Translations under genes and position numbers: made by a program
Notes under the pieces: model-generated
Database searches by the model: none
What the model saw: only the letters and a program-made list of their open reading frames with translations
Told to the model about the DNA's origin: nothing
IMG/VR virus record: IMGVR_UViG_3300027896_000001
Coordinates: 62,001-126,000 of that record
From: a virus
Length of the DNA: 64,000 bases
Direction: 5' to 3' (one strand)
Part shown: positions 1-64,000 of the stretch, one piece after another
Layout of the letters: each line of letters starts with the position of its first letter
Numbering within the stretch: the first letter of the stretch is position 1

Positions 1-230
1 CACGTAGCGGCTGACGCTAATTGGTGTTTGGGATAGAAAATATCTCTGACAAAATAAGAATATTCCGCAACCTTGTCGACAACCCCATAAAACCCAATTT
101 CATGGGCATGTAAATCGACAAGGTTTTCAATCCATTTCAGGGAAAGCCGTGAGAAAACGATCGTCGGGGGAGTCTTTCTCTCAGGCTTTAAAATTATATA
201 TGTTGGTGCTGTTTGCGTGTTCTTCATCAT
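1..230 (-). CDS. JAB/MPN-like metalloprotease, partial (runs off left edge)
   Basis: The reading frame starts with ATGATG at 230-225, overlapping the stop of the upstream 408-residue gene, and stays open to base 1. The visible 76 residues contain HAHEIGFYGVV and then FVRDIFYPKHQ, which fits the first half of a JAB (JAMM) isopeptidase domain: the conserved glutamate before a G-x-x-G-like strand, then the DI-x-x-P-x-Q strand. The zinc-binding HxH...D part would lie beyond the edge and cannot be seen. JAB proteins remove ubiquitin-like modifiers or act in phage tail maturation. Its position next to two proteins with E2-like motifs supports a conjugation/deconjugation role, which is inference. 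Confidence is limited by truncation. Confidence 0.55.
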   Translation of the reverse strand, partial: MMKNTQTAPTYIILKPERKTPPTIVFSRLSLKWIENLVDLHAHEIGFYGVVDKVAEYSYFVRDIFYPKHQLASAAT

Positions 231-1453
231 TGTGCGGCCGCCACTTCAACCTGTTCATGATAAAGTGGAAAATATTTTGCATGGCATCCCCACCCGTCAT
301 CAAGATCAGGATTTTTGATAAATCTGATTAATATTTCTGAAGCCATGACAATGTCTTTTTTAGAAAAAGCGGTAAACAGTTGTTCAAACGCTTTTCCAAA
401 ACAAACATCTCCACCATGTATGATATGACCGCCGTCCCAAGCTTCGCCGCCATATTCAATGTGGCGAGTCCTGTTTTTGATCTTTATCAGATCATGAGGG
501 ATTTGTCCTGAGGAAAGTTCGCACAATAGGATGTTTGAATTTATTAGGATTTCGTATTTTCCAAGGTCGTATCGATTGCCGTTATTCAACACCTCTGTTA
601 TCATATTTTTAGTCAGCAAAACGATATTTCCTGTAACATCTACATAGACTTCTTCGAGGAGGTTGTCCTCTGAATTAAGTTGGTTTATTTGTGCCAATAT
701 TTTTTCTATTTGAGGATTGGCATTAATTGGTTTTGATAATGTTTCTATTTCGTTTTGAAGAACAATCATTCTTGAAGAAAGTTTACTGAGTTCCGCGATT
801 CTTTCAAATAATATATTGCTTGCTGACGCCATTTGATTACGCATTGCTTTTGCAAGAATAACAGAAACTATTCCTGTGTCAGCCTTTTGATGAGCCGGAA
901 GCAATGTCGAATATTCTTTAATAACAGCCTCTTCGCTATAATCATCTTCTTCATTGTTTCGTGGGCCATCGTCTTCACGAAGAATTGGACCACGCCGGCG
1001 CACTGTTATCGCAATATTTCCTGGTGGCGGAACAGGATGCGTTCTTTGTAGCGGAACAGGATCTGTTCTTTGTGGCGGAACAGGATGTGTTCTGCCCATA
1101 TCCAGGCCTCTTTCACGTACAGGTTCTTCAGGCTGTGGAGGCAATCCTTGCACAGCCACGTACGGGCCTTCATCCATTTCTCTTGCAGGAGCGACTTCTT
1201 CTTGCGGAGCTTCTTGGGGAGCTACATTAATATAAAAAGTATCTCCTTCTCCGCCGCTAAGAACTAATGCGCCATCTGCATGAGACGAATATTGGTTTTC
1301 AATTATGTCAGCAACCTCGTCTATATGAGCACTATCAATATCAATAACAAGATCGCTGCCGATTTGTTGCATTCCTTTCGAATATTGGAAAATATCGGAA
1401 GTTACATTGTTTATGTTAATTCCTGTATTTCCCTTAATCATTAATATGGCCAT
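227..1453 (-). CDS. E2-like (RWD/UBC fold?) protein with Pro-rich linker
   Basis: This 408-residue protein starts at an ATG preceded by AAAGGAG. Residues 1-80 form a predicted alpha/beta domain, about 80-160 is a Pro/Glu-rich linker with three near-repeats of HPVPPQRT, and a coiled-coil-like stretch follows around 195-260. The C-terminal 120 residues contain GGHIIHGGDVCFGKAF and then a long helix, FIKNPDLDDGW and a final H/C pair. The H-x2-H-x-x-G-x-x-C-x-G pattern resembles the catalytic cysteine region of E2-like proteins and is shared with the adjacent 761-residue protein. The gene overlaps the JAB gene by 4 bases. Assignment to the E2 fold is inference from the motif; an unrelated zinc or structural motif remains possible. 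Confidence 0.45.
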   Translation of the reverse strand: MAILMIKGNTGININNVTSDIFQYSKGMQQIGSDLVIDIDSAHIDEVADIIENQYSSHADGALVLSGGEGDTFYINVAPQEAPQEEVAPAREMDEGPYVAVQGLPPQPEEPVRERGLDMGRTHPVPPQRTDPVPLQRTHPVPPPGNIAITVRRRGPILREDDGPRNNEEDDYSEEAVIKEYSTLLPAHQKADTGIVSVILAKAMRNQMASASNILFERIAELSKLSSRMIVLQNEIETLSKPINANPQIEKILAQINQLNSEDNLLEEVYVDVTGNIVLLTKNMITEVLNNGNRYDLGKYEILINSNILLCELSSGQIPHDLIKIKNRTRHIEYGGEAWDGGHIIHGGDVCFGKAFEQLFTAFSKKDIVMASEILIRFIKNPDLDDGWGCHAKYFPLYHEQVEVAAAQ

Positions 1454-1469
1454 GCAGACTCCTTTGCAG

Positions 1470-3755
1470 TTAAATGGTCACTCTCACCGGCAGCGCATCT
1501 GCCAGCAAATCATCAAACTTCTTTTCTGTTTCTTTTTTCTTTTCGTAAATTAAAAACTCTTCATGATCTTCGCCCAAAGCTACGGATTCAGGGACTTCGG
1601 GCCATGTATTGACATGTTGTCCGGCCCCATCAGACGTGTTTGCCGTCTGAAGGAATATGAGAATTTGATAAACCAAATCAAATAGATTTCTTTGTCTGTA
1701 TGCTTCAACCATGCCTGTTGCAAGGTTGCCATGACAAGCGTGCCCGTCTTCAAATACATGGGGCGCGTGAAATCCTGTATTCATTCCCATACCGCCGGTA
1801 AATTTTGTATTGAAAATTCGCACAGTGTTATTCGTGTTATAGGAAAAATCAAGCATACCAATGGTGATATGAAAAGTTCCAATATCGTGCCATTTTTTGC
1901 TTCTTTCATCCTTCACGTATAAATTTTTCGTATATACATGAACGGTTCCTTCACGAATATAAATTGCTGAAACTTTATTAATAGCCATAGTGTCATTATA
2001 ATTACGAAGCGCCTTTTCTTTTTCCAATTCTTCAAATCGCTTCATGTCAAAAGCGCCAAGCTGATCGCTGTATCTTTGCATTAATTTTGCGGCTTCCATC
2101 GCTTTATCCATGTATTGTTTGAAAAGCGCTTTTTGCTCTTCATGAAGATGCTCAATCGATTTATAAACACTTTTTGAAGCTTCCAAAGAAAATTTTACAT
2201 AAGTTTCCATATTGTTAGTATTTAAGTCACTAAAATATTTTTTGTCGATTGCAATCAGTTCTTCATAAGGAACATTCATGTTAATTCTTCTGGCAAGTTC
2301 TGTAAGAACTTTAAATAAAAGCCGGCCCTCTTCATCGAAATATTGAAACAATAAAGTTATAATACATCGGTTTCTTACAGCGAATATTATATTCGTGTAA
2401 GTGTCTTTAAAAATACAATCATATTTAAAAAAGGGCGAATTTTCCCTATTCTGAAGAATAATTTGAATTGCCTTTTCTTTTTCTTCTTCAGTCCCTTTTC
2501 CAGTACGAATTTTATTTATTTTTTCATTTACATCAGAACCGGTAATTATATAATGTTTTCTTATTTCCTCACCAAGGCAGATCGTCATAGCATTTCCGCC
2601 TCTTGAATTGACCGGTTGATGTGCGACAAAGCCTTCTCTGTCGTTTGATAAACTCGGCGAAGGATCAATTATTACGGTGTGCTTATACACATCGTTGTCA
2701 TTAATATTTTTAAGGAAATTTTTTATCGCAGCAATGTGATAATATTGGGACATTATTACGTTTTTATTTATTTGTCTTGCAAGTTTTATTATAGCTTCAC
2801 TTTCTTCATCTGTCACGCCATCATGAAGCACTACAAGCCCGTTTTCTAAAACATGTTTTACAACACCTTCACGGGCCAATATAGTATAGATTTGATCAAT
2901 AAATTGTTCGTTTGTTTTTTTGACTTCATTTTTTTCTTTTGGCGCCATGTCTTTCAAAAGTTCCTCCGCAAGTTTTTCTTCATTACTTAATTCATTAACA
3001 GATGCGCTTTCTGAGAATGTTTCAAACGACGGGTTAGCATAAGGGCTGGGTCCTTCAGAAGGGGAAGGACTAGGTCCTTCAGAGGATACAGCCTCAGAAG
3101 GCATGGCTGCTCCCAACATTTCTGTTAATCTTCCTATAGGCGGTATAGGTGTTACATAGGTTCCACTTCCTCCACCTCCACTTCCACCAATACCAGCACT
3201 TATGTTTCCTATGGCACCTATAATTCCTCCAGCAAGACCTTGACCACCAGAACCCTGAACTGTTCCTAACTGATCAAGACGCGTTTCAAAAGGAGAAGGA
3301 TTAGGCCTTCCAATATTTCTAAGTTGTTGTACTGCTTCAGCTTGTTGGCGTCTTAATTGGTCTTCGTATGCATTTTGTCGAATAATTTCTTCCTCACGCA
3401 TTTGCCTTAATTCTATTTGCGCTCTTTCAAGATTAAATCGTGGATTGCCCAATCCCATAAAATATCTGAATACTGAACTTTCCTTTATATGGCCATCAGT
3501 AAGAGAATATAATATACTTTCGTCAATCCAATATTTCATGAATATTACATGCATTCCCGCAACGCTTGAAGAAATTATTTGCGGTTGAAGATTGCTGCTT
3601 TCGTTTTCTCTAGTATGAAGATTTGTAAGCAATCTGACGGCGATATTTGTGTCATCTTTCGAAATAATGTAAGCGCATAGATTATCAGCCAATGGATATG
3701 GATCACTTAGGAATCCGAATAGCTGAGGAATCCATGACTCTACAAATGAGTACAT
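1470..3755 (-). CDS. Large multidomain protein with C-terminal E2-like motif
   Basis: 761 residues, start ATG four bases after GGAGG. An N-terminal domain of about 110 residues leads into a Q/E/R-rich coiled coil (about 110-150), a Gly-rich and Pro/Ser-rich linker (about 165-250, including SEGPSPSPSEGPSP), a central alpha/beta domain (about 270-440), a second helical stretch and a C-terminal domain from about residue 600. The last contains HITIGMLDFSY, then HAPHVFEDGHACHGN and LVYQILIFLQTAN..WPE. This order of strand, HxPH...G..C.G, long helix and WP-like end matches the layout of E2/UBC-like domains with a cysteine where E2 enzymes carry theirs. The protein is first in a likely operon with the 408-residue protein and JAB. 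Function is inferred only. Confidence 0.45.
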   Translation of the reverse strand: MYSFVESWIPQLFGFLSDPYPLADNLCAYIISKDDTNIAVRLLTNLHTRENESSNLQPQIISSSVAGMHVIFMKYWIDESILYSLTDGHIKESSVFRYFMGLGNPRFNLERAQIELRQMREEEIIRQNAYEDQLRRQQAEAVQQLRNIGRPNPSPFETRLDQLGTVQGSGGQGLAGGIIGAIGNISAGIGGSGGGGSGTYVTPIPPIGRLTEMLGAAMPSEAVSSEGPSPSPSEGPSPYANPSFETFSESASVNELSNEEKLAEELLKDMAPKEKNEVKKTNEQFIDQIYTILAREGVVKHVLENGLVVLHDGVTDEESEAIIKLARQINKNVIMSQYYHIAAIKNFLKNINDNDVYKHTVIIDPSPSLSNDREGFVAHQPVNSRGGNAMTICLGEEIRKHYIITGSDVNEKINKIRTGKGTEEEKEKAIQIILQNRENSPFFKYDCIFKDTYTNIIFAVRNRCIITLLFQYFDEEGRLLFKVLTELARRINMNVPYEELIAIDKKYFSDLNTNNMETYVKFSLEASKSVYKSIEHLHEEQKALFKQYMDKAMEAAKLMQRYSDQLGAFDMKRFEELEKEKALRNYNDTMAINKVSAIYIREGTVHVYTKNLYVKDERSKKWHDIGTFHITIGMLDFSYNTNNTVRIFNTKFTGGMGMNTGFHAPHVFEDGHACHGNLATGMVEAYRQRNLFDLVYQILIFLQTANTSDGAGQHVNTWPEVPESVALGEDHEEFLIYEKKKETEKKFDDLLADALPVRVTI

Positions 3756-3791
3756 TCATCCTCCTTTTTGTAAAAAAAAGAATAAATCTTT

Positions 3792-3810
3792 CTATAATTG
3801 TTATTTCATA
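3792..3810 (-). promoter_or_regulatory. Candidate phage promoter motif
   Basis: Read on the minus strand this is TATGAAATAACAATTATAG, one of seven close copies of T-[AT]-[TG]-G-N-N-ATAAC-W-AT in the window, each just upstream of a minus-strand gene or structured RNA. It lies about 40 bases before the 761-residue gene and overlaps the stop of the VRR-NUC gene. Confidence 0.45.
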
Positions 3811-4165
3811 TCTTTTGAGATAATAACGCACGAGCATTATGGGCTGTTTCAACATTAGGACGGGTTATTCTAAGAATTCGTTTTATTTCAACCCACTCTT
3901 CCCAGGAATGGCAAACAAACACCTTTGCGCCACATTCGCGAAGTTTCTGTATTTTTATCGATTGTAATTTCTCAGGACCGCCGGCGAGCCTTTTCATTTC
4001 CACAAGAACAGGGCCTGTAAGGGCCATTGTGAAAAAGATATCGGGCTCGCCGTTGTCACTGGTTTTAATAATTTTAAAACATTCGCAATATTTTCCGAAA
4101 GAACGAAGATCGTTTAAGACTTTCGTCTGGTTTTTGGATTCTTCTGCCATATATCGGCCGCCCAT
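3806..4165 (-). CDS. VRR-NUC-type PD-(D/E)XK nuclease
   Basis: A 119-residue protein with the compact VRR-NUC pattern: an N-terminal helix (KVLNDLRSFG), GEPDIFF supplying the metal-binding aspartate, VLVEMKRLAG supplying E-x-K, then a helix ending IQKLRECGAKVFVC. This family includes small Holliday-junction or flap nucleases and is common in phage replication regions. The length fits a stand-alone single domain. Two starts are possible, the ATG at 4165 or the one at 4150 (MAEESKNQ); neither has a strong ribosome binding site. It sits between an unknown gene and the JAB/E2-like operon. Confidence 0.7.
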   Translation of the reverse strand: MGGRYMAEESKNQTKVLNDLRSFGKYCECFKIIKTSDNGEPDIFFTMALTGPVLVEMKRLAGGPEKLQSIKIQKLRECGAKVFVCHSWEEWVEIKRILRITRPNVETAHNARALLSQKI

Positions 4166-4216
4166 CTGATTAGTTTGATAAAAAATTTATATGTGGAATA
4201 TGTTCCGTTTTTTTTT

Positions 4217-4669
4217 CTAGGCTGGTACTTGCGCAGGTCCACTTGGAATTCTCATGGCGGATTTGAATTCTGTATTCAACGGAACAAATGTTTGACTTGT
4301 CGCTTGAGGATCTTTGGAAACATACAACCATCCTCCCGGAACCCTTACGACAGTTGTAAAACGGTCAAGTTCGAAAGATTCACCCAATTGGGAAGAATGG
4401 AATTTTTCAGCTAAAGCTAAAGCCATTGGAGTTAATTCTTTGGACTGAATAATATTAATATTAACTTTAAGTGCAACAATTTTTTTCTTTGCTTCTTCAA
4501 AATATGTTTCAATATGATTGGCTATCCATTCCTCTTTTGTACTATAATCCATACCTGGGCCAATCTCGCTTATTTCCATGTCTGTTTGTATTACTTCATT
4601 TTCGTAGGCATCTTGCGCCATAAGCATGATTACATATTGAAGAAATTCAGGATTATTCAAATTGTCCAT
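4217..4669 (-). CDS. Hypothetical protein
   Basis: 150 residues with GGGAGG just before the ATG. The first two-thirds is acidic and helical; the C-terminal 50 residues look like beta strands (FTTVVRVPGGWLYVS) followed by a Pro-rich end. I do not recognise a family. It is co-directional with its neighbours in the minus-strand replication block, so an early or replication-linked role is possible but unproven. Confidence 0.7.
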   Translation of the reverse strand: MDNLNNPEFLQYVIMLMAQDAYENEVIQTDMEISEIGPGMDYSTKEEWIANHIETYFEEAKKKIVALKVNINIIQSKELTPMALALAEKFHSSQLGESFELDRFTTVVRVPGGWLYVSKDPQATSQTFVPLNTEFKSAMRIPSGPAQVPA

Positions 4670-4695
4670 TGTCCTCCCATGAAAAATGTAAACAT

Positions 4696-5022
4696 CTATT
4701 TAACTGTTAATTTATTTATGATTCGGTAGATGGTTTGAACATGAAGCTTGTATTCTTTTGCAAGATCTACTTTTGTTTTAAGGCGGCTTACATATGCGGA
4801 ATAAATCAATTGATTTCGTTCTTTTTTGGCGACACTTGCCTTATATTGAACTATTTCATACTTCGCTCTTAATTTAGCTACTTTTACCCTTTTTGATTCA
4901 ATACTTTGCTTTGTTATCACCTCTCCCGGGACAAATAAATGCAAAGCTATTTCTCTGTCAGTTTTATAAACTCTTTGCATTTCTAATAACTGTCGCCGTG
5001 TTATTCTTATGGATTTTTTCAT
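4696..5022 (-). CDS. Small basic protein with C-terminal helix-turn-helix
   Basis: I place the start at the ATG at 5022 because GGAGG lies three bases upstream and the start overlaps the stop of the previous gene (ATGA). The frame is open to 5055 but that start has no binding site. The 108-residue product is very basic. Its last 25 residues (VDLAKEYKLHVQTIYRIINKL) read as a helix-turn-helix of the resolvase/Hin or sigma-region-4 kind, and the N-terminus (TRRQLLEMQRVYKTDREIALHL) could be a second one. It is a likely DNA-binding regulator; the target is unknown. Confidence 0.65.
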   Translation of the reverse strand: MKKSIRITRRQLLEMQRVYKTDREIALHLFVPGEVITKQSIESKRVKVAKLRAKYEIVQYKASVAKKERNQLIYSAYVSRLKTKVDLAKEYKLHVQTIYRIINKLTVK

Positions 5023-5273
5023 TGGCCTCCTTGTATTTTTGAATAATACCCACATTCAGTAGCGAGTTTGAATCCGCAATCACAAGCAGCAACGCAGGTT
5101 TTACATTTACTTTTTTCCCATTTAACATTGAATTCTTCCGCGTGATTTTTAATCCATTCAATGATAAACGCGTCACCTGGATCCCTGTTTATTCTTACGC
5201 CTTCATCCCATTTATCCACCAGAATTTTTTTAATTTGAATATCAACTCTTCTTTTCATTTCTTCGCCGCACAT
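5019..5273 (-). CDS. Small Cys-rich protein, possible zinc binding
   Basis: 84 residues with a cysteine cluster CKTCVAACDC followed by ATECGYY, enough ligands for a zinc site. The N-terminus (MCGEEMKRRVDIQIKKILVDKW) is a charged helix. It has a 4-base overlap with the downstream HTH gene, so the two are probably translationally coupled. No family is recognised. Confidence 0.6.
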   Translation of the reverse strand: MCGEEMKRRVDIQIKKILVDKWDEGVRINRDPGDAFIIEWIKNHAEEFNVKWEKSKCKTCVAACDCGFKLATECGYYSKIQGGQ

Positions 5274-5299
5274 AAGCAGCTCCTTGAAAAGAATTATAA

Positions 5300-5452
5300 T
5301 TATTCAGTCGGAAGCATGTCTTCCAAAATAGAATCACGTTCAGACGTGTCTTCGTCTTCAGGAAGACTTCTATCCGCATCTATTTCTTTTTCTTCCTCCG
5401 GATCTCTTAAAATTAAATCCGGGTCTAATTCTTCTTGGAATATTGGGTCCAT
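5300..5452 (-). CDS. Very acidic 50-residue protein
   Basis: A short frame with AAGGAG eight bases before its ATG, filling the gap between the helicase and the Cys-rich gene. The product begins MDPIFQEELDPDLI and about 40% of residues are Asp or Glu. Small acidic phage proteins often mimic DNA or bind host enzymes, but nothing here proves that. The good ribosome binding site and exact fit between neighbours support it as a real gene. Confidence 0.6.
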   Translation of the reverse strand: MDPIFQEELDPDLILRDPEEEKEIDADRSLPEDEDTSERDSILEDMLPTE

Positions 5453-5463
5453 ACAAAACTCCT

Positions 5464-7275
5464 TTAAATAGCATTTTTTATAGCAAAAATTTTATTCATT
5501 TCTTCTGGATTTTTCAGGACTCTTGAAAGTTGAGACAGACTTAATGCCATATCTTGTTTAGCAAAAAGAGCTTTTAATGTAATTACATCCATAGAACTTT
5601 CTGCAACAAGATCTATAGCAGTTACTTTGTCTTTTTGTCCTTTACGGTGTTGACGACCAAGAGCCTGATCTCGTGTTATATATGATCGTGAATTACTATA
5701 AAATACCTGGTAATTTGAAAATTGGATATTTTGTCCAACTCCCATTTTTTTAGGATTTGCTACTACATATGGAACTCCGCTTTCTCTGAATATTTTTACC
5801 TGTTCGAAAGAGTCTTGGTTTCCATAACATGTTATGAACGAATTTTTTCCATATGCCTTTTCAAGAGTTTTTGATATCAATTGAATGGCTGGAATATAAT
5901 TCGTCCAAATAATAACCTGCCTTCCATCAGGTATATTATTCAATGTAGTCATAAGCAAATCCATTTTAGGGTTTTCTTCTAATATAATAACATTCCTGTC
6001 ATCATGTTCGCGACCAAAATCATCAATAGACACTCTTGTATTAATATAAAATCCAGAAGCTATCTGATGTAGTTTTCCAACAAGTACAAGAGCATTTTTT
6101 GCAACCAATTGAGCCTCGCATGATCGGTCGCAATTTTCTTTTCTGTCGCATTTGGAACACATATCATCAATGACAGCAACAAGGTTTTCTTTCATTTGAT
6201 TGTACAGTTTTAATTGCCCACCAAGCATTTCACAACTGTATTTTTCAAATATTAATTCAGGAAGATCGATGCATTCTTCCTTTTTAAACATAACAGATAA
6301 ATCGCCTGTAATTTTTTGTATTCGCTCTTTGGTGCCAGCGCAAGGAACCCAAACATATTGATCCGGATCAACAGGATACATATATCTTCTTCTAAACTCG
6401 TTATAAGTTGCGTACGGAACTGTATCAGGACCAAGGAAACGAAACGGCATATAAAATGACATTGCGTTGTTGGCATGAAGCGTACCGGTAACAATGTATT
6501 TATATCGAGCGCTTTCGAAGATGTTTATAATCGCCCGTGTCTGCAATGAAGTTGGGCTTCCTATTCTATGCGCTTCATCTAAAACTATCATGTCAAAAAA
6601 ATCGTCCGGTATATATTGGGCCAGTGTTCTCATCGTTTCATAACTGACCAAATAGATATCATAATCACGATTTTTTTTAGTCATGGTAAATTTTTTGTTG
6701 ATTATTTTATTTCCAAGAGCGGATGAATTTATAATGGCCCCTGTAAGATGGGGAGTTTGAACACGCATTTCCTCAATAACATTTTTTTTCAAATCAGCCA
6801 ATGTTATTATGAGTGCGTGTTTAATCATTCCTTTTTGAATTCTTTTATCAATAGCCCATAAATATGGGCCTGTTTTACAAGTCCCGACATCAGCTATGAT
6901 CGCCGATACGTCAGAATAATATATTGCATTAAATATTATTTTTTGATGGTTCAGTGGAGGATAAATACCCTTGCATTCATAATCGAATTTTATCGTTCCG
7001 CTGTATTGTTCTTTAATTTTCTGTATGTTTGCTATTCTTTTTTTATGATGTTCTATAAGAGTGGAAATTACTAATTTTGATGTTTTATCAAATTCAATTC
7101 CATAATGGCTGAATTGGCTAATGTGAACTCCAGCCTTTATAGGAATTAATATTTCGTATTTTCCACGCACTTTTTTTCCATCCATGACGGCCTGCATGGT
7201 CTCAAGAATATCGCCATCCAAGCATTCGATTATAAAATTATTCTTGTCAAATCTTGAAATTTTCATCTTAACCAC
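5464..7275 (-). CDS. SNF2/SF2-type DEAH helicase with Cys-rich insert
   Basis: 603 residues. The N-terminal 110 residues are accessory; then Q-motif-like LNHQKIIFN, motif I DVGTCKTGP (a cysteine precedes the lysine), motif II VLDEAHRIG, motif III VTGTLHAN, and in the second RecA domain IIWTNY, MGVGQNIQ and the arginine-finger motif ALGRQHRKGQKDKV. Between the domains lies CSKCDRKENCDRSC, a four-cysteine insert. SNF2-type proteins are common in phages as DNA translocases or remodelling helicases. The start may be the GTG at 7275 or the ATG at 7266. It lies upstream of the small acidic and Cys-rich genes in the replication block. Confidence 0.85.
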   Translation of the reverse strand: MVKMKISRFDKNNFIIECLDGDILETMQAVMDGKKVRGKYEILIPIKAGVHISQFSHYGIEFDKTSKLVISTLIEHHKKRIANIQKIKEQYSGTIKFDYECKGIYPPLNHQKIIFNAIYYSDVSAIIADVGTCKTGPYLWAIDKRIQKGMIKHALIITLADLKKNVIEEMRVQTPHLTGAIINSSALGNKIINKKFTMTKKNRDYDIYLVSYETMRTLAQYIPDDFFDMIVLDEAHRIGSPTSLQTRAIINIFESARYKYIVTGTLHANNAMSFYMPFRFLGPDTVPYATYNEFRRRYMYPVDPDQYVWVPCAGTKERIQKITGDLSVMFKKEECIDLPELIFEKYSCEMLGGQLKLYNQMKENLVAVIDDMCSKCDRKENCDRSCEAQLVAKNALVLVGKLHQIASGFYINTRVSIDDFGREHDDRNVIILEENPKMDLLMTTLNNIPDGRQVIIWTNYIPAIQLISKTLEKAYGKNSFITCYGNQDSFEQVKIFRESGVPYVVANPKKMGVGQNIQFSNYQVFYSNSRSYITRDQALGRQHRKGQKDKVTAIDLVAESSMDVITLKALFAKQDMALSLSQLSRVLKNPEEMNKIFAIKNAI

Positions 7276-7278
7276 TTT

Positions 7279-7761
7279 CTAGTTAACAAAGTTAAAAAAC
7301 CCGGTCTTAATATTATTGTTCTCAACTATGCAAACTAATTGTAGTTTTTTTTCGTTACTCCAGCTTTTAAGATCTATAGTATATCTAAATTCAATTCCAT
7401 CCGGAGTATTCTTTGATTTATCCTTAATGAAGTTACCTTTCTTGCGTGCATCAGCTATCAATGTTATTATAAATGATTTTAAGTTGGAAGGCATTAATAA
7501 ACATTCAGATTTTGCATCTTTGAACACGTCCTTGTAAATAATAGAATTTTCCAATGCAAGGCCTTCCAAACGTTCAGACAATTGTTTAAAAGCATGAGCT
7601 GACATATCCAGTCCGTAACTTCCATCAGCTCCTTCCTGAGACAACTCGTCCCTGAGATCGTCAATTATTCTATGCATATTATGTATTTTTAATTCAAGAG
7701 TAAACAGGTCAGTAAGCAATTCCGCATATTGAAGATATTTATCTTCTAGAGAATCTTCCAT
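7279..7761 (-). CDS. Hypothetical protein, helical N-terminus
   Basis: 160 residues; AGGAGG precedes the ATG and the start overlaps the stop of the upstream 236-residue gene. Residues 1-75 are predicted helical (EDSLEDKYLQYAELLTDLFTLE), and the C-terminus has alternating strands. It ends four bases before the helicase start, so it is probably co-translated with it. No family is recognised. Confidence 0.7.
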   Translation of the reverse strand: MEDSLEDKYLQYAELLTDLFTLELKIHNMHRIIDDLRDELSQEGADGSYGLDMSAHAFKQLSERLEGLALENSIIYKDVFKDAKSECLLMPSNLKSFIITLIADARKKGNFIKDKSKNTPDGIEFRYTIDLKSWSNEKKLQLVCIVENNNIKTGFFNFVN

Positions 7762-8471
7762 TATGTTTCCTCCTTAAAAACTATTGTTCCGTATTCGTGT
7801 AATGGGTCAGGTTCGGTAGAAACATATTTAAAATCATTAAGATTTTTTCTAAAATTTCTGACAATCTCCGGTAGATTTCCTGTTTTTGCATACAGGCCAG
7901 AATATGTTTTTTTCAATTTAAAAGAAAAATAAGATTCTTCTTTTGAATGAATTAAATATGCCACCAATTTTCCGGATGTTAATAAAGTATGCGTATTATC
8001 AGCAAACGAAATATTATAATTAAATGCGTTTTTAATACCATGAGTTACGATATAATGTTTAGACAAGGATATTGCTCCACTTTTTGTAAAATGAGGATTT
8101 ATATCAAAATAACATTGCGGATTATTATTAAATTCTTTTTTCACAAAAATAAAATCAACTGGTCGAATTCTGAATATTTCGTTCTTTATTAAAAATGTAT
8201 TTTCGCAATAACATTGAACTTTTTTTCCTATATAAGGTTGAAAAATAATCGGTGTTTTTATAAATATTCCTTTTCCTACTTTGACTTTACAATACAGTCT
8301 TGAAGAGTCTGTATGTTCATTTGTTTTGGCAAGAGCGACAAGAATTGTTTTATTATCCACATCACGGATAAAAATAAATTTTATATATCGCACGCCAAGA
8401 TTAATAAGTTTCAAAATTATCTCTTCATCATTGAAGTGAAAATTTGTTTTTCCAATAACAGATTCAATCAT
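7761..8471 (-). CDS. Hypothetical protein, beta-rich
   Basis: 236 residues with AAAGG before the ATG. The sequence alternates hydrophobic and charged residues in short runs typical of a mainly beta protein, with many Phe, Tyr and Asn, and no catalytic motif I recognise. It is the first gene after the terminator at 8496-8521 and is coupled to the 160-residue gene and the helicase. Confidence 0.65.
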   Translation of the reverse strand: MIESVIGKTNFHFNDEEIILKLINLGVRYIKFIFIRDVDNKTILVALAKTNEHTDSSRLYCKVKVGKGIFIKTPIIFQPYIGKKVQCYCENTFLIKNEIFRIRPVDFIFVKKEFNNNPQCYFDINPHFTKSGAISLSKHYIVTHGIKNAFNYNISFADNTHTLLTSGKLVAYLIHSKEESYFSFKLKKTYSGLYAKTGNLPEIVRNFRKNLNDFKYVSTEPDPLHEYGTIVFKEET

Positions 8472-8495
8472 GTTTGCCTTTCTGTTAAAAAAAAC

Positions 8496-8521
8496 GAGAA
8501 AGCTACCTATGTAGCTTTCTC
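8496..8521 (-). terminator. Strong hairpin terminator
   Basis: A perfect 11-base stem GAGAAAGCTAC with a 4-base loop, flanked by an A-run on the left and TTTTTT on the right, so it can act in either direction. On the minus strand the stem is followed by GTTTTTTTT. Confidence 0.8.
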
Positions 8522-8631
8522 AGTTTTTTAGCCACAGCTTTAATACTTTTTTTGACGTGAATTAATACAATTAATTTTGCTGATTCTTCCGCGACTATTG
8601 TAAGAATACAAGTCGCAATAAATTTAATCAT
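8503..8631 (-). CDS. 42-residue protein ending inside a terminator
   Basis: ATG at 8631 is preceded by AGGAGG with ideal spacing. The product starts MIKFIATCILTIVAEESAKL with a hydrophobic first half and ends in a basic tail (KKSIKAVAKKLRKLHR). Its stop codon falls within the terminator stem. It could be a small membrane-associated peptide; the function is unknown. Support is the ribosome binding site and position between two genes. Confidence 0.5.
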   Translation of the reverse strand: MIKFIATCILTIVAEESAKLIVLIHVKKSIKAVAKKLRKLHR

Positions 8632-8684
8632 AATCCTCCTTTTGGCATTTTCAGCCTCGGGGAGGCTTATATGCGTAAGAAGGA

Positions 8685-10808
8685 TTATGGATTTATAAAT
8701 CCTTTGCTTGTTGCTTCTTCTGAAGTAAAAGCATCAAACGTGGCTTTTGATTTTACCTTGGAAATAGAATCAAGTTCTTCTGTAGTTAATTCAATTCCTT
8801 TGTCTTCCAAAAGATCCTTCAATTGTGAAGGAGAAATACTGAGATAATTGATGAATTCAGTCATTTCTATATTCTTTCGCAAAAGCAATTCTACCGTTTT
8901 TCTCGTATCGTATTCACGGAATTTGGTTAAATAAAAATCCAATTTTGCTTTTTTATCAATAACAATTGGATCTTCACATTGCTTTGTAAAAGATTTGCAT
9001 AATTTTGAAAGACGTTCTATTTCGGCTTTATTGGTTTCGATTCTTTTCCAGGCAGCTCTGCATTCATCCACGCTTGATACCGAACAGGCAAATGGATCAT
9101 CAAGTTTGCCTGATATCAGTTTGTTAAACAAAGGACACATGCCGTCCTCACCTAACCAACAAGTATGACAATACTCGTTTCGCGTAGGTTGAAAAGCGGT
9201 TCCATCTGTTTTAAGTATTTCCTGTTCTATACTTTGTATCGTTGTATTTATCCAAAGAAGTGCTCTTTCAGCAACTTCTTTTGGATTGTTTATTTCATAT
9301 TCTATTGTTTCTCCAAACCTAACATATTCTATTCTTACTATAATTTTATTAAAACTTCTCTCAGGAAGAAATTTATACGCAAGAAGGATATATGTCATTG
9401 TTTGGTGATCTTCCATTAACTCTTTTATACTCATCATTTTTCTGGATGATTTGTAATCCGTGATGACGACATAATCTCCGAAATAACTTAAGACATCTAT
9501 GATTCCTCGGAAATAAGCATCATTGGCATAAAAGTCTTTAAGCGATTTCCAATCTTTATCAAAGACAAGTCGTTTTTCTGTCAAAGTCAAATCACCAGGA
9601 GTTAATGAAAAATCTTTTAAAGTGTAAAATCGATTCATAATATTTCTTACTTCAAGAATGACGTCGGGATCTTCGCATTTATAATAATTAATAGCATTCT
9701 CAACCATGGCGTTATAAGACGCGAGATCCGGCATTGATGGCTTTTCATAAGTATTATGATCGATTGTTTTGTCCATGTCAAAAATCAAATCAGAAATTGT
9801 AACCAAACCAGGAAAATAAGAAGAAATTTTTGTCCGAACATCGTAAAGATATTCTGCAAGTCCCCTTATTCCTTTATTTAAATATTTACTCTCTATGATT
9901 TTTTCATCTTCAGGAAAAATTTTAATGTGTTTTGATTCTGCATAAATACAGAATTTATTTTTAAATAATTCTTCATAACACCATTCTCCGGCTTTTTCAG
10001 CAATTCTATGACATATTTTTCCTGTTTTAAAATAATTTTTATCAGGTTCTTTTAAATTCTTCACATATTGCATATACCATTTAAAAGGACACTGATTAAA
10101 AAGATTTAAACGGGAATAAGAATATGTCTGAGTAGCAAACATTTGCTTGTCACGTTCTGAAATCACAACGCCAAGTTTAAGATTATTTATGTCTTCAGAA
10201 CTTGCGAGATTTTTAACAACACTTGTTTCTGCTGAATAAAGTTGTTGCACTTCGGCCGGCATTGCAAATAGTGGAGCATCCATTTTTTTGATTCTTTCCG
10301 CTTCTTCAGAAACAAATAACTTACAATAAAGTTCGATACATTTTTTAGCATCATATTCTGAACGGTGAGACTCAGAATCGTTCCATTCAATGTTTGCTCT
10401 TATGCAGGCAGTTTTTAATTTATTTCCACCTCTGTATCTATCCCTGCAAAGCAATAATGTATCAATTACTTTTTTTGGAGAAATGCGTAAAAATTTTATA
10501 TCGAAAGACAATACGTTATGTCCAACAACAGTTCTTTCCCCTATGAACGCGGCTATTTCTTCTCTTATTCCGTCAGTAAGATAATTAGGACAATTTTTTA
10601 CCATGTCAATAGTGATATGGTTGACGGCGGTAGCTTCGGGGTTTATATAATTGGACATTGGTTTACAAAGTTTTGTAATAATTTTTCCGATTTTATTACT
10701 GCGATTAAATTCAATTGCGGTTACTTCAACTATTTCGTCTTTTTGATCATTTAATCCGGTTGTTTCAACATCTACAGATACAAGGTCAAAAACAGGTGTT
10801 AAATCCAC
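8685..10808 (-). CDS. DEDDh exonuclease fused to Cas4/RecB-like nuclease
   Basis: 707 residues from a GTG start with AAAGGAG upstream. Residues 8-180 are a DnaQ/RNase T-type 3'-5' exonuclease: D13-V-E15-T-T-G, GHNVLSFDIKFL around 97, and HRSEYDAKKC around 148. From about 230 there is a PD-(D/E)XK nuclease of the RecB/Cas4 group: YSRLNLFNQCPFKWYMQ, then VVITDYKSSRKM, a QTMTYILLAY helix, and EYCHTCWLGEDGMC. One upstream cysteine plus three clustered downstream is the pattern of iron-sulfur Cas4/AddB nucleases. One chain thus joins a proofreading-like exonuclease to a recombination nuclease. The last 130 residues are helical. It likely processes DNA ends in replication or recombination. Confidence 0.85.
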   Translation of the reverse strand: MDLTPVFDLVSVDVETTGLNDQKDEIVEVTAIEFNRSNKIGKIITKLCKPMSNYINPEATAVNHITIDMVKNCPNYLTDGIREEIAAFIGERTVVGHNVLSFDIKFLRISPKKVIDTLLLCRDRYRGGNKLKTACIRANIEWNDSESHRSEYDAKKCIELYCKLFVSEEAERIKKMDAPLFAMPAEVQQLYSAETSVVKNLASSEDINNLKLGVVISERDKQMFATQTYSYSRLNLFNQCPFKWYMQYVKNLKEPDKNYFKTGKICHRIAEKAGEWCYEELFKNKFCIYAESKHIKIFPEDEKIIESKYLNKGIRGLAEYLYDVRTKISSYFPGLVTISDLIFDMDKTIDHNTYEKPSMPDLASYNAMVENAINYYKCEDPDVILEVRNIMNRFYTLKDFSLTPGDLTLTEKRLVFDKDWKSLKDFYANDAYFRGIIDVLSYFGDYVVITDYKSSRKMMSIKELMEDHQTMTYILLAYKFLPERSFNKIIVRIEYVRFGETIEYEINNPKEVAERALLWINTTIQSIEQEILKTDGTAFQPTRNEYCHTCWLGEDGMCPLFNKLISGKLDDPFACSVSSVDECRAAWKRIETNKAEIERLSKLCKSFTKQCEDPIVIDKKAKLDFYLTKFREYDTRKTVELLLRKNIEMTEFINYLSISPSQLKDLLEDKGIELTTEELDSISKVKSKATFDAFTSEEATSKGFINP

Positions 10809-10818
10809 TGATGCTCCT

Positions 10819-11289
10819 TTACACTTGGTCTGAAGGTAATGGCGGTGGTTCTTTAGATTTCATTATATCTTTCATGTACTTTTCAAGTTTTTCAATTAAT
10901 TCAATATAAAATTTAATAGTAGAAATTTGAACATAATCTCTTTGTATTAATTCTCTTAATCCTGAAGACATGGCAAACATTTCATGTTCGTTAAAATTTG
11001 TCACTACTTTAGTTATTTCATTACGCAAAGTAATTCCGTGGGATTCCTGTATACCATCTTCTAATTCCAATACTCGTTTTCGGTATCCAACGGCTTGAGC
11101 AGATTCATCGGCGAACATTTTTTGAAGTTTACCAAGATGTTCATTTTTCTGTACTACATAATCACATAATCGTTTATTTAAATCAGAAGATTTTTTTTGT
11201 TCTTCTTTTATTTTTTGATATAAATAAACAACCCATCCTATAAAACCTATAATTGCTCCTATTAAAAAATTAATTATAAAAACACTCAT
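10819..11289 (-). CDS. Membrane-anchored coiled-coil protein
   Basis: 156 residues. Residues 3-24 (VFIINFLIGAIIGFIGWVVYLY) are a clear transmembrane segment followed by Lys/Glu-rich heptads to about residue 90 and a helical C-terminus ending in PPPLPSDQV. AGGAGG lies upstream. The shape (N-terminal anchor plus cytoplasmic coil) resembles phage spanin-like or membrane-scaffold proteins, but it is not near lysis genes, so I leave the function open. Confidence 0.65.
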   Translation of the reverse strand: MSVFIINFLIGAIIGFIGWVVYLYQKIKEEQKKSSDLNKRLCDYVVQKNEHLGKLQKMFADESAQAVGYRKRVLELEDGIQESHGITLRNEITKVVTNFNEHEMFAMSSGLRELIQRDYVQISTIKFYIELIEKLEKYMKDIMKSKEPPPLPSDQV

Positions 11290-11298
11290 TAACCCCTC

Positions 11299-11315
11299 CT
11301 AATTGTTATTTCATA
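11299..11315 (-). promoter_or_regulatory. Candidate phage promoter motif
   Basis: Minus-strand ATGAAATAACAATTAG, the same motif as at 3792-3810. It abuts the AGGAGG site of the coiled-coil gene, so a transcript starting here would have a very short leader. Confidence 0.35.
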
Positions 11316-11325
11316 TCAAATAAAT

Positions 11326-11520
11326 TTAATAACCGTGAAGTTCTTTCAATTCTTTTAGTATTTCGTATGCAGTAGCAGTGTCGCTATATAAATGAATGTT
11401 CTGCTGTATCCAGTGGTAATTCTCTACTTTGTCCATAGGAATATTCAATAATAGGAGTTTTCTTTTTACCTCGTCGAATCGGATAACCCACGAATCTATT
11501 ATCTTCGGTTTCTCTTCCAT
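11326..11520 (-). CDS. Small protein overlapping the previous gene in another frame
   Basis: 64 residues, starting MEEKPKIIDSWVIRFDEVKR, with helix-rich, protein-like composition throughout. It overlaps the upstream 115-residue gene by 137 bases, more than is usual here, and has no strong ribosome binding site. Either both overlapping frames are used or the two were one gene joined by a frameshift. I keep it because its composition is more natural than the other frame over the shared stretch. Confidence 0.5.
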   Translation of the reverse strand: MEEKPKIIDSWVIRFDEVKRKLLLLNIPMDKVENYHWIQQNIHLYSDTATAYEILKELKELHGY

Positions 11521-11731
11521 ATTGCCATGCCTTCTTTCTTCCTCTTGCTTCTCCGACTTTTTTGTAATCTCCAGTCATTACATAATACGTTACTCCTTTA
11601 GTCATCCCGCCATGATGTTCTAATTCTACACAACTTTTGAATATTTCTTTGACATTGAATTGCCTACCTATAAATCTACCATTATACCAAGATGTTGGTA
11701 AAGTAGATTTAATAATTTCTATTCTGCACAT
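11384..11731 (-). CDS. Small hypothetical phage protein
   Basis: 115 residues with AAGGAAA upstream. The first 55 residues (IKSTLPTSWYNGRFIGRQF, then YYVMTGDYKKV) look like a small beta domain common in phage and host genomes as an uncharacterised protein of about 80 residues. The C-terminal 45 residues overlap the 64-residue gene and have a less natural, Arg/Gly-rich composition, so the true protein may end or shift frame earlier. Confidence 0.5.
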   Translation of the reverse strand: MCRIEIIKSTLPTSWYNGRFIGRQFNVKEIFKSCVELEHHGGMTKGVTYYVMTGDYKKVGEARGRKKAWQYGRETEDNRFVGYPIRRGKKKTPIIEYSYGQSRELPLDTAEHSFI

Positions 11732-11761
11732 AGGCTTGTTTCCTTTTTAGATAATGTTAAA

Positions 11762-12381
11762 AGGTTAATACAACTAAAATAGACAGCGAGAAGACGATCC
11801 GGCGAAGCACCTGAGCCAGTGCTGCTGACATCTCAAATCGAGTTGAAGCGCGCAGTGCCGACGACACGAGGCGACAGAAGTAATGAAAGAGTTCATGATA
11901 CGATGAGTTGGATGCGGGCAGGCTGAGCCGAAGGAGCAGCCGGACCTCAGACAGCTCATCGTGAAATGAACGATTTTCATTACTTCAAGACGAGTGCAGG
12001 TCGGAAAATCTTCAGCGAAGGATGACGCTGAAACACCTGAGCCCCTGACCGCATGGTCGAGGGGCCGAAGGCTTGTCTCATCTCCAGGCGCCCGCGAAGC
12101 GTGGCGAATATGGAGATGAGATGTTTTGAGGAATCCTGAAGCAATCGCGGGCTGGTGGCGCATAGCGGGAAGGGCTCGGGTCCGGCGCCTAGCGCCGGAT
12201 AAGAGCCCTGAAGCTCAATTGCGCCATCCAGAACGCGGTGGTGAAGATTTTAACGAGCACTTCGAATCGATCGATGTCAGCTGCTCTGGCGGTGGTGCTG
12301 GAGCCGTGTGAGGTGACGAGTGTGTTTTCTTTCGTCATTGATTGGCGAATCACCAACCTGGCAATAAACTTGTATTAACCT
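11762..12381 (+). ncRNA. Large structured RNA, family copy 1
   Basis: A 620-base GC-rich segment with no credible gene, closed by a perfect 12-base terminal stem (AGGTTAATACAA with its complement at 12370-12381). Right after the 5' arm comes CTAAA, and CTTGT lies at the 3' arm. Inside are several long nested hairpins: a GAAGTAATGAAA rod at about 11877 pairing with 11980-11995, CTCATCTCC with GGAGATGAG, and CCGGCG-CCTA-CGCCGG. Two internal loops are tandem GA facing GA, which is stable only if the plus strand is the RNA. A 7-base loop CGAATCA sits near the 3' end. Strand is inferred from these loops; neighbouring genes run on the minus strand. Confidence 0.7.
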
Positions 12382-12396
12382 CTTAACAAATTTGAT

Positions 12397-12655
12397 AAAG
12401 TACAACTAAAAATGAATACGAGGGCGGGCTAGATTCTCCAGGAGGAGTAGCTGCAGTGCAGCATCAATCCGCCGACGCGGGGTCTGCACGTCGGGAAAAC
12501 AGACCAGTTTTACTGGTCTGATGAACCGACTGCACGACGCCGCGCTGGCGGAATTGATGCGAAACGCAGCGGAGCCTCCAGGAGAATAGGGCACGACGAG
12601 TTGTAATATTATTATCATCGATCGCCGAAACAGCGATCAAAAATGCTTGTACTTT
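12397..12655 (+). ncRNA. Large structured RNA, family copy 2
   Basis: 259 bases closed by AAAGTACAA and TTGTACTTT, with CTAAA after the 5' arm and the C of CTTGT before the 3' arm. Nested stems include ATTCTCCAGGAGG with its complement, GCATCAATCCGCC with GGCGGAATTGATGC, and CAGACCAGT with ACTGGTCTG. A hairpin GATCGC-CGAAACA-GCGATC precedes the 3' arm. It follows copy 1 after a 15-base linker containing AACAAATTTG, which is also present between copies 3 and 4. The 3' arm overlaps the stop of the minus-strand 137-residue gene. Confidence 0.7.
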
Positions 12656-13067
12656 AGTTTGATGTTTCCACATTCAAAAAATAGTAACCGTTTTCCATTT
12701 TATCGCTTATCATTTCAGAAGCTAAACCAACTCCTGAACATGAGATGGTTCGAGATTCGGTATCAACAACAAACCTGATGCCTCGAAATGAAAAGTGTAA
12801 AAATTTATCAAGTTTGTCAGCCGCTTCCGCAGGAGTATTTTCTGTTTGTTTTGCAAAAGCAGCTTGCTTTTTTCTATCGATTATTTCGACATCTTTAGGT
12901 GTAAGAGCCACAATACATCCATCTGCATTTTTAGGTTCTCCCATATAATCATTACCTTCAAGTATGAATTTTTTAACATCTACACCTTCATTAAACGCGA
13001 CAACCGCGTGAAATGTAATTTTTGCGTTTACTTTTGTGCTTTTTTTTCTCTTCGGTTTTTCAAGCAA
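12654..13067 (-). CDS. Hypothetical protein between RNA elements
   Basis: 137 residues from a TTG start (13067) with AGGAGG five bases upstream. The basic N-terminus (EKPKRKKSTKVNAK) precedes an alpha/beta region (ITFHAVVAFNEGVDVKKFILEG) and a helical middle (AAFAKQTENTPAEAADKL). I recognise no family. It lies on the minus strand between structured RNA copies on the other strand; a basic protein beside these RNAs could be a binding partner, which is a guess from position only. Confidence 0.65.
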   Translation of the reverse strand: MLEKPKRKKSTKVNAKITFHAVVAFNEGVDVKKFILEGNDYMGEPKNADGCIVALTPKDVEIIDRKKQAAFAKQTENTPAEAADKLDKFLHFSFRGIRFVVDTESRTISCSGVGLASEMISDKMENGYYFLNVETSN

Positions 13068-13096
13068 TTATTCCTCCTTGGTAAAAAAATATGAAA

Positions 13097-13116
13097 GGGG
13101 AGATTTTAATCTCCCC
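13097..13116 (-). terminator. Hairpin terminator (minus strand)
   Basis: GGGGAGAT with its complement around a 4-base loop; on the minus strand it is followed by TTTCATATTTTTTT. It would end leftward transcripts just before the 137-residue gene. Confidence 0.7.
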
Positions 13117-13123
13117 TCTCTGT

Positions 13124-13324
13124 TTGCAATATAACTTGATTGAACGTGATGATCTGCTACGGGCGAGCGACGGACCAGTATCCTTCCTAAGGATACCTGG
13201 TCCCGAGCGAGCCCGTTGCCAGATCAGAGCGGCTTCCTGCCCAATTGGGCAGGAATGGGCTTGTTTTGTGCTATTAGCACATACCAGGCGAAACACCTGG
13301 CGCCCTACTAAGCTTATATTGCAA
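13124..13324 (+). ncRNA. Structured RNA, divergent family copy
   Basis: 201 bases closed by TTGCAATATAA and its exact complement, with AACTTGA after the 5' arm and CTTAT at the 3' arm (variants of the family signature). Internal stems: GATCTG/CAGATC, ACGGGC/GCCCGT, GGACCAG/CTGGTCC, the palindrome TTCCTGCCC-AATT-GGGCAGGAA, and the hairpin CCAGG-CGAAACA-CCTGG near the 3' end, with the same 7-base loop as in copies 2-4. Confidence 0.6.
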
Positions 13325-13335
13325 TTTTTTTATAT

Positions 13336-13610
13336 GAAATTAATACAACTAAATTCGATATTTTCTAGGGGTCATCAGGAGACTGTAGGGACCAAAAAGT
13401 CTGGTGCGCAATGCGGGCAGCAGAATTCTGACAGTCGTCACGTTCAGATTTCTCGTAGAGACATCGGAACGTGACAATCGTCAGAATTATGCTGACGACA
13501 TGGAGCACCAGACTGTTGGTCCGGGAAGGATCCTGATGACTGGGAGAAAATCCCATAGTTACTCTATAATGCTGTCGAAACAACAACGTAAAAAATCTTG
13601 TATTAATTTC
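13336..13610 (+). ncRNA. Large structured RNA, family copy 3
   Basis: 275 bases closed by a perfect 13-base stem (GAAATTAATACAA), followed by CTAAA, with CTTGT at the 3' side. The body is one long rod: GTCATCAGGA/TCCTGATGAC, GGACCAA/TTGGTCC, AGTCTGGTGC/GCACCAGACT, AGAATTCTGAC with its complement, TCACGTTC/GAACGTGA. TGT-CGAAACA-ACA lies near the 3' end. No reading frame inside looks like a protein. Confidence 0.7.
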
Positions 13611-13615
13611 TAACA

Positions 13616-14273
13616 AATTTGCATAACTAAATTGAGCGGTAACTTCGATATGGAGAAAAAGGCTGGATATTTTACAAATTTCGCAAGGAACCGAATTGAA
13701 CGGCTTGACGGACGAAATTTGCCAGCTGGGTGGACCTGAGATCCGTTGAGTCGTGCCCATGAGGTGGGGAGCAAAAGGCCGAAGGCCTTGTGAGCCACCT
13801 TGATGGGCAAAGACTCAGAGGATCGGTGGTCCAAGAAGCTGGTAAATTTTGTCGACTAGCCGTTTCAGATTCCGAGAAATTTGTAAAATTGATGCCGGTT
13901 GGTCTTCTTACGCTGCGAGCGCAGTCCGAGGGCTTTTACAATTTCTTCTTCAGGCTGAACCTGAAGAAAAATTGTAAAAACGTAGGACAAGCGAGGGACG
14001 TAAGAAGATCAATTTTCGACATATCGAAAAGGACCGGGACATAGCCTTCGAGGATGAATCAACGCAAATTTTCGAGTACGAACGTTCAAGCGACGTTCCA
14101 GACAAAGCTCGAGAAGACCACTTCTCGAGCTCTGTCTGGAAAAGGAACTGAACGTCCGTGCGAAGTAAATTTGAATTGATTTATCCGGGTAAGAAGGCGT
14201 TCATTTATAACACTTATTCCTGAACGAAACATTCAGGTCGAGATCGGGGACCTCGAAAAAACTTATGCAAATT
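13616..14273 (+). ncRNA. Large structured RNA, family copy 4
   Basis: 658 bases closed by AATTTGCATAA and its complement, with CTAAA after the 5' arm and CTTAT at the 3' arm. At least four long arms are visible: one from CAGCT through GGACC, GAGTC, GCCCAT and GGTGG to the tip AGGCC-GAA-GGCCT; a hairpin TTTTACAATTTC..CAGG with its complement; GACGTTC/CAGACA/GCTCGAGAAG with complements; and CCTGAA-CGAAACA-TTCAGG near the 3' end. It is the largest and best-formed member of the family. Confidence 0.7.
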
Positions 14274-14291
14274 GTTTTAAACACAACGTTT

Positions 14292-14350
14292 GCGCTATGC
14301 TGACGTGCCGGTTCCTCCGGCATGTGGCTTTAGCCCTTGCAGCATGGCGC
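14292..14350. other. Hairpin with nested stems
   Basis: GCGCTATGCTG pairs with CAGCATGGCGC, enclosing TGCCGG-TTCCT-CCGGCA. It lies between the 260-residue gene stop and RNA copy 4 and could end leftward transcription, though no clear T-run follows. Confidence 0.4.
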
Positions 14351-14377
14351 TGTTAGGTGCTGTAAAATTTGTTTCCA

Positions 14378-15160
14378 TTATTTGTTTTTGCGCCTCTTCA
14401 TTAATTTTTCTTTTTCGGCTGACGTGAGCGAACCCAGGTCGAGAGAGCCGCCAATCTCGGTGGGCAGTTTCAGCCCAGCGGCTGACGTGAGCGAACGCAG
14501 GTCGAGAGAGCCGCACTTTGTGGGCAGTTTCAGCCCAGCGGCTGACGTGAGCGAACCCAGGTCGAGATAGCCGTCAATCTCGGTGGGCAGTTTCAGCCCA
14601 GCGGCTGACGTGAGCGAACCCAGGTAGAGAGAGCCGCCAATCTCGGTGGGCAGTTTCAGCCCAGCGGCTGACGTGAGCGAACCCAGGTCGAGAGAGCCGC
14701 CAATCTCGGTGGGCAGTTTCAGCCCAGCGGCTGACGTGAGCGAACCCAGGTAGAGAGAGCCGCACTTTGTGGGCAGTTTCAACCCAGCGGCTGACGTGAG
14801 CGAACGCAGGTCGAGAGAGCCGCACTTTGTGGGCAGTTTCAGCCCAGCGGCTGACGTGAGCGAACCCAGGTCGAGAGAGCCGCTATATATTCCATTTTTG
14901 CACGTCTCGCCCATTGCCCAATTGAAAAACTCAACGAACGACGGATAATGATTTTTCAACCGCTCGTTACATTCCTGCTCAGTTATTTTATCAGTAGGGG
15001 CAACGCGGCAGACTATTTGTCCGCTCGGTAAATAGTGCCCTTCGCGCCATAGCTTTTCGTTCAACTCCAATTTCGCTTGCGTCTCGCTGTGCGATTCTAA
15101 ATTAAAAACCGCGACGTCCCCATTATCGGGGCGATGAAAAAAACTGATGAATTGGCACAT
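14378..15160 (-). CDS. Leucine-rich-like tandem-repeat protein
   Basis: 260 residues. The first 95 form a unique domain (MCQFISFFHRPDNGDVAVF, then a helix and CNERLKNHYPSFVEFFNW). The rest is eight copies of a 20-21-residue unit GSLDLGSLTSAAGLKLPT followed by EIG or KC, nearly identical at the DNA level, then a basic tail KEKLMKRRKNK. This is a bacterial leucine-rich-repeat-like solenoid. The near identity of units points to recent expansion and easy change in copy number. Such proteins usually bind other proteins; the target is unknown. AAGGAAA lies before the ATG. Confidence 0.75.
   Translation of the reverse strand: MCQFISFFHRPDNGDVAVFNLESHSETQAKLELNEKLWREGHYLPSGQIVCRVAPTDKITEQECNERLKNHYPSFVEFFNWAMGETCKNGIYSGSLDLGSLTSAAGLKLPTKCGSLDLRSLTSAAGLKLPTKCGSLYLGSLTSAAGLKLPTEIGGSLDLGSLTSAAGLKLPTEIGGSLYLGSLTSAAGLKLPTEIDGYLDLGSLTSAAGLKLPTKCGSLDLRSLTSAAGLKLPTEIGGSLDLGSLTSAEKEKLMKRRKNK
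14418..14885. repeat. Tandem 60/63-base coding repeats
   Basis: About eight direct repeats with core GCTGACGTGAGCGAACCCAG; units are 63 bases, or 60 where a codon is missing. They lie wholly inside the 260-residue gene and encode its solenoid units. Confidence 0.9.
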
Positions 15161-15228
15161 TGTATTTCCTTTCTTGTTTTAGGCGCAAAAACCTATTTAT
15201 ATTGCCTTGACAAATTTTATTGCATCCC

Positions 15229-15392
15229 AACTGAGATTTGATTCGTGATGGTTGCGCGAGTGGAGGTTGGTATAAAATACAACGTCTGCGTCGGTCGCAG
15301 AAGCGTTGTATTTTAGACCTACCGACTCGAGCCAACTATCGCGACCATTAACAATATAACAGCTCGGTCGAAACAACCGAATGAAACTTGTG
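15229..15392 (+). ncRNA. Structured RNA, sixth family member (weak closing stem)
   Basis: AACTGAG at 15229 and CTTGTG at 15387-15392 match the family ends, and the hairpin CGGT-CGAAACA-ACCG near the 3' end carries the shared loop. The body is a long rod with TAAAATACAACG/CGTTGTATTTTA, GGTTGG/CCAACT-like and ATGGT/ACCAT pairings. The terminal stem is poor compared with the other copies, so it may be degenerate. It fills the gap between the repeat gene and the 372-residue gene. Confidence 0.5.
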
Positions 15393-15393
15393 T

Positions 15394-16506
15394 TTATTTT
15401 TCTTTCGGAACACCCTCTCCGAGCATTGTGTCGGCGGCTTTTTTGCCAAGGTTTTCCGGAATTATTGATTCTCCCTCAGGCCGCTCTACCACGTCTCCGG
15501 CAATATCCCCTTCGTCGGCATCAGGAGGAAACTGAACTGCGATATCTCTTTGCTCGTCGATATTTACTGGAACAGCCCCTTCAACATCAATAGCTTCTTC
15601 CATAGCGGATTTTGAAGCCTCAAGAAGTTTTGCACTTGCGTCTCCGAGTAAAGATACTGCGCCGGCTTCTCCTATCATTCTGGACTGTTTTGCTTTCGAT
15701 GCTAATCCTCTTTTTATCGGTTCCATTACAGAATCGATAAACTCTGGAGTCGGCATTATATCCGTAATGAACACATCACGGCCGCCTGACTTTACCTTAC
15801 GATGAATGAGGAATAGTTTTGCTCCAAACATCCCATCATAAGGAAGAGGTTTTCCCGCTTCAATTTGTTTTACCATGTGGGCTGCTCTTAGCAGCATTGT
15901 AAGATCTATAAATGCGGATTCGAATCCGACTATTGTGTTAATGCTACGAGTTTCAAATCTGTAAGGATTAGGAGCTAAATCAATAACAGGAAAGCATTTT
16001 AGCAATCCCATTTGTTTGCATTTTCCTGCTTTAAAATCAGGACATTCATGAAACAGACATCCGCTTTCGGGAAATCTTATTTCCCATTTGCGGTCTGTTG
16101 CCCCAACAATAAGTTGTTTTGCTTCGGTGCCTTTTCCGTGAGACTTGCACAGCAGGCCTTCACTAGAAGAATATTTTGCCAAATAACTTTCCCACATATC
16201 AGGAACTTCTTTGGCAAGACAGCATACCTCAACTCTTCTTGGTTGAGGACTTTTATTATTTGCTGATTCCAGCATTTTTTGAATAGGTTCATTTAAAACC
16301 CATTCTTTTACTGCTACAATTTTCTGTTCTCTCCCGATGCGTTGCGTCTTTACTATTTCTTTAAGCATTCTATAAAATCCACAAGCGACTGGAGAATTAA
16401 CAGTATTTGGCGGTTCAAGAGGCCCGTATCCAGTGGATATTTTTCCACGATATTTTGTTACCTTGGTGGGCTCTCCATTTTCATCATGAGTCATTCCTAC
16501 TATCAA
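15394..16506 (-). CDS. Recombination-directionality-factor-like protein
   Basis: About 370 residues. I take the TTG at 16506 as start because AGGAGG sits five bases before it; the frame opens at a GTG at 16512 with no room for a site. The N-terminus (GKISTGYGPLEPPNTVNSPVACGFYR), a middle C-x4-C-x6-C pattern (CLFHECPDFKAGKCKQ) followed by FPVIDLAP..RFETRSINTI, and a basic C-terminal half are like the gp3-type recombination directionality factor/phage replication family. The similarity is by pattern only. No integrase is seen in the window, so a role in excision is doubtful and a general replication or recombination role is as likely. Confidence 0.45.
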   Translation of the reverse strand: MIVGMTHDENGEPTKVTKYRGKISTGYGPLEPPNTVNSPVACGFYRMLKEIVKTQRIGREQKIVAVKEWVLNEPIQKMLESANNKSPQPRRVEVCCLAKEVPDMWESYLAKYSSSEGLLCKSHGKGTEAKQLIVGATDRKWEIRFPESGCLFHECPDFKAGKCKQMGLLKCFPVIDLAPNPYRFETRSINTIVGFESAFIDLTMLLRAAHMVKQIEAGKPLPYDGMFGAKLFLIHRKVKSGGRDVFITDIMPTPEFIDSVMEPIKRGLASKAKQSRMIGEAGAVSLLGDASAKLLEASKSAMEEAIDVEGAVPVNIDEQRDIAVQFPPDADEGDIAGDVVERPEGESIIPENLGKKAADTMLGEGVPKEK

Positions 16507-16541
16507 GAGCACCTCCTGTAAAAAATAAATCTGTTAATTAA

Positions 16542-16569
16542 AACGCCCTTGCGTCAACACAAGGGCGTT
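16542..16569 (-). terminator. Hairpin terminator
   Basis: AACGCCCTTG pairs with CAAGGGCGTT; on the minus strand it follows the 251-residue gene and is followed by TTTTAATT. Confidence 0.7.
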
Positions 16570-16584
16570 CCCTTTTTGTGTTGA

Positions 16585-17340
16585 TTAAAAATCTTCTACA
16601 TCAGGAACATGAGGAACCGCACTCGCATCTTCTCCAATTCCAACATCTCCGTGATCTACTGCTCCAGCGAATGATGGAGCATCGGAGGTATCAGAAGCCG
16701 GCGGCGGCACGCTTGGTCCTGGCAACACGAAGGTTTCGCTTTTATCGCCTTTTCTTGCCTGGACAATATTTTTAACCGTAAGGCGCGGTTTGCCGTCTCT
16801 GCCGAGAACTTCATCTACTATTGCCATTATTTGTTCCTTCATCTTGTGATCTTTCACAAGTTTGAAAGAACCATCGCGCTGTTCTTCGAAATCAGCCTGA
16901 AGATACTCGTGTATCCATTCAGGAGTTATAGAAATGCTCTTTGCTCCGGTTAATGCATAAAGGCGCGGTTTTGTAAACCTCATTATTTTATCAATTGCTT
17001 CTTGTGATGGCGGTTTTCCATCCGCAGTGGGACCTGGAGAAAGAACGATATTCATGAAAATACCGGATCCTTGTGGAACGCGCGGCGTTCCATCTACGAC
17101 TTTTAAATTAATGGTAAGATTAAGACTTTTCTTTTCAGCTGATATGAAAATATCAGGAAACTGTTTTGCATCTTCGCCTTTTTTACGATAGGCAAAAGTG
17201 GTGATTTCGCACAGGTAGTTTCCGGGTGCCGATATAGGAATCGCCTTTAATTCAATAGGCGCCCTATCAACAGAATTTTGTACCGCTTGTTTTTGCTCTT
17301 CGCTCTGAGCTGAAAAAAAGCGACTTAGTGCATCTCCCAT
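16585..17340 (-). CDS. Putative single-stranded DNA-binding protein
   Basis: 251 residues with GGAGG before the ATG. Residues 30-110 are beta-rich (GNYLCEITTFAYRKK, LNLTINLKVVDG, GIFMNIVLSP), compatible with an OB fold. The C-terminus is a flexible, acidic, Pro-rich tail ending VPHVPDVEDF, similar in character to the acidic tip of SSB proteins that recruits partner enzymes. It lies beside the primase-helicase gene and has its own promoter-like motif and terminator, so it may be expressed at high level. OB fold and function are inferred. Confidence 0.45.
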   Translation of the reverse strand: MGDALSRFFSAQSEEQKQAVQNSVDRAPIELKAIPISAPGNYLCEITTFAYRKKGEDAKQFPDIFISAEKKSLNLTINLKVVDGTPRVPQGSGIFMNIVLSPGPTADGKPPSQEAIDKIMRFTKPRLYALTGAKSISITPEWIHEYLQADFEEQRDGSFKLVKDHKMKEQIMAIVDEVLGRDGKPRLTVKNIVQARKGDKSETFVLPGPSVPPPASDTSDAPSFAGAVDHGDVGIGEDASAVPHVPDVEDF

Positions 17341-17367
17341 TTAATCCTCCAATTCAGGTTAAAAGTA

Positions 17368-17385
17368 CCATAATTGTTATTACAA
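17368..17385 (-). promoter_or_regulatory. Candidate phage promoter motif
   Basis: Minus-strand TTGTAATAACAATTATGG, matching the motif at 3792 and 41703, about 30 bases before the 251-residue gene and downstream of the 229-residue gene. Confidence 0.45.
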
Positions 17386-17406
17386 AAAACTTAAGCTAAT
17401 AACTTA

Positions 17407-18096
17407 TTAAAAAGGCAATTCATCATCCTCAGTTACATAGGTTCTTTGAACGGTATTAGTCCCTATTGGATCAAATTGAGTCAGGAACTTTTCGACATCG
17501 ATTTCAGGTCCTTTTATTTTTTCCCAATCGGTGTCTATAACGTCTATTGGGTCTCTGCGTCCCCAAAACTCATATTCTATCCTTATTGGATCTATTTCAA
17601 TTCCAAACGGTTCAGGATCGAATAATTTAAATTTGTCAAGAACCCATTGAGGAACATACTCTTTTTTATGAGCATTTATCACATCATCATCAGTTGCTAA
17701 AAGAATGGCGACCATTTCCCTTTCAAGCCAATCTCCTTTTTTTAATACATCTATTCTGAATACAGAATGAACCTGGAGATATTGCTTTAATCCTGGGGAA
17801 AGGCTGATTATTTCCTGTAACATTTTTTGACGATATGAATTTCTTTTTGTCACCTCAAATAAAAATGCAGTATATTGCTGAGCAGTGTTTTCAATTCTTT
17901 CGCAAAAACCGCAATTTATATAAAAATTACATAATTGTTGAAGCTCGTTGTTTTTCCAATCATTCCAATTTATATACTCTTTTTTTTCCAAATTTTTAAC
18001 TAGCTCCGAAAGCCTTCCGCGCCTCTTGATTGATTTTAGCATTAGATTGAGCCGCTGAATATTCGAGAATATTAGATGTCTGTGCATTGTCTCCAA
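17407..18096 (-). CDS. Hypothetical replication-block protein with SSB-like tail
   Basis: Up to 229 residues; the start is uncertain because the frame overlaps the primase-helicase gene by 100 bases and a downstream start near 18042 or 17984 is possible. The body is helical with no family I recognise. The last residues VTEDDELPF closely match the C-terminal tip of bacterial SSB (acidic residues then P-F). That tip binds replication proteins in bacteria, so this protein may dock on the same partners. It follows the primase-helicase directly. Confidence 0.6.
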   Translation of the reverse strand: METMHRHLIFSNIQRLNLMLKSIKRRGRLSELVKNLEKKEYINWNDWKNNELQQLCNFYINCGFCERIENTAQQYTAFLFEVTKRNSYRQKMLQEIISLSPGLKQYLQVHSVFRIDVLKKGDWLEREMVAILLATDDDVINAHKKEYVPQWVLDKFKLFDPEPFGIEIDPIRIEYEFWGRRDPIDVIDTDWEKIKGPEIDVEKFLTQFDPIGTNTVQRTYVTEDDELPF

Positions 18097-21000
18097 GCTC
18101 CAATCTTTTTGTCAACCAGTTATTGAATTGGATTGTTTTTCTATACGTTCCTTTTTTTGTTCTTGAAAAACAATTTCTTGAAGTCAACAGCCCTATTAAT
18201 TTGGGAAGTGCTTCAAATATTTTTAACCCCGTACTGGTGCTTTGATCTGTTTTTGCATCAGGTATTGAGACGAGCCGTGTTTGCACTCTTTCAAGATAAT
18301 CATAAAATACCTGTTGAATATGTTTATCTGTAAATTCCTCTTCGTGGACAAGTTCTTCAACGTCGATATATTTACAGATATTCTCCATGAAAGACATATC
18401 TCCAAGTTTTTCCTTCTTGTATTTCATTTTAGAATAATCATCCAATCGCATGTTTTTGTGGCAATATAGATAATTAAGAAACTCTACAATGAAATCGATA
18501 TGTTCTTTCTTTACAAATATTTTATTCCAATCATCATCAGGAATTGAATAAACCATAGACGCCACTGATACTGAAAGGCGCACAAGTTTGGCTCTCATTT
18601 CTTGATTTACAAGTTGTGTGGATGAATGATATCTTTGCATCATTTCAATTTGGGCTTCATTGATTTTTTCTTCAAAACCCTCTTCGAAAATAATGTCTTC
18701 CGGCTTTCTTGAATAAACCCACCGTATCAATGTTTGGCACTGAAACTCGGTGAACTCGGTGGCTATTGCTTCATAAGATGCCGAAAATTCTTTTACATCA
18801 ACATCATCTTCCCTTACCACAAACCCAATATCGAATCTTGCAAGTATTTCATCCTTGAAACACAAATCCTTAAGGAACTGTATTCCATATGTCGGACTTT
18901 TAACATCCTCGGATTTCCATGTTCTTTTGTTTGACAACATGATTTTACGAGTTCTTGCAACCATTCGTCCTGAAACAATACCATCGATTGACGCTATTCC
19001 GTCTGATCGGCATCCGGTAAGGTCTGTTAATGTTGATTCGGTTATATTGCTAAGTTCGTCTATTATTACAAGCCCGCCATCATTCATGGGTATTTTTCCC
19101 CATGAAATTCCATTTTTATTATTGAATGAAGTCATGCCGCCAAGCAACCCGGACCTCGTTACCGCGCTGGAACCAATGATGAAATCTCCAATTTTATAAT
19201 GATTATGAAGAAATCTTGACACCATTGTTTTACATGTGCGGGTATCTCCGGCTATGATGGATTCAAGCCATCCTCTAGTTATTGCCGGCAATAATTTTTT
19301 GTTGTGAATTTCCAATGGGGAGAAAAAAGTGAGATCGTTTATAAGGAAAAGCTCACGTCTTCCACTTACACCTGCCGCATTGGCAAAAATATCATGTCGT
19401 CTTTTGATATGTTCTTTAAGTGTTTCATTTGCTTTAGGCCTGAAAACCTGAAGAATTTCATGAGTAGCTTCGTCCATTTTAAAAGTTTCAATGCATGTGG
19501 CTATAGGTTCAGCCTTGTAAATAAATAAAACAGCTTCCTGCCCATCCCACGCCTGAGTTTGAAATGCTTCAAATTTATAAGACCTATTCGGGTAGATATC
19601 ATCTTCTCCGTCCATATAAGCTTCGATATCTATCTGCGCCCCGCCTGTGTTTACAGACTTCTGAGATTCTCCATATTCATTAACATCCTTGGATAGCCGC
19701 ACATGGAGAAGTTTTCCGGGAGGAACCGAACCTTCTCCTATTACAACGGAATTACATCTTGAATTTATTCCGCATAAATCCATCTGTTGTTGTACTTTTT
19801 GTTTATGCGTCACTTCTATTAATCCAAGAATGTCATGTTCCGTTATTTTGATATAACTTCTGTCATTCGTATATTCTTTAGGAATTTCTCTTACAAAATT
19901 AAATGTAAGAGAATGTTCTGTTTCAAAATTTGGCAATGTCGGTAACATGCAATTAGCGCACATTCCCATCTTTTTCTTTTCCATACTGCATCCCATATGA
20001 AGGCATTCTACTACCACTTGTTTGGGATACAATAATGCATTACAGTTAAAATCACTTACAGACGCTATAAGTTCAACAGCCCTTGTTCCTCCATTAGAGA
20101 AATATTTTGGCATTCTGCATTCCTGTATAGTAACTTTAAAAATTTCTTTTTTAGTCCTGTCCAAATTTTGAGTATAAACCATTAATGATTCGACAAGTTT
20201 TTCAAACCTTAATTTTGCCGTATCATTAAAACCGTTCTTTTTCATATAATCAGTAAAATCTTTTTCAATCCTTTTAATTTTTTTCTTATCACCGACAGTG
20301 ATTTCTTTTACCAAGTTAGGATCTAACCCATATGGGTTAGTCTCTGACTTATCCAGATTGACGATTTTGATTTGCTTTGCGTACGGATAGAGGGACTTGG
20401 CGAGTTTGCCGGCGGCGATGATTCCCGCCTCATCTGAATCGAGGCAGATGACAATTTCCTTTCCCATGAATATCTGCCGTGCGCGCTCCTGCCCGAAGAC
20501 CCTGTCGACATCTGTTATTGCTTCAGAACCGAACGTGACACCGTTGATGCCGAAAGCGTTGGCGCAATAGGTATCCGGCTCTCCGCCGAAGAAATAGATA
20601 ACCTGATGTGTAAAATTGTTGATTGGAACCGGGCCGTTTTGATAACCCTTATAGGGATAACTCCATTTGTAATCGGGATTTCCGCGCGGATCGTACGCCT
20701 TGATGTTGATGCAGTCACCTTCCGCATTAATGACGGGGAAGATGAACTTGCCGCGGTCATTGACGCCAAGGCGGTATTTCTTTATTTCTTCAGGAGTGAT
20801 TTTTCTTGTTTCGTACAGATAGGCCAGATCGACAGGACTGTTGAGAAGTTTTTCGACATATCCATCGATTTCCGCTTTCGGAATTGTTATCGCTTGTTTT
20901 GCGAATTCAAGAAGTTCGCCTGATAGTATGTGTCTTTTTCCCGTGCTTTTAAATCTTTCGTTTTGCAGCATTTCGCTAAGCGTGCGAAGTTCCTGGCAGT

Positions 21001-21382
21001 TTTTCTCGTAATCAGGATCAGTTGTTGATGTTGAGAATTTTATCGATGCGCTCGCCGCGATTCCTAGGAAGTCGATAACCCAATCGGTATAACTGTCGCA
21101 ATTTGGTCCTTTAATATTTTCTGTCCAGTAGCTTTGAAGATTTCCTTTTATTCCGCACGCAAAGCAGTGCCACTTCCCCGTCCTGTTGTCCACCGATAGC
21201 GATGGATGAGTATCAACGCCTTTACCATGGGCCTCTCCATTCCAGCAATGGAAATTGCCGTTGGCACCCTTCTTCCACCCCAGCTTTTCATAAAGCTGAT
21301 GATAATGATTCTCCGATAATATTTCCACTGTTGCGAACAATGCCTTTAAATCATCTTTTTTAATTTTATATTTATCTCCCAT
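17996..21382 (-). CDS. DnaG-type primase fused to MCM-type AAA+ helicase
   Basis: 1128 residues with AGGAGG upstream. Residues 25-80 form a CHC2-like zinc finger (FHCWNGEAHG..WHCFACGIKG). About 200-345 is a DnaG core with TOPRIM motifs FGGEPDT (near 267) and CLDSDEAG (near 315). A zinc cluster CLHMGCS..CANCM follows near 460-480, then an OB-like region (500-630). The C-terminal half is an MCM-like AAA+ domain: Walker A AGDTRTCKT (712-719), Walker B GLVIIDEL (769-776), sensor 1 LSNKRT (816-821) and arginine finger ILARFD (846-851). The order zinc-OB-ATPase is that of MCM. The protein should unwind and prime at the phage fork. A DnaG-MCM fusion is unusual; known phage MCM fusions use archaeal-type primases. 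Confidence 0.85.
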   Translation of the reverse strand: MGDKYKIKKDDLKALFATVEILSENHYHQLYEKLGWKKGANGNFHCWNGEAHGKGVDTHPSLSVDNRTGKWHCFACGIKGNLQSYWTENIKGPNCDSYTDWVIDFLGIAASASIKFSTSTTDPDYEKNCQELRTLSEMLQNERFKSTGKRHILSGELLEFAKQAITIPKAEIDGYVEKLLNSPVDLAYLYETRKITPEEIKKYRLGVNDRGKFIFPVINAEGDCINIKAYDPRGNPDYKWSYPYKGYQNGPVPINNFTHQVIYFFGGEPDTYCANAFGINGVTFGSEAITDVDRVFGQERARQIFMGKEIVICLDSDEAGIIAAGKLAKSLYPYAKQIKIVNLDKSETNPYGLDPNLVKEITVGDKKKIKRIEKDFTDYMKKNGFNDTAKLRFEKLVESLMVYTQNLDRTKKEIFKVTIQECRMPKYFSNGGTRAVELIASVSDFNCNALLYPKQVVVECLHMGCSMEKKKMGMCANCMLPTLPNFETEHSLTFNFVREIPKEYTNDRSYIKITEHDILGLIEVTHKQKVQQQMDLCGINSRCNSVVIGEGSVPPGKLLHVRLSKDVNEYGESQKSVNTGGAQIDIEAYMDGEDDIYPNRSYKFEAFQTQAWDGQEAVLFIYKAEPIATCIETFKMDEATHEILQVFRPKANETLKEHIKRRHDIFANAAGVSGRRELFLINDLTFFSPLEIHNKKLLPAITRGWLESIIAGDTRTCKTMVSRFLHNHYKIGDFIIGSSAVTRSGLLGGMTSFNNKNGISWGKIPMNDGGLVIIDELSNITESTLTDLTGCRSDGIASIDGIVSGRMVARTRKIMLSNKRTWKSEDVKSPTYGIQFLKDLCFKDEILARFDIGFVVREDDVDVKEFSASYEAIATEFTEFQCQTLIRWVYSRKPEDIIFEEGFEEKINEAQIEMMQRYHSSTQLVNQEMRAKLVRLSVSVASMVYSIPDDDWNKIFVKKEHIDFIVEFLNYLYCHKNMRLDDYSKMKYKKEKLGDMSFMENICKYIDVEELVHEEEFTDKHIQQVFYDYLERVQTRLVSIPDAKTDQSTSTGLKIFEALPKLIGLLTSRNCFSRTKKGTYRKTIQFNNWLTKRLELGDNAQTSNILEYSAAQSNAKINQEARKAFGAS

Positions 21383-21401
21383 AATACCTCCTAATAAATA
21401 A

Positions 21402-21432
21402 AAAGACCTTCAGAAATGATCTAAAGGTCTTT
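21402..21432 (-). terminator. Hairpin terminator overlapping a stop codon
   Basis: AAAGACCTT pairs with AAGGTCTTT around a 13-base loop. It spans the stop of the 102-residue gene and precedes the primase-helicase gene. Confidence 0.6.
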
Positions 21433-21739
21433 ATGATTTTGCTGGTGCGGGATTTTGTGGTGGAATTTGCGGGCCGACGCCTGATAAAAGATCTTGTTCT
21501 TCTGGTTGTTGGTTTTGTGCAGGATGGTCTGTTTCTTCTGCTCTTATTGTCACCCTTCCATTACTCATTGGGGCTACTTCGATATTTCCATTTCTTTTAG
21601 GGATTACTGTTATTACTGATACAAATCTGTCTTTAATTTTAATTGCTATCTCCGCATTGTTTGAAAAGCCCTCTGACTGATGAATTTGATACTCAATTCC
21701 ATTTGACAACTTGCCTGAAAAAACTATTGTTTCTGCCAT
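21431..21739 (-). CDS. Hypothetical protein
   Basis: 102 residues with AAAGGAG upstream. The first 65 residues alternate strands (ETIVFSGKLSNGIEYQIHQ, RFVSVITVIPKRNGN) and look like a small beta sandwich; the rest is a Pro/Gln-rich flexible tail. No family is recognised. It has a terminator at its stop. Confidence 0.6.
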   Translation of the reverse strand: MAETIVFSGKLSNGIEYQIHQSEGFSNNAEIAIKIKDRFVSVITVIPKRNGNIEVAPMSNGRVTIRAEETDHPAQNQQPEEQDLLSGVGPQIPPQNPAPAKS

Positions 21740-21830
21740 GAGGTTATCTCCTTTCTTAAACGAATATACAATTCAAAACAATGACTGTCTATAAAAAAGA
21801 AGTTAATAATTCATTTAATTTTTTGCATAA

Positions 21831-21871
21831 CAATTGGTGGTATATTGATTAAAATATACCACCACAAATTG
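21831..21871 (-). terminator. Long hairpin, probable terminator
   Basis: AATTGGTGGTATATT pairs almost perfectly with AATATACCACCACAAATT around a 5-6-base loop, just after the stop of the 86-residue gene on the minus strand. No long T-run follows. Confidence 0.55.
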
Positions 21872-21880
21872 TATTTTTAG

Positions 21881-22141
21881 TTAAACGCTTTTTTTTGTTT
21901 TTTCATTTTTTTTTCTTTCTTTTTCTTTTTCATCATTAAACTCCCTTATCCATTTATTTACCGCCTTTATCACCGTCTTGTCAACTTTCCATAGACGGCC
22001 AAGAAATACACAGCAGGAAACTCCTTCAGGTATTCCGTGAATATTTCTATGTATTCTTTTCCATTCTTCAAATTTTATGGTGGCTCTTCTATAAGAACAC
22101 CATCTCAATGCCTCTTTATTCGTTGAACATAATCTTGTCAA
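21881..22141 (-). CDS. Small basic protein
   Basis: 86 residues from a TTG start that overlaps the stop of the previous gene, with GGAGG six bases upstream. The middle (RRATIKFEEWKRIHRNIHG) is Trp/Arg-rich and the C-terminus is a Lys/Glu run (DEKEKERKKNEKTKKSV). It may be a nucleic-acid-binding accessory protein; no family is recognised. Confidence 0.55.
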   Translation of the reverse strand: MTRLCSTNKEALRWCSYRRATIKFEEWKRIHRNIHGIPEGVSCCVFLGRLWKVDKTVIKAVNKWIREFNDEKEKERKKNEKTKKSV

Positions 22142-22497
22142 AAACCACCTCCAGCCCGAATGGAATTACAAACAACTCCGCCGCGCAAGGCGCCCATAAC
22201 ACATTTTCGTCCATAAGCTGGGCATTCCTTGCATTGAGGAATTTGATTAATTTTTATTGATTCTTGTATTTTTTCCATTGCTTCTTTTCTATTAACTCCG
22301 TCAAAAATGTTTATAATCATTGGGTTGTTTAATTTTTTTTCAAATTCTTCTTTTATGCATTTCATCATATAAATAAATTTAGCCCAGTCGTTTTCACTCA
22401 TTGTTAAAGCTGGGGTCAACGAGACAGTCGGAACAGACATGTTTTTTATAATAGCAGCTAATTCTATTGCTTCTTTTTTTAATTCCGTATTGACCAT
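22138..22497 (-). CDS. Hypothetical protein with C-terminal Cys cluster
   Basis: 119 residues, helical for the first 85, then CKECPAYGRKC and a further Cys, which could hold zinc or an iron-sulfur cluster, and a Gly-rich end. It is coupled to the downstream 86-residue gene by a 4-base overlap. No family is recognised. Confidence 0.6.
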   Translation of the reverse strand: MVNTELKKEAIELAAIIKNMSVPTVSLTPALTMSENDWAKFIYMMKCIKEEFEKKLNNPMIINIFDGVNRKEAMEKIQESIKINQIPQCKECPAYGRKCVMGALRGGVVCNSIRAGGGF

Positions 22498-22522
22498 AGT
22501 TTCTCCTGTTTATTTAATGTTT

Positions 22523-23371
22523 TTATTCTTCACTATCTCCTAATATTTGTCCGCCCCCAGTTTCCCCTTCTGCGTCCATTCCAAAAAGAGTTTCTGATAA
22601 TTTTGCTATTAAACTTTTTACTATTTTTGTTGGAATATTGGGATTTTTTCCATCATGCATTCCATCAGGAATTTTATATAAACTATCAACAGGGGATATG
22701 TTCATTTTATAAGCAACACACAAAACAGTAAAGCGTTCCAAATCGTGCGTATTAAAGCATGAATGTGCTGCTAAAATGTGTATTATTTCTGCAGATTTTT
22801 CTTTTACATAATCGTAATAATCAATAAATTTTTTAAATTTTTCGTTGTTTGGATTTTCTATTTTTCCCAATTCTTTTATTATTAATTCAGTCGCAGTTTG
22901 ATATTCATCAATCTGCGCCATTTTCTTTCGATGAGATTCAGGAAAAATGGAAGGATCGATTTTATATTTTTCGATAATCGGAATATGAATATTAAGAAGA
23001 TTTCTTCCTGTTTGTGTGGCTTTAATCATATTTTCCATCATGTCCTTATAAAACCCGTATTCCGCATATCCTATTTTTCTTTTTAATGATTTATTTATGC
23101 ATATTACCATTATACAATCCAGTTTAAAACCATCATTCGAAAGAACGCTTTGATCGTATTTTTCAAAAAAATTAATTCCATAATCTCCTTCAGCCTGGTG
23201 TATGCTTTGTTTTACGGATTTTTTATCAAGCCCTAAAGAATCAGACATTTTATAAAGATCTAATAGAAAATTTTTTACAGAATAATAATAATGTTTTCCT
23301 TCTTTTTTAATATCACTTTCTGTTATTAAAAATCTTTTCTTTTTTCTTGTAAAAAAAGATAATAAATGCAT
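22523..23371 (-). CDS. Hypothetical protein heading the replication operon
   Basis: 282 residues with GAAGGGA before the ATG. The N-terminus is very basic (FFTRKKKRFLITESDIKKEG), the centre helical, and the end acidic and Gly-rich (GMDAEGETGGGQILGDSEE). It is the first gene leftward of the AT-rich dyad region, the position where phage initiators or regulators are often found, but no initiator motif is visible. Confidence 0.6.
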   Translation of the reverse strand: MHLLSFFTRKKKRFLITESDIKKEGKHYYYSVKNFLLDLYKMSDSLGLDKKSVKQSIHQAEGDYGINFFEKYDQSVLSNDGFKLDCIMVICINKSLKRKIGYAEYGFYKDMMENMIKATQTGRNLLNIHIPIIEKYKIDPSIFPESHRKKMAQIDEYQTATELIIKELGKIENPNNEKFKKFIDYYDYVKEKSAEIIHILAAHSCFNTHDLERFTVLCVAYKMNISPVDSLYKIPDGMHDGKNPNIPTKIVKSLIAKLSETLFGMDAEGETGGGQILGDSEE

Positions 23372-23427
23372 GGTATTTTCCCTTCAGTTTAGGTGTCGAA
23401 ATTTAATTAAAAATAACACTTTTTATG

Positions 23428-23642
23428 TTACAAAAAAGATAGGTTTCATCGCTTTTTTGTAAAAAAATAAAATTTTATTAATCGATTAAATTAAGAAACG
23501 CTCTAGTGAAAACTATCATTTCCGTAATTAAGAAATCAAATTACAAAAATGATAGATTTTGCAAAAGCATTTTTTAATTTAAACGTTTAAAAATACTTTT
23601 TGGAAAAATAAAAAAACCATAAAACCTAACATTTTCGTAATT
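23428..23642. repeat. Iteron-like 20-base motif, four copies
   Basis: Consensus AATTACRAAAATGATAGNTTT: plus-strand copies at 23428-23446 and 23539-23560, minus-strand copies at 23508-23529 and 23621-23642. Copies two and three form an inverted pair eight to nine bases apart. The arrangement suggests a DNA-binding protein site cluster. Confidence 0.6.
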
Positions 23643-23717
23643 AATATTATTTATTAATAGAATTTTATATCTTATGTTGTATCAAATAATTACAAATTGG
23701 CTTAATTTTTGCTTCGT

Positions 23718-23788
23718 ATATACGTGAAAAATATATACATAACCTGTTAAAAAATCAACATGTTATATATATACATTTTCACGTATAT
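23718..23788. repeat. Large AT-rich inverted repeat
   Basis: ATATACGTGAAAA (23718-23730) pairs perfectly with 23776-23788, and the next 13 bases inward pair with one or two mismatches, leaving a loop of about 18 bases. It could extrude as a cruciform or mark an origin. Confidence 0.6.
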
Positions 23789-24056
23789 GTGTGTGTTTTT
23801 CTCTTTTGAGTCTTATCTTATTTTTTAAAATATTTTTTTTAAAAGTTCCCTTCGTTTTTTATGTATGAAGTTTCAGAATATTCATTTGTTTTTTTTATTC
23901 AAACCCCAAAAGAGAAAACCTGAATTTTTAATAATTTTAATTTAACGTTTAAGTTACCATAAGACACAAATTAAAATCAATGCTATCACGCGTCCTCCAA
24001 TCTTGAAGCAGGAGCCGCTAGGAAGGCCTCCAGCAGCTCCAGGTGATATTACTCGA

Positions 24057-24593
24057 TCAGGAACCCGCTCCAACATCAACGGCTTCCTGTACCTTCAATT
24101 CGGGCTGTCCGTCAACGTTCGTAATGCTGTGGATTTCCTCGGATCCTTCCGGATTGATATCCACACCTTCACCTGGCTTCAGGACAATCAGGTCGTCCAC
24201 AAACCTGATTCCAGTGTTTTTTCTGAAACCGGTGGCTTCAACAATGATTACAGGCTCGGGCTTATTGTCCATCGGTTCCCACGACCCCGAGGTGGGAATT
24301 TCCGACGCTGTTGATGTGCAAATTCGAAGCAAAATGTTGTTGGTCTTGTGCCGGCACGGTTGTTCAAGCACGACGAACTCGTGTTTGGTTTTTTTAACGA
24401 CAATTTTCTTTGGCTCCGCCTTGATAACCCTGCCACCAACCACCTTAGCGGGGTTGGATTTATTTAGACCAACTTTCCGGCAAACTGAGCCGGCGTCATC
24501 GATCCCTAAAAGTAAGACCTTCCCAAATTTATCGTCATTACTCATCGTTAGCCCTGGAGTGATTTTTCCATGGCAATACTCGAATGTCTTCAT
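24057..24593 (-). CDS. Hypothetical protein
   Basis: 178 residues with AGAAGGA nine bases before the ATG. It is GC-richer than nearby genes and contains strands and glycines typical of a beta protein (GKVLLLGIDDAGSVCRK, RFVDDLIVLKPGEGVD) and one CxxC-free pair of cysteines. The VLKPGEGVDI and VGAGS ends hint at a small beta barrel. No family is recognised. It is divergent from the RNA polymerase gene and has a promoter-like motif and a hairpin in its leader. Confidence 0.6.
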   Translation of the reverse strand: MKTFEYCHGKITPGLTMSNDDKFGKVLLLGIDDAGSVCRKVGLNKSNPAKVVGGRVIKAEPKKIVVKKTKHEFVVLEQPCRHKTNNILLRICTSTASEIPTSGSWEPMDNKPEPVIIVEATGFRKNTGIRFVDDLIVLKPGEGVDINPEGSEEIHSITNVDGQPELKVQEAVDVGAGS

Positions 24594-24653
24594 GATGTTG
24601 GATCCTTCTGTTAAAGTTGACTAAAAATGATGTTGTGGACTTTTAAAACGCTT

Positions 24654-24674
24654 CAGCATACCTCCTTTATGCTG
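24654..24674 (-). promoter_or_regulatory. Leader hairpin with SD-like loop
   Basis: On the minus strand CAGCATA-AAGGAGG-TATGCTG forms a 7-base stem displaying AAGGAGG in the loop, between the promoter-like motif at 24709 and the 178-residue gene. It might bind ribosomes or act as a leader control element. Confidence 0.4.
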
Positions 24675-24708
24675 GATGAAAAATTAAATTTTATTTTAAA
24701 GTTTTCTT

Positions 24709-24727
24709 CCAATATTGTTATGTCATA
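24709..24727 (-). promoter_or_regulatory. Candidate phage promoter motif
   Basis: Minus-strand TATGACATAACAATATTGG, oriented toward the 178-residue gene; same family as the motifs at 3792, 33115 and 35536. Confidence 0.45.
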
Positions 24728-24823
24728 TTTTTGCGAATAATATCATGAATTATTCAGGTTGTAATAGAAGATGTTTTAATGCTATATTATATAAGAGATA
24801 TTCTAGCTATAAGGTAAAAAGGC

Positions 24824-27800
24824 ATGCCAACAGAAACCTCCCAAAAAACCCTGGAACAACTCTTGCAAATGCAGCAGGACGCCAGGAATAATCTCATTAT
24901 TAATACCACTGTAAAAGACACAGTTGGACAGATTCTTAATTCTGTCGAGAATGATGACGTAAAACTTAACATTAACAACTTAAGGGTTGTTGAAAAATAT
25001 GATAATAAAAATATTGCTCAGCAGAAAGAAGTAAGAAACAAAGGACAATCGTGGTCAAATGATCTCCGAGGCGATATTCAATTAATAGATAAAAAGACGA
25101 ATAAGGTGGTAGATTCAGTAAAAAATATGAAGGTTGCCGATATACCTAAAATTACCGATCGTGGAACGTTTCTTATAGGCGGTATAGAATATCAATTTAC
25201 GAAACAGGCACGATTAAAACCGGGAGTTTACACAAATAGAAAAAGAAACGGGGAAATAAATTCCTTTTTCAATGTCGATAAAACTGTTGATTTTGAAAGA
25301 GGATTTAATAATAATTTTAAACTGGGCTTTGACCCTGAAAAAAAAGTATTCATGATGACATACGGAACTAAAAATGTTCCGCTGATAAATGCATTAAGAA
25401 CTGTCGGCGTCACGAATAAGGAACTTGAAGATACATGGGGAAAAGATGTTTTCAGCGCAAATTCAAACGCATATGATAAATATCAGGATATAAATCAAAA
25501 CAAATTGTATGAAGCTGTATTTGGAAAACACCCACCCAGAGAACTTAACCATCTTGACGTTTCGAAACAAATTAAGGAAAGATTATTTGCCACAGAACTT
25601 GATCCGAAAGTAACAACAGTAACCCTTGGGAAGCCGTATAAAGAAGTTAATAAAGACGCCATTCTCGACGCTTCTAAAAAAATACTTGATATAAACAGGG
25701 GCGTTGTTGAAAGCGATGACCGGGAGGCACTGATATTTAAATCGTTCCATGATGTCGAAGACCATATAAGAGAAAAGCTTATTAAGGGTTCTGATAAAAT
25801 TATAAATAATATTAAATATAAGCTTGGGAAAAACAGGACGATCAACAAGTCGTTAAGTCCGCAGATGTTTAATTCTTTTACTATTGGGACAATAACAAAT
25901 AGTAGTTTGTCAAACCCCCCATCCCAAACAAACCCTCTTTCGATAATAGGTGAGAGTTCAAAATTCAGCATTATGGGAGAAGGTGGAATTGGATCAATGA
26001 ACGCGGTTACGAATGAGGCCCGGCAGATATCCAACAGCCAAATGGGATTTATTGATCCTCTTCATACACCAGAAGGCCCGGGCATAGGCGTGGCGGTTCA
26101 TACAACGCTTAATACGGTTAAGGTGGGTAATGACATTTATTCAAAATTTTTAGATCCTCACGGAAAAAAGGTAATGCTTTCACCCCTTGATGTCTATAAT
26201 AAAAATCTTGCATTTCCTGATCAATTTACTTTAAAAAATGGAAAACCGATCGCATTATCAGATACGGTAAAAGTTATTAACGCTGGAAAAATGACAGAAG
26301 TCCATAAAGACAAAGTTGATTTTATAGTTCCAAGCGCCATGGGAATGTTTGACACTTCCGCCAATTCAATTCCATTTTTAGATTCTATACAACCTAATCG
26401 TGGCCTTACAGCTTCTAAAATGCAAGAGCAGGCGCTATCATTAAAGCATCGCGATAAGCCATTATTTAAAATACTAAACGACAAGGGAACTCCATTTTCA
26501 GAAACACTTGCCGATGTTATGGCGTTACCAAAATCCCCTGTTGATGGAAAAATTAAAAAAATAGCTCGTGATCATATTATCGTTAAAGACAAGCGTGGAG
26601 ACGATCACAAAATTCATCTTTATAATAATTTTTCCCTTAATACTGAAAGTTTTTTTCATAATGAACCGGTTGTAAAAGAGGGAGATTCCGTAAAAGAAGG
26701 AGATCGACTTGCGGACAATAATTTTACAAAAGATGGACAGTTAGCTCTTGGGGCAAACCTTCGAGTAGCGTATATTCCGTACAGAGGATATAATTACGAA
26801 GACTCTGCCATAATGTCTGAGTCAGCTGCTAAAAAACTAACCTCTCAGCATATTTATGATTTGAAAACAAAACGCACGGCAAAAGGCGTATTTTCTGCAA
26901 ATAAATTCAAAGCTTATTATCCAGAAGAATTGACAGCAAATAATATTAAAAAACTGGATAAGGATGGTATTATTATTCCCGGCCAAACAGTTGAACACGG
27001 CGATATTGTAATAGCACATCTTGAGAAAAAAGTTCCGACAGCCGATGATCTTGCAATAGGGCGACTTGATAAACAACTTAAGCGTGATATGGCTGATCAT
27101 TCAGTTCGATGGGAAAACAATCATGTCGGCGTTGTAACTGATGTAAAAAAACAGGGAAACAGCGTTATAGTAAATATCAAAACAGAAGAACCTCTTAAGG
27201 TGGCTGATAAAATTTCTGGACTTCACGGAAATAAACATATCATATCGAAAATAGTTCCTGATGATCAAATGCCGTTTGATCCTAAAACAGGAAAACACAT
27301 CGAACTTACAATGAGCCCTATCGGAGTATCTGGAAGAATAAACACTTCGCAATTACTTGAAAGCGCAATAGGAAAAATTGCTGAAAAAACCGGGGAACAA
27401 TATCCTATAAGAAATTTTTCCCCTGTAGATAATTCTCGAAAAATTCTTGAAGATTTGAAAAGTGTTGGCTTGTCTGATAAAGACATTCTTGTTGATCCTG
27501 TTACAAAAAAACCTTATAAAAATCCTATAGCCACTGGCGTCGCCCATATACTTAAATTAGAACATAAAGTCGACCATAAATTCTCCGCAAGATATAAAGA
27601 CGGGTATGATTCGAATGAACAACCTGTAACTGGAGGAGAAACCGGAGCAAAAAATTTAGGAAGACTTGAAATAGGAGCGCTTCTTGCAAGAGGCGCCAAT
27701 GAAAATTTAAAAGAAATGTATACTATTAAAGGCCAGCGAAATGATGAATATTGGAAAGCGATGGAAACCGGGCAGTCTCTTCCTCCTCCTAAAAATGCTT

Positions 27801-30800
27801 TTGTTTGGGATAAAATGCTTGCTATGATGCATGGTTCCGGAATAAATGTTCAACAAAAGGGAAAAACATTTACTCTTAAACCAATGACAGATGCAGAAAT
27901 TATAGAAAAATCAAAAGGAGAGCTTTTAAGCCCTACTGACACTTATAGGTTTAAAGATATGGCCCCGATGAAGGAAGGACTTTTTGATCCAGTAAAGGCT
28001 GGAGGAATATTTGGAGAAGATTATACTCATTTTAAACTTCCGGAAAAAACACTTAATCCGATAGCGGCAACCGCAGCGGCAACTCTTATTGATCTGCCAT
28101 TAAAAAGATTAGAAAACATTGTAATAGGAAAACAATTTGTAGATAAAACAACCGGGCAAATAGTGGCTCCTGGAACCCCGAATTCTGTATCAGGTGGTCC
28201 AGCGCTTGAAATTCTTTTAAACTCAATTAAACCTAAAGAGGATTTAAAGCAAGCTATAGAAATGCTTGATAAGGCAAAAAATCCCACCGAAATTAACAGG
28301 CTTAATAAAAAAATAAAATATCTTAAAGCTTTGGAAAAAAATAAGATGAAACCGACGGATTATTTAATACAAAATGTTTTAGTCATTCCGTCAAAATATC
28401 GTCCTGTTTTTACAATGGGCGCAAATGATACCGTGATAACTTCCGATGTAAATGACCTGTATCAGCAAACAGCTCATACAGCAAATGCTTTAAAAGAACT
28501 GAATGCTCAAATTAGTTCAGTCGTCAAGGATGAGGATGTAAAAAATCTTCAACTTGCCGAAGCGCGTGGTCAGATGTATCAGGATTTAAAAGCTGTTTAT
28601 GGCCTTCAGGAACCAACGTCATATCTTAACAGGGTTCATAATAAAAAGGGTTTTGTGATGCAGATAGACGGTGGAGAAAAACAAACCAAAGAAGGATATT
28701 TTCAAGATAAGGTTGTTTCGAGAAAACAGGATATTGTAGGAAGGTCAACCATTATTTTAAATCCTAATCTTGGTGGAGATGAAATTGGAATACCGAAAGA
28801 AATGGCTACAAAAATATTCCAACCCTTCATCATGAAGAAAATGGTATCATGGGGGTATTCTCCTCTTGAGGCCCAAAAACATATCACTGACGAAACGCCA
28901 ATATTTGATAGAGCAAGACAAGTAGTTACGGATGAAAAACTTGTGATAGCTAATAGGGCTCCTTCTCTTCATCGTTGGAACATGACCGCATTTAAACCAA
29001 GATTGGTTGAAGGAAAATCAATCGAAGTTCCAACGGTTGTTGTTCAGAGAAACTTTGGAGGCGATTTTGATGGAGATACATTTCAGATTCATGTTCCTAT
29101 TTCTCCAAAAGCCCAGGCAGAAGCGGAAAGAATGAAACCTTCTGCCAGTATGTTAAAAGTAGGATATGATGAAGTTCTTAACAGGCCATTAAAGGATGTC
29201 ATTACCGGGGCCTGGCTGGTATCAAAAGGAAAAGGCGGAATAGATACCGGATTAAAATTTGATAATCTTAAAGACGCGCAGCAGGCATATAAACAAAATA
29301 AATTTGATCATGGCGATAGCGTCCAAATAGGTAAAATAAAAGCTCCTTATGGAATGCATGAAATAAACAGTGTTGTTCCTGAAGGTGATAAAAAATGGGA
29401 TATTGAACTTAATGACAAAAATACCCAAGGTTGGATAAGAGATATTACAAAAAAACATAATGGAAAATTAGGGCTTGCATTAGCAGATAAAATAAAAGAA
29501 GTTGGAAATAATTATGCCACTGATTTTGGATTTACTCTTGGCGTTTCAGATACGGTTTCTCATAATGATTTAAGAAACGAATTATTAAGAGAAGCTAATA
29601 AAAAAATAGATAAAAAAAATCCGATTACTATATTAAAAGCGTATTCTGATATATTGCAAAAAGGTCATGCAGAATTGGCGAAAAATCTTGGCGAACACAC
29701 AATGGTTGGAATAGGAATAAAATCAGGAGGCGGAAGAGATATAAGCAATACAGCAGCTATTAATTTCATGCCTGGAATAGTGACAGATGCTAATGAAGTT
29801 CCTATTCTTATGCCGATAACAAAATCGTATTCTGAAGGATTAGATACAGTTGGGTATTGGGCAGCTTCTCATGGTGCTCGTGGTGGTAATATAAAAAAAT
29901 CAATATCATCTTCCTTGCCTGGCTGGATGACAAAAGATCTTATGAGTTCTTTATACGAAACAAGAATAGTTTCCGAAGAACCTGCGGATCAAAAAGGAAT
30001 TGAATATTCAGTTGAAGATAAAAAAGGAATCATGAATAGATTTCTTGCAAAAGATGTTAAGACAACCGGAGGAAAAATTATAGCAAAAAGAAATGAAGTT
30101 GTAAGTTCAGATGTTGTTAATAAATTAAATCAACATAAGATAAAAAGTGTATTTGTTCAATCACCTCTTACCGATCCAACACCTGGAGACGGATTTTCAT
30201 CTTATTCGTATGGGACAGATTATAACAATAAACTGCATAATATTGGTGATAATATCGGAATTATGTCTGCCCACACTGTAACCGAACCGGCTTTAAACTG
30301 GGCCATGAAAGCATTTCATACAGGCGGTGCATTAGAACTTAATAAAAAAACAACAGGAACTGTTTTTGATAAATTATGGAATACTTTAAAATTCACACAA
30401 CTTCCAAATAAAGCAACTTTGGCGAGCATGCATGGGGTCGTGGATGGAATTAAAAAATCTTCGATTGGTGGTTGGGACGTGATTCTTAATGATGGAAACA
30501 AACAGGATGTCAGGTATATAAACGCGAACAACGAACCTGTTGTAAAAAAGGGAGACATTGTAAAACCGGGAGATTTTCTTTCGACAGGAGACCCCTCTCC
30601 TCATGATATACTTAAATATAAAGGAATGCCCGAAACACAAAAATTTCTTGTTGATCATATAAATGAAATAGTTGATAAGAAACTGGATAAAAGAGATATT
30701 GAAACGATGGTGCGAGGGCTTACAAATACGACCAGAATTCTTGATCCTGGTTCACATCCGAATTTTGTAAAAGGTGATACTGCATCCCTTACAATGATTG

Positions 30801-31156
30801 AAGATTACAACAACAGGAATAAAAAAGAAGATGATCTTGAAAACACTTTTGGCGATCATCTTGCTCGAAATTATGGACATTTAAAAGAAGGAACTAAAAT
30901 AGGAAAAAAAGAAATTGAAACAATAGGAAAATTAGGGTTTAATAGAGTGGATATTTACAAAGACAGAATTAAACATGAACCATTTTTAACCCCTACTGGA
31001 ATTCAAGCAAAAGCAAAAGTGTCAGAAGACTGGATAGCAAGATTGGCACATAATAGATTAGATGCCGTATTAAGAGAAGGGGCAACGCAGGGATGGAAAA
31101 CCGAAATAACTTCTACATCTCATCCGTTGCCGTCACTTATAACAGGAACATTTTAA
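24824..31156 (+). CDS. Single-chain beta-beta' RNA polymerase
   Basis: 2110 residues. The first half matches bacterial RpoB: PLHTPEGPGIGV, VAYIPYRGYNYEDSAIMSE, DKISGLHGNKHIISKI (near 795), MSPIGVSGRINTSQLLE and LEIGALLARGANENLKEM. The second half matches RpoC: IANRAPSLHRWNMTAFKPRL, the catalytic loop FGGDFDGDTFQIHVP (near 1412) with all three aspartates, and trigger-loop/bridge-like MPITKSYSEGLDTVGYW, ASHGARGG. It therefore joins beta and beta' in one chain; no alpha or sigma gene is seen here. This should transcribe phage genes independently of the host enzyme. Known phage enzymes are split chains (phiKZ type) or distant single chains (YonO, crAss type), so this closer-to-bacterial fusion is unusual. 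The start follows AAGG; the binding site is modest. Confidence 0.95.
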   Translation: MPTETSQKTLEQLLQMQQDARNNLIINTTVKDTVGQILNSVENDDVKLNINNLRVVEKYDNKNIAQQKEVRNKGQSWSNDLRGDIQLIDKKTNKVVDSVKNMKVADIPKITDRGTFLIGGIEYQFTKQARLKPGVYTNRKRNGEINSFFNVDKTVDFERGFNNNFKLGFDPEKKVFMMTYGTKNVPLINALRTVGVTNKELEDTWGKDVFSANSNAYDKYQDINQNKLYEAVFGKHPPRELNHLDVSKQIKERLFATELDPKVTTVTLGKPYKEVNKDAILDASKKILDINRGVVESDDREALIFKSFHDVEDHIREKLIKGSDKIINNIKYKLGKNRTINKSLSPQMFNSFTIGTITNSSLSNPPSQTNPLSIIGESSKFSIMGEGGIGSMNAVTNEARQISNSQMGFIDPLHTPEGPGIGVAVHTTLNTVKVGNDIYSKFLDPHGKKVMLSPLDVYNKNLAFPDQFTLKNGKPIALSDTVKVINAGKMTEVHKDKVDFIVPSAMGMFDTSANSIPFLDSIQPNRGLTASKMQEQALSLKHRDKPLFKILNDKGTPFSETLADVMALPKSPVDGKIKKIARDHIIVKDKRGDDHKIHLYNNFSLNTESFFHNEPVVKEGDSVKEGDRLADNNFTKDGQLALGANLRVAYIPYRGYNYEDSAIMSESAAKKLTSQHIYDLKTKRTAKGVFSANKFKAYYPEELTANNIKKLDKDGIIIPGQTVEHGDIVIAHLEKKVPTADDLAIGRLDKQLKRDMADHSVRWENNHVGVVTDVKKQGNSVIVNIKTEEPLKVADKISGLHGNKHIISKIVPDDQMPFDPKTGKHIELTMSPIGVSGRINTSQLLESAIGKIAEKTGEQYPIRNFSPVDNSRKILEDLKSVGLSDKDILVDPVTKKPYKNPIATGVAHILKLEHKVDHKFSARYKDGYDSNEQPVTGGETGAKNLGRLEIGALLARGANENLKEMYTIKGQRNDEYWKAMETGQSLPPPKNAFVWDKMLAMMHGSGINVQQKGKTFTLKPMTDAEIIEKSKGELLSPTDTYRFKDMAPMKEGLFDPVKAGGIFGEDYTHFKLPEKTLNPIAATAAATLIDLPLKRLENIVIGKQFVDKTTGQIVAPGTPNSVSGGPALEILLNSIKPKEDLKQAIEMLDKAKNPTEINRLNKKIKYLKALEKNKMKPTDYLIQNVLVIPSKYRPVFTMGANDTVITSDVNDLYQQTAHTANALKELNAQISSVVKDEDVKNLQLAEARGQMYQDLKAVYGLQEPTSYLNRVHNKKGFVMQIDGGEKQTKEGYFQDKVVSRKQDIVGRSTIILNPNLGGDEIGIPKEMATKIFQPFIMKKMVSWGYSPLEAQKHITDETPIFDRARQVVTDEKLVIANRAPSLHRWNMTAFKPRLVEGKSIEVPTVVVQRNFGGDFDGDTFQIHVPISPKAQAEAERMKPSASMLKVGYDEVLNRPLKDVITGAWLVSKGKGGIDTGLKFDNLKDAQQAYKQNKFDHGDSVQIGKIKAPYGMHEINSVVPEGDKKWDIELNDKNTQGWIRDITKKHNGKLGLALADKIKEVGNNYATDFGFTLGVSDTVSHNDLRNELLREANKKIDKKNPITILKAYSDILQKGHAELAKNLGEHTMVGIGIKSGGGRDISNTAAINFMPGIVTDANEVPILMPITKSYSEGLDTVGYWAASHGARGGNIKKSISSSLPGWMTKDLMSSLYETRIVSEEPADQKGIEYSVEDKKGIMNRFLAKDVKTTGGKIIAKRNEVVSSDVVNKLNQHKIKSVFVQSPLTDPTPGDGFSSYSYGTDYNNKLHNIGDNIGIMSAHTVTEPALNWAMKAFHTGGALELNKKTTGTVFDKLWNTLKFTQLPNKATLASMHGVVDGIKKSSIGGWDVILNDGNKQDVRYINANNEPVVKKGDIVKPGDFLSTGDPSPHDILKYKGMPETQKFLVDHINEIVDKKLDKRDIETMVRGLTNTTRILDPGSHPNFVKGDTASLTMIEDYNNRNKKEDDLENTFGDHLARNYGHLKEGTKIGKKEIETIGKLGFNRVDIYKDRIKHEPFLTPTGIQAKAKVSEDWIARLAHNRLDAVLREGATQGWKTEITSTSHPLPSLITGTF

Positions 31157-31187
31157 ACTGGTTTTAAACTAAAACAAAGGTGGTGTT

Positions 31188-31955
31188 ATGGAAGACAAAA
31201 TTGAATTTCTTTCAAAACTTGCAGCGGAGGTTGAAAAGGATGAATCCGACAAAGGAAAAGATTCCAAGTCTTCGGGAGATAAACCTGACTCTGGAGAAAA
31301 AAAGGAATCAAAGAAAAAACCTCCATTTTTTGCTAAAAAAAATGGAGGCGATGCTGGAGATAAAGAAAATAAAGGAGATGGTGGTGAACAACCTCCAGCA
31401 GAGGGAAAAGAAGAAAAGGGAGGAAATCCTTTCGCAAAAAATCAGTCAACTGGAGAAGGAGATAATGCTGAAGCAGGAAAAGGAACGCCTGGAGAGGAGC
31501 AACAGGAACCTGCTCAAGGCGCAGGGACAAATCAAATTGATCCGGCGGCCATTATCGAGTTCTTTGCCGGAAATCCAACCCCAACAGACGAAATGTTCCA
31601 TCAATTTGCAGAGTCAAATGGATTCGATGTCCCCGCGGCAGAAGCTGCCGCTTATGTTCTCGCAGGCAAATACATAATGTTACTTAGGGGAGGAAAGTCC
31701 GGAACGGCCCAGTTGGATCCAAATTCTGTAGACCCTCAACAACTTCAAATGGGAATTGAAGTCGAGGCAGAACATACTGATGATCCAACAACAAGGAAAA
31801 AAATTGCTCTTGATCATCTTACTGAAGATCCAGAATATTACACGAAGCTTCAACAGATGGAAGGAGGGGGAGAGCAAATAGCGGCCGAACCAACAGATCA
31901 AGGATCACAGACAGATCAGAAACCACAACCTCAATCTCAGCAGCCCCCACAGTAA
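31188..31955 (+). CDS. Acidic low-complexity protein
   Basis: 255 residues with AAAGGTGG upstream. It starts MEDKIEFLSKLAAEVEKDE, then a long Glu/Lys/Gly/Asp-rich disordered stretch to about 115, an ordered helical domain (IIEFFAGNPTPTDEMFHQF to about 170) and a Gln/Pro-rich tail. It follows the RNA polymerase in the same transcription unit, ahead of a strong terminator, and might be a polymerase accessory or virion protein. No family is recognised. Confidence 0.65.
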   Translation: MEDKIEFLSKLAAEVEKDESDKGKDSKSSGDKPDSGEKKESKKKPPFFAKKNGGDAGDKENKGDGGEQPPAEGKEEKGGNPFAKNQSTGEGDNAEAGKGTPGEEQQEPAQGAGTNQIDPAAIIEFFAGNPTPTDEMFHQFAESNGFDVPAAEAAAYVLAGKYIMLLRGGKSGTAQLDPNSVDPQQLQMGIEVEAEHTDDPTTRKKIALDHLTEDPEYYTKLQQMEGGGEQIAAEPTDQGSQTDQKPQPQSQQPPQ

Positions 31956-31976
31956 TATTTAATTTTTTCAATGTGT

Positions 31977-32010
31977 AAAAAAAGCGCCTATAGAAAAGGC
32001 GCTTTTTTTA
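31977..32010. terminator. Bidirectional rho-independent terminator
   Basis: GCGCCT-ATAGAAA-AGGCGC flanked by AAAAAAA and TTTTTTT, placed between converging genes; it serves both strands. Confidence 0.9.
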
Positions 32011-32011
32011 T

Positions 32012-32287
32012 TTATAAACGTCTCGCAAAAGCACGAAGTAACGCTTCGTTATTTAGGCATCCGCCGTGCTTTGCGTGTTGGTGGATGTGCCTGCCGACTC
32101 CTTGTTTTTTTTCAGCGGGCGCATCTTCAAATTCAAGAACTTCGCCGTCGAATATTGCATCTATAACTTGGTGCCAAACCTTTCGATCTTTCAGATAATT
32201 AAAATCCTCATCCGACGGCGAACTACCGCAATGGCCCGGGAATATGAATCCGCCGGTTTCGTCAATTTCAATATGATAACTTGGCAT
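32012..32287 (-). CDS. Hypothetical protein, His/Cys-rich
   Basis: 91 residues with AAAGGAA upstream. It has several His and Cys (FPGHCGSSPS, GRHIHQHAKHGGC), perhaps a metal site, and ends in an Arg-rich helix (NNEALLRAFARRL). It ends at a bidirectional terminator and lies downstream of a structured RNA on the same strand. No family is recognised. Confidence 0.6.
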   Translation of the reverse strand: MPSYHIEIDETGGFIFPGHCGSSPSDEDFNYLKDRKVWHQVIDAIFDGEVLEFEDAPAEKKQGVGRHIHQHAKHGGCLNNEALLRAFARRL

Positions 32288-32339
32288 ACTGTTCCTTTCT
32301 TGCGCCCGCCTACAATCTCGCTCTCGGCAGGCATTTACA

Positions 32340-32616
32340 CCAACGTTCAGGCGAACGGCTGTACGTGGCGGTAGCGGGAGACGTAGGATTATCCCTACAA
32401 CGATCTATTACTACGTCCACATATCGTTGACTTACCGCCATGACAGCCTTTGCCTTGTTGTGTGCTGTACTGTTGGCAAAGCATCGGGAATCGAACCCGC
32501 TTCTCTCGGCTTCCAAAGTAGCTAACTTTGGCATGGTTGAGCGAGGTACCATCGGACTACTCGCGAGACGTACCGACATTTATCCTCCCTGCTCCTGCCA
32601 ACAGTATTGCACACAA
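32340..32616 (-). ncRNA. Structured RNA with pseudoknot and T-loop-like hairpin
   Basis: On the minus strand, 32616-32609 and 32606-32596 pair with 32458-32465 and 32468-32478 (19 pairs with a small internal loop). This closes a domain with hairpins CCAAAG-TTAGCTA-CTTTGG and CGGG-TTCGATT-CCCG, the latter a classical T-loop. A second domain has GGCTGT/ACAGCC (32357/32443), GGCGGTA/TACCGCC (32367/32433) and a crossing pair of stems at 32380-32386/32411-32417 and 32399-32404/32423-32428, an H-type pseudoknot. It looks tRNA-like but has no proper acceptor or D arm. The role is unknown. Confidence 0.6.
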
Positions 32617-32625
32617 CTATACGCA

Positions 32626-32922
32626 TTACGGCGTAACTGGCGCATTATGGATTACGCCAGACTTTTTAGGGCCGGTCTTCAGTTTTGACCGCGGTTTCGA
32701 CTTCGGGCGCGGTTTCGGCTTTGAGCGCGATTTCGACTTATGGCGCGATTTCGACCTTGATTTTGATTTCGATTTTGATCTCTTTCTGCGTGGCGCCGAG
32801 TCGTCATCGTCTTCTTCATTACTTTTTTTCCTTGTTCTCATAAAGAAGAAAGTTCCCAACCCTCCTGCAAGAATACCGCCTGCAGCTGACAGACCCATCA
32901 ATACTTCTTTTCTTAAACCCAT
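32626..32922 (-). CDS. Membrane-anchored Lys/Arg/Ser-rich protein
   Basis: 98 residues from the ATG at 32922, chosen because AGGAGGG lies five bases upstream; the in-frame GTG at 32928 would overlap it. Residues 5-29 (EVLMGLSAAGGILAGGLGTFFF) are a membrane helix, followed by an acidic patch (EEDDDDS) and about 45 residues of KSKSRSK-type repeats (SR-protein-like), ending in a short tail. The basic part could bind nucleic acid or polyanions at the membrane. It has a long structured leader that can mask its ribosome binding site. Confidence 0.65.
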   Translation of the reverse strand: MGLRKEVLMGLSAAGGILAGGLGTFFFMRTRKKSNEEDDDDSAPRRKRSKSKSKSRSKSRHKSKSRSKPKPRPKSKPRSKLKTGPKKSGVIHNAPVTP

Positions 32923-32928
32923 CGACAC

Positions 32929-33098
32929 CCTCCTTTTGGTTAAGAATTAAACTAGTGGCTTTATCGCCACATTTGTAATTTCAAAATGGCAGGGGAAAGG
33001 ACGGGTCTACTGACCCGCCCTTTCAGGGACCTGAGTTACCCTTAACCAAAAGGAGGTTTCAATAACTCAGATCTGCCCTATCCCCCTGAATTGAAATT
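32929..33098 (-). promoter_or_regulatory. Riboswitch-like leader with anti-SD loop
   Basis: The minus-strand leader forms a three-way junction: terminal stem AATTTCAA/TTGAAATT (33098-33091 with 32984-32977) extended by CAGGGG/CCCCTG; one arm CTGAGTTA/TAACTCAG (33070/33031) whose loop holds CCTCCTTTTGGTTAAG; a second arm AAAGG-CGGGTC/GACCCG. A hairpin GTGGC-GATAAA-GCCAC follows. The loop sequence (33056-33041) is exactly complementary over 16 bases to the ribosome binding region of the downstream gene (32944-32929). That is the layout of a translation-controlling RNA switch. Confidence 0.6.
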
Positions 33099-33114
33099 CA
33101 GAATTAAAGATCTT

Positions 33115-33132
33115 CAATATAGTTATTCCATA
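33115..33132 (-). promoter_or_regulatory. Candidate phage promoter motif
   Basis: Minus-strand TTATGGAATAACTATATTG, directly before the structured leader of the 98-residue gene. Confidence 0.5.
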
Positions 33133-33198
33133 ATTTACGTCAATATCACTTTGGTCTTTTATGTTGAAAAAGGCAAGTTATAAAGCTATATTTAGAAT

Positions 33199-34566
33199 AT
33201 GGAATATCAGTTATCAGTAGTGCCCCATATATGCAACGGTGTCATACACAACAAAATAAAAGACACCGAATTATACGAAGTAACTATACACGAGTCTCCA
33301 TTAGGTCCTCTTGCAAATCCAATTTACGCAACCGCTATTCATCCTTCAGGACTTCAAGGAAATTACAAACAAGGCGATTATGTAAAAACAATGATCCACT
33401 TCACATTCAGTGGTTCACAAAACAAAATTATAGGCGTAAAGGATGGATCATCTGTTCATATTCTCGGGCATTATAATGAAAAATCGTATCTGAACAAAAA
33501 AGTAGAAAATCCTCTTACAGCTTCCGGAGAAGATAAAACAACATTTTCAAATAAAAACAGCGGAGCAGGAATATCTGCCGGAGATAATGGAGAACTTAAA
33601 ACAGCATCTTCCGGGTCTGTTCATACGTTGCTTAAAGCTTTTGGATATGGATTAAATGAAGATATCCATCAAGTGTGGGCACAAAATCACAAAAGGGTAA
33701 TAGGAAATAATTCTCCATTTTATCTTTGCCTTGAACAGTTTGGAATGTACTCTGGCTCGGATGACGATGATAAATTATCGAAAACAACTGATGAAGACAA
33801 TCTTATTATTTTCCGAAGATTTGTAACACAAACGCAATCTCCGAATAATTGGATTTCCACATGTGAGGGAACATGCGCTCCTTTGGTTGGGCCCAATAAT
33901 GATTCTGATTTAATTGAAGTGTCTAAAGAAGTTCTTTTTTCTAAAATAGTAAATCATGGTGCTTCAAGGGCCACTATCGAAATGGGAGAACCTGGATCAT
34001 CGTTTATTAATTTAAGAATAGATGATGTTAAGCGTAATGAAGAGATTAGCTCCCATGCCGGGTCCCCGAATGCTACTCCGGCAAAATTAGGAAATCGATT
34101 TAAATTAACGATAAGTGATAAGGGCGCAGTAGATATTAAAGCTTCCGGAGAAGGAACTCCATTTAATAATAAAGACGGTTTTCATCTCAGTATTAGCGAA
34201 ACAGGAGAATTAAAAATACATAGCAAGGGTAAGATAAGTATTTCTCATGGAGATAATGATGAATCAAAAAATTCAATAGTTCTTGATCCTAAAAAAGGAA
34301 TTGATATTACAGCAAAAAAAGGATTCAGGGTAAACGGACTTGAATTAGTTACAAAAAAGTTTATCGACTGGATGAATGAAAATAAAAAAATGTTATGTCA
34401 AGTAACCTCAATAGGAGGTCCAGCTCCAATTCATCCTACTGCAATCCCAGGTTTTACACAAGGCGTCGCGTCAATGAACGACAACAATGGGTTTACAACA
34501 AAAAATGAAGGCGCGGAAGCGTCAGGAGAAATAAAAGATAAAGATGATACATTTCATTCTATTTAA
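33199..34566 (+). CDS. Baseplate central spike-like protein (gp5/VgrG type)
   Basis: 455 residues. The N-terminal 110 residues resemble the OB fold of gp5/gp138-type spikes (LGPLANPIYATAIHPSG, YKQGDYVKTMIHFTFSG, NKIIGV). A middle domain with paired cysteines (STCEGTC) follows, then strand repeats typical of a trimeric beta helix (FKLTISDKGAVDIKASG, FHLSISETGELKIHSKG, KNSIVLDPKKGIDITAKKG), and a C-terminal tip with GGPAPIHPT. The repeats with about 22-residue spacing support a spike shaft. It is followed by a cysteine hydrolase. No clear ribosome binding site precedes the ATG. Confidence 0.6.
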   Translation: MEYQLSVVPHICNGVIHNKIKDTELYEVTIHESPLGPLANPIYATAIHPSGLQGNYKQGDYVKTMIHFTFSGSQNKIIGVKDGSSVHILGHYNEKSYLNKKVENPLTASGEDKTTFSNKNSGAGISAGDNGELKTASSGSVHTLLKAFGYGLNEDIHQVWAQNHKRVIGNNSPFYLCLEQFGMYSGSDDDDKLSKTTDEDNLIIFRRFVTQTQSPNNWISTCEGTCAPLVGPNNDSDLIEVSKEVLFSKIVNHGASRATIEMGEPGSSFINLRIDDVKRNEEISSHAGSPNATPAKLGNRFKLTISDKGAVDIKASGEGTPFNNKDGFHLSISETGELKIHSKGKISISHGDNDESKNSIVLDPKKGIDITAKKGFRVNGLELVTKKFIDWMNENKKMLCQVTSIGGPAPIHPTAIPGFTQGVASMNDNNGFTTKNEGAEASGEIKDKDDTFHSI

Positions 34567-34581
34567 TAAAAGGAGGGTGAT

Positions 34582-35238
34582 ATGAAACCCGTTTTTATCG
34601 ATCGTGAAAAGTTGATGGATTTTGATATTTTCGGGACCACGTCGTTTGGCTTTCTTGGCGGACTTATCAGGTTTGTAACATGGGGTATACCTGGTCTTGG
34701 AAATATGAAAGACGCCTCTCATACAGGGTTTATTGTGAAATACAACGGGGTCTGGTGTGCCTGTCAGATGATGGGAACACAAGAAGTGCTTCGTTATGTT
34801 TCAGGAGTTTTAAAAAAAGTAATAGAACCGGACGAATGGGCTATATTACCGCATGAGCAGCAAACCACTTACAAACCGGTTATGCTGAAAAACGGTCTTC
34901 AAATGGACCCTCTTTCAATGTATGAAAATGATATTTTTAAACCTCATTTTGTCTTTGTTGGAAGGCACCCGGACATGACAAATGAAAAAAGAAAAAAAGC
35001 AATGGAGTATATTCAACAAAAACTGGATAACGGAATTCCATATGACATTGAAGAACTTGTAGGTTTTCCATTCGGAAAAGATAAAAATAAAGTCGCCGAC
35101 ATCTGTTCACGTCTTGTTTATAAAGTCCTCGATTTCCTAGGATTCGCTCAACCTGCTCCTTGGAGAGATAAGGTTGCGCCGGCTGATTATCAAAAGTGGT
35201 ACGTACTAAAGCTAATTGATTGGAAATTGAGTATATAA
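34582..35238 (+). CDS. YiiX/NlpC-P60-like cysteine hydrolase
   Basis: 218 residues with AAAGGAGG upstream. Features fit the permuted papain fold: an early histidine in DASHTGFIVKYNGVWC, a central region, then PYDIEELVGFPF and a cysteine in ADICSRLVYKVL. In this family the His near the N-terminus and the late Cys form the catalytic pair, acting on cell-wall peptides or lipids. Directly after the spike gene, it may help penetrate the cell envelope. Its stop lies inside the closing stem of the next structured RNA. Confidence 0.6.
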   Translation: MKPVFIDREKLMDFDIFGTTSFGFLGGLIRFVTWGIPGLGNMKDASHTGFIVKYNGVWCACQMMGTQEVLRYVSGVLKKVIEPDEWAILPHEQQTTYKPVMLKNGLQMDPLSMYENDIFKPHFVFVGRHPDMTNEKRKKAMEYIQQKLDNGIPYDIEELVGFPFGKDKNKVADICSRLVYKVLDFLGFAQPAPWRDKVAPADYQKWYVLKLIDWKLSI

Positions 35239-35531
35239 TTTATTAACCCCAAAGATTACCACCGCCGTTCAAGCGATGGAATCATCAGCCGGGGTGTCCC
35301 CGTACTGGTGTTATTTTTCTTTGCAGTTACAGCCGCCCGCTTACTTTGTCACTCGTCGGCCTGTAAACCTTCAAGTGTTTTCCCGCCTCGCGCGCCTACT
35401 TTGTAGGTTGGCTTATTAAGACAGGGGTTGCGGTAATTAGTATCATCCGCATCTATGTCGGACGATAGACATACGAACGGCACTTCAGGCGCTAACCCTC
35501 CATACCATTCAATCTTTGGGGTTAATAAATT
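35237..35531 (-). ncRNA. Structured RNA with 21-base terminal stem
   Basis: A 295-base gene-free element whose ends (35237-35257 and 35511-35531) are perfectly complementary over 21 bases, including AACCCCAAAGATT. On the minus strand it shows GGGG-ACA-CCCC, CCTAC-AAA-GTAGG, GTTTACAG/CTGTAAC and ATGTC/GACAT stems with A-rich loops. A promoter-like motif on the same strand ends five bases before it. These features point to a minus-strand RNA, opposite to the flanking virion genes. Confidence 0.65.
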
Positions 35532-35535
35532 ACAT

Positions 35536-35553
35536 CAATATAGTTATACCATA
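35536..35553 (-). promoter_or_regulatory. Candidate phage promoter motif
   Basis: Minus-strand TTATGGTATAACTATATTG, nearly identical to the motif at 33115, aimed at the structured RNA 35237-35531. Confidence 0.5.
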
Positions 35554-35647
35554 AAATGGTCATTTATCACAAGTGATATTAACTTATTTGTTTAGTGATT
35601 TTTTTTGAAGTATATTGTATTATATAATATATCAGGAGGGATTGAAA

Positions 35648-35932
35648 ATGCCTCAAATAAGATATACAAAATCTTTGCTTGGGCTTTCTATTAAAAATGA
35701 GGTAAAACAATTTATTCTTGATAATGCTAATAATTTAAAAAATGATAAAGAAATTACCACAGAGCAATCGGCTGAAATGCTTTCAGACGCAATTTGTTTT
35801 GCCATTTCAAAAGCTTTATCATCAAAATCAGTTTCGGCGGCATTTGCTGTAGGACTTGGGCCACAATCAGCAGGCGCTTTAATTTATACGACTCCGGCAG
35901 TTGGGTTGCAATTTCAAACAATTGAATTATAA
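35648..35932 (+). CDS. Small hypothetical virion-region protein
   Basis: 94 residues; the ATG at 35648 follows AGGAGGG, while an upstream in-frame ATG at 35615 lacks a site. A helical N-terminal half (LLGLSIKNEVKQFILDNANN) is followed by FAISKALSSKSVSAAFAVGLG and a beta-like end (GALIYTTPAVGLQFQTIEL). It resembles short uncharacterised phage structural proteins. It lies in a plus-strand unit with the 742-residue protein. Confidence 0.6.
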   Translation: MPQIRYTKSLLGLSIKNEVKQFILDNANNLKNDKEITTEQSAEMLSDAICFAISKALSSKSVSAAFAVGLGPQSAGALIYTTPAVGLQFQTIEL

Positions 35933-35965
35933 TTTCAACACGATATTTTAACAAAGGACATCCCT

Positions 35966-38194
35966 ATGATAAAACTTTCAGACGCAGTCATTCAAAAGCC
36001 TTCATTCGTTAAAACAGCGGATTATGAATTGTCAAAAGACGTCTCCGAATGGAATGAACAGATCCTGAAAAATTTTTACGAGGAAGTAAATTACCTTCCA
36101 AAAGAAATCGGGGTTAACGTCGTCATAAAGGATGTCGATGAAAATAATGGATACGCAAAAGGAAGCATTATTGTTTTCTTTAATGGAAAACAGATAAACT
36201 TTCCAATCATTGTTAAAGAATACAAACTCAGTCCATTCGATGTTTTCGTAAAAAAAGAAGGCACGAAAGACATCTATTACCCTGCGTCTGAAGAAAATAT
36301 TAAAAAGTCTTTGATGGCCGACCAGATAGCAACTCTTGAAAATCGCTGGGACCAAGCGCGCGGATATCAGCTCATTAAATCTCCTGGCGGAATCATGCCC
36401 AAGCAATCAGTAAACCTATACGATGCTCCTGAAGAATCGATTTATCCTCCGTTTGCAAAAATGTCCAGATGGCCATTTCTCGCACACAAAGAAGATCTTG
36501 AAAAATTCGGCGCAACGCTTGGTAACTGGCCTGAAATCGCATCTTCTTTTCATGATAATACAGGAGACCTGGTTACCAGAATTGTTGAACTTAAAGACTC
36601 TCAACGCGAAGAAGTCATGCGTAAAGACCACCGCCAGGGTATAATCGATCTTGGGAACGTTATCAACGCGAAGCAGGCGTTGACAGCTCTAGATTCAGAA
36701 CTCATTGATACTACCAAACTCGTTCCTTTGGAACCACCATGCGTGGCAGAAGTGCGTTTATACGAATATCCTTCAATGGAAGATTTCATTGGCAGCGGAG
36801 ACAGTGCATCAGAAAGATTCATAGCATCTAAGGTTGGAAAACCAATAACAGGAATCCTTCTTGATCTTGTTGATCGCGACAAATTTTCAAACGATTGTTG
36901 TGTGCCATGCTCTGTTACCAGCTCCACAGCGACAGAAGAGGAAAAACTGAAAGCTGTGAGAAATCGCAGAGATCAAATCTTTTTCTCTCTCTGTGGAAAA
37001 TTCTACAGTGAATTCAGCGATTATAATAAAACCGGAATAGGGTTCTACGGAACCAGTATGCTCAATATGCCGGAAGCTGTTGAAAAAGCGGTCGGAATGC
37101 TCGCCCTTGTCACAACAGATGATTTTGTCAATACCAATCCGCAAAACGCCAATGATGGTTCAGACAAACTTTTTGCCGCTTTCAATACTCTTGATCAGGG
37201 TCATAGTGACCACGGGGACGGCGGCCGGATGCTCGAGAACTCCAGATACGGAAGCACCTATGATAAAGGCGTCTTTATTGTATACGGCGCCGGCACTTCT
37301 TATGAATGTGTGCGAATAGATGGTATTTTCAAAAAATACCTTGTAAATGATTCGCACGTTTATGTATCTCCGGAAGTGGTTATTATTCCTGCGAACATTG
37401 CTTCTGTTCAGAAAGTCTGTTCCGTGAAAGACCCTGTTTATAAAATGATTGTCGGAAAAGCAAAAAATATTTATCTCATTCCGGAATCTTCATTAGTAAT
37501 AAACAGGCAGTTTCTGAAATCTCTTAACGAGAGGGATTTCATGCGCCCAGATCTTTCTGTTCAGCAGACATACGAAAAGGCGAATATTACAAAGGTTGCT
37601 CTTTATATCGCATCTGACGGAAAAAATATCGGTTATAAAATCGAAGGGAAACCTTTCGAGTCATTGAAAAAAATAGCCAATCTTAACGGACAAATGCTCA
37701 ATACGATAGAAACAAAGGCCGCTTTAAGAGTCATGGGAATGAGTAAAACAGCAAGTGAAAAAGCCATGGCTTGCGCATTGAATAAATTCAGCGATTATAA
37801 CCAGAAAGATAAAAATGTTTTTATCTGGGGAGTAAACAGCGACTATATCAATCCGAACGTATTCGAAGGGCAAGAAAAAATAGCACTGGTTAAATCAGTC
37901 CTTAAAGAAATCGCTTACAATTTAAGGCGCGATCTTACTAAGGAAGCAAGCGTTCTAACGGACCCGAATGCTGTAGATGTCGTGCTTTCACTTAATTTCA
38001 TCAATGAGGAAAGTCTGGGTAATTACATAGACAGCGTTGATGATATGAAGAAAGTTTTATCCGACCTGTCTCAAATTCTTGTAGCATCAAGAATGGGACT
38101 TTCAGACATTGATGAAACAGCTGTGAAAAATGCAATCAAAGGCTTGTCAGAAGTAATCAATGGTCTTGAAAATGTAAAAATGGCAGTCAGATAA
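35966..38194 (+). CDS. Large hypothetical virion protein
   Basis: 742 residues with AAAGGAC before the ATG. The N-terminal 140 residues include a beta domain (VNVVIKDVDENNGYAKGSI) that may be shared with tail or baseplate proteins; the middle (200-460) is mixed with two cysteine pairs (DCCVPCSV); the last 150 residues are helical. It carries the recurrent K-[VIT]-A signature seen in neighbouring virion proteins (SFVKTADYE, MSKTASEK, QEKIALVK). I do not recognise a family; a tail or inner virion role is inferred from context. Confidence 0.6.
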   Translation: MIKLSDAVIQKPSFVKTADYELSKDVSEWNEQILKNFYEEVNYLPKEIGVNVVIKDVDENNGYAKGSIIVFFNGKQINFPIIVKEYKLSPFDVFVKKEGTKDIYYPASEENIKKSLMADQIATLENRWDQARGYQLIKSPGGIMPKQSVNLYDAPEESIYPPFAKMSRWPFLAHKEDLEKFGATLGNWPEIASSFHDNTGDLVTRIVELKDSQREEVMRKDHRQGIIDLGNVINAKQALTALDSELIDTTKLVPLEPPCVAEVRLYEYPSMEDFIGSGDSASERFIASKVGKPITGILLDLVDRDKFSNDCCVPCSVTSSTATEEEKLKAVRNRRDQIFFSLCGKFYSEFSDYNKTGIGFYGTSMLNMPEAVEKAVGMLALVTTDDFVNTNPQNANDGSDKLFAAFNTLDQGHSDHGDGGRMLENSRYGSTYDKGVFIVYGAGTSYECVRIDGIFKKYLVNDSHVYVSPEVVIIPANIASVQKVCSVKDPVYKMIVGKAKNIYLIPESSLVINRQFLKSLNERDFMRPDLSVQQTYEKANITKVALYIASDGKNIGYKIEGKPFESLKKIANLNGQMLNTIETKAALRVMGMSKTASEKAMACALNKFSDYNQKDKNVFIWGVNSDYINPNVFEGQEKIALVKSVLKEIAYNLRRDLTKEASVLTDPNAVDVVLSLNFINEESLGNYIDSVDDMKKVLSDLSQILVASRMGLSDIDETAVKNAIKGLSEVINGLENVKMAVR

Positions 38195-38197
38195 AAA

Positions 38198-38446
38198 ATG
38201 CTTGGAATCAAAAGTGAATACTTTGAAAAAACGGCAAGAGAGATCCCTGAACCGTTGAAACGTTTATTGTCAAAAGTCAGAGACGATGCCAAGGATACAT
38301 ACGACTTGGTTACCAAGCTTCCGGGAAATGACACATTTGTAAGCCAGAATCTTATTTTTTATACTCCGCATATTCAAGTAGCAAAAATTAAAGAAAAACA
38401 AAATGGAAAAAAAAGAAAAATAGGAGTGTTTAAATTCGGAGAATAA
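38198..38446 (+). CDS. Small hypothetical protein
   Basis: 82 residues starting three bases after the 742-residue gene; MLGIKSEYFEKTAREIPEP has the recurrent FEKTA signature. The C-terminus is basic (KIKEKQNGKKRKIGVFKFG). A hairpin terminator follows. It is likely a partner of the upstream virion protein. Confidence 0.6.
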   Translation: MLGIKSEYFEKTAREIPEPLKRLLSKVRDDAKDTYDLVTKLPGNDTFVSQNLIFYTPHIQVAKIKEKQNGKKRKIGVFKFGE

Positions 38447-38494
38447 TATTATAATTAGGTACATCGGTAGTACCTCCTTGGTTAAGGTGGGAAG

Positions 38495-38526
38495 ACGGCT
38501 CTAGAACATCAGAGCCGTTTTCTTTT
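38495..38526 (+). terminator. Rho-independent terminator (plus strand)
   Basis: ACGGCTCT-AGAACATC-AGAGCCGT followed by TTTTCTTTT; ends the 33-38 kb plus-strand unit. Confidence 0.85.
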
Positions 38527-38533
38527 AATGGCT

Positions 38534-38568
38534 AAAAAAAAAGAGCCTCCTGGGTCGGAGGAGGCTCT
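38534..38568 (-). terminator. Rho-independent terminator (minus strand)
   Basis: On the minus strand AGAGCCTCC pairs with GGAGGCTCT and is followed by nine T. It closes the structured RNA and the reverse transcriptase operon. Confidence 0.9.
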
Positions 38569-38785
38569 ACAAACCAGTTAACACTACGGAACAGAACCTG
38601 ACTGGGGTCGGGGGCCAGGAAGGTTCTCACCTGACTGGCCCCGCCACACGGAAGCGTAAGCTTATCGTGTGGACAGGCAGACGACTTGACGCGCGTCGCG
38701 AGCCGGAAAGGTAAGCGAGCGACGTCAGCCGTCAATGATCATCCAGCGCGGAACACGCTGGTTGAGAGTATTTTATCTCTCCTTC
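38542..38785 (-). ncRNA. Pseudoknotted RNA at the end of the RT operon
   Basis: A GC-rich, gene-free 240 bases between the 76-residue gene and the terminator on the same strand. Hairpins CCAGCG/CGCTGG (38743/38756) and CCACACG/CGTGTGG (38644/38666) flank a multi-branched part; then two 7-base stems cross, 38593-38599 with 38621-38627 and 38611-38617 with 38636-38642, an H-type pseudoknot. By position it is transcribed with the reverse transcriptase, so it is a candidate template or structural RNA for it. Retron RNAs usually lie upstream of the enzyme, so this is not a standard arrangement. Confidence 0.6.
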
Positions 38786-38790
38786 CGCAA

Positions 38791-39021
38791 TTAACTGGCA
38801 GGATTTTGATCGGGATTTTTATGAAGCTGTTTTACGACTTTTTTTATTTTTTTAATTTTTTTTCTCGTGTTTTTTTTTGTTTTATGATTTTTTCTTATTC
38901 GTTTGATTGTTTCGGAGACATACGGAAATATCGCTTTCGCAAAATTTGCCGTAATGTCAACTATAATGTTGAATGCTGGCGATCTTTTATTTAGAATCGC
39001 CTTTGATTCAGGCTCGTTCAT
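38791..39021 (-). CDS. Small highly basic protein in the RT operon
   Basis: 76 residues; its ATG overlaps the RNase HI stop (ATGA). The N-terminal half is mildly hydrophobic (FNIIVDITANFAKAIFPYV) and the second half is almost all Lys and Arg (RIRKNHKTKKNTRKKIKKIK). It is a likely nucleic-acid-binding protein, perhaps an RNA chaperone for the neighbouring RNA. No family is recognised. Confidence 0.6.
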   Translation of the reverse strand: MNEPESKAILNKRSPAFNIIVDITANFAKAIFPYVSETIKRIRKNHKTKKNTRKKIKKIKKVVKQLHKNPDQNPAS

Positions 39022-39518
39022 AAAACAGCCCTTTCTTTTGGTTGGTTTGTGAGAAGGTCTCTTAGAGACTCATCCACATGAATATTGAATTTGCATGTGG
39101 AATGTCCTTTGACCCATTGGAATTTGAAGCTCTTGAACTCGGGGGTTAACCTGCAAAGCTCCTTCCAAAGGTCAGAATTAATAACACCTCCTCCTGATGA
39201 TTTTCTCCAACCATTCCTTTTCCATTCCTCTGAATATTCGGTAAAATTATCGGACACGTAACGCGAATCGGTAATAACAATACAATTATTATTCGACGCT
39301 CCGTCATAACTTTCTTTTAGAAGTTTTATTAAATCTTTCAACCCTTCAATTACAGCAGTCAATTCCATACGATTATTGGTTGTATTTGTCACTATATCTC
39401 TTTTACTCGAAATTTCATTTTTTGCCGGATCAAGAATTATATAAGCCCATGCGCCATTACATCCAGCGTTTCGTTTGTTTCCCGAACAACCGCCGTCTGT
39501 ATATATTGAAAACTCCAT
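39018..39518 (-). CDS. rnhA: Ribonuclease HI
   Basis: 166 residues, the usual length. Catalytic residues are visible: D8 in YTDGGCSGN, the Glu in NNRMELTAVIEGL, the Asp in VITDSRYV, and a late Asp in HVDESLRDL. RNase HI cuts RNA in RNA-DNA hybrids. Its ATG shares a base with the stop of the reverse transcriptase gene, so the two are translated together. In that context it may trim the RNA from reverse-transcribed DNA, as host RNase H does for retrons; removing replication primers is the alternative. Confidence 0.9.
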   Translation of the reverse strand: MEFSIYTDGGCSGNKRNAGCNGAWAYIILDPAKNEISSKRDIVTNTTNNRMELTAVIEGLKDLIKLLKESYDGASNNNCIVITDSRYVSDNFTEYSEEWKRNGWRKSSGGGVINSDLWKELCRLTPEFKSFKFQWVKGHSTCKFNIHVDESLRDLLTNQPKERAVL

Positions 39519-40585
39519 TATGCTGCGGCCGTTCTAGGGAATTTTTTATTTTCGAATTCCGTTAGTTGGCGCATGTATTTGTTTCCTTTTTCAGGATTTA
39601 CCGACATCAAAAACGATGCCCACCCCTTTAAACATCTTATTCTTGATTTTGTCGTATGATCAGGGAATTTGTATATTGCATGATGAACTTTCGCCCTGAA
39701 TTTTTTGAACAGACTTTTCTGAACATTGGGATTCTTGTTTATAACTACGCCGCATATTTTAAGCCTCGAGCCTTTTCCTCGGTATCTTGTTTTTTCTCTT
39801 TTGGGAGAAAATTTGAACGCCCATAACAATGCGTACGCTTTCTTTTTTGTTTTTTCCATTAATTCCAATGGTGATAATGTGGGACTGCTAAACGCCAGAT
39901 CGTCTGCATATCTGGTATACGTTATCCCGTGTTGTTTGCAATGTTCGGTCATTGCTATGTCAAAACCGCGCATCACTATATTCGCAAGCATGGGAGATGT
40001 GGGGAAGCCTTGGGCCGTAAACCCATTATATGTACAGGCTTCTATTACTCTTTTAAAAAGAGATTGATAACCAGTTTCGTCACAATAATTTGGTATGAAA
40101 ATTGCTTTTATTTCTTCGCATTTATATTCGAAATTTACAACCTTATTTTTATATAATGACGGATGGCATTTTCCATCAAGCATTCTTGTGTATTTACTGC
40201 AATATCGGCAAATATTTTTATTGCCGAACAAACAGTTTTTCAGATGGTCAACCGATATCGAATCAAAAAAACTTTTGATGTCTACTTTTCCTAAAGATAT
40301 ACATCTTAAATGTTGTGTAGCATTGGTTACTATTCCTCTTTTAGGAACAAACCCGTGCGCAGCTTCATGATATGAATATCTTTTTAGGAATCTGAAATAA
40401 ACGAATTTTTGGATATGTTTTAAATCATCATCAGGGGCTATAACAACTCTTTCGGATCCGTCTTTTTTGGGAATTGTAAAACGATGAATATGCCTTTCTT
40501 TGTCATTAAGAATGGCATCGACCTCTTCTCTCGTTTTCCCAAAAATCATTTTAAAATCAAAGTTGCTTGTCCTTTCCGGCTCCAT
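39518..40585 (-). CDS. Retron-type reverse transcriptase
   Basis: 355 residues from the ATG at 40585, six bases after GGAGG. It has RT fingers and palm: RFTIPKKDGSERVV, HGFVPKRGIVTNATQH (with the NAxxH motif typical of retron enzymes), KVDIKSFFDSI with the first catalytic Asp, QGFPTSPMLANIV and the active site YTRYADDLAFSS. The later motif reads KICGVVINKNPNV, close to the VTG region of retron enzymes with Cys for Thr. A cysteine pair CRYC and more cysteines lie in an insert at 127-170. No defence effector is adjacent; instead it is embedded in an operon with DHH, RNase HI and a basic protein. It is not of the diversity-generating type. Confidence 0.9.
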   Translation of the reverse strand: MEPERTSNFDFKMIFGKTREEVDAILNDKERHIHRFTIPKKDGSERVVIAPDDDLKHIQKFVYFRFLKRYSYHEAAHGFVPKRGIVTNATQHLRCISLGKVDIKSFFDSISVDHLKNCLFGNKNICRYCSKYTRMLDGKCHPSLYKNKVVNFEYKCEEIKAIFIPNYCDETGYQSLFKRVIEACTYNGFTAQGFPTSPMLANIVMRGFDIAMTEHCKQHGITYTRYADDLAFSSPTLSPLELMEKTKKKAYALLWAFKFSPKREKTRYRGKGSRLKICGVVINKNPNVQKSLFKKFRAKVHHAIYKFPDHTTKSRIRCLKGWASFLMSVNPEKGNKYMRQLTEFENKKFPRTAAA

Positions 40586-41669
40586 CAACTACCTCCTGTT
40601 GGCCTGGTTTGATTGTTTTAACAGCATCTTTTCTTGCTTGATTAATGTCTTTTGCCGATCCTGTTTTAATCAGTTCATCTGCTTTTTTCTCGACCGGATC
40701 GGTTGGATCTACTGCATATTTTTCCATAGGTTCGATCTCCTCTTCTTGGTTTAATATTTTTGACATATCTTCTACAAATCTATCAAGCAATTGATCTTTT
40801 ACTATTCCGGCGCCTACGTTATAATGACCGCCGCCACTTACTAAATAATCAAAACTTGAGAATGTTTTTCCTATATTTATTTCATTTGCTTCTTTTTGCC
40901 ATTGATTATAACCAACTTCTACATAAACATTATTGTTACCAATAGGTGTTATTCTTAATATGTATTTAATGTTCGGAAATATTAATAATTCGGCATATCT
41001 TGGAAATTGTCCTTTTCTTCGTTGGTTTACTATCGACATTTTTTTCGCCAGGACAATAGAGTTTTTTATCTGCAATGCACTTTTTTCAAGCTCTCTCACA
41101 TAGTATGGACCTATCCTTAAAATATAGATAGCCTCTTTAATATCAAGTTTTGTTTTTTCAAGAACTTCTACTATTCTACAATAAGTCATTTCGTTTGGAA
41201 AAGCTCTTTCGATATAAGCTCTTAATATCATCATAGGGCTTTTATCCATAAAAATCTGATTAATGTTTTTATAGGAAGCCGAATCAATCATATCCACAAG
41301 CGATATGAACGACTGGTCATAATCGAAAGTATCATTTAATCTTATAGTATGCACAAGCCTTGCCGCTGAAGGGCTTTTTGGATTATAGATTATTTTATTA
41401 TTCTTGATTTCGCACTCACCAAAGTCGGGATTAAAATGATGATCAACCCATAAATCAGCGTCTTTATGATATTGAAAATCTAGGATAATTTTAAAATCAC
41501 CTTTTTTTTTAATGATACTGGGGAAAAAAATATTAAATTTAGAACCTCTCCATGACGACGATACAGGATATAACCTGTATCTTCCGCGAACAACATTATG
41601 AAGATATAAGGATGCAGAAATAATACCATCTATATCGTCGTGGAAAAAGACATGTTGCGTTCCGTTCAT
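40557..41669 (-). CDS. DHH-family phosphoesterase
   Basis: About 370 residues from the ATG at 41669 (AAGGAGG upstream; the frame is open to 41726 but that part covers the promoter motif). Motifs: FFHDDIDGIISA (DHH motif I), IILDFQ, WVDHHFNPDFG (the DHH signature), and SGGGHYNVGAG, the DHHA1 GGGH motif. Members include RecJ, nanoRNA/oligonucleotide nucleases and cyclic-dinucleotide phosphodiesterases; this size fits the NrnA-like or single-strand exonuclease group. A helical tail (EKKADELIKTGSAKDINQ) follows. It overlaps the reverse transcriptase gene by 29 bases, so it is probably part of the same system. Confidence 0.85.
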   Translation of the reverse strand: MNGTQHVFFHDDIDGIISASLYLHNVVRGRYRLYPVSSSWRGSKFNIFFPSIIKKKGDFKIILDFQYHKDADLWVDHHFNPDFGECEIKNNKIIYNPKSPSAARLVHTIRLNDTFDYDQSFISLVDMIDSASYKNINQIFMDKSPMMILRAYIERAFPNEMTYCRIVEVLEKTKLDIKEAIYILRIGPYYVRELEKSALQIKNSIVLAKKMSIVNQRRKGQFPRYAELLIFPNIKYILRITPIGNNNVYVEVGYNQWQKEANEINIGKTFSSFDYLVSGGGHYNVGAGIVKDQLLDRFVEDMSKILNQEEEIEPMEKYAVDPTDPVEKKADELIKTGSAKDINQARKDAVKTIKPGQQEVVDGAGKDKQL

Positions 41670-41702
41670 TTTCCTCCTTAAGCAAACAGTTAAAATTCTT
41701 CT

Positions 41703-41721
41703 ACTATAATTGTTATTACAA
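41703..41721 (-). promoter_or_regulatory. Candidate promoter of the RT operon
   Basis: Minus-strand TTGTAATAACAATTATAG, about 35 bases before the DHH gene; same motif family as elsewhere. Confidence 0.5.
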
Positions 41722-41769
41722 AACAAAGTTTAAAATAACACAAGGAATAGAGAAAACAAAAGAGAGGAT

Positions 41770-42123
41770 TTATCTCAATGTTTTTCTTATTGGAAGGTGG
41801 GAAAGGCGTCTGTCTTCAAGATGGCTTAAATCAGTTGTAGACTCTGCTACGACCTGCTGAGTGTCGGAATCCATGGGCTTGCCTATTATCCCTTCATCCT
41901 GGTGTAAAGGCTGTACATCGGCATTTGAGCGGGCTTTATGAATGGTTCCCTGCAGGTTCCTGCTATTTCTGCTGTAAGTTTTTATACCGGTCACAGCTTT
42001 AGGATTGTGTTTAGTTGAAGTTTTAACTGTATTTATAGAGGAACTTTCACTTGTCGAGGAAATAGATTTTGCTATTTTCTCTATCAGTAATTTGTTATTA
42101 ATCAAATATGAAAGATTTATCAT
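41770..42123 (-). CDS. Hypothetical protein, Ser-rich
   Basis: 117 residues, low-complexity after residue 20: Ser/Thr-rich (KSISSTSESSSINTVKTSTK), then a polar, probably disordered stretch. The N-terminus LLIEKIAKSIS carries the recurrent EKIA signature. The binding site is weak. It lies between the RT operon and the 421-residue protein. No family is recognised. Confidence 0.5.
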   Translation of the reverse strand: MINLSYLINNKLLIEKIAKSISSTSESSSINTVKTSTKHNPKAVTGIKTYSRNSRNLQGTIHKARSNADVQPLHQDEGIIGKPMDSDTQQVVAESTTDLSHLEDRRLSHLPIRKTLR

Positions 42124-42143
42124 AAATTTTGTTTCTTATTAAA

Positions 42144-42171
42144 AAGGCGTAATAGTTTTCTATTACGCCTT
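42144..42171 (-). terminator. Rho-independent terminator
   Basis: AAGGCGTAATAG pairs with CTATTACGCCTT around a 4-base loop, followed on the minus strand by TTTTTAAT; ends the 421-residue gene. Confidence 0.85.
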
Positions 42172-42193
42172 CGATATATAAGCAAAAAACTGA

Positions 42194-43459
42194 TTACTTT
42201 TTTTCTGTGGCTTTCGCGCCAACTACTCCCGCTCCTGCGCCACCAGCGGCAAGGCCCGCGCCTATTGTCACTGGATGTTTCGCAAGTCCTTTAACGGCTT
42301 CCATGCGGTTGGGCCCCAGACTCTTGATCATTTCTTCATTCACCATCTGCCCTCTTCCCGTTCCTACTTTGTATTTCTGGTGGCCGCCCTTCATGAGCTT
42401 TGTAAGTCTTGCCGCCTCTGATTTTTCTGCAGAAGAGGAACCCATTACCGCTCTCCTCAAAAGTCCGCCGTAACCTTTAAAAGGATTTGCGCCGAGTTTT
42501 TCAAGCTCGTCGCGCATGGCTTCTTGGCGAATCATGTCATAAACACTGTCTGAAGACTCTTTCTCCATCAGTGCGCGTGCTCCCATGACTCCGCCTGCGC
42601 CAGCCCCTGCGCCGGCTGTCCCGTAAACAAGAGGATTTTTTGCAATGTTTTTGAGGTTCTCGCCGGCTGCTCCACGAAGACTCTTCCTCACCCACGACGG
42701 AATGGATTGATAAGCCTGTTCGCCTTTTCCGGTACGAATATTTTTTTTCACATCCTTGGAAAACCCTTTTCCAAGCTTTCCTTTCATCGGGCCGTATTTC
42801 GGAGCATGGAAAGAGGCTCCCATATTCCTGAAAAATTCTGCAGTCTCGTGCATGAGCCTGCTTGCAACATTGGCCTTTTTTGCACCGAACTTATCAAGAG
42901 CGGATTCTTTTTCCATCAATGCTGTACCGCCCGCGGCCCCGCCGGCGCCGATTCCAAGCGCGCCTGCGCCAATGGTAATTGGATTTTTCCCGAGTTCTTT
43001 GAGATGGGACATGCGCTGATGTTTGAAACCCTGTTCGACCCACTTGGGATAGAATTGGCCACCTTTCCTTGCGCTCACTATCTTTTTGATGGCCTCCTTA
43101 TCTGGACCTGAAAAAACGCCTTTTACGTGCGCGCCAAATTCCCCGACGGCCTTTGGCATTTTGAAACCGAGTTTTTCCAAAACAATACCAGCGGCATTGG
43201 ACAGATCTTCCTGAGTGATTTCAGCTGACTTTTCCACGTTTGCCTCCTGTAATCCGCGATCATAGAACTCGCGGGCGATTTGTTGGTTTTCTATTTCATT
43301 TTGTTCTGAGAATGCTTGAGTTAATGCGTTGGCGGCTTTTTTGGCTCCTACTCTTTTACCGGCTTTATATCCACCAAATCCAGCCCCACCTGCAGCAGCA
43401 GTTACGGCGAGTGTTTTTGCAACGGTTCCAAGAGTACCTCCTATTTTTTCTTGAGCCAT
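42194..43459 (-). CDS. Threefold-repeat Gly/Ala-rich membrane-like protein
   Basis: 421 residues with AAAGGAC upstream. An N-terminal Gly/Ala segment (VTAAAGGAGFGGYKAGKR) is followed by three degenerate modules of about 100 residues, each a basic helical part and then a Gly/Ala hydrophobic run: KNPITIGAGALGIGAGG, KNPLVYGTAGAGAGAGG and KHPVTIGAGLAAGGAG, the first two followed by ALMEKES. Such glycine-zipper segments can insert into membranes. Similar segments occur in the small proteins at 47-50 kb, so it may be an ejected inner virion protein, which is inference. Confidence 0.6.
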   Translation of the reverse strand: MAQEKIGGTLGTVAKTLAVTAAAGGAGFGGYKAGKRVGAKKAANALTQAFSEQNEIENQQIAREFYDRGLQEANVEKSAEITQEDLSNAAGIVLEKLGFKMPKAVGEFGAHVKGVFSGPDKEAIKKIVSARKGGQFYPKWVEQGFKHQRMSHLKELGKNPITIGAGALGIGAGGAAGGTALMEKESALDKFGAKKANVASRLMHETAEFFRNMGASFHAPKYGPMKGKLGKGFSKDVKKNIRTGKGEQAYQSIPSWVRKSLRGAAGENLKNIAKNPLVYGTAGAGAGAGGVMGARALMEKESSDSVYDMIRQEAMRDELEKLGANPFKGYGGLLRRAVMGSSSAEKSEAARLTKLMKGGHQKYKVGTGRGQMVNEEMIKSLGPNRMEAVKGLAKHPVTIGAGLAAGGAGAGVVGAKATEKK

Positions 43460-43621
43460 ATATTCCGTCCTTTGATTTTTTTTTGGTTATATGGTATACT
43501 TAATATGGATAATATATATCGTACATGAGTTTAGGCGCAAATACAACTAATGGTAGAAACCTTTTACTAATGCCTTTAAAAATATTATATATTTCATAAT
43601 ATAAAGATTGCAACATAAATT

Positions 43622-44668
43622 ATGAACAAGATTCCATTCAAAAGGTTCATCATAATCTTTTTGCTCTTCAATAAGAGTATACAATTCATTATTGAAAAAC
43701 TCAAGGATTTTGGATATTTCATTACTGAAAAAGAAGTGTCTGACGTTTTTGAGGAATTAAAAGCCATACTTCCTGCTTCATTATCAGAGCTTATAAAAAA
43801 TGGCGGAGTTTTTCTTACCACTGATGAATCCCATGTTGAAAAATTAAAATACTTCGGAATCTTTGAATTTTATGATTTCATTTTAAGAAGAGATTCCGAT
43901 AAAAATCCTCCCGAATATTTTAAATGGTGTAGTGATTGTCTTTGGATACATAGTTACAAGGATGTCATGTGCCTTATTAATATACTTCTTTTTAATAATG
44001 AAAACATTGAAGAAATTTCAAAGATCATTACATTTAAATATAAAAAGAAAATAGGTGTAGATACAATTAAAATGTATCAAGACATTTTTTGGGACACCAC
44101 AACGATATCCGCAAAGGATGCTTTATACTTCTGTCTTCCTTTCAGAAACAACGCTCTTGTGATAAGAAAAATGCGAAGCGGAGAATCTGAAATAATGATG
44201 CATGAAGAGTGTGATGATGGCTCAGATGTTCCTTTTATATTTCATGACAATGGATATATTAAGTGGAAAATAGGATATAAAGAAGTAGAAATCCCTGATG
44301 CAAAAGGATTTATAAATCAAGTTAAAAAAGACAGTTATTATAAATATTATGAAGCAATGAATATGACTCAGAGTGTTGATTCTGAACATGAAGAAGGAAC
44401 AAACGATAGATTCGGCGCATTCGACAGGACTCTTACAAGAAAGAAAAACGTAGAAGAACAAAGAGTTAAAATGGCCAAAAACTGGCTTGATATTTTTATG
44501 AAAGCAAATGAAGTTACTTCAGATGATGGCCGGCATTCTGCTGATGATTTCTTTGAAAAAATGCAACAATTGGAATTGGATTTTGAAACCCCGGAGGATG
44601 AAAAGATAGCAAAAATATCCGAAGTCCCTGAAGTATTAAAGGATATAAAAGCGGATATGTCTCAATGA
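43622..44668 (+). CDS. Possible terminase small subunit / terminase partner
   Basis: 348 residues overlapping the large terminase gene by four bases. The sequence is helical with HTH-like stretches (LKDFGYFITEKEVSDVFEEL, NIEEISKIITFKYKKKIGVDTIKMY) and an acidic C-terminus (EKMQQLELDFETPEDEKIAKI). Phage small terminase subunits are DNA-binding helical proteins directly upstream of the large subunit, but most are shorter, so this is a context-based guess. The start at 43622 has no strong binding site. Confidence 0.45.
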   Translation: MNKIPFKRFIIIFLLFNKSIQFIIEKLKDFGYFITEKEVSDVFEELKAILPASLSELIKNGGVFLTTDESHVEKLKYFGIFEFYDFILRRDSDKNPPEYFKWCSDCLWIHSYKDVMCLINILLFNNENIEEISKIITFKYKKKIGVDTIKMYQDIFWDTTTISAKDALYFCLPFRNNALVIRKMRSGESEIMMHEECDDGSDVPFIFHDNGYIKWKIGYKEVEIPDAKGFINQVKKDSYYKYYEAMNMTQSVDSEHEEGTNDRFGAFDRTLTRKKNVEEQRVKMAKNWLDIFMKANEVTSDDGRHSADDFFEKMQQLELDFETPEDEKIAKISEVPEVLKDIKADMSQ

Positions 44669-46305
44669 TTGTAACTCCTTCAATTTTTGCTACTAATATT
44701 TTTTGTCTTGATGGAGCGCCTTTAAAGCTTCCATTCAATTCAATGCGTCATCTTTTTCCAATTTACAATAGACCTTCCAGTGCTACTCTTTTACGATTTG
44801 CGCGACAAACTCACAAATCGACGACAGTGGCATTTAAAACAGCTCTTCCGTGTTTAAAATATGAAAACTACCATTCTCTTTATGTTGCGCCAACCGGCAA
44901 CCAGGTGTCAGTATTTTCTACTGATAAACTTGATAGCGCTATTAGAGGATCCGATGTAATTCGTGATAATTATACCAACACTCAAACAAAAGACCAGATT
45001 TTTTATAAAGAACTTTCCAATGGAAGCAAAATTTATTTAAGATCTGCTTTTCATTCCGCCGATGCAATTCGTGGTATATCAAGTGATCAGTGTTCCATTG
45101 ATGAGGTTCAGGATATTTGCAGTGACCATATTCCTGTCATAGAACAGTCTATGTCTCATAGTCTAGCAAAATGGGAGAACATGAAGGAAAGATTTCCAAA
45201 TCTTCCAATGCATTTGTTCAATAGCAGACTTTATGCAGGAACCCCAAAGACTATAGAAAATACAATGGAGCGTTATTGGGACAAATCAACTCAAAACGAA
45301 TGGATAATTAAATGCCAGAACCATGGATGTAAAAAATATAATTACATCGATGAGAATAATATTGGTTCAACTTGTTTAATATGTAGAAAATGCGGCAAAC
45401 CAATATTTTATGAAAATGGCCAATGGGTTTCAATGAATCCTTCTGGATTTATAGAAGGATATCGCCTTCCGCAAATTGTGTTGAAATGGATTAATAATAT
45501 AAACAATCCGCAGGCTTGGCAAATAAATGTAGTTAACACAAGACAAATTTATTCTGCAGAAAAATTTTTTAATGAAGTTTTGGCACTTGCTTACGCTGCT
45601 GCAAAACATCCAATAACAGTGTCAGAATTAATGGCGTGCTGTGATACATATGACATGGTTACCGAAGATACTCATGACGATAATAAGATGCTTCGAGGCG
45701 CAGAAATAGTTACTGCCGGTATAGATTGGGGAAAAGGAGATACAGCATCAGGAACATCTTATTCTGTTCTTACAATAGGAACATGGCATAAAGGAAAATT
45801 CAAAACTGTTTTTATGAAAAAATATATGGGAAGAATGTCAGACCCACTTGTTCAAGTAAAAGACATGTTAAGGATAATTTTAAAATTTGAAGTTAAATTA
45901 ACCATAGCAGATACAGGAGATGGACGAACATCAAACGCGATGATGGTTGAAACGCTTGGGCCTCAGAGATTTGCTGAATTATATGAACACGGAACAATAC
46001 GTCAAAAAATGAAGTGGGATAAAGAAAAAGGACATTATATAATTAATAGAACAAGAATCATTACAGATGTTATTATGGACATTAAACGCGCGAATGTTAA
46101 TTTTTTTAGTTATGATCAATTTAAGGAATTTCAATCGGATTTTACCGGTATTTATTCGGAATATAGTGAACGTACAAGAATGATGCGTTATGACCACAAT
46201 GTTCCAGATGACTGTTTTCACGCATGGATGTTTTCAAGAATAGCGGCAGGAATTTTAAGAGGAGAATATAATCGTTATTTATTTGGTGGAGTAAATGAAG
46301 ACTAA
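44665..46305 (+). CDS. terL: Terminase large subunit
   Basis: 546 residues. The ATPase domain has an unusual Walker A-like LRFARQTHKSTTVAF, then LYVAPTGNQVSVF and Walker B QCSIDEVQDI. A zinc ribbon insert CQNHGCKKY..CLICRKCGKP lies near 225-255. The C-terminal RNase H-like nuclease shows AGIDWGKGDTASG, LTIADTGDGRT and PDDCFHAWMFS, with the metal-binding aspartates. This protein packages DNA into the prohead and cuts it. Its start overlaps the upstream stop (ATGA). Confidence 0.88.
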   Translation: MIVTPSIFATNIFCLDGAPLKLPFNSMRHLFPIYNRPSSATLLRFARQTHKSTTVAFKTALPCLKYENYHSLYVAPTGNQVSVFSTDKLDSAIRGSDVIRDNYTNTQTKDQIFYKELSNGSKIYLRSAFHSADAIRGISSDQCSIDEVQDICSDHIPVIEQSMSHSLAKWENMKERFPNLPMHLFNSRLYAGTPKTIENTMERYWDKSTQNEWIIKCQNHGCKKYNYIDENNIGSTCLICRKCGKPIFYENGQWVSMNPSGFIEGYRLPQIVLKWINNINNPQAWQINVVNTRQIYSAEKFFNEVLALAYAAAKHPITVSELMACCDTYDMVTEDTHDDNKMLRGAEIVTAGIDWGKGDTASGTSYSVLTIGTWHKGKFKTVFMKKYMGRMSDPLVQVKDMLRIILKFEVKLTIADTGDGRTSNAMMVETLGPQRFAELYEHGTIRQKMKWDKEKGHYIINRTRIITDVIMDIKRANVNFFSYDQFKEFQSDFTGIYSEYSERTRMMRYDHNVPDDCFHAWMFSRIAAGILRGEYNRYLFGGVNED

Positions 46306-46316
46306 AGGAGGGATCA

Positions 46317-46532
46317 ATGCCATTTGAATCAAAATCACAAATGAAAGCCTGTTTTGCAAAGAAATCACGCGGAGAAGGAAAAGGGTGGAATTGCAAAGAA
46401 TGGGCGGAAGCAACTCCAAACCCCAAAGCGCTACCTGAACATGTTAAAAAAGCGGAACAAGAATTTATTGATTGTTTTTCAAAACTGGCTCAGTATCTTG
46501 TTCCAAAAATTACATCGCCGAAACAGGTTTAA
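46317..46532 (+). CDS. Small hypothetical phage protein
   Basis: 71 residues with AAAGGAGGG upstream. MPFESKSQMKACFAKKSRG..KEWAEATPNPKALPEHV matches a widespread short phage protein type with an N-terminal PF-x-S-x-x-Q motif and W-x-x-x-TP; its function is unknown. The last 23 bases overlap the converging 133-residue gene. Confidence 0.65.
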   Translation: MPFESKSQMKACFAKKSRGEGKGWNCKEWAEATPNPKALPEHVKKAEQEFIDCFSKLAQYLVPKITSPKQV

Positions 46533-46911
46533 TAAGCCCAGCTTCTTTAATATAAATTTCAGGATTGATTTGAAGAACTTGGTTCCCTTTAATAACTGAG
46601 TCCATTCCTTGATGTCTTAATGCGGCTAATGAAAGAATTTCCTTTACAGTATCATCGAATAATTTATCATATTGTTCAACGGATTTTTGATATTCAGCAA
46701 GATCGGTTCTTCGAAATTCATTAATGAGGTTGTTTTTAACCTGAACAAGAGCATCAAATGGAATACGTCCATTTGCCACAACTCGTTCAAATAATTTAGC
46801 CACGTATGCTTTGAAAATGTCTACCAGAAGCTCGTGGCGATCAAGTTTAGGGTCTGCATTAAAAATTGAATTTTTCAGTTCTTTTTGAAAATTGTACTCT
46901 GAATTTGACAT
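46510..46911 (-). CDS. Hypothetical helical protein
   Basis: 133 residues with AAGGGTGG upstream; helical throughout (FQKELKNSIFNADPKLDRH, VKNNLINEFRRTDLAEYQK). The only minus-strand gene between the terminase and capsid genes. A weak promoter-like motif (46994-47013) lies upstream on its strand. No family is recognised. Confidence 0.6.
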   Translation of the reverse strand: MSNSEYNFQKELKNSIFNADPKLDRHELLVDIFKAYVAKLFERVVANGRIPFDALVQVKNNLINEFRRTDLAEYQKSVEQYDKLFDDTVKEILSLAALRHQGMDSVIKGNQVLQINPEIYIKEAGLIKPVSAM

Positions 46912-47043
46912 GTTGCCACCCTTTCCATGTATGAGGTACGATTAAAATATACAACTTAAGATTCATTATTTCAACAGAATTTGTTGATAGTTTCAATATA
47001 TAATGTTATATTTTTCTTATAGACCACAACCTGTAGGGGCTTT

Positions 47044-47487
47044 ATGGAAAATCAAAATTCGAATATAATGGCGTTTCTTTATGTGATGGAAAAGGATGCG
47101 GGCTTTTTACAAGCGGCTTCAAGCCCAATCCTAAGATTCGCAAAAGGCGCTTTTACAAAAGCGCGTCCAACTGGAGAATGGAAATCAGGAACTTTTTCTG
47201 CAGGAAGAAATGTAAGAAAATTTGTAAAAAAACAAATTACCGATCCTGTCGCAAGCGCCTTCAAACGAAATCCTGAAAAAATGAAAGCCTACAATCAGGA
47301 AATAAAAACCTGGCAAAAAAATAAACCGAAAAAACCGTTAAGCCCCGCTGCGCAAAGAGGCAAAGATGTAGTAGGCAGTGTGCTTGAAACTGGCGCGATT
47401 GTGGGAGGAATAGGGGCGTTAGGCGCCGGCTATGGGATGGCGACAGCAAAACCGGACATATCTAACGTTATCGGAAACCAAGGATAA
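47044..47487 (+). CDS. Small Gly-rich membrane-like virion protein
   Basis: 147 residues. It starts MENQNSNIMAFLYVMEKDAG with the MEKDA signature, is basic in the middle, and ends with a Gly/Ala hydrophobic run (GAIVGGIGALGAGYGMATAKP). It is the first of seven short, overlapping plus-strand genes leading to the probable protease. It is likely an internal virion protein, by context. Confidence 0.55.
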   Translation: MENQNSNIMAFLYVMEKDAGFLQAASSPILRFAKGAFTKARPTGEWKSGTFSAGRNVRKFVKKQITDPVASAFKRNPEKMKAYNQEIKTWQKNKPKKPLSPAAQRGKDVVGSVLETGAIVGGIGALGAGYGMATAKPDISNVIGNQG

Positions 47488-48338
47488 TGTCAGAAATAAT
47501 TCAGAATATAAAAGAAATTGCACATAAAGTTTCCGAAGATTACTTGTTGTTCGGAAAGGATATGAACGAAGCCCTTATTTCTGCATATGAGGGTGGGGAA
47601 ATAGAAAATGAAGAAGTTTTAAAAAGGATTTGTGAACATGCAAATCAAAATGTTTATCTTGGTTTATTTAACGATCCGGCAACCAACAAGGCAAATATAG
47701 CCTTTAAAATAGCAGACTATAATTCCATCATCCCAATAATAAGGGAAAGTGAGAACGCCATGAATGCATTAAATACTCCTCCAGAAGATTTCAGGAAAAA
47801 ATTGTCGACTACTGTAGAGGCAGAGCCAGAAGAAGAAGGCGCCGAAGAGAGCGAGCCGGAAAACAAATTCGGATTGCAAAAGCAATCAGAACTTCAGACT
47901 GTCATTGAATATAGAAATGCAATCAAAAATCTTCTCGACAAAGTTGATATGATGAAGTGCGCAGAAGAAAAGGTCGCAGAGGAAGCGTTTAACAAGATGA
48001 ATAAGGACGCGAGAATCCTTGTAGCAAAAGGAGATTCTCTCGGAGATATATCAAAAATCGCGGTACGCTGTGTCAAAGAAAAGGGCGGAGATTTTGAAAA
48101 GATAGCGCAGGCGTACGATCTTATTCACAAAGACCTGACTGATAACGGGTTTTATGTGAATACCGAGTTTACAAAAATATCTTCAATGAAAATACGGTAT
48201 GATTCTGAAATCCTGAAACCGGTCAATGATTTTTCAATGGCGATTATGAAGATTGCAGGTTTTCAGGAAATGAGAATGAATCTCGCAAATACCGTTGCTG
48301 TTTTTGACAAGGAAATAAAAAAAGAACTTAAAAAATAA
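47487..48338 (+). CDS. Hypothetical helical virion-region protein
   Basis: 283 residues; starts at the stop of the previous gene after AAGGATA. Mainly helical, with an acidic linker (EAEPEEEGAEESEPENKFG) at 115-135 and repeats of the K-[IV]-A signature (EEKVAEEAF, DFEKIAQAY, ISKIAVRC, IMKIAGFQ). Possibly a scaffold-like or inner-body protein. No family is recognised. Confidence 0.6.
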   Translation: MSEIIQNIKEIAHKVSEDYLLFGKDMNEALISAYEGGEIENEEVLKRICEHANQNVYLGLFNDPATNKANIAFKIADYNSIIPIIRESENAMNALNTPPEDFRKKLSTTVEAEPEEEGAEESEPENKFGLQKQSELQTVIEYRNAIKNLLDKVDMMKCAEEKVAEEAFNKMNKDARILVAKGDSLGDISKIAVRCVKEKGGDFEKIAQAYDLIHKDLTDNGFYVNTEFTKISSMKIRYDSEILKPVNDFSMAIMKIAGFQEMRMNLANTVAVFDKEIKKELKK

Positions 48339-49063
48339 TGAACATTCCTACTGAAAATATTAAGGATAAATTAGACGACCTGCAGGCCGCTGAAAGAGTT
48401 TTTATATTGAAAAAAGTGGCACCGGCTCCGACTGAAAAAAAAGTTAACACTGATTTTAAAACAAGAGCATTATTGGCCGGATTAGCAGGCATACCTACTG
48501 GGGCCGCGGCGTTCGCATTGTCAAAACTTTTCCGTGCAGGTAAAATGGGAAATGTAATGGCTTTAGGAACTTTGGCGTCTGGAACGGCGGCTGGAGCGTT
48601 TATTCCTGATATTTATAATACAATGATTTTAAATCGACAAAACAAAATTAGTGATATTGAATTAAGAAAAAGATATAAATCGTATATTCAGCAACAACCG
48701 TCTTTCGATTATTTTACAAAAGAAGCTGCCAGAGGAAGAGGGCTTGCAAGAGGAGTCGGCAGTATAATTGGCGGTACAGCACGACTGGGAGGAAAAGTAG
48801 TCAGAACGACATTGGGAGCATTAAATCCATTTGTGCCTAAAAAAATGCCATTAGGAAAAAAAGTTTTTAGATATACTGTACAGGGCGCTGCTGCGGGAGG
48901 TGTGGGTTACGGGATGGTCAACGCCGGCCGCGCCATAACAAGGCCAGGTTCTCAAGGAGATTATAATACGCATTTAAGAAACAACCTTCTTGCTGGAAAC
49001 ATATCTCCAAATGAAATTTCTCCTATGGAACAACGAGGGGTTGCTGAACTGGGGACAAGATGA
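48338..49063 (+). CDS. Hypothetical protein with Gly/Ala membrane segments
   Basis: 241 residues, start overlapping the previous stop (TAATG). Two hydrophobic Gly/Ala stretches (TRALLAGLAGIPTGAAAFAL and VMALGTLASGTAAGAF) near 50-95 and a third (GAAAGGVGYGMVNAGR) near 185; the C-terminal half is basic. It is similar in style to the 421- and 147-residue proteins and probably of the same virion class. Confidence 0.55.
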   Translation: MNIPTENIKDKLDDLQAAERVFILKKVAPAPTEKKVNTDFKTRALLAGLAGIPTGAAAFALSKLFRAGKMGNVMALGTLASGTAAGAFIPDIYNTMILNRQNKISDIELRKRYKSYIQQQPSFDYFTKEAARGRGLARGVGSIIGGTARLGGKVVRTTLGALNPFVPKKMPLGKKVFRYTVQGAAAGGVGYGMVNAGRAITRPGSQGDYNTHLRNNLLAGNISPNEISPMEQRGVAELGTR

Positions 49064-49314
49064 AAATAAAATACTGGTTACCATTTTTCAGAAATGAACT
49101 TGAAAAAATAGCCATACCAATGATGCCTGTTCTTATGGGAGGCCTCACGGTAATGCAGACAAAAGGCGATATAACTGAAACAAGAAAACAAAACAAACTT
49201 GAACCATTAAGGCAGAAAGAGCAATCTTTACAAACACCAGGATCAAATCAGTATCAATTCGAAGGTGGAAAAAGAATTGACAATCAAGCAGCCACAGCTG
49301 CAAACTTATATTAA
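49060..49314 (+). CDS. Small virion-region protein
   Basis: 84 residues overlapping the previous stop (ATGA). It begins MKIKYWLPFFRNELEKIA, with the LEKIA signature, and ends in a polar Gln/Asn-rich tail. No family is recognised. Confidence 0.55.
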   Translation: MKIKYWLPFFRNELEKIAIPMMPVLMGGLTVMQTKGDITETRKQNKLEPLRQKEQSLQTPGSNQYQFEGGKRIDNQAATAANLY

Positions 49315-49325
49315 AGGGAGACACT

Positions 49326-49874
49326 ATGTCAAACGGAATAAAAGAAGCAGCAGACACTCTTTTAAAAAGTGGAAAAATCACGAAGGAAGAATATGATTCT
49401 CTTGATTTCGAAAAGGTGGCTGTAAAACTTAATTCACTTGAACGTTATGGAAAATTTGTAAAAACATTGTGGCCGATACCGGTTACTATAGGAGCAGGTG
49501 TTCTTGCTAAAGAACTCATTGTTGATCCAATAGTCGCTAATCAACAAATAAACGCTTCTTACAAATCACTTGCAGAAAAAACTCCGCAATTAGCCGGAGA
49601 AGATCAGGCAAAAATAAGAGACTATTTTGATGTTGTAAGAACATATTCTCCTCATTCAGCGGCAAATCCTCTTGTGGCTGGCGCGCTCGTTAATAAAATG
49701 ATTCAATTTGGCGGCGTCGATCATAAGTTGATACAGGATATCATAGCAATACAAGAAGGCAAATCAGCTCTCAATGTTCTTCCTCCTGTTATAACTGAAG
49801 GGGCGAAAACTCTTGCAAAAGCTTCGGGTGGAGGAGATAAAACAACATCTATAATTAATAAAATATATCCATAA
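49326..49874 (+). CDS. Hypothetical virion-region protein
   Basis: 182 residues with AAAGGGAG upstream. N-terminal helix (GIKEAADTLLKSGKITKEEY) with DFEKVAV, then a hydrophobic stretch (PIPVTIGAGVLAKELIVDP) and a helical domain to the end. Probably an internal or head-associated protein. No family is recognised. Confidence 0.6.
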   Translation: MSNGIKEAADTLLKSGKITKEEYDSLDFEKVAVKLNSLERYGKFVKTLWPIPVTIGAGVLAKELIVDPIVANQQINASYKSLAEKTPQLAGEDQAKIRDYFDVVRTYSPHSAANPLVAGALVNKMIQFGGVDHKLIQDIIAIQEGKSALNVLPPVITEGAKTLAKASGGGDKTTSIINKIYP

Positions 49875-49876
49875 TT

Positions 49877-50212
49877 ATGAATACAATAAAAACACTTCGA
49901 ATAGCAATGGAAAAAGACGCATCTCTTCCAGGAGATATGGCTAAGGGTGTTTATAATTTTGTAAAAAAACAAAACCCTTGGGTTGTATTAGGTGGAACGG
50001 CAGGGTTAATAGGAGCCGGCGCATTAGCGACATATGCGGCTAAAAAAGTTCTTCCTACATTTCTTATATGGGATCAAAGCCGAAAAAACGAAGCAATGGA
50101 TTACCAAACAATGCTATTAAGACAAATAGCTGATTCTGTAGAAAAGCCCGCGGCCTTACAGCCTCCAGGGACAGTTCCGGCGCAAAAATTACTGGTTGAA
50201 CCTTTAGAATAG
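49877..50212 (+). CDS. Small membrane-like virion protein
   Basis: 111 residues. MEKDASLPGDM near the start carries the signature, and PWVVLGGTAGLIGAGALATYAA is a clear hydrophobic Gly/Ala segment; the rest is helical with a Pro-rich end. It belongs with the neighbouring short membrane-like proteins. Confidence 0.55.
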   Translation: MNTIKTLRIAMEKDASLPGDMAKGVYNFVKKQNPWVVLGGTAGLIGAGALATYAAKKVLPTFLIWDQSRKNEAMDYQTMLLRQIADSVEKPAALQPPGTVPAQKLLVEPLE

Positions 50213-50215
50213 AAT

Positions 50216-52177
50216 ATGATTAAATTCGTTGAATACGAAGCGTTTGATGAACATGGACAACATATTGTTCCTGTGAACAGTTTATATCATATGAACAAGG
50301 TTGCCTCTGGTTCATATTCTCCAGAATTAATGAAAGTAATTCTGAATATGAAGCGTAGACAGGATCGGTACTATGTTGTCATTAACGCATTAGGTTCGTA
50401 TGAAATATGGGGGTGCAATAGAAATGGTGATGCATTTCCTGAAATAGGATTAACTCATAAATCCTTAAGAACAGATATGGGAACACCAAATGATTATGGA
50501 TATAAAACTTTTGAATATTACGCAAGACTTTACAAGCATCATGTAAATAAAGATCCTAATAATTCTTTCGGAGAAATAGTATTTGCACACTGGAATCCCG
50601 TCACGCATCGAGTTGAGCTTATTGTTGCTATTAACATGGAGAATGGAAAAGATATTATAGACGCCCTTGAAAAGCAACAACAAGTAGCTGTGTCGATGGG
50701 ATGTAAGGTAAAATGGGACCGATGCAGTATATGCGGAAACAAAGCGGCTACGAGAGAAAAATACTGCAAGCATCTCAAAGACTATATGAGAGAAGTTGTT
50801 GATAAGGATTTGTCTGAAATATGGTCAACAGAAACTGGTCGAAGAATTATTCCTGGAATGCAGGTTTTTGCCTACAATGATTTTCCAAGATTTTTTGATA
50901 TATCCAGAGTCTATATCGGCGCAGACAGAACATCATACATACTTGGAAAAGCGGCGTCAAAGGGATATACCGCCTATTCAGCAGACATTGCCGACGCATT
51001 AGGCGTCACTGATAAAATGATTGATAAATTAGCAATAGTCGGGAAACAAGGTGAAATAGAAAAAGAACTTGGCGGAGCTGTCAGCGAAAGCGACATTGAT
51101 AAGCCTGACACTGACGGTTCAGTTTCAAATATCGAGGAAATGAATGTAATAAGAAAAGCCCTTGATGAAAAAATAAGACACACAATAGCCGCAGAACCGA
51201 AACTTCCAAATAATTTACTGGATTCGATGTCTGCGTCTTTACCTTTAGAAACAATTTTTTCTACTTTATTCGGACTCGGAATACACCCGAAACCGGTTGA
51301 ATTCCAAAGAATCATCCTTGTAAAAATAAACCAAAAACCTCTTGCTGATGAACTTGAGGAAAATAATACGGTTTTTGATTACAATGATGATTCAGAAACC
51401 ACTCCTATTGAGTTGTCTAATTCTGATTTCAGCGACACTCTTGGGAAAGCGCTCACTCCATTTCTTCAGGAGAGAAGTTGCTTTCCAAGCATGCTTGGAC
51501 CAAGAATACGCGCTGTTATCATCAAGACAGCTCAATTAAATAGGAATGGCCAACCTTGGCCGGAAACGGAAAAAAAGGAAATGAGAATTGATCCTAGGCT
51601 TGCTGCTCTGGGAGGGTTAGCTGCACTATATTCTGGATTAAAATTAAAGGCGCTCGGTTATGGAGCAAAGGATTTGGCAGCAATTTTTGCCAATAAACCT
51701 TGGTTAAGAACTCTTTTTGGCGGAAGTGTAATGTGGAAAATTTATGATGAAATTGATAAGGGAAATATAGAAAATCAAGCATTACCTTCTGCAACCGCTT
51801 ACGCCAATATTTTACAGAATACAAATCTTTCAGGGCATATTGTTAAACAAGCAGCTCGTTTTATCAAGCCTAAATTCAGGACAGACCTTGGCAATTCTTT
51901 AGGATATGGGCTCCTTACAAGCGCAGTTGCGCTTCCATCAGCCTATGTCGCAAACGCCTGGAATCAGAAGTCAATGTATGAAAAAGGTGTTGAAGTCTTT
52001 CCAGGCGCAAACAAATTAACATCCAATCCCATAAGCACCGCCATAGTTGGCGGAGGTGGAATTGCAGCGGCTCATTATGGTGGAACTAAAATGATTGATA
52101 AGATAATGGGGCCCAAATTTGTAGACAGGGCTGGAAAAGTAATTAAGAGCGGAATAAAGAATGTCTTGAAAAGGTAA
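50216..52177 (+). CDS. Probable prohead protease/core protein
   Basis: 653 residues. Residues 50-200 contain NRNGDAFPEIGLTHKSLR, YYARLYKHHVNKDPNNSFG, HRVELIVAINMENG and VAVSMGCKVKWDRCSICGNKA followed by YCKHLKDYM. This block (NGD-FP, H-V-N, V-S-M-G, CSICG...YC-HL) is typical of phage prohead protease/core proteins with a His and Ser catalytic pair and a zinc site. The rest is helical and includes a Gly-rich hydrophobic C-terminal third. Position just upstream of scaffold-like and capsid genes agrees. Catalytic assignment is by pattern only. Confidence 0.55.
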   Translation: MIKFVEYEAFDEHGQHIVPVNSLYHMNKVASGSYSPELMKVILNMKRRQDRYYVVINALGSYEIWGCNRNGDAFPEIGLTHKSLRTDMGTPNDYGYKTFEYYARLYKHHVNKDPNNSFGEIVFAHWNPVTHRVELIVAINMENGKDIIDALEKQQQVAVSMGCKVKWDRCSICGNKAATREKYCKHLKDYMREVVDKDLSEIWSTETGRRIIPGMQVFAYNDFPRFFDISRVYIGADRTSYILGKAASKGYTAYSADIADALGVTDKMIDKLAIVGKQGEIEKELGGAVSESDIDKPDTDGSVSNIEEMNVIRKALDEKIRHTIAAEPKLPNNLLDSMSASLPLETIFSTLFGLGIHPKPVEFQRIILVKINQKPLADELEENNTVFDYNDDSETTPIELSNSDFSDTLGKALTPFLQERSCFPSMLGPRIRAVIIKTAQLNRNGQPWPETEKKEMRIDPRLAALGGLAALYSGLKLKALGYGAKDLAAIFANKPWLRTLFGGSVMWKIYDEIDKGNIENQALPSATAYANILQNTNLSGHIVKQAARFIKPKFRTDLGNSLGYGLLTSAVALPSAYVANAWNQKSMYEKGVEVFPGANKLTSNPISTAIVGGGGIAAAHYGGTKMIDKIMGPKFVDRAGKVIKSGIKNVLKR

Positions 52178-52282
52178 TGCCGAGGTTTTATAATTAAATT
52201 GCGTCCTGGATATTATCTAAGTTATATTATTAACTGTTGAAACTGTTTACAACCTTTTTTTCCTAAATAATGGAGGATCCAA

Positions 52283-53185
52283 ATGGAACGCAGAACCAGT
52301 CATTTTGAAGACCATCTCAGTGTCGTCGAAGCCGGCCACGAAAAAACCGCATCGAAACTCTCAGCAAAAGGACAAAATACAACCCTACTCGCCAAACTCG
52401 CCGCAGAACTCGGGCTTGAAGGCAATCCGCCAGTAGCAGAAGGACAGAAAGAACTTCCAGGACGCGAACCTTCAGAGGCCAGTACCGAAGTCGCTGCCGC
52501 AATGGACGGTGTCGCGAATCCGCAGCTTGTCGCGGCAGGGACAGACGTCGCGGCCCAGGCAATAGGAATGGAACCCAAGGTCGTCGGTGAGACCGATCCA
52601 GTCCTCATTGCGACAGGCGAAGGCGAAGTGACCGATGCCGAAAATCTGAACCGTACCGAAGAGGCTGTCGCGGCCGCCGGTCGCGGAGCAGGCGGGGCGC
52701 AGGAAGGAAAACTTGAAACGGCGGCTGTCAATGCTCCTGAAAAAGCGGAAGCCGAAAAAGTCGGCCAGCTTATCGCCAGATCATTCCAAGCAACGTTGGA
52801 AAAAGACGCCGCGGATATCGAGTACACGGAAGCGCTCAATTTCCTCGCTGACAGGGGTATGCTGGACAATTATACGATTCGGGATCCCGGCCTCGAAAAA
52901 GTAGCATCGGAAGAAGTTGATGCACTCGAGAAAATCGCAAGCGGTCAGCCGCTTACGAGGGATGATGTCATCGCTGCCGCTGCCCAATATATCGAGGTCG
53001 AAAAAATCGCCGAAGAGGCAGATGCTCAAGGCCGCGCGGAAGCGCACGAGCTTGTGGAACAGGTTGCCGAGGAAGAGAAGCTTGCAGAGCTTGAGAACGA
53101 AGAGCAGGAAAAAATCGCCGAGCTTATGCAGGACGAGAACGTAGTCGCCGCGGTGAAGGTTCTGAAACAGTACAACCTCCTGTAA
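52283..53185 (+). CDS. Acidic scaffold-like protein
   Basis: 300 residues with a GGAGG-like site upstream. Ala/Glu-rich, acidic, no aromatic core until about 185, then helical; EK-x-A signatures recur (HEKTASK, LEKDAAD, LEKVASE, LEKIASG, VEKIAEE, QEKIAEL). GC-rich codons unlike the AT-rich neighbours, shared with the capsid gene, suggest high expression. Acidic helical proteins before the capsid gene are commonly scaffolds. Confidence 0.5.
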   Translation: MERRTSHFEDHLSVVEAGHEKTASKLSAKGQNTTLLAKLAAELGLEGNPPVAEGQKELPGREPSEASTEVAAAMDGVANPQLVAAGTDVAAQAIGMEPKVVGETDPVLIATGEGEVTDAENLNRTEEAVAAAGRGAGGAQEGKLETAAVNAPEKAEAEKVGQLIARSFQATLEKDAADIEYTEALNFLADRGMLDNYTIRDPGLEKVASEEVDALEKIASGQPLTRDDVIAAAAQYIEVEKIAEEADAQGRAEAHELVEQVAEEEKLAELENEEQEKIAELMQDENVVAAVKVLKQYNLL

Positions 53186-53210
53186 TCACTCGTTGATATA
53201 GGAGCGTTCG

Positions 53211-53714
53211 ATGTTGATGAAAGAAACAAATATCGGCCGCCTTATCCTGGAAAATATCCCAATGGTTAAGGTGGCCGATAAAAATAAAAATTTCGACCCT
53301 TCCAGGGCTGTTGTAATCGCACAGGGATTGGCCAAGGTCGCATCATATCAGTACAATGAAAAGGTGTACCAGTCAGTCCAAGAAATGATGAAAATAGCCT
53401 CGGAATGTCTTGTCAATCTCAAATCCGCGTTCGACGAGGCAATGGAGAAAAATGCTCAGCTGCGCAAGGCGGCTGAAGTTCAATGCATCATAGAGGACAT
53501 GATGCTTAATGGCCTTGTTGGAGAACACGAAGTTCAAGAGAAGGTCGCCGAACTTATGGGCAAAACTCCTGAAAAGCTTGAAATAATGAAAGAGGCTGTC
53601 AAGCTTGCCAGTGGCGGAAAGAGTGGAAATATTTTTTCATTGGAAGCGGATTCTCCTATAATTAAAACCGCTTCTCAGAAACCTGGTATTTTTGATTCGG
53701 TAATTCCACAGTAA
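53211..53714 (+). CDS. Helical virion-region protein
   Basis: 167 residues with AGGAG upstream. Helical, with repeated K-[VIT]-A signatures (MVKVADK, LAKVASYQ, MMKIASE, QEKVAEL, VKLASGG, IIKTASQ) and a C-terminal IFDSVIPQ. It sits between the scaffold-like and decoration genes. No family is recognised; a head-assembly role is inferred. Confidence 0.55.
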   Translation: MLMKETNIGRLILENIPMVKVADKNKNFDPSRAVVIAQGLAKVASYQYNEKVYQSVQEMMKIASECLVNLKSAFDEAMEKNAQLRKAAEVQCIIEDMMLNGLVGEHEVQEKVAELMGKTPEKLEIMKEAVKLASGGKSGNIFSLEADSPIIKTASQKPGIFDSVIPQ

Positions 53715-53735
53715 TCACAAACAAAGGAGTATCAC

Positions 53736-54257
53736 ATGTTGGAAATTCTTACCCCACTTAATAAGTGCGAACGCGTATCTCGGCAGATCGCCCCTGCAAC
53801 ATTTGTTGCAAAACCGGGCGAATGGGCTCAGGTTGAGTCCGACGGTTCACTGATCAATGTAGAGGCCGGCGTAAATGCAAAAATCAACAAACTCGTTATT
53901 GGCAGTGCATCATCGAACCAATACGAGTCTCATGACGTTGAGGTGGGGCGCATCACCTCGATGGAAAGCCATGGAATCCGCTGCAAGGTCGATACTGTTG
54001 GTTTTCACGATGTTGTTTCCCAGGGCGACGAACTCGTCGTTTCGAGCGCGTCGGATTCCCTTGGCAAACTGATGTCGGTCAACAGGGCAGCTTCGGGAAC
54101 ATACGAGGTTGTTGCAAGGGCAGAAGAAGTGAATCTCACAACCGGCTATCTCATTTTCAGAACCGTGTCTCCGTATATGAAGGCCGTTTCTCACGCAAGT
54201 ACGAGCGCGAGTGCTTCGGCCAGCCCGTCGGCAAGTGTGTCGGCGAGTCCTTCCTAG
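53736..54257 (+). CDS. Capsid decoration-like protein 1 with Ser/Ala tail
   Basis: 173 residues with AAAGGAG upstream. Residues 1-150 are a beta domain (AKINKLVIGSASSNQYESHD, VGRITSMESHGIRCKV, GDELVVSSASDSLGKL) shared with the protein at 56754. The C-terminus is a Ser/Ala/Pro tail (SASASASPSASVSASPS). Location just before the capsid gene and GC-rich codons indicate an abundant outer-shell protein; the tail may be glycosylated. Confidence 0.6.
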   Translation: MLEILTPLNKCERVSRQIAPATFVAKPGEWAQVESDGSLINVEAGVNAKINKLVIGSASSNQYESHDVEVGRITSMESHGIRCKVDTVGFHDVVSQGDELVVSSASDSLGKLMSVNRAASGTYEVVARAEEVNLTTGYLIFRTVSPYMKAVSHASTSASASASPSASVSASPS

Positions 54258-54272
54258 TCAATAAAAAGGTTG

Positions 54273-54295
54273 GGGCCGTACCTTTAAATCGGCCC
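54273..54295 (+). other. Intergenic hairpin
   Basis: GGGCCG pairs with CGGCCC around an 11-base loop between the decoration and capsid genes. It has no T-run and may be an attenuator or mRNA-processing site. Confidence 0.35.
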
Positions 54296-54358
54296 ACGTT
54301 TAACTGAACGAAATCAGTAAAACTAAAAGTTTCTAAACCAAATTAAAAGGAGCCAAGT

Positions 54359-55387
54359 ATGTTGCGAGATCTTTCTGCGGTCCAGTTTAACGAGGCCTTC
54401 CTCGAAAAAATTGCGACCATTGAAGGGCAGGCGCAACTTACAGAGGCCGGTCGTCAATACGTCAAGACCGAGCTTCTGGAAGCTGCGTTTTCGCGCGCGA
54501 TAATTCCCCAGGAACCAGTCACGACATCTGATTGTCAGAGGAACATCAACGACAATTCCCTGTACATCATTCGCGACATCGAACCCGAGGCAGCGGCCGT
54601 CGGCGTCGACAACCTGGGTGAGCCCAATGGCAAATACGTGAAGGGTGAAAGGTACATCATCCCGATCGTGAACTTTGCCACAAACCGGTTCCAGATCACC
54701 GTGGAAGACCTTCGTGCGTACCAGTACAAAATCACGAAGCGTATCGAGGACAAATCGGTGCCAGTCCTCGAAAAATTGGAAGACAAGTTCTTCCTTCGTC
54801 TCGTCGGCGCCGCTGTTGGTGTTGCCTCTGCCGGTTCCCAAAAAGCCGTTGCATACGCGGCCGGCGACAACACTCTGGAAATTTCGACACGCGACATCGT
54901 CAAGATCAAGAACACTCTCGCGTCTGGCATCAATGGCAGCGATGCAAAGCGCAAAGAGGTCGGCTGCATTCTCATGTGCCAGGAAGCATTCGAAACCGCA
55001 GTCATTCTGCCGAGTGCCGGCGATGACTTCGGTAAGGACCGTGTTCTGAATGGTATCTCTTCGGATACCCTCTTCGGAACAAAGGTCGTTCGGACAATCA
55101 AGAGCGATGTTCTGCCGCGCGGCCACATGTGGGCCTTCACGACCCCGGACTTTTTCGGCCACAATTTCGCATTGGGCGATCCCAATTTCGAAATCAAGTC
55201 GAACTTCGGGCTCATCGAATGGCAGACGAAGGAATCAATCGGAATGGGTATCGGGAACGCCCTTTCCGCAGCGCTTATGACTCTCAAGGGTTCCGTGAAT
55301 CCGGGCGGGTCGACCCCTCTCGTGGTTACATCAGACGGAACAGTTCCTCAGGCAATTCTGGATTACTACGCTTCTCTAAAGGTGTAA
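54359..55387 (+). CDS. Major capsid protein (HK97 fold)
   Basis: 342 residues with AAAGGAG upstream. Pattern fits HK97-type capsids: N-terminal helical part, then VKGERYIIPIVNFATNRFQI, a spine-like helix with EKLEDKFFLRLVGAAV, DIVKIKNTLASG, and GTKVVRTIKSDVLP, ending in a beta-rich A-domain (MWAFTTPDFFGHNF). The first residues contain FLEKIATIEGQ, the recurrent signature, possibly a cleaved delta region. Codon use is GC-rich, as expected for the most abundant protein, and a strong terminator follows. Confidence 0.8.
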   Translation: MLRDLSAVQFNEAFLEKIATIEGQAQLTEAGRQYVKTELLEAAFSRAIIPQEPVTTSDCQRNINDNSLYIIRDIEPEAAAVGVDNLGEPNGKYVKGERYIIPIVNFATNRFQITVEDLRAYQYKITKRIEDKSVPVLEKLEDKFFLRLVGAAVGVASAGSQKAVAYAAGDNTLEISTRDIVKIKNTLASGINGSDAKRKEVGCILMCQEAFETAVILPSAGDDFGKDRVLNGISSDTLFGTKVVRTIKSDVLPRGHMWAFTTPDFFGHNFALGDPNFEIKSNFGLIEWQTKESIGMGIGNALSAALMTLKGSVNPGGSTPLVVTSDGTVPQAILDYYASLKV

Positions 55388-55418
55388 GCCTGAAAGAAAG
55401 CGTATCGTTGGCGAAAAA

Positions 55419-55447
55419 AAAGGCCTGGCCCATCGGCCGGGCCTTTT
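55419..55447 (+). terminator. Rho-independent terminator after the capsid gene
   Basis: AAAGGCC-TGGCC pairs with GGCC-GGGCCTTT, flanked by A and T runs. Confidence 0.9.
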
Positions 55448-55471
55448 TGACAAGAAATAAGAAGGTTTATT

Positions 55472-55963
55472 ATGGCACTATCATTAAGCGAATATAGAGA
55501 TGCGTTGCGCACGTTTCTTAAGGATAGCCCTGAACTAAATAGATTGTTAAAATTTGAAAAAGAAAACACAGATCCTCAATTGGATCTTTATTTAAATATG
55601 GCAATTGGTTTCTTGAATTCAATTCCACCTTACATAGGGCCGTTTAGTTGGGAAAATTTTCCGATACCAAATCTTGTAATACATCAAGCCACAATTGAAT
55701 CTTTAATATCAAATAGTATTGTTCAGGCAAGAAATGAATTAACTTATAATAACGGCGGCGTCACTCTTAAAGTTGCAGACGGCGCAAGATACGTCACGAT
55801 TATTCAATTAATATATCGCGCAACCGATCAGGAAATAAGCGCATTGAAAAACATAAAAATAGCCATCAATATTCAACAGGGATATGGCGGCGTTTCAAGC
55901 CCATATTCCTATTTGCATGGAAGATCAGCAATTCTTAATCCCAATTCAATATTGGCTGGATAA
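55472..55963 (+). CDS. Head-tail connector-like hypothetical protein
   Basis: 163 residues, AAGAAGG upstream. Helical N-terminus (LSLSEYRDALRTFLKDSPEL) then a mixed region with NGGVTLKVADGARYVTII. Proteins of this size just after the capsid gene often complete the head-tail junction; there is no direct evidence for that here. Confidence 0.5.
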   Translation: MALSLSEYRDALRTFLKDSPELNRLLKFEKENTDPQLDLYLNMAIGFLNSIPPYIGPFSWENFPIPNLVIHQATIESLISNSIVQARNELTYNNGGVTLKVADGARYVTIIQLIYRATDQEISALKNIKIAINIQQGYGGVSSPYSYLHGRSAILNPNSILAG

Positions 55964-55979
55964 TTAAAAAGGAGTATTC

Positions 55980-56720
55980 ATGGAACAGACAACTCTTAAA
56001 AAACAGGCTTGTGATGCAGGCAGAAGAGCAGCTTCTGCAGCTAAAAAAAGCATGCCTATGAAAAAACTCGCCCAAGGAGATTCAACAGCTTTTGACGAAC
56101 GTGTTCCATCAAACGATGTAGGAATGCAAATGTCAGAAACTCAAGGTCAACCCCAGCCAATGAAAGAAGCTGACCTTGCTCCTGGTTCAGATCAATATGC
56201 AGCCGTTCCAAACGCAGAAGGATTTCAAAATGCGGAAGGAATGGATGAAGGATTGCCGGCTGCGCCCCCGGAGATGATAGGGGCGGCCCATTCGTTTTTA
56301 GGCCCGGATGTCATGCAGGCCGCAATAGGAGGCGACCCAAACGCTCAGGACCTCATAGCGCGAACAGCAGCGCAGGTAGGAAGCGCTTTCATGACTATGT
56401 CTGCCAATACCCAGCCTCAGCAGGATATGGGCGCACAGCCAGGCATGGAGGGCATGGAAGGTCAGGAACAGGCTCAGATGGCTCCGCCAGCAATTACCTC
56501 TCCTGAAGAGGATTTGGCGGCCGAACTGGTGCCAAATGTGATTTCTCCAGTCCCACAGGCCGGAATGAATCAAGGGATGGCAGAACCAATTCCTGGTCAG
56601 TCCGCTCCAGAAGGGGCAGCTCCTGCCGAAGGAGAGCCAGAAGGTGAAGGAGAAAATCAGAAAGTCGATATAGGAACTGTTGCAAAATTAATCAATCTTG
56701 CGAAAGCAGGAAAAATTTAA
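55980..56720 (+). CDS. Low-complexity Met/Gln/Pro-rich protein
   Basis: 246 residues with AAAGGAG upstream. Basic first 35 residues with LKKQACDAG and MKKLAQGDS signatures, then a long Met/Gln/Pro/Gly-rich disordered region (MGAQPGMEGMEGQEQAQM) and a short helical end (VDIGTVAKLINLAKAGKI). Possibly a disordered virion component or scaffold. No family is recognised. Confidence 0.5.
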   Translation: MEQTTLKKQACDAGRRAASAAKKSMPMKKLAQGDSTAFDERVPSNDVGMQMSETQGQPQPMKEADLAPGSDQYAAVPNAEGFQNAEGMDEGLPAAPPEMIGAAHSFLGPDVMQAAIGGDPNAQDLIARTAAQVGSAFMTMSANTQPQQDMGAQPGMEGMEGQEQAQMAPPAITSPEEDLAAELVPNVISPVPQAGMNQGMAEPIPGQSAPEGAAPAEGEPEGEGENQKVDIGTVAKLINLAKAGKI

Positions 56721-56753
56721 TCTGAATTTTCAATCAACTTAAAGGAGAAACCT

Positions 56754-57470
56754 ATGGCAGATTCACCGTCAATCAGCCCGTCAGCTTCTGAAAGCACATC
56801 GGTAAGTCCCTCAGGGTCAGCCAGCGCATCGGTAAGTCCCTCAGGGTCAGCCAGCGCATCAGTAAGCCCCTCAGGGTCAGCCAGCGCATCAGTAAGTCCC
56901 TCGGGGTCGGCCAGCGCATCAGTAAGTCCTTCCGGATCGGGAAGTCCTTCCGGATCAAAAAGCCCGTCCGCGTCACCAAGCGCTTCGCCGTCTGCGGCAA
57001 TACCGGAAAAACCCATGCTCGAAATTTTAACACTGATGGAAAAGATCGAAAGGGTTTCCCGGTCGATAGAGTCAAGTTTTGTGGCCTACCCAGGACTCTG
57101 GGCGGTACTCAATAATGACGGCTCGATCGAAAACATCACAGAAGGGTCGAATGCGAAGGTTAATAAACTCGTTATTGGATCCAAGTCATCCAGTGTCTAC
57201 GAGTCGCATGACACCGCGGTCGGAAGAATAACGACCATGGAAAGTCATGGCACAAGATGCAAAGTCAATTCCGGCGGATTCTACGGCAAAGTAAACCAGG
57301 GCGACAGGCTTGTGGTTTCGAGCTTTGCCAATTCACTCGGCAAGCTTGTATCCGTTGAAGAAACCGCAGAAACAGGAGATCATGAAATAGTTGCGCGGTG
57401 CGAAGAGGTCGATCCAAACGGCGATTGGATCGTCTTCAGGACAATGTCGCCAACAATCGTTTCTCTTTGA
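56754..57470 (+). CDS. Capsid decoration-like protein 2 with repeat N-terminus
   Basis: 238 residues with AAAGGAG upstream. Residues 1-90 are repeats of SVSPSGSASA and SPSGS; residues 92-238 are a paralogue of the 173-residue protein domain (AKVNKLVIGSKSSSVYESHD, RITTMESHGTRCKVN, GDRLVVSSFANSLGKLVSV). The Ser/Ala/Pro extension is at the N-terminus here and the C-terminus there, so the shared beta domain has gained tails on opposite ends. Likely an outer-shell protein with an exposed mucin-like arm. Confidence 0.65.
   Translation: MADSPSISPSASESTSVSPSGSASASVSPSGSASASVSPSGSASASVSPSGSASASVSPSGSGSPSGSKSPSASPSASPSAAIPEKPMLEILTLMEKIERVSRSIESSFVAYPGLWAVLNNDGSIENITEGSNAKVNKLVIGSKSSSVYESHDTAVGRITTMESHGTRCKVNSGGFYGKVNQGDRLVVSSFANSLGKLVSVEETAETGDHEIVARCEEVDPNGDWIVFRTMSPTIVSL
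56796..56945 (+). repeat. Tandem 30-base coding repeats
   Basis: About five nearly identical 30-base units with core AGTAAGTCCCTCAGGGTCAG encoding SVSPSGSASA within the decoration gene; copy number is likely variable. Confidence 0.85.
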
Positions 57471-57496
57471 TAATTAAAACATTTTTAAAGTCCATA

Positions 57497-57534
57497 GAGG
57501 CAATAATACTATTTATCGTACTATTGCCTCTTTT
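57497..57534 (+). terminator. Rho-independent terminator
   Basis: GAGGCAATA pairs with TATTGCCTC, followed by TTTT, after the decoration gene. Confidence 0.85.
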
Positions 57535-57554
57535 GGCTTAATAAGGTAGATAAG

Positions 57555-58319
57555 ATGCGTTTGACAATAGGTATGCCAAGTTATAATAATTTTTCTGAAG
57601 TCTGGTTTACCATTCAGGCTTTAAGAATGTATCATAACTTAAAAGATTGTGAAATACTTGTAGTCGATAATTTTGGTGAAAAAAACATGGAAAAATTTAT
57701 AAAACAAAATGGTAAAGGAATAGTTAGATATGAAAAATTTGTAGATCGCGTAGGAACAAGTTGTGCTAAAAATAAGATATTCGAACTGGCAAAAGGCGAA
57801 ATGGTTATTTGCATGGATTCTCATGTTTTACTTAAACCCGGGGCTCTTGATAATATTCCTGTTACAGATGACTTGATCCATGGCCCATTAATATACGCCA
57901 GTACAAATTATTATTGTTGTGAATGGCTGCCGGTATGGCGCGGGAATATGTGGGGAATATGGGGAAAAAGTGTTACAAAACTGCCAGACAAACCATTCGA
58001 AATATGGGGAATGGGGTGTGGATTTTTTTTAACAAAAAAAAGCAGTTGGCTTGGTTACAATAAAAACTTTAAAGGATTCGGAGGAGAACAAGGATATCTT
58101 CACGAAAAATACAGAAAAGCAGGAAGAAAAGTATGGTGCTATCCTCAGTTCGTATGGATGCACATGTTTGATAGAAAAATACCTTATCCATTAGATATGT
58201 CATTAAGAGTGAGGAATTACATTATAGGATTTCAAGAATTAGGGCTTGATACCACTCCAATAAAACAGCATTACGGAGAAAAACTTTTTACAGAAGCAAT
58301 GGCTAAAATAAATGGATAA
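57555..58319 (+). CDS. GalNAc-transferase-like glycosyltransferase
   Basis: 254 residues with AAGGTAG upstream. GT-A fold: N-terminal TIGMPSYNNFSEVWFTIQAL, the metal site MDSHVLLKPG (DxH), and GFGGEQGYLHEKYRKAGR followed by FVWMHMF. A DxH site and a GGE...E..R..G block are hallmarks of polypeptide GalNAc-transferases (GT27) and their bacterial GT2 relatives. It follows a decoration protein with a Ser/Ala repeat arm, so that arm is a plausible acceptor. It overlaps the next glycosyltransferase gene. Confidence 0.7.
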   Translation: MRLTIGMPSYNNFSEVWFTIQALRMYHNLKDCEILVVDNFGEKNMEKFIKQNGKGIVRYEKFVDRVGTSCAKNKIFELAKGEMVICMDSHVLLKPGALDNIPVTDDLIHGPLIYASTNYYCCEWLPVWRGNMWGIWGKSVTKLPDKPFEIWGMGCGFFLTKKSSWLGYNKNFKGFGGEQGYLHEKYRKAGRKVWCYPQFVWMHMFDRKIPYPLDMSLRVRNYIIGFQELGLDTTPIKQHYGEKLFTEAMAKING

Positions 58320-59043
58320 ATTAATAAGCGCGCTTTGCATTACTTATGGAAGGCCCAAATTGCTGGAAGAAGCAATTGAAAGCTTTCTCAGGCAGGATTA
58401 TGCAAACAAAGAAATGGTCATTGTAAATGATCTTCCTGAACAGGAATTGGTTTTCGATCATCCTCGAATAAGAATTTTTAATCTTAAAAAACGGGTTGAA
58501 ACAATAGGGGAAAAAAGAAATATCGCCGTTAAGCTGGCAATGGGAAGCATCGTTATTTGCTGGGATGATGACGATATAAATCTTCCATGGCGGATGTCTC
58601 AGGTTATGAATGTATTTAATTCTGATAAAAACATTAAATATTTTAATTTAAAAACAAAATGGTTATGGAGAAAAAACAATCTATCATTTAAACAAAGTTT
58701 GTGTGTTGGATTGCCGGCAATAGATAAAAAAACTCTTTTATATATTGGTGGATATAATTCATTAATAAGGGGAGAAGATACCGATTTAAATAAAAGAATA
58801 GCATTCAATTTGTTGTCACAAAATATTAAATTAATAGCTTTTTCAAAAGAAGAATGCCCAATTATTTATCGACAACATACAGGGTATTATCATCTTTCTT
58901 CAGTAAGCCACAAACCTGATGCAATGAAAATTATAGAAGATTCTGTAAAATCAAAACCAATTAGCGAGATAGTTGTTCTTAACCCTCATTGGGAACAGGA
59001 CTGGTTGCAATTAACCAAGGAGGCGACATGTTATCAAAAATAA
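58312..59043 (+). CDS. GT2-family glycosyltransferase
   Basis: 243 residues. ISALCITYGRPKLLEEAIES, RKRVETIGEKRNIAV-like region, then ICWDDDDINLPWRM, the metal-binding acid site, and IRGEDTDLNKRIAF as acceptor-side motif. GT2 enzymes add sugars from nucleotide-sugar donors. It overlaps both neighbours, so it is co-translated with the GT27-like enzyme and the M15-like gene. Confidence 0.8.
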   Translation: MDKLISALCITYGRPKLLEEAIESFLRQDYANKEMVIVNDLPEQELVFDHPRIRIFNLKKRVETIGEKRNIAVKLAMGSIVICWDDDDINLPWRMSQVMNVFNSDKNIKYFNLKTKWLWRKNNLSFKQSLCVGLPAIDKKTLLYIGGYNSLIRGEDTDLNKRIAFNLLSQNIKLIAFSKEECPIIYRQHTGYYHLSSVSHKPDAMKIIEDSVKSKPISEIVVLNPHWEQDWLQLTKEATCYQK

Positions 59044-59609
59044 CACAAAATTTTTTCTACAATGAATTTCGTCCAGCTGGTGCTCCTGTTACGTGGATGC
59101 CAATTTCTGATTATCAAAATATATTGATCACAATGCTGGCAAACAACCTGCAAATAGTACGGTCATCTATGCCTCCAGGGTCCACTATGACAATTTCATG
59201 TGGAGTAAGAGTTCTGTCAGATTTTAATCGTTTAGTAAGTCAGGGATATCATCCGTCTCCTACGAGCGATCATTTTTGTGGAAATGCTGTGCCGGTAGAT
59301 TCTATTTCAGATAAATTCAAAAGGTATGGTCCTGTATATTATTTTTCAGTAGGAGCCGCGGATATAATTCCAAACGGAATGGATAACGATTTATTATTCA
59401 GAATGGCAGTGCAAATGACATTAAGAGGAGTATGCAGATTCGGACAGATAATTAATGAACAGGATATTAAAAAAGGCACAAAATGGGTCCACTTCTCAAA
59501 TGATTATTCGAGTATATTCTCATCTGATATGGTTAAGTTTCTTAATAAACAGCCTTTTTTAACAACAATCGATGGAGGACTTACTTATACGCCATATCTT
59601 CCGGTATAG
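59028..59609 (+). CDS. M15 peptidase-like protein, possibly inactive
   Basis: 193 residues from the ATG at 59028 (AAGGAGG upstream). TISCGVRVLSDFNRLVSQGY and SPTSDHFCGNAVPVDS follow the layout of M15/D-Ala-D-Ala peptidases (S-x-R..N..G..S-x-H-x-x-G-x-A-x-D), but the Asp of the zinc site is shifted or missing (AVPVD), so it may be a structural relative. These domains occur in phage lysins and baseplate hubs. It lies between a glycosyltransferase and the 523-residue neck or tail protein. Confidence 0.45.
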   Translation: MLSKITQNFFYNEFRPAGAPVTWMPISDYQNILITMLANNLQIVRSSMPPGSTMTISCGVRVLSDFNRLVSQGYHPSPTSDHFCGNAVPVDSISDKFKRYGPVYYFSVGAADIIPNGMDNDLLFRMAVQMTLRGVCRFGQIINEQDIKKGTKWVHFSNDYSSIFSSDMVKFLNKQPFLTTIDGGLTYTPYLPV

Positions 59610-59658
59610 ATTTTTACTCTGTTAATTTGTATAATTAAAATAAACGCTTGGATCAACT

Positions 59659-61230
59659 ATGCAATTCACATCTGTAGACGTTGTAAAAACAAAAGAAAAT
59701 TTTTATTATATTGAATGGGGATTTGCTCCAACAACCACGACTCCAGTTCCAACAACAGAGGCCCCTACAACTCCAGAACCGTTGGTTACCACTACCCCAG
59801 AACCGCATCATCCAGGCGGATTGCCTACCACTACCACCATGCCCCCGCTGTTTGATACAACGACTACGCCTGCGCCGGAATCTCCATCAACATCTCCATC
59901 AAGCAGCGCATCATCATCTGCCAGCCCTTCTCCTCCTCCAGAATCAGTTGATGATTATAATTTCCAAATATGGTGGAGCAGGGATCCTATTTCAGGATTT
60001 CTTGCTGTTCAAGATGTTAATGGGGATCCAATTGTAATAGATGGCGCGGTAGGTCCGCTTTGTTATACGCATCAAATACGTCAATACGATTTTAATCAAG
60101 ATAATTATTATAAAATTCTTGCTATAAAAAAAGTTGAATTAACTCAATTTTTCTCTGAAACTGTTTTTATCGGAATGTTCAGCGACGGCATTCATGAGGT
60201 AATGAAATACAATGAAGAACTTCTTTACCAGCATTATCAAGGCGAACCATGTCTTATAATCAAAAGAAAAAGCTTTGGCGCGCGTTGCCCTGTATGCTGG
60301 TCTAAAGAACGCCAACAAATGATAAGATCTCATTGCGATACATGTAAGGGAACCGGATTTGTTACAGGATATTATCAAGCAATTAGAGAACAGGTTTCCT
60401 TTGATTCGGATCCTAAAAAATCTGATTCTCAAAAAGAATGGGAAAATGTATATGACACAATAAGGGCAAGGTTATCAAATTATCCTTTAGTGAGGCCAAA
60501 GGATTTAATTGTAAATCTTGACAATAATAAAAGATTCGTTATCACTCATGTTGAAACAACAAAGCTTCCAAAATTAAGCGAAAGCAAACAGGTACTTTCA
60601 AAACAAAATTATATTTTAAGTCAATTACTCACCCTCGAAGAACTTAATCCGGATGATAATGAATATTTCATAGATGTGGACCATATTCCTGAAGTTCCGC
60701 AAGGGGATGAAGGTGGAACAGGAAGCACTATTCCGTTTTTTAATGATCATCTTCCGGTAACGGTTGATCCTCCATTATCAATTACAGACAACCATCAACA
60801 TGTAGTTTTAAATTACAGTTCGGATGATTTTAAATTAATAAATGGAATACTGGCTCTTAAAAACAGCACCGGATCGATAGGCACGGAAAGTTATATAGCC
60901 GCAGAGGTAATAGCGCCCGCTCTGAAAGTAGTTATTACAAACGGAGATGGAACAATATCTATTGCAGATTCTTCAGACAAAACGCAGGTTGATAAAGTTG
61001 TAGGAATAACATTGAGTGAAGCGGCTATGGGAGGATTGGTTGTTGTTCAAAAACTTGGAAAACTTGTGAATGTATCATGGAATTGGACAATAGGAAAAGG
61101 AATATTTTTTGATGATAATGGCAATTTAACCCAAACAGTTCCAGTAGGAGGTTATTGGATGAACATCGCAAAAGTGATAACTCCAACTATAATAGAGATT
61201 CTTTTACGACTTCCGGTAATACGGGTTTAG
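59659..61230 (+). CDS. Neck/tail protein with mucin-like linker and zinc motif
   Basis: 523 residues. After a 22-residue start comes a Thr/Pro/Ser-rich mucin-like stretch to about 95 (TTTTPVPTTEAPTTPEP and SPSSSASSSASPSPPP). Then a folded domain with CPVCWSKERQQ..CDTCKGTGF, a DnaJ-like zinc pattern seen in some phage head-completion or tail proteins, and a C-terminal domain (VVGITLSEAAMGGLVVVQ, GKGIFFDDNGNLTQTV) like phage decoration domains. Weak -10-like TATAAT lies upstream. It may be an adaptor exposed at the neck, with sugar-bearing linker. Confidence 0.55.
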   Translation: MQFTSVDVVKTKENFYYIEWGFAPTTTTPVPTTEAPTTPEPLVTTTPEPHHPGGLPTTTTMPPLFDTTTTPAPESPSTSPSSSASSSASPSPPPESVDDYNFQIWWSRDPISGFLAVQDVNGDPIVIDGAVGPLCYTHQIRQYDFNQDNYYKILAIKKVELTQFFSETVFIGMFSDGIHEVMKYNEELLYQHYQGEPCLIIKRKSFGARCPVCWSKERQQMIRSHCDTCKGTGFVTGYYQAIREQVSFDSDPKKSDSQKEWENVYDTIRARLSNYPLVRPKDLIVNLDNNKRFVITHVETTKLPKLSESKQVLSKQNYILSQLLTLEELNPDDNEYFIDVDHIPEVPQGDEGGTGSTIPFFNDHLPVTVDPPLSITDNHQHVVLNYSSDDFKLINGILALKNSTGSIGTESYIAAEVIAPALKVVITNGDGTISIADSSDKTQVDKVVGITLSEAAMGGLVVVQKLGKLVNVSWNWTIGKGIFFDDNGNLTQTVPVGGYWMNIAKVITPTIIEILLRLPVIRV

Positions 61231-61241
61231 GAGAGTGACAC

Positions 61242-62123
61242 ATGCCAAAAACCAGTGTTATCATACCATCCAGAAATGAAAGATTTCTACAAAAAACAAT
61301 TGATGATATTCTTTCAAAAGCTACAAAAGATATTGAGGTCATAGCTGTTCTTGACGGCTATTGGCCAAATCCAGCATTAAAAGAACATAAAAATTTAATA
61401 CTAATCCATGTAACAGATCCGAGGGGAATGAGGCCGGCAATCAATTCTGCCGCTCAAATAGCGCGTGGAAAATATTTAATGAAACTAGATGCTCATTGTA
61501 TGGTCGATAAAGGGTTTGATGAAAAATTAATGGCGGACTGTGATGACAACTGGATTGTCGTTCCAAGAAGATACAGTCTTGAGCCGGAAAAATGGGAAAT
61601 AGCTAAAACTGGAAAAGCCCCTGTTGATTGTCATTATCTTTCTTATCCATATCTGAAACCGGAAGAAATCGGAATGCATGGAGTCCCATGGACCGAAAGA
61701 GCTAAGGCAAGGATTGATATTTTAATAGACGAAGAAATGTCCTCTCAAGGTTCTTGCTGGTTCATGCGCAAAGATTATTTCTGGAAATTTGGCGGAATGA
61801 GCTGTGAGGGATATGGAAATTTTGTTCAAGAGGCTCAGGAGCTTGGATTGAGAGCGTGGCTATCTGATGGAAAAATGATGGTTAATAAAAAAACATGGTA
61901 CGCGCATCTTCACAAGGGGAAAACATATGGAAGAGGATATTATATATCACAACCTAAAATGGTTGCAGGCGCAATATATTGCGCAAATTTTTGGATGAGC
62001 AATAAATGGAAAGAAAGAAAACACGATATGGAATGGTTTATAAATAAATTTTGGCCCGTTCCAACGTGGCCTGAAAACTGGAAAGAACTTCGATTTAATA
62101 AGGAAACAAATGAATACTCTTGA
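61242..62123 (+). CDS. GT2 / GalNAc-transferase-like glycosyltransferase
   Basis: 293 residues with AGGAG upstream. SVIIPSRNERFLQKTIDDIL, VIAVLDGYWPN, LMKLDAHCMVDKGFD (DxH metal site) and CEGYGNFVQEAQELGLRAW as the acceptor block, followed by a Lys/His-rich end. Same overall type as the enzyme at 57555. It overlaps the methyltransferase gene by 14 bases. Confidence 0.75.
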   Translation: MPKTSVIIPSRNERFLQKTIDDILSKATKDIEVIAVLDGYWPNPALKEHKNLILIHVTDPRGMRPAINSAAQIARGKYLMKLDAHCMVDKGFDEKLMADCDDNWIVVPRRYSLEPEKWEIAKTGKAPVDCHYLSYPYLKPEEIGMHGVPWTERAKARIDILIDEEMSSQGSCWFMRKDYFWKFGGMSCEGYGNFVQEAQELGLRAWLSDGKMMVNKKTWYAHLHKGKTYGRGYYISQPKMVAGAIYCANFWMSNKWKERKHDMEWFINKFWPVPTWPENWKELRFNKETNEYS

Positions 62124-62772
62124 TCGCTCAGAATGGGATAAAGGAAGGGTTGGAGAATTAGGGTTTTGGAGAAATTTTCTTAATAATAAATCTAAAAAAT
62201 ATTTAATTAATAGACTTCTTCATCCTAGACTTCATTTTATGCTGGGGGATAAAAAGGAAGTCAGTATCGCCGATATTGGCGCCGGAGCGATATCTATTAT
62301 AGGAAACACTTATGAAGGCGTCAAACTCAATATAACTCCTTCTGATTTTTTAGCTGACGAATACAAACAATTATTAAACGAATTAAATATCCATCCTTTA
62401 ATTTATACTGAAAAACAGGACATGGAAAAACTAACTTATGACAATAATACTTTTGATATAGTTTATTGTCAAAATGCTTTAGATCATTGTTTTGATCCTA
62501 AAAAAGCAATATTGGAAATGATACGAATTTGCAAATCTAATGGATGGATATATTTTCGGCATTTTCCGCATGTGGCAAAACATCATAGATATCGTAATTT
62601 TCATCAATGGAATATTGACAAAACAAATAATAATGATTGCGTTGTCTGGAACAGACAGGAACAATTTTTATTATCAAGTTTGGCAAGTGGTTTTAATACT
62701 GAAACAGAAACAGGACGCATAGGGATGGTTGTAACAACAGGTAAAAAAGAAAATCTAAAGGAGGTGTCGTGA
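62110..62772 (+). CDS. Class I SAM-dependent methyltransferase
   Basis: 220 residues. Motif I is IADIGAGAISIIGN, followed by an acidic strand LNITPSDFLADEY, motif IV FDIVYCQNALDHCFDP and a post-motif IRICKSNGWIYFRHF. This Methyltransf_11 pattern acts on sugars or small molecules. In a glycosylation cluster it may methylate sugars. Confidence 0.8.
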   Translation: MNTLDRSEWDKGRVGELGFWRNFLNNKSKKYLINRLLHPRLHFMLGDKKEVSIADIGAGAISIIGNTYEGVKLNITPSDFLADEYKQLLNELNIHPLIYTEKQDMEKLTYDNNTFDIVYCQNALDHCFDPKKAILEMIRICKSNGWIYFRHFPHVAKHHRYRNFHQWNIDKTNNNDCVVWNRQEQFLLSSLASGFNTETETGRIGMVVTTGKKENLKEVS

Positions 62773-63386
62773 ATTTAATTGAATGCTTGTCGCAAAAATA
62801 TTCTTTTGATTTGTCTCAAAAATCACCTATACAGCTTCCATTAACGCGAAACGATCTTACAAAAATATTTAAGGAATTGGGATTTAAAACAGGAGTTGAG
62901 ATAGGCGTTCAAGAAGGAATTTATTCCGAAATTATATGCCAAAACAATCCAGAAGTATCTTTGTTTTGTGTTGATCCATGGAAAGCTTATCGTCGATATC
63001 GGGATTTTGTAAGTCAAGAAAGACTTGATAAATTTTATGAAACAGCGAAAAAGAGATTAGAACCTTATAACTGTACATTTATAAAAAAATTTAGCCTGGA
63101 TGCGGCTAAAGATTTTGCAGATAAAAGCCTAGATTTCGGTTATATAGACGGAAATCATGAATTCAGATATGTAGTAGACGATACCGATGAATGGATAAGA
63201 AAAATAAAAAAAGGCGGTATCATGGCTGGGCATGATTACAAACGATCAAAAGGCGATGCTCCATATCATGTAGTTGATGCTATTTCTGCTTATACTTATT
63301 CACATAAAGTGAAACCGTGGTTTATTACAACAGAAACAGATCATGATTTACCTAGGTCTTTTTTCTGGGAGAAACAATGGATTTAA
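62769..63386 (+). CDS. Methyltransf_24-type SAM methyltransferase
   Basis: 205 residues from a GTG start with AAAGGAGG upstream, overlapping the previous stop. TGVEIGVQEGIYSEIICQ (SAM loop), SLFCVDPWKAY, and SLDFGYIDGNHEFRYVVDD..GGIMAGHDY are the signature of Methyltransf_24 O-methyltransferases, often in phage sugar-modification clusters. Likely partner of the adjacent glycosyltransferases. Confidence 0.8.
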   Translation: MNLIECLSQKYSFDLSQKSPIQLPLTRNDLTKIFKELGFKTGVEIGVQEGIYSEIICQNNPEVSLFCVDPWKAYRRYRDFVSQERLDKFYETAKKRLEPYNCTFIKKFSLDAAKDFADKSLDFGYIDGNHEFRYVVDDTDEWIRKIKKGGIMAGHDYKRSKGDAPYHVVDAISAYTYSHKVKPWFITTETDHDLPRSFFWEKQWI

Positions 63387-64000
63387 CAATATTATTTTAC
63401 ACATCAAATTATATAAACGAATCCTTCGCCAAGGAAATAAGGGATCAGTTAATAAGAGCTTCCGAAGGAATTCCTATAATAAGTATTTCTCAAAAACCAA
63501 TGGATTTCGGAGAAAACATATGTGTTGGAGATATTAGCAGATCTCATCTTAATATTTATAGACAAATTTTAATAGGAGCAAAAGCAGCCACAACGGAGTA
63601 TGTTGCATTGGCTGAAGATGATGTATTGTACTCTCCAAGCCACTTTACTTCATTTCGTCCAGACGGAGATACATTTGCATATAATTTAAATAAATGGAGT
63701 ATTTTTACATGGGTAAATCCTCCAACATTTTCTTATATACCGCGAATGGTTATTAATGCATTAATAGCCCCAAGAAAACTTCTTGTTGAAGCTTTAACAG
63801 AAAGATTTACAAAATGGCCTGATGATACAAAAACACCTGTTAAATATTGGGGAGATTTAGGTCGTTATGAAAATTATCTTCATGTTACAGTTAGAAAAAC
63901 AACAACTTTTAATTCTTCTCAATGTAATATTGTGTTTTCGCATACAGATGCGTATGGATATCTTGGATTAGGAAATAGAAAAAAAATGGGAGATCAAAGA
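63377..64000 (+). CDS. Glycosyltransferase-like protein, partial (runs off right edge)
   Basis: The frame opens at ATG 63377, overlapping the previous stop by ten bases, and is open for 208 residues to the edge. MDLTILFYTSNYINESFAKE and EYVALAEDDVLYSPSHF (acidic pair like a GT-A metal site) suggest a sugar transferase. It continues the modification cluster. Confidence 0.6.
   Translation, partial: MDLTILFYTSNYINESFAKEIRDQLIRASEGIPIISISQKPMDFGENICVGDISRSHLNIYRQILIGAKAATTEYVALAEDDVLYSPSHFTSFRPDGDTFAYNLNKWSIFTWVNPPTFSYIPRMVINALIAPRKLLVEALTERFTKWPDDTKTPVKYWGDLGRYENYLHVTVRKTTTFNSSQCNIVFSHTDAYGYLGLGNRKKMGDQR

Follow-up and report, generated by a model that had tools for sequence, protein, structure and literature searches.

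Tandem retron-type msr-msd cassettes probably serve a large phage's reverse transcriptase in trans

Introduction

Five highly structured elements that follow one another in the genome of a large phage raise the question of what such an array produces, and whether the molecule that folds is RNA or DNA. The elements lie in a window of 64,000 nucleotides, the whole stretch analysed here, which represents positions 62001-126000 of the 174,649-base IMG/VR record IMGVR_UViG_3300027896_000001. The record is probably complete, since its two ends have 127 bases in common, and its TerL is of the SPP1-like type. A sequence-only reading of the window had proposed a tandem family of diverse structured RNAs, of a size recalling ROOL and GOLLD.

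Several other features of this phage were recorded. A fused beta-beta' RNA polymerase is encoded as a single polypeptide of 2110 aa at 24824-31156 on the plus strand (Rpb2_6 1e-55, plus Rpb1 domains), with ~31% identity to proteins of the Vibrio phages D181 and D69 across two thirds of its length. Close to it, the divergent intergenic region at 23400-23950 is very AT-rich (~20% GC) and holds a long inverted repeat, ATACGTGAAAA...TTTTCACGTAT, making it a promoter or origin candidate; GC skew tracks gene orientation and marks no origin. Other GC-rich structured non-coding stretches of the same phage (L008, 18090-18400 and 18700-18840; L010, 2450-2900) are without the cassette signature described below.

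Results

Organization of the array

The five elements measure 620, 261, 201, 275 and 658 nt, and their boundaries were recovered by an independent script that searched for three features: a closing stem, a following ACTAA-like motif and a GAAAC-type hairpin ahead of the 3′ strand of the stem. They are listed with the parts predicted for them as retron-type cassettes, the reading argued for below:

11762..12381, minus strand: cassette W1; a1 12370-12381, branch-G candidate 12369, a2 11762-11773; msr stem-loop 12340-12358 (loop GAUUC), msd rod 11774-12339 (566 nt)
12396..12656, minus strand: cassette W2; a1 12647-12656, branch-G candidate 12646, a2 12396-12405; msr stem-loop 12618-12640 (GUUUC), rod 12406-12617
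13124..13324, minus strand: cassette W3; a1 13314-13324, branch-G candidate 13313, a2 13124-13134; msr stem-loop 13284-13300 (GUUUC), rod 13135-13283
13336..13610, minus strand: cassette W4; a1 13598-13610, branch-G candidate 13597, a2 13336-13348; msr stem-loop 13571-13587 (GUUUC), rod 13349-13570
13616..14273, minus strand: cassette W5; a1 14263-14273, branch-G candidate 14262, a2 13616-13626; msr stem-loop 14219-14237 (GUUUC), rod 13627-14218 (592 nt)

The genes surrounding and interrupting the array are the following:

8685-10808: exonuclease/PDDEXK flanking gene, used as a protein query
10819..11289, minus strand: 156-aa gene, a conserved neighbour on the opposite side of the array from the Gp3-like gene
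12654..13067, minus strand: gene for a 137-aa protein among the cassettes, kept at the locus in several relatives
15394..16512, minus strand: Gp3-like gene, flanking the array

Compared with dinucleotide shuffles, the elements fold with z of -14.4 (W1), -10.9 (W2), -9.9 (W3), -12.4 (W4) and -17.8 (W5). With the boundaries found again and folds 10-18 SD better than shuffles, the proposed tandem, structured and diverse family of paralogues is borne out. Three of the sizes given earlier (620, 275 and 658) stand, while the second element has 261 nt in place of 259. The ends are common to all five paralogues, as had been claimed, with closing stems of 10-13 bp (earlier 11-13), and the rods enclosed by them are not alignable between paralogues. 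Linkers of 14 nt (12382-12395), 11 nt and 5 nt lie between elements. The linker resembling AACAAATTTG that was noticed earlier is real, its second copy lying partly inside the following stem. Genes are not absent throughout this stretch, since the conserved 137-aa gene lies between the second and third elements, its final 3 nt overlapped by W2. The 137-aa protein matched no family above the cut-off, and no loci were retrieved with its gene as the sole protein query. Between the start of this gene and W3, the minus strand holds a GGGGAGATTTTAATCTCCCC hairpin and then a T-run (13095-13118), a terminator or attenuator candidate.

In relatives, the stop codon of the Gp3-like gene borders the array with no gap or almost none, and in the window the two are separated by a hairpin and a repeat gene. 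The hairpin, GCGCTATGCTG...CAGCATGGCGC at 14290-14360, just past the array, has z=-3.8 and is without the cassette signature; the repeat gene (ORF 14378-15160, minus strand) contains 63/60-nt tandem repeats at 14416-14882 and encodes a GSLDLGSLTSAAGLKLPTEIG-type repeat protein. Since zero-length linkers are possible and the array abuts the Gp3-like stop in relatives, separate promoters for the units are unlikely.

Conservation in related phages

Relatives were found through protein queries with the two flanking genes (exonuclease/PDDEXK and Gp3-like), and 43 elements were identified in ten related phage records, all at this locus, with one to six per record and always in the same orientation. 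Orthologous rods align poorly, with closing stems and 3′ hairpins still recognisable, and the pairing of the rods is preserved across phages despite sequence change. Each orthologous set of cassettes retains a closing stem of its own: GCATGA, for instance, recurs in L012, L023 and L077, and AGTACAA in the window and the same three records. A shortened cassette remnant was observed in L023 (12120-12190) where L012 has its first cassette, with the stem kept and the rod and msr hairpin lost.

An out-of-sample record (L051/G013), found solely through its reverse transcriptase (RT), was predicted to carry an array beside the Gp3-like gene, and four elements were found there with scores of 17.0-23.5, against a scanner background of 2 matches scoring >=16 in each 400 kb of shuffled sequence. 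When whole records were scanned with the loop plus CTTRYRY pattern, matches outside the array were no better than control. A more distant relative, with an RT ~40% identical, has the RT operon and the RT-proximal ncRNA described below, but the interval between its flanking genes showed no recognisable array; the array has thus probably arisen secondarily, by expansion in trans.

Retron anatomy on the minus strand

When the minus strand, that of the flanking genes, is read, each element presents the order a1, G, spacer, stem-loop, long rod and a2. The G directly follows a1 in 42 of the 43 elements, in the context AAG and not the usual AGC. The spacer to the stem-loop is mostly 6-16 nt, and the loop is GUUUC or a variant of it in nearly all elements. 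Among known retrons, the closing stem has 8-30 bases and ends just 5′ of the priming G, and the msr stem bound by region Y of the Ec86 RT carries a UUU loop (PMC6868368).

Covariation, which the sequence-only reading had proposed as a check, is strong at the shared ends: 13 of 14 pairs of the closing stem and stem-loop show double changes, and the covariation score is 0.853, compared with 0.230 +/- 0.019 in 500 shuffles and 0.173 for the best slid control. Pairing was found in 96.2% of cells, as opposed to 33-53% when slid, a value biased upward because the elements were found partly by pairing, which slid and shuffled controls correct only in part. Watson-Crick pairs account for 388 of the 406 pairs of a1/a2.

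Which strand folds, and as what

The strong folds (z -10 to -18) could also be expected of large functional RNAs of the ROOL/GOLLD kind transcribed from the plus strand, the more so as the unpaired plus-strand bases are purine-rich (A 42%, G 19%) and the larger elements fold somewhat better on that strand. ROOL and GOLLD are likewise large, highly structured, non-coding and found in phages. The window as a whole gave no Rfam match at the gathering score, and relaxed E-values brought only sub-threshold matches of the chance type, so that the elements are neither ROOL nor GOLLD, families which the earlier reading had not recognised in them either. The ROOL covariance model (RF03087) had no match, although it gave none in control genomes either, and the GOLLD model had none in the whole-library cmscan. 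Phage blastn returned no match, and a scan of genome contigs one weak, irrelevant match. Moreover, only 25-30 bp separate the array from the start of the neighbouring gene, leaving little room for a plus-strand promoter.

Pair composition argues further against such RNAs. GU pairs amount to 4.5-5.3% in the elements (4-5% in the rods) whichever strand is read, compared with 10-16% in 16S, 23S, 5S, RNase P and 6S RNA and 12.8% in shuffles. The 1x1 mismatches, counted in the rods only because the msr stem inflates A-C in a whole-element count, are evenly spread (G-T 24, A-C 15.5, C-T 21, A-G 29). GNRA and UNCG loops are nearly absent, so that the helices lack both the wobble pairs and the tetraloops expected of RNA end-products. 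Triloop tips closed by C-G have the form C(GNA)G in 14 of 17 cases on the plus strand, the predicted cDNA strand, and in none on the minus strand (P=8e-15); GNA and GNNA loops form hyperstable DNA mini-hairpins (PMC4686876). Given the plus-strand GNA tips and the missing wobble preference, selection appears to have favoured folding of the rods as plus-strand DNA.

The msr stem behaves differently, with 29 G-U against 3 A-C on the minus strand, indicating that the conserved stem-loop was selected as RNA, on that strand only. In the a1/a2 stem no wobble preference was found (G-T 5, A-C 4 of 406), though RNA pairing is expected there; at a guess, this keeps the tandem units orthogonal. A structured RNA as the end-product is therefore probably not what the array makes, since the wobble assigns the RNA to the minus strand and the rods look like DNA, and plus-strand functional RNAs appear very unlikely to us.

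Folded genomic ssDNA without any reverse transcription, such as a single-strand origin, a hairpin promoter or an attC-like site, was our first idea. It would account for rods with Watson-Crick pairs only, DNA-type loops and a single locus beside replication genes. Integron attC sites similarly are strand-specific folded ssDNA with conserved ends and a variable middle, and the a1 pattern RYRYAAG/TTRYRY is reminiscent of their core boxes. However, the search for Phage_integrase found no tyrosine integrase in 11 records, and the idea does not explain the G that follows a1, the GUUUC loop or the presence of a retron-type RT in the same phage. The origin/attC-like idea was dropped because the msr stem is RNA-selected on the minus strand and an RT was found, and we regard it as highly improbable. 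An RNA part on one strand combined with a DNA part on its complement matches the product of a retron.

The reverse transcriptase operon

The RT and its neighbours occupy another part of the window:

38540..38567, minus strand: Rho-independent-type terminator predicted from sequence, GAGCCTCCTCCGACCCAGGAGGCTCTTTTTTTT, after the RT-proximal ncRNA
38574..38798, minus strand: RT-proximal retron-type ncRNA, directly downstream of the RNase H gene and kept there in relatives; a1/a2 CCAGTTAA/TTAACTGG with GCGGAA/TTCCG; hairpin 1 GGAGAGATAAAATACTCTC; hairpin 2 CCAGCG-TGTTCCG-CGCTGG (GUUUC-type loop); the remainder rods and a conserved CCCCCGACCCCAG stretch
39018..39518, minus strand: RNase HI, its start overlapping the RT stop
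39518..40588, minus strand: retron-type reverse transcriptase, with NAxxH as NATQH, YADD, and ICG in place of VTG
40557..41726, minus strand: DHH/DHHA1-type phosphoesterase (RecJ/NrnA/PggH fold) with DHH-family motifs, first gene of the operon

The best matches of the RT are the PADLOC RT_XIII retron models (4e-64), NCBIfam retron St85 (2e-56) and, as the nearest solved structure, the Ec86 RT in the PDB (5e-26); in the libraries used it is nearer to retron RTs than to those of DGRs. Apart from the RT, none of the six operon-region proteins matched a PADLOC model. An RVT_1 search found the RT in 8 of 11 related records, and in these eight the N, A and H of NAxxH and the YADD are invariant, with an ICG/VCG-type cysteine variant at the VTG position throughout; validated retrons with V or T substitutions in VTG exist (PMC6868368). 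The AlphaFold2 model of the DHH protein (pLDDT 78) matched PggH (E=5e-15) and RecJ (E~1e-12) in a Foldseek search of the PDB, and the NrnA fold was matched as well. Genes for DHH, RT and RNase H occur together in 18 phage RT loci.

Judged by its sequence, the RT-proximal ncRNA is the canonical neighbour template, built on the same plan as the cassettes, and its region (38440-38830) has z=-7.5 for the plus-strand fold. Array units are without the first msr hairpin of this ncRNA, have no long sequence in common with it, and differ in the motif before a2. The contiguity of msr-msd and RT is found for the RT-proximal ncRNA and not for the array, which lies ~24-25 kb from the RT, RNase H and ncRNA, and its units are for this reason filed as retron-type trans cassettes and not as classical retrons.

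Discussion

Minus-strand wobble, DNA-like rods and a co-encoded retron-type RT, RNase H and ncRNA together indicate msr-msd cassettes. From these sequence features, we consider it very probable that the five elements are tandem retron-type cassettes, used in trans by the RT of the phage to template msDNA. Minus-strand transcription of the surrounding replication/recombination operon would include the cassettes, and each segment of the transcript would fold with a1 paired to a2. The RT, encoded in trans, would attach to the conserved stem-loop with its GUUUC loop, initiate synthesis at the 2′-OH of the G after a1 and copy the rod. Removal of the template by the phage RNase HI would then leave a long, folded, single-stranded msDNA of plus-strand sequence. 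We infer both the synthesis of cDNA from the branch G and the use of the cassettes by this particular RT; shared vertical descent alone may explain why RT and array occur together. The msDNAs predicted in this way would reach ~590 nt.

The nearest known systems are the retrons of the Ec86 (Eco1)/St85 group, to which the RT is closest and with which the cassettes share an a1/a2 stem, a G after a1, an msr stem-loop with a UUU-type loop and an msd hairpin. They differ from that group in the presence of several trans cassettes per RT, in an RNase HI and a DHH nuclease encoded by the phage itself, in ICG for VTG, and in being carried by large phages. Furthermore, the msd rods span 61-592 nt, compared with hairpin stems of ~10-50 bp in known retrons (PMC6868368).

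As to what the msDNAs do, the alternatives are functional ones within the cassette reading and compatible with its anatomy. The main alternative to a decoy or scaffold function is a phage-borne defence module directed at competing phages, in which the msDNA would serve as sensor or antitoxin for an effector, e.g., DHH. The DHH protein has a phosphoesterase fold, which to our knowledge is not among the known retron effector types, and the system belongs to the core of large phages, with vertical conservation; besides, a single sensor does not require many different templates per genome. Defence would nevertheless agree with the conserved accessory gene that accompanies the RT and with the anti-phage action of bacterial retrons (PMC8867640), and we find such a module rather unlikely. 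Alternatively, the cassettes could be degenerate or selfish msr-msd duplicates that spread in the locus with no function beyond being copied, as the variation in copy number from 1 to 6, the shortened copy in L023 and the distant relative with operon and ncRNA but no recognised array might suggest. Yet orthologous cassettes each retain a closing stem of their own, and their rods go on pairing while the sequence changes, so that selfish duplicates seem to us distinctly unlikely.

Overproduced msDNA containing mismatches can titrate MutS (PMC6868368). Since the rods carry many mismatches, we favour, with low confidence, a role for the diverse msDNAs in engaging DNA-processing proteins of host or phage, either as DNA decoys or as protein-binding scaffolds, with the DHH protein possibly trimming or debranching them. 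Mismatch repair, hairpin or end nucleases and defence sensors are all conceivable targets, and those other than mismatch repair fit equally well.

Conclusions

Known retrons pair one RT with one adjacent template and are mostly bacterial anti-phage systems. Searches confined to open-access literature, and thus a weak indication of novelty, turned up neither msr-msd cassettes arranged in tandem and used in trans nor this phage operon, and an arrangement of many templates with one distant enzyme was not found described there. Tentatively, a lineage of large phages may have turned a retron into a trans-acting factory, in which RT, RNase H and DHH copy 1-6 diverged tandem templates into ssDNAs of up to ~0.6 kb, used in infection as DNA decoys, aptamers or scaffolds. 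The combination of strand-specific wobble and DNA-type loops offers a general test for distinguishing, in raw sequence, DNA-templating RNAs from structural ones. A conserved retron-type operon with an additional tandem library of templates, from which several different and unusually long msDNAs are predicted, could also supply natural designs for long ssDNA made in cells, a limit of retron editing tools, and, if the reading is true, would open a direct way of learning what use a virus can make of msDNA.
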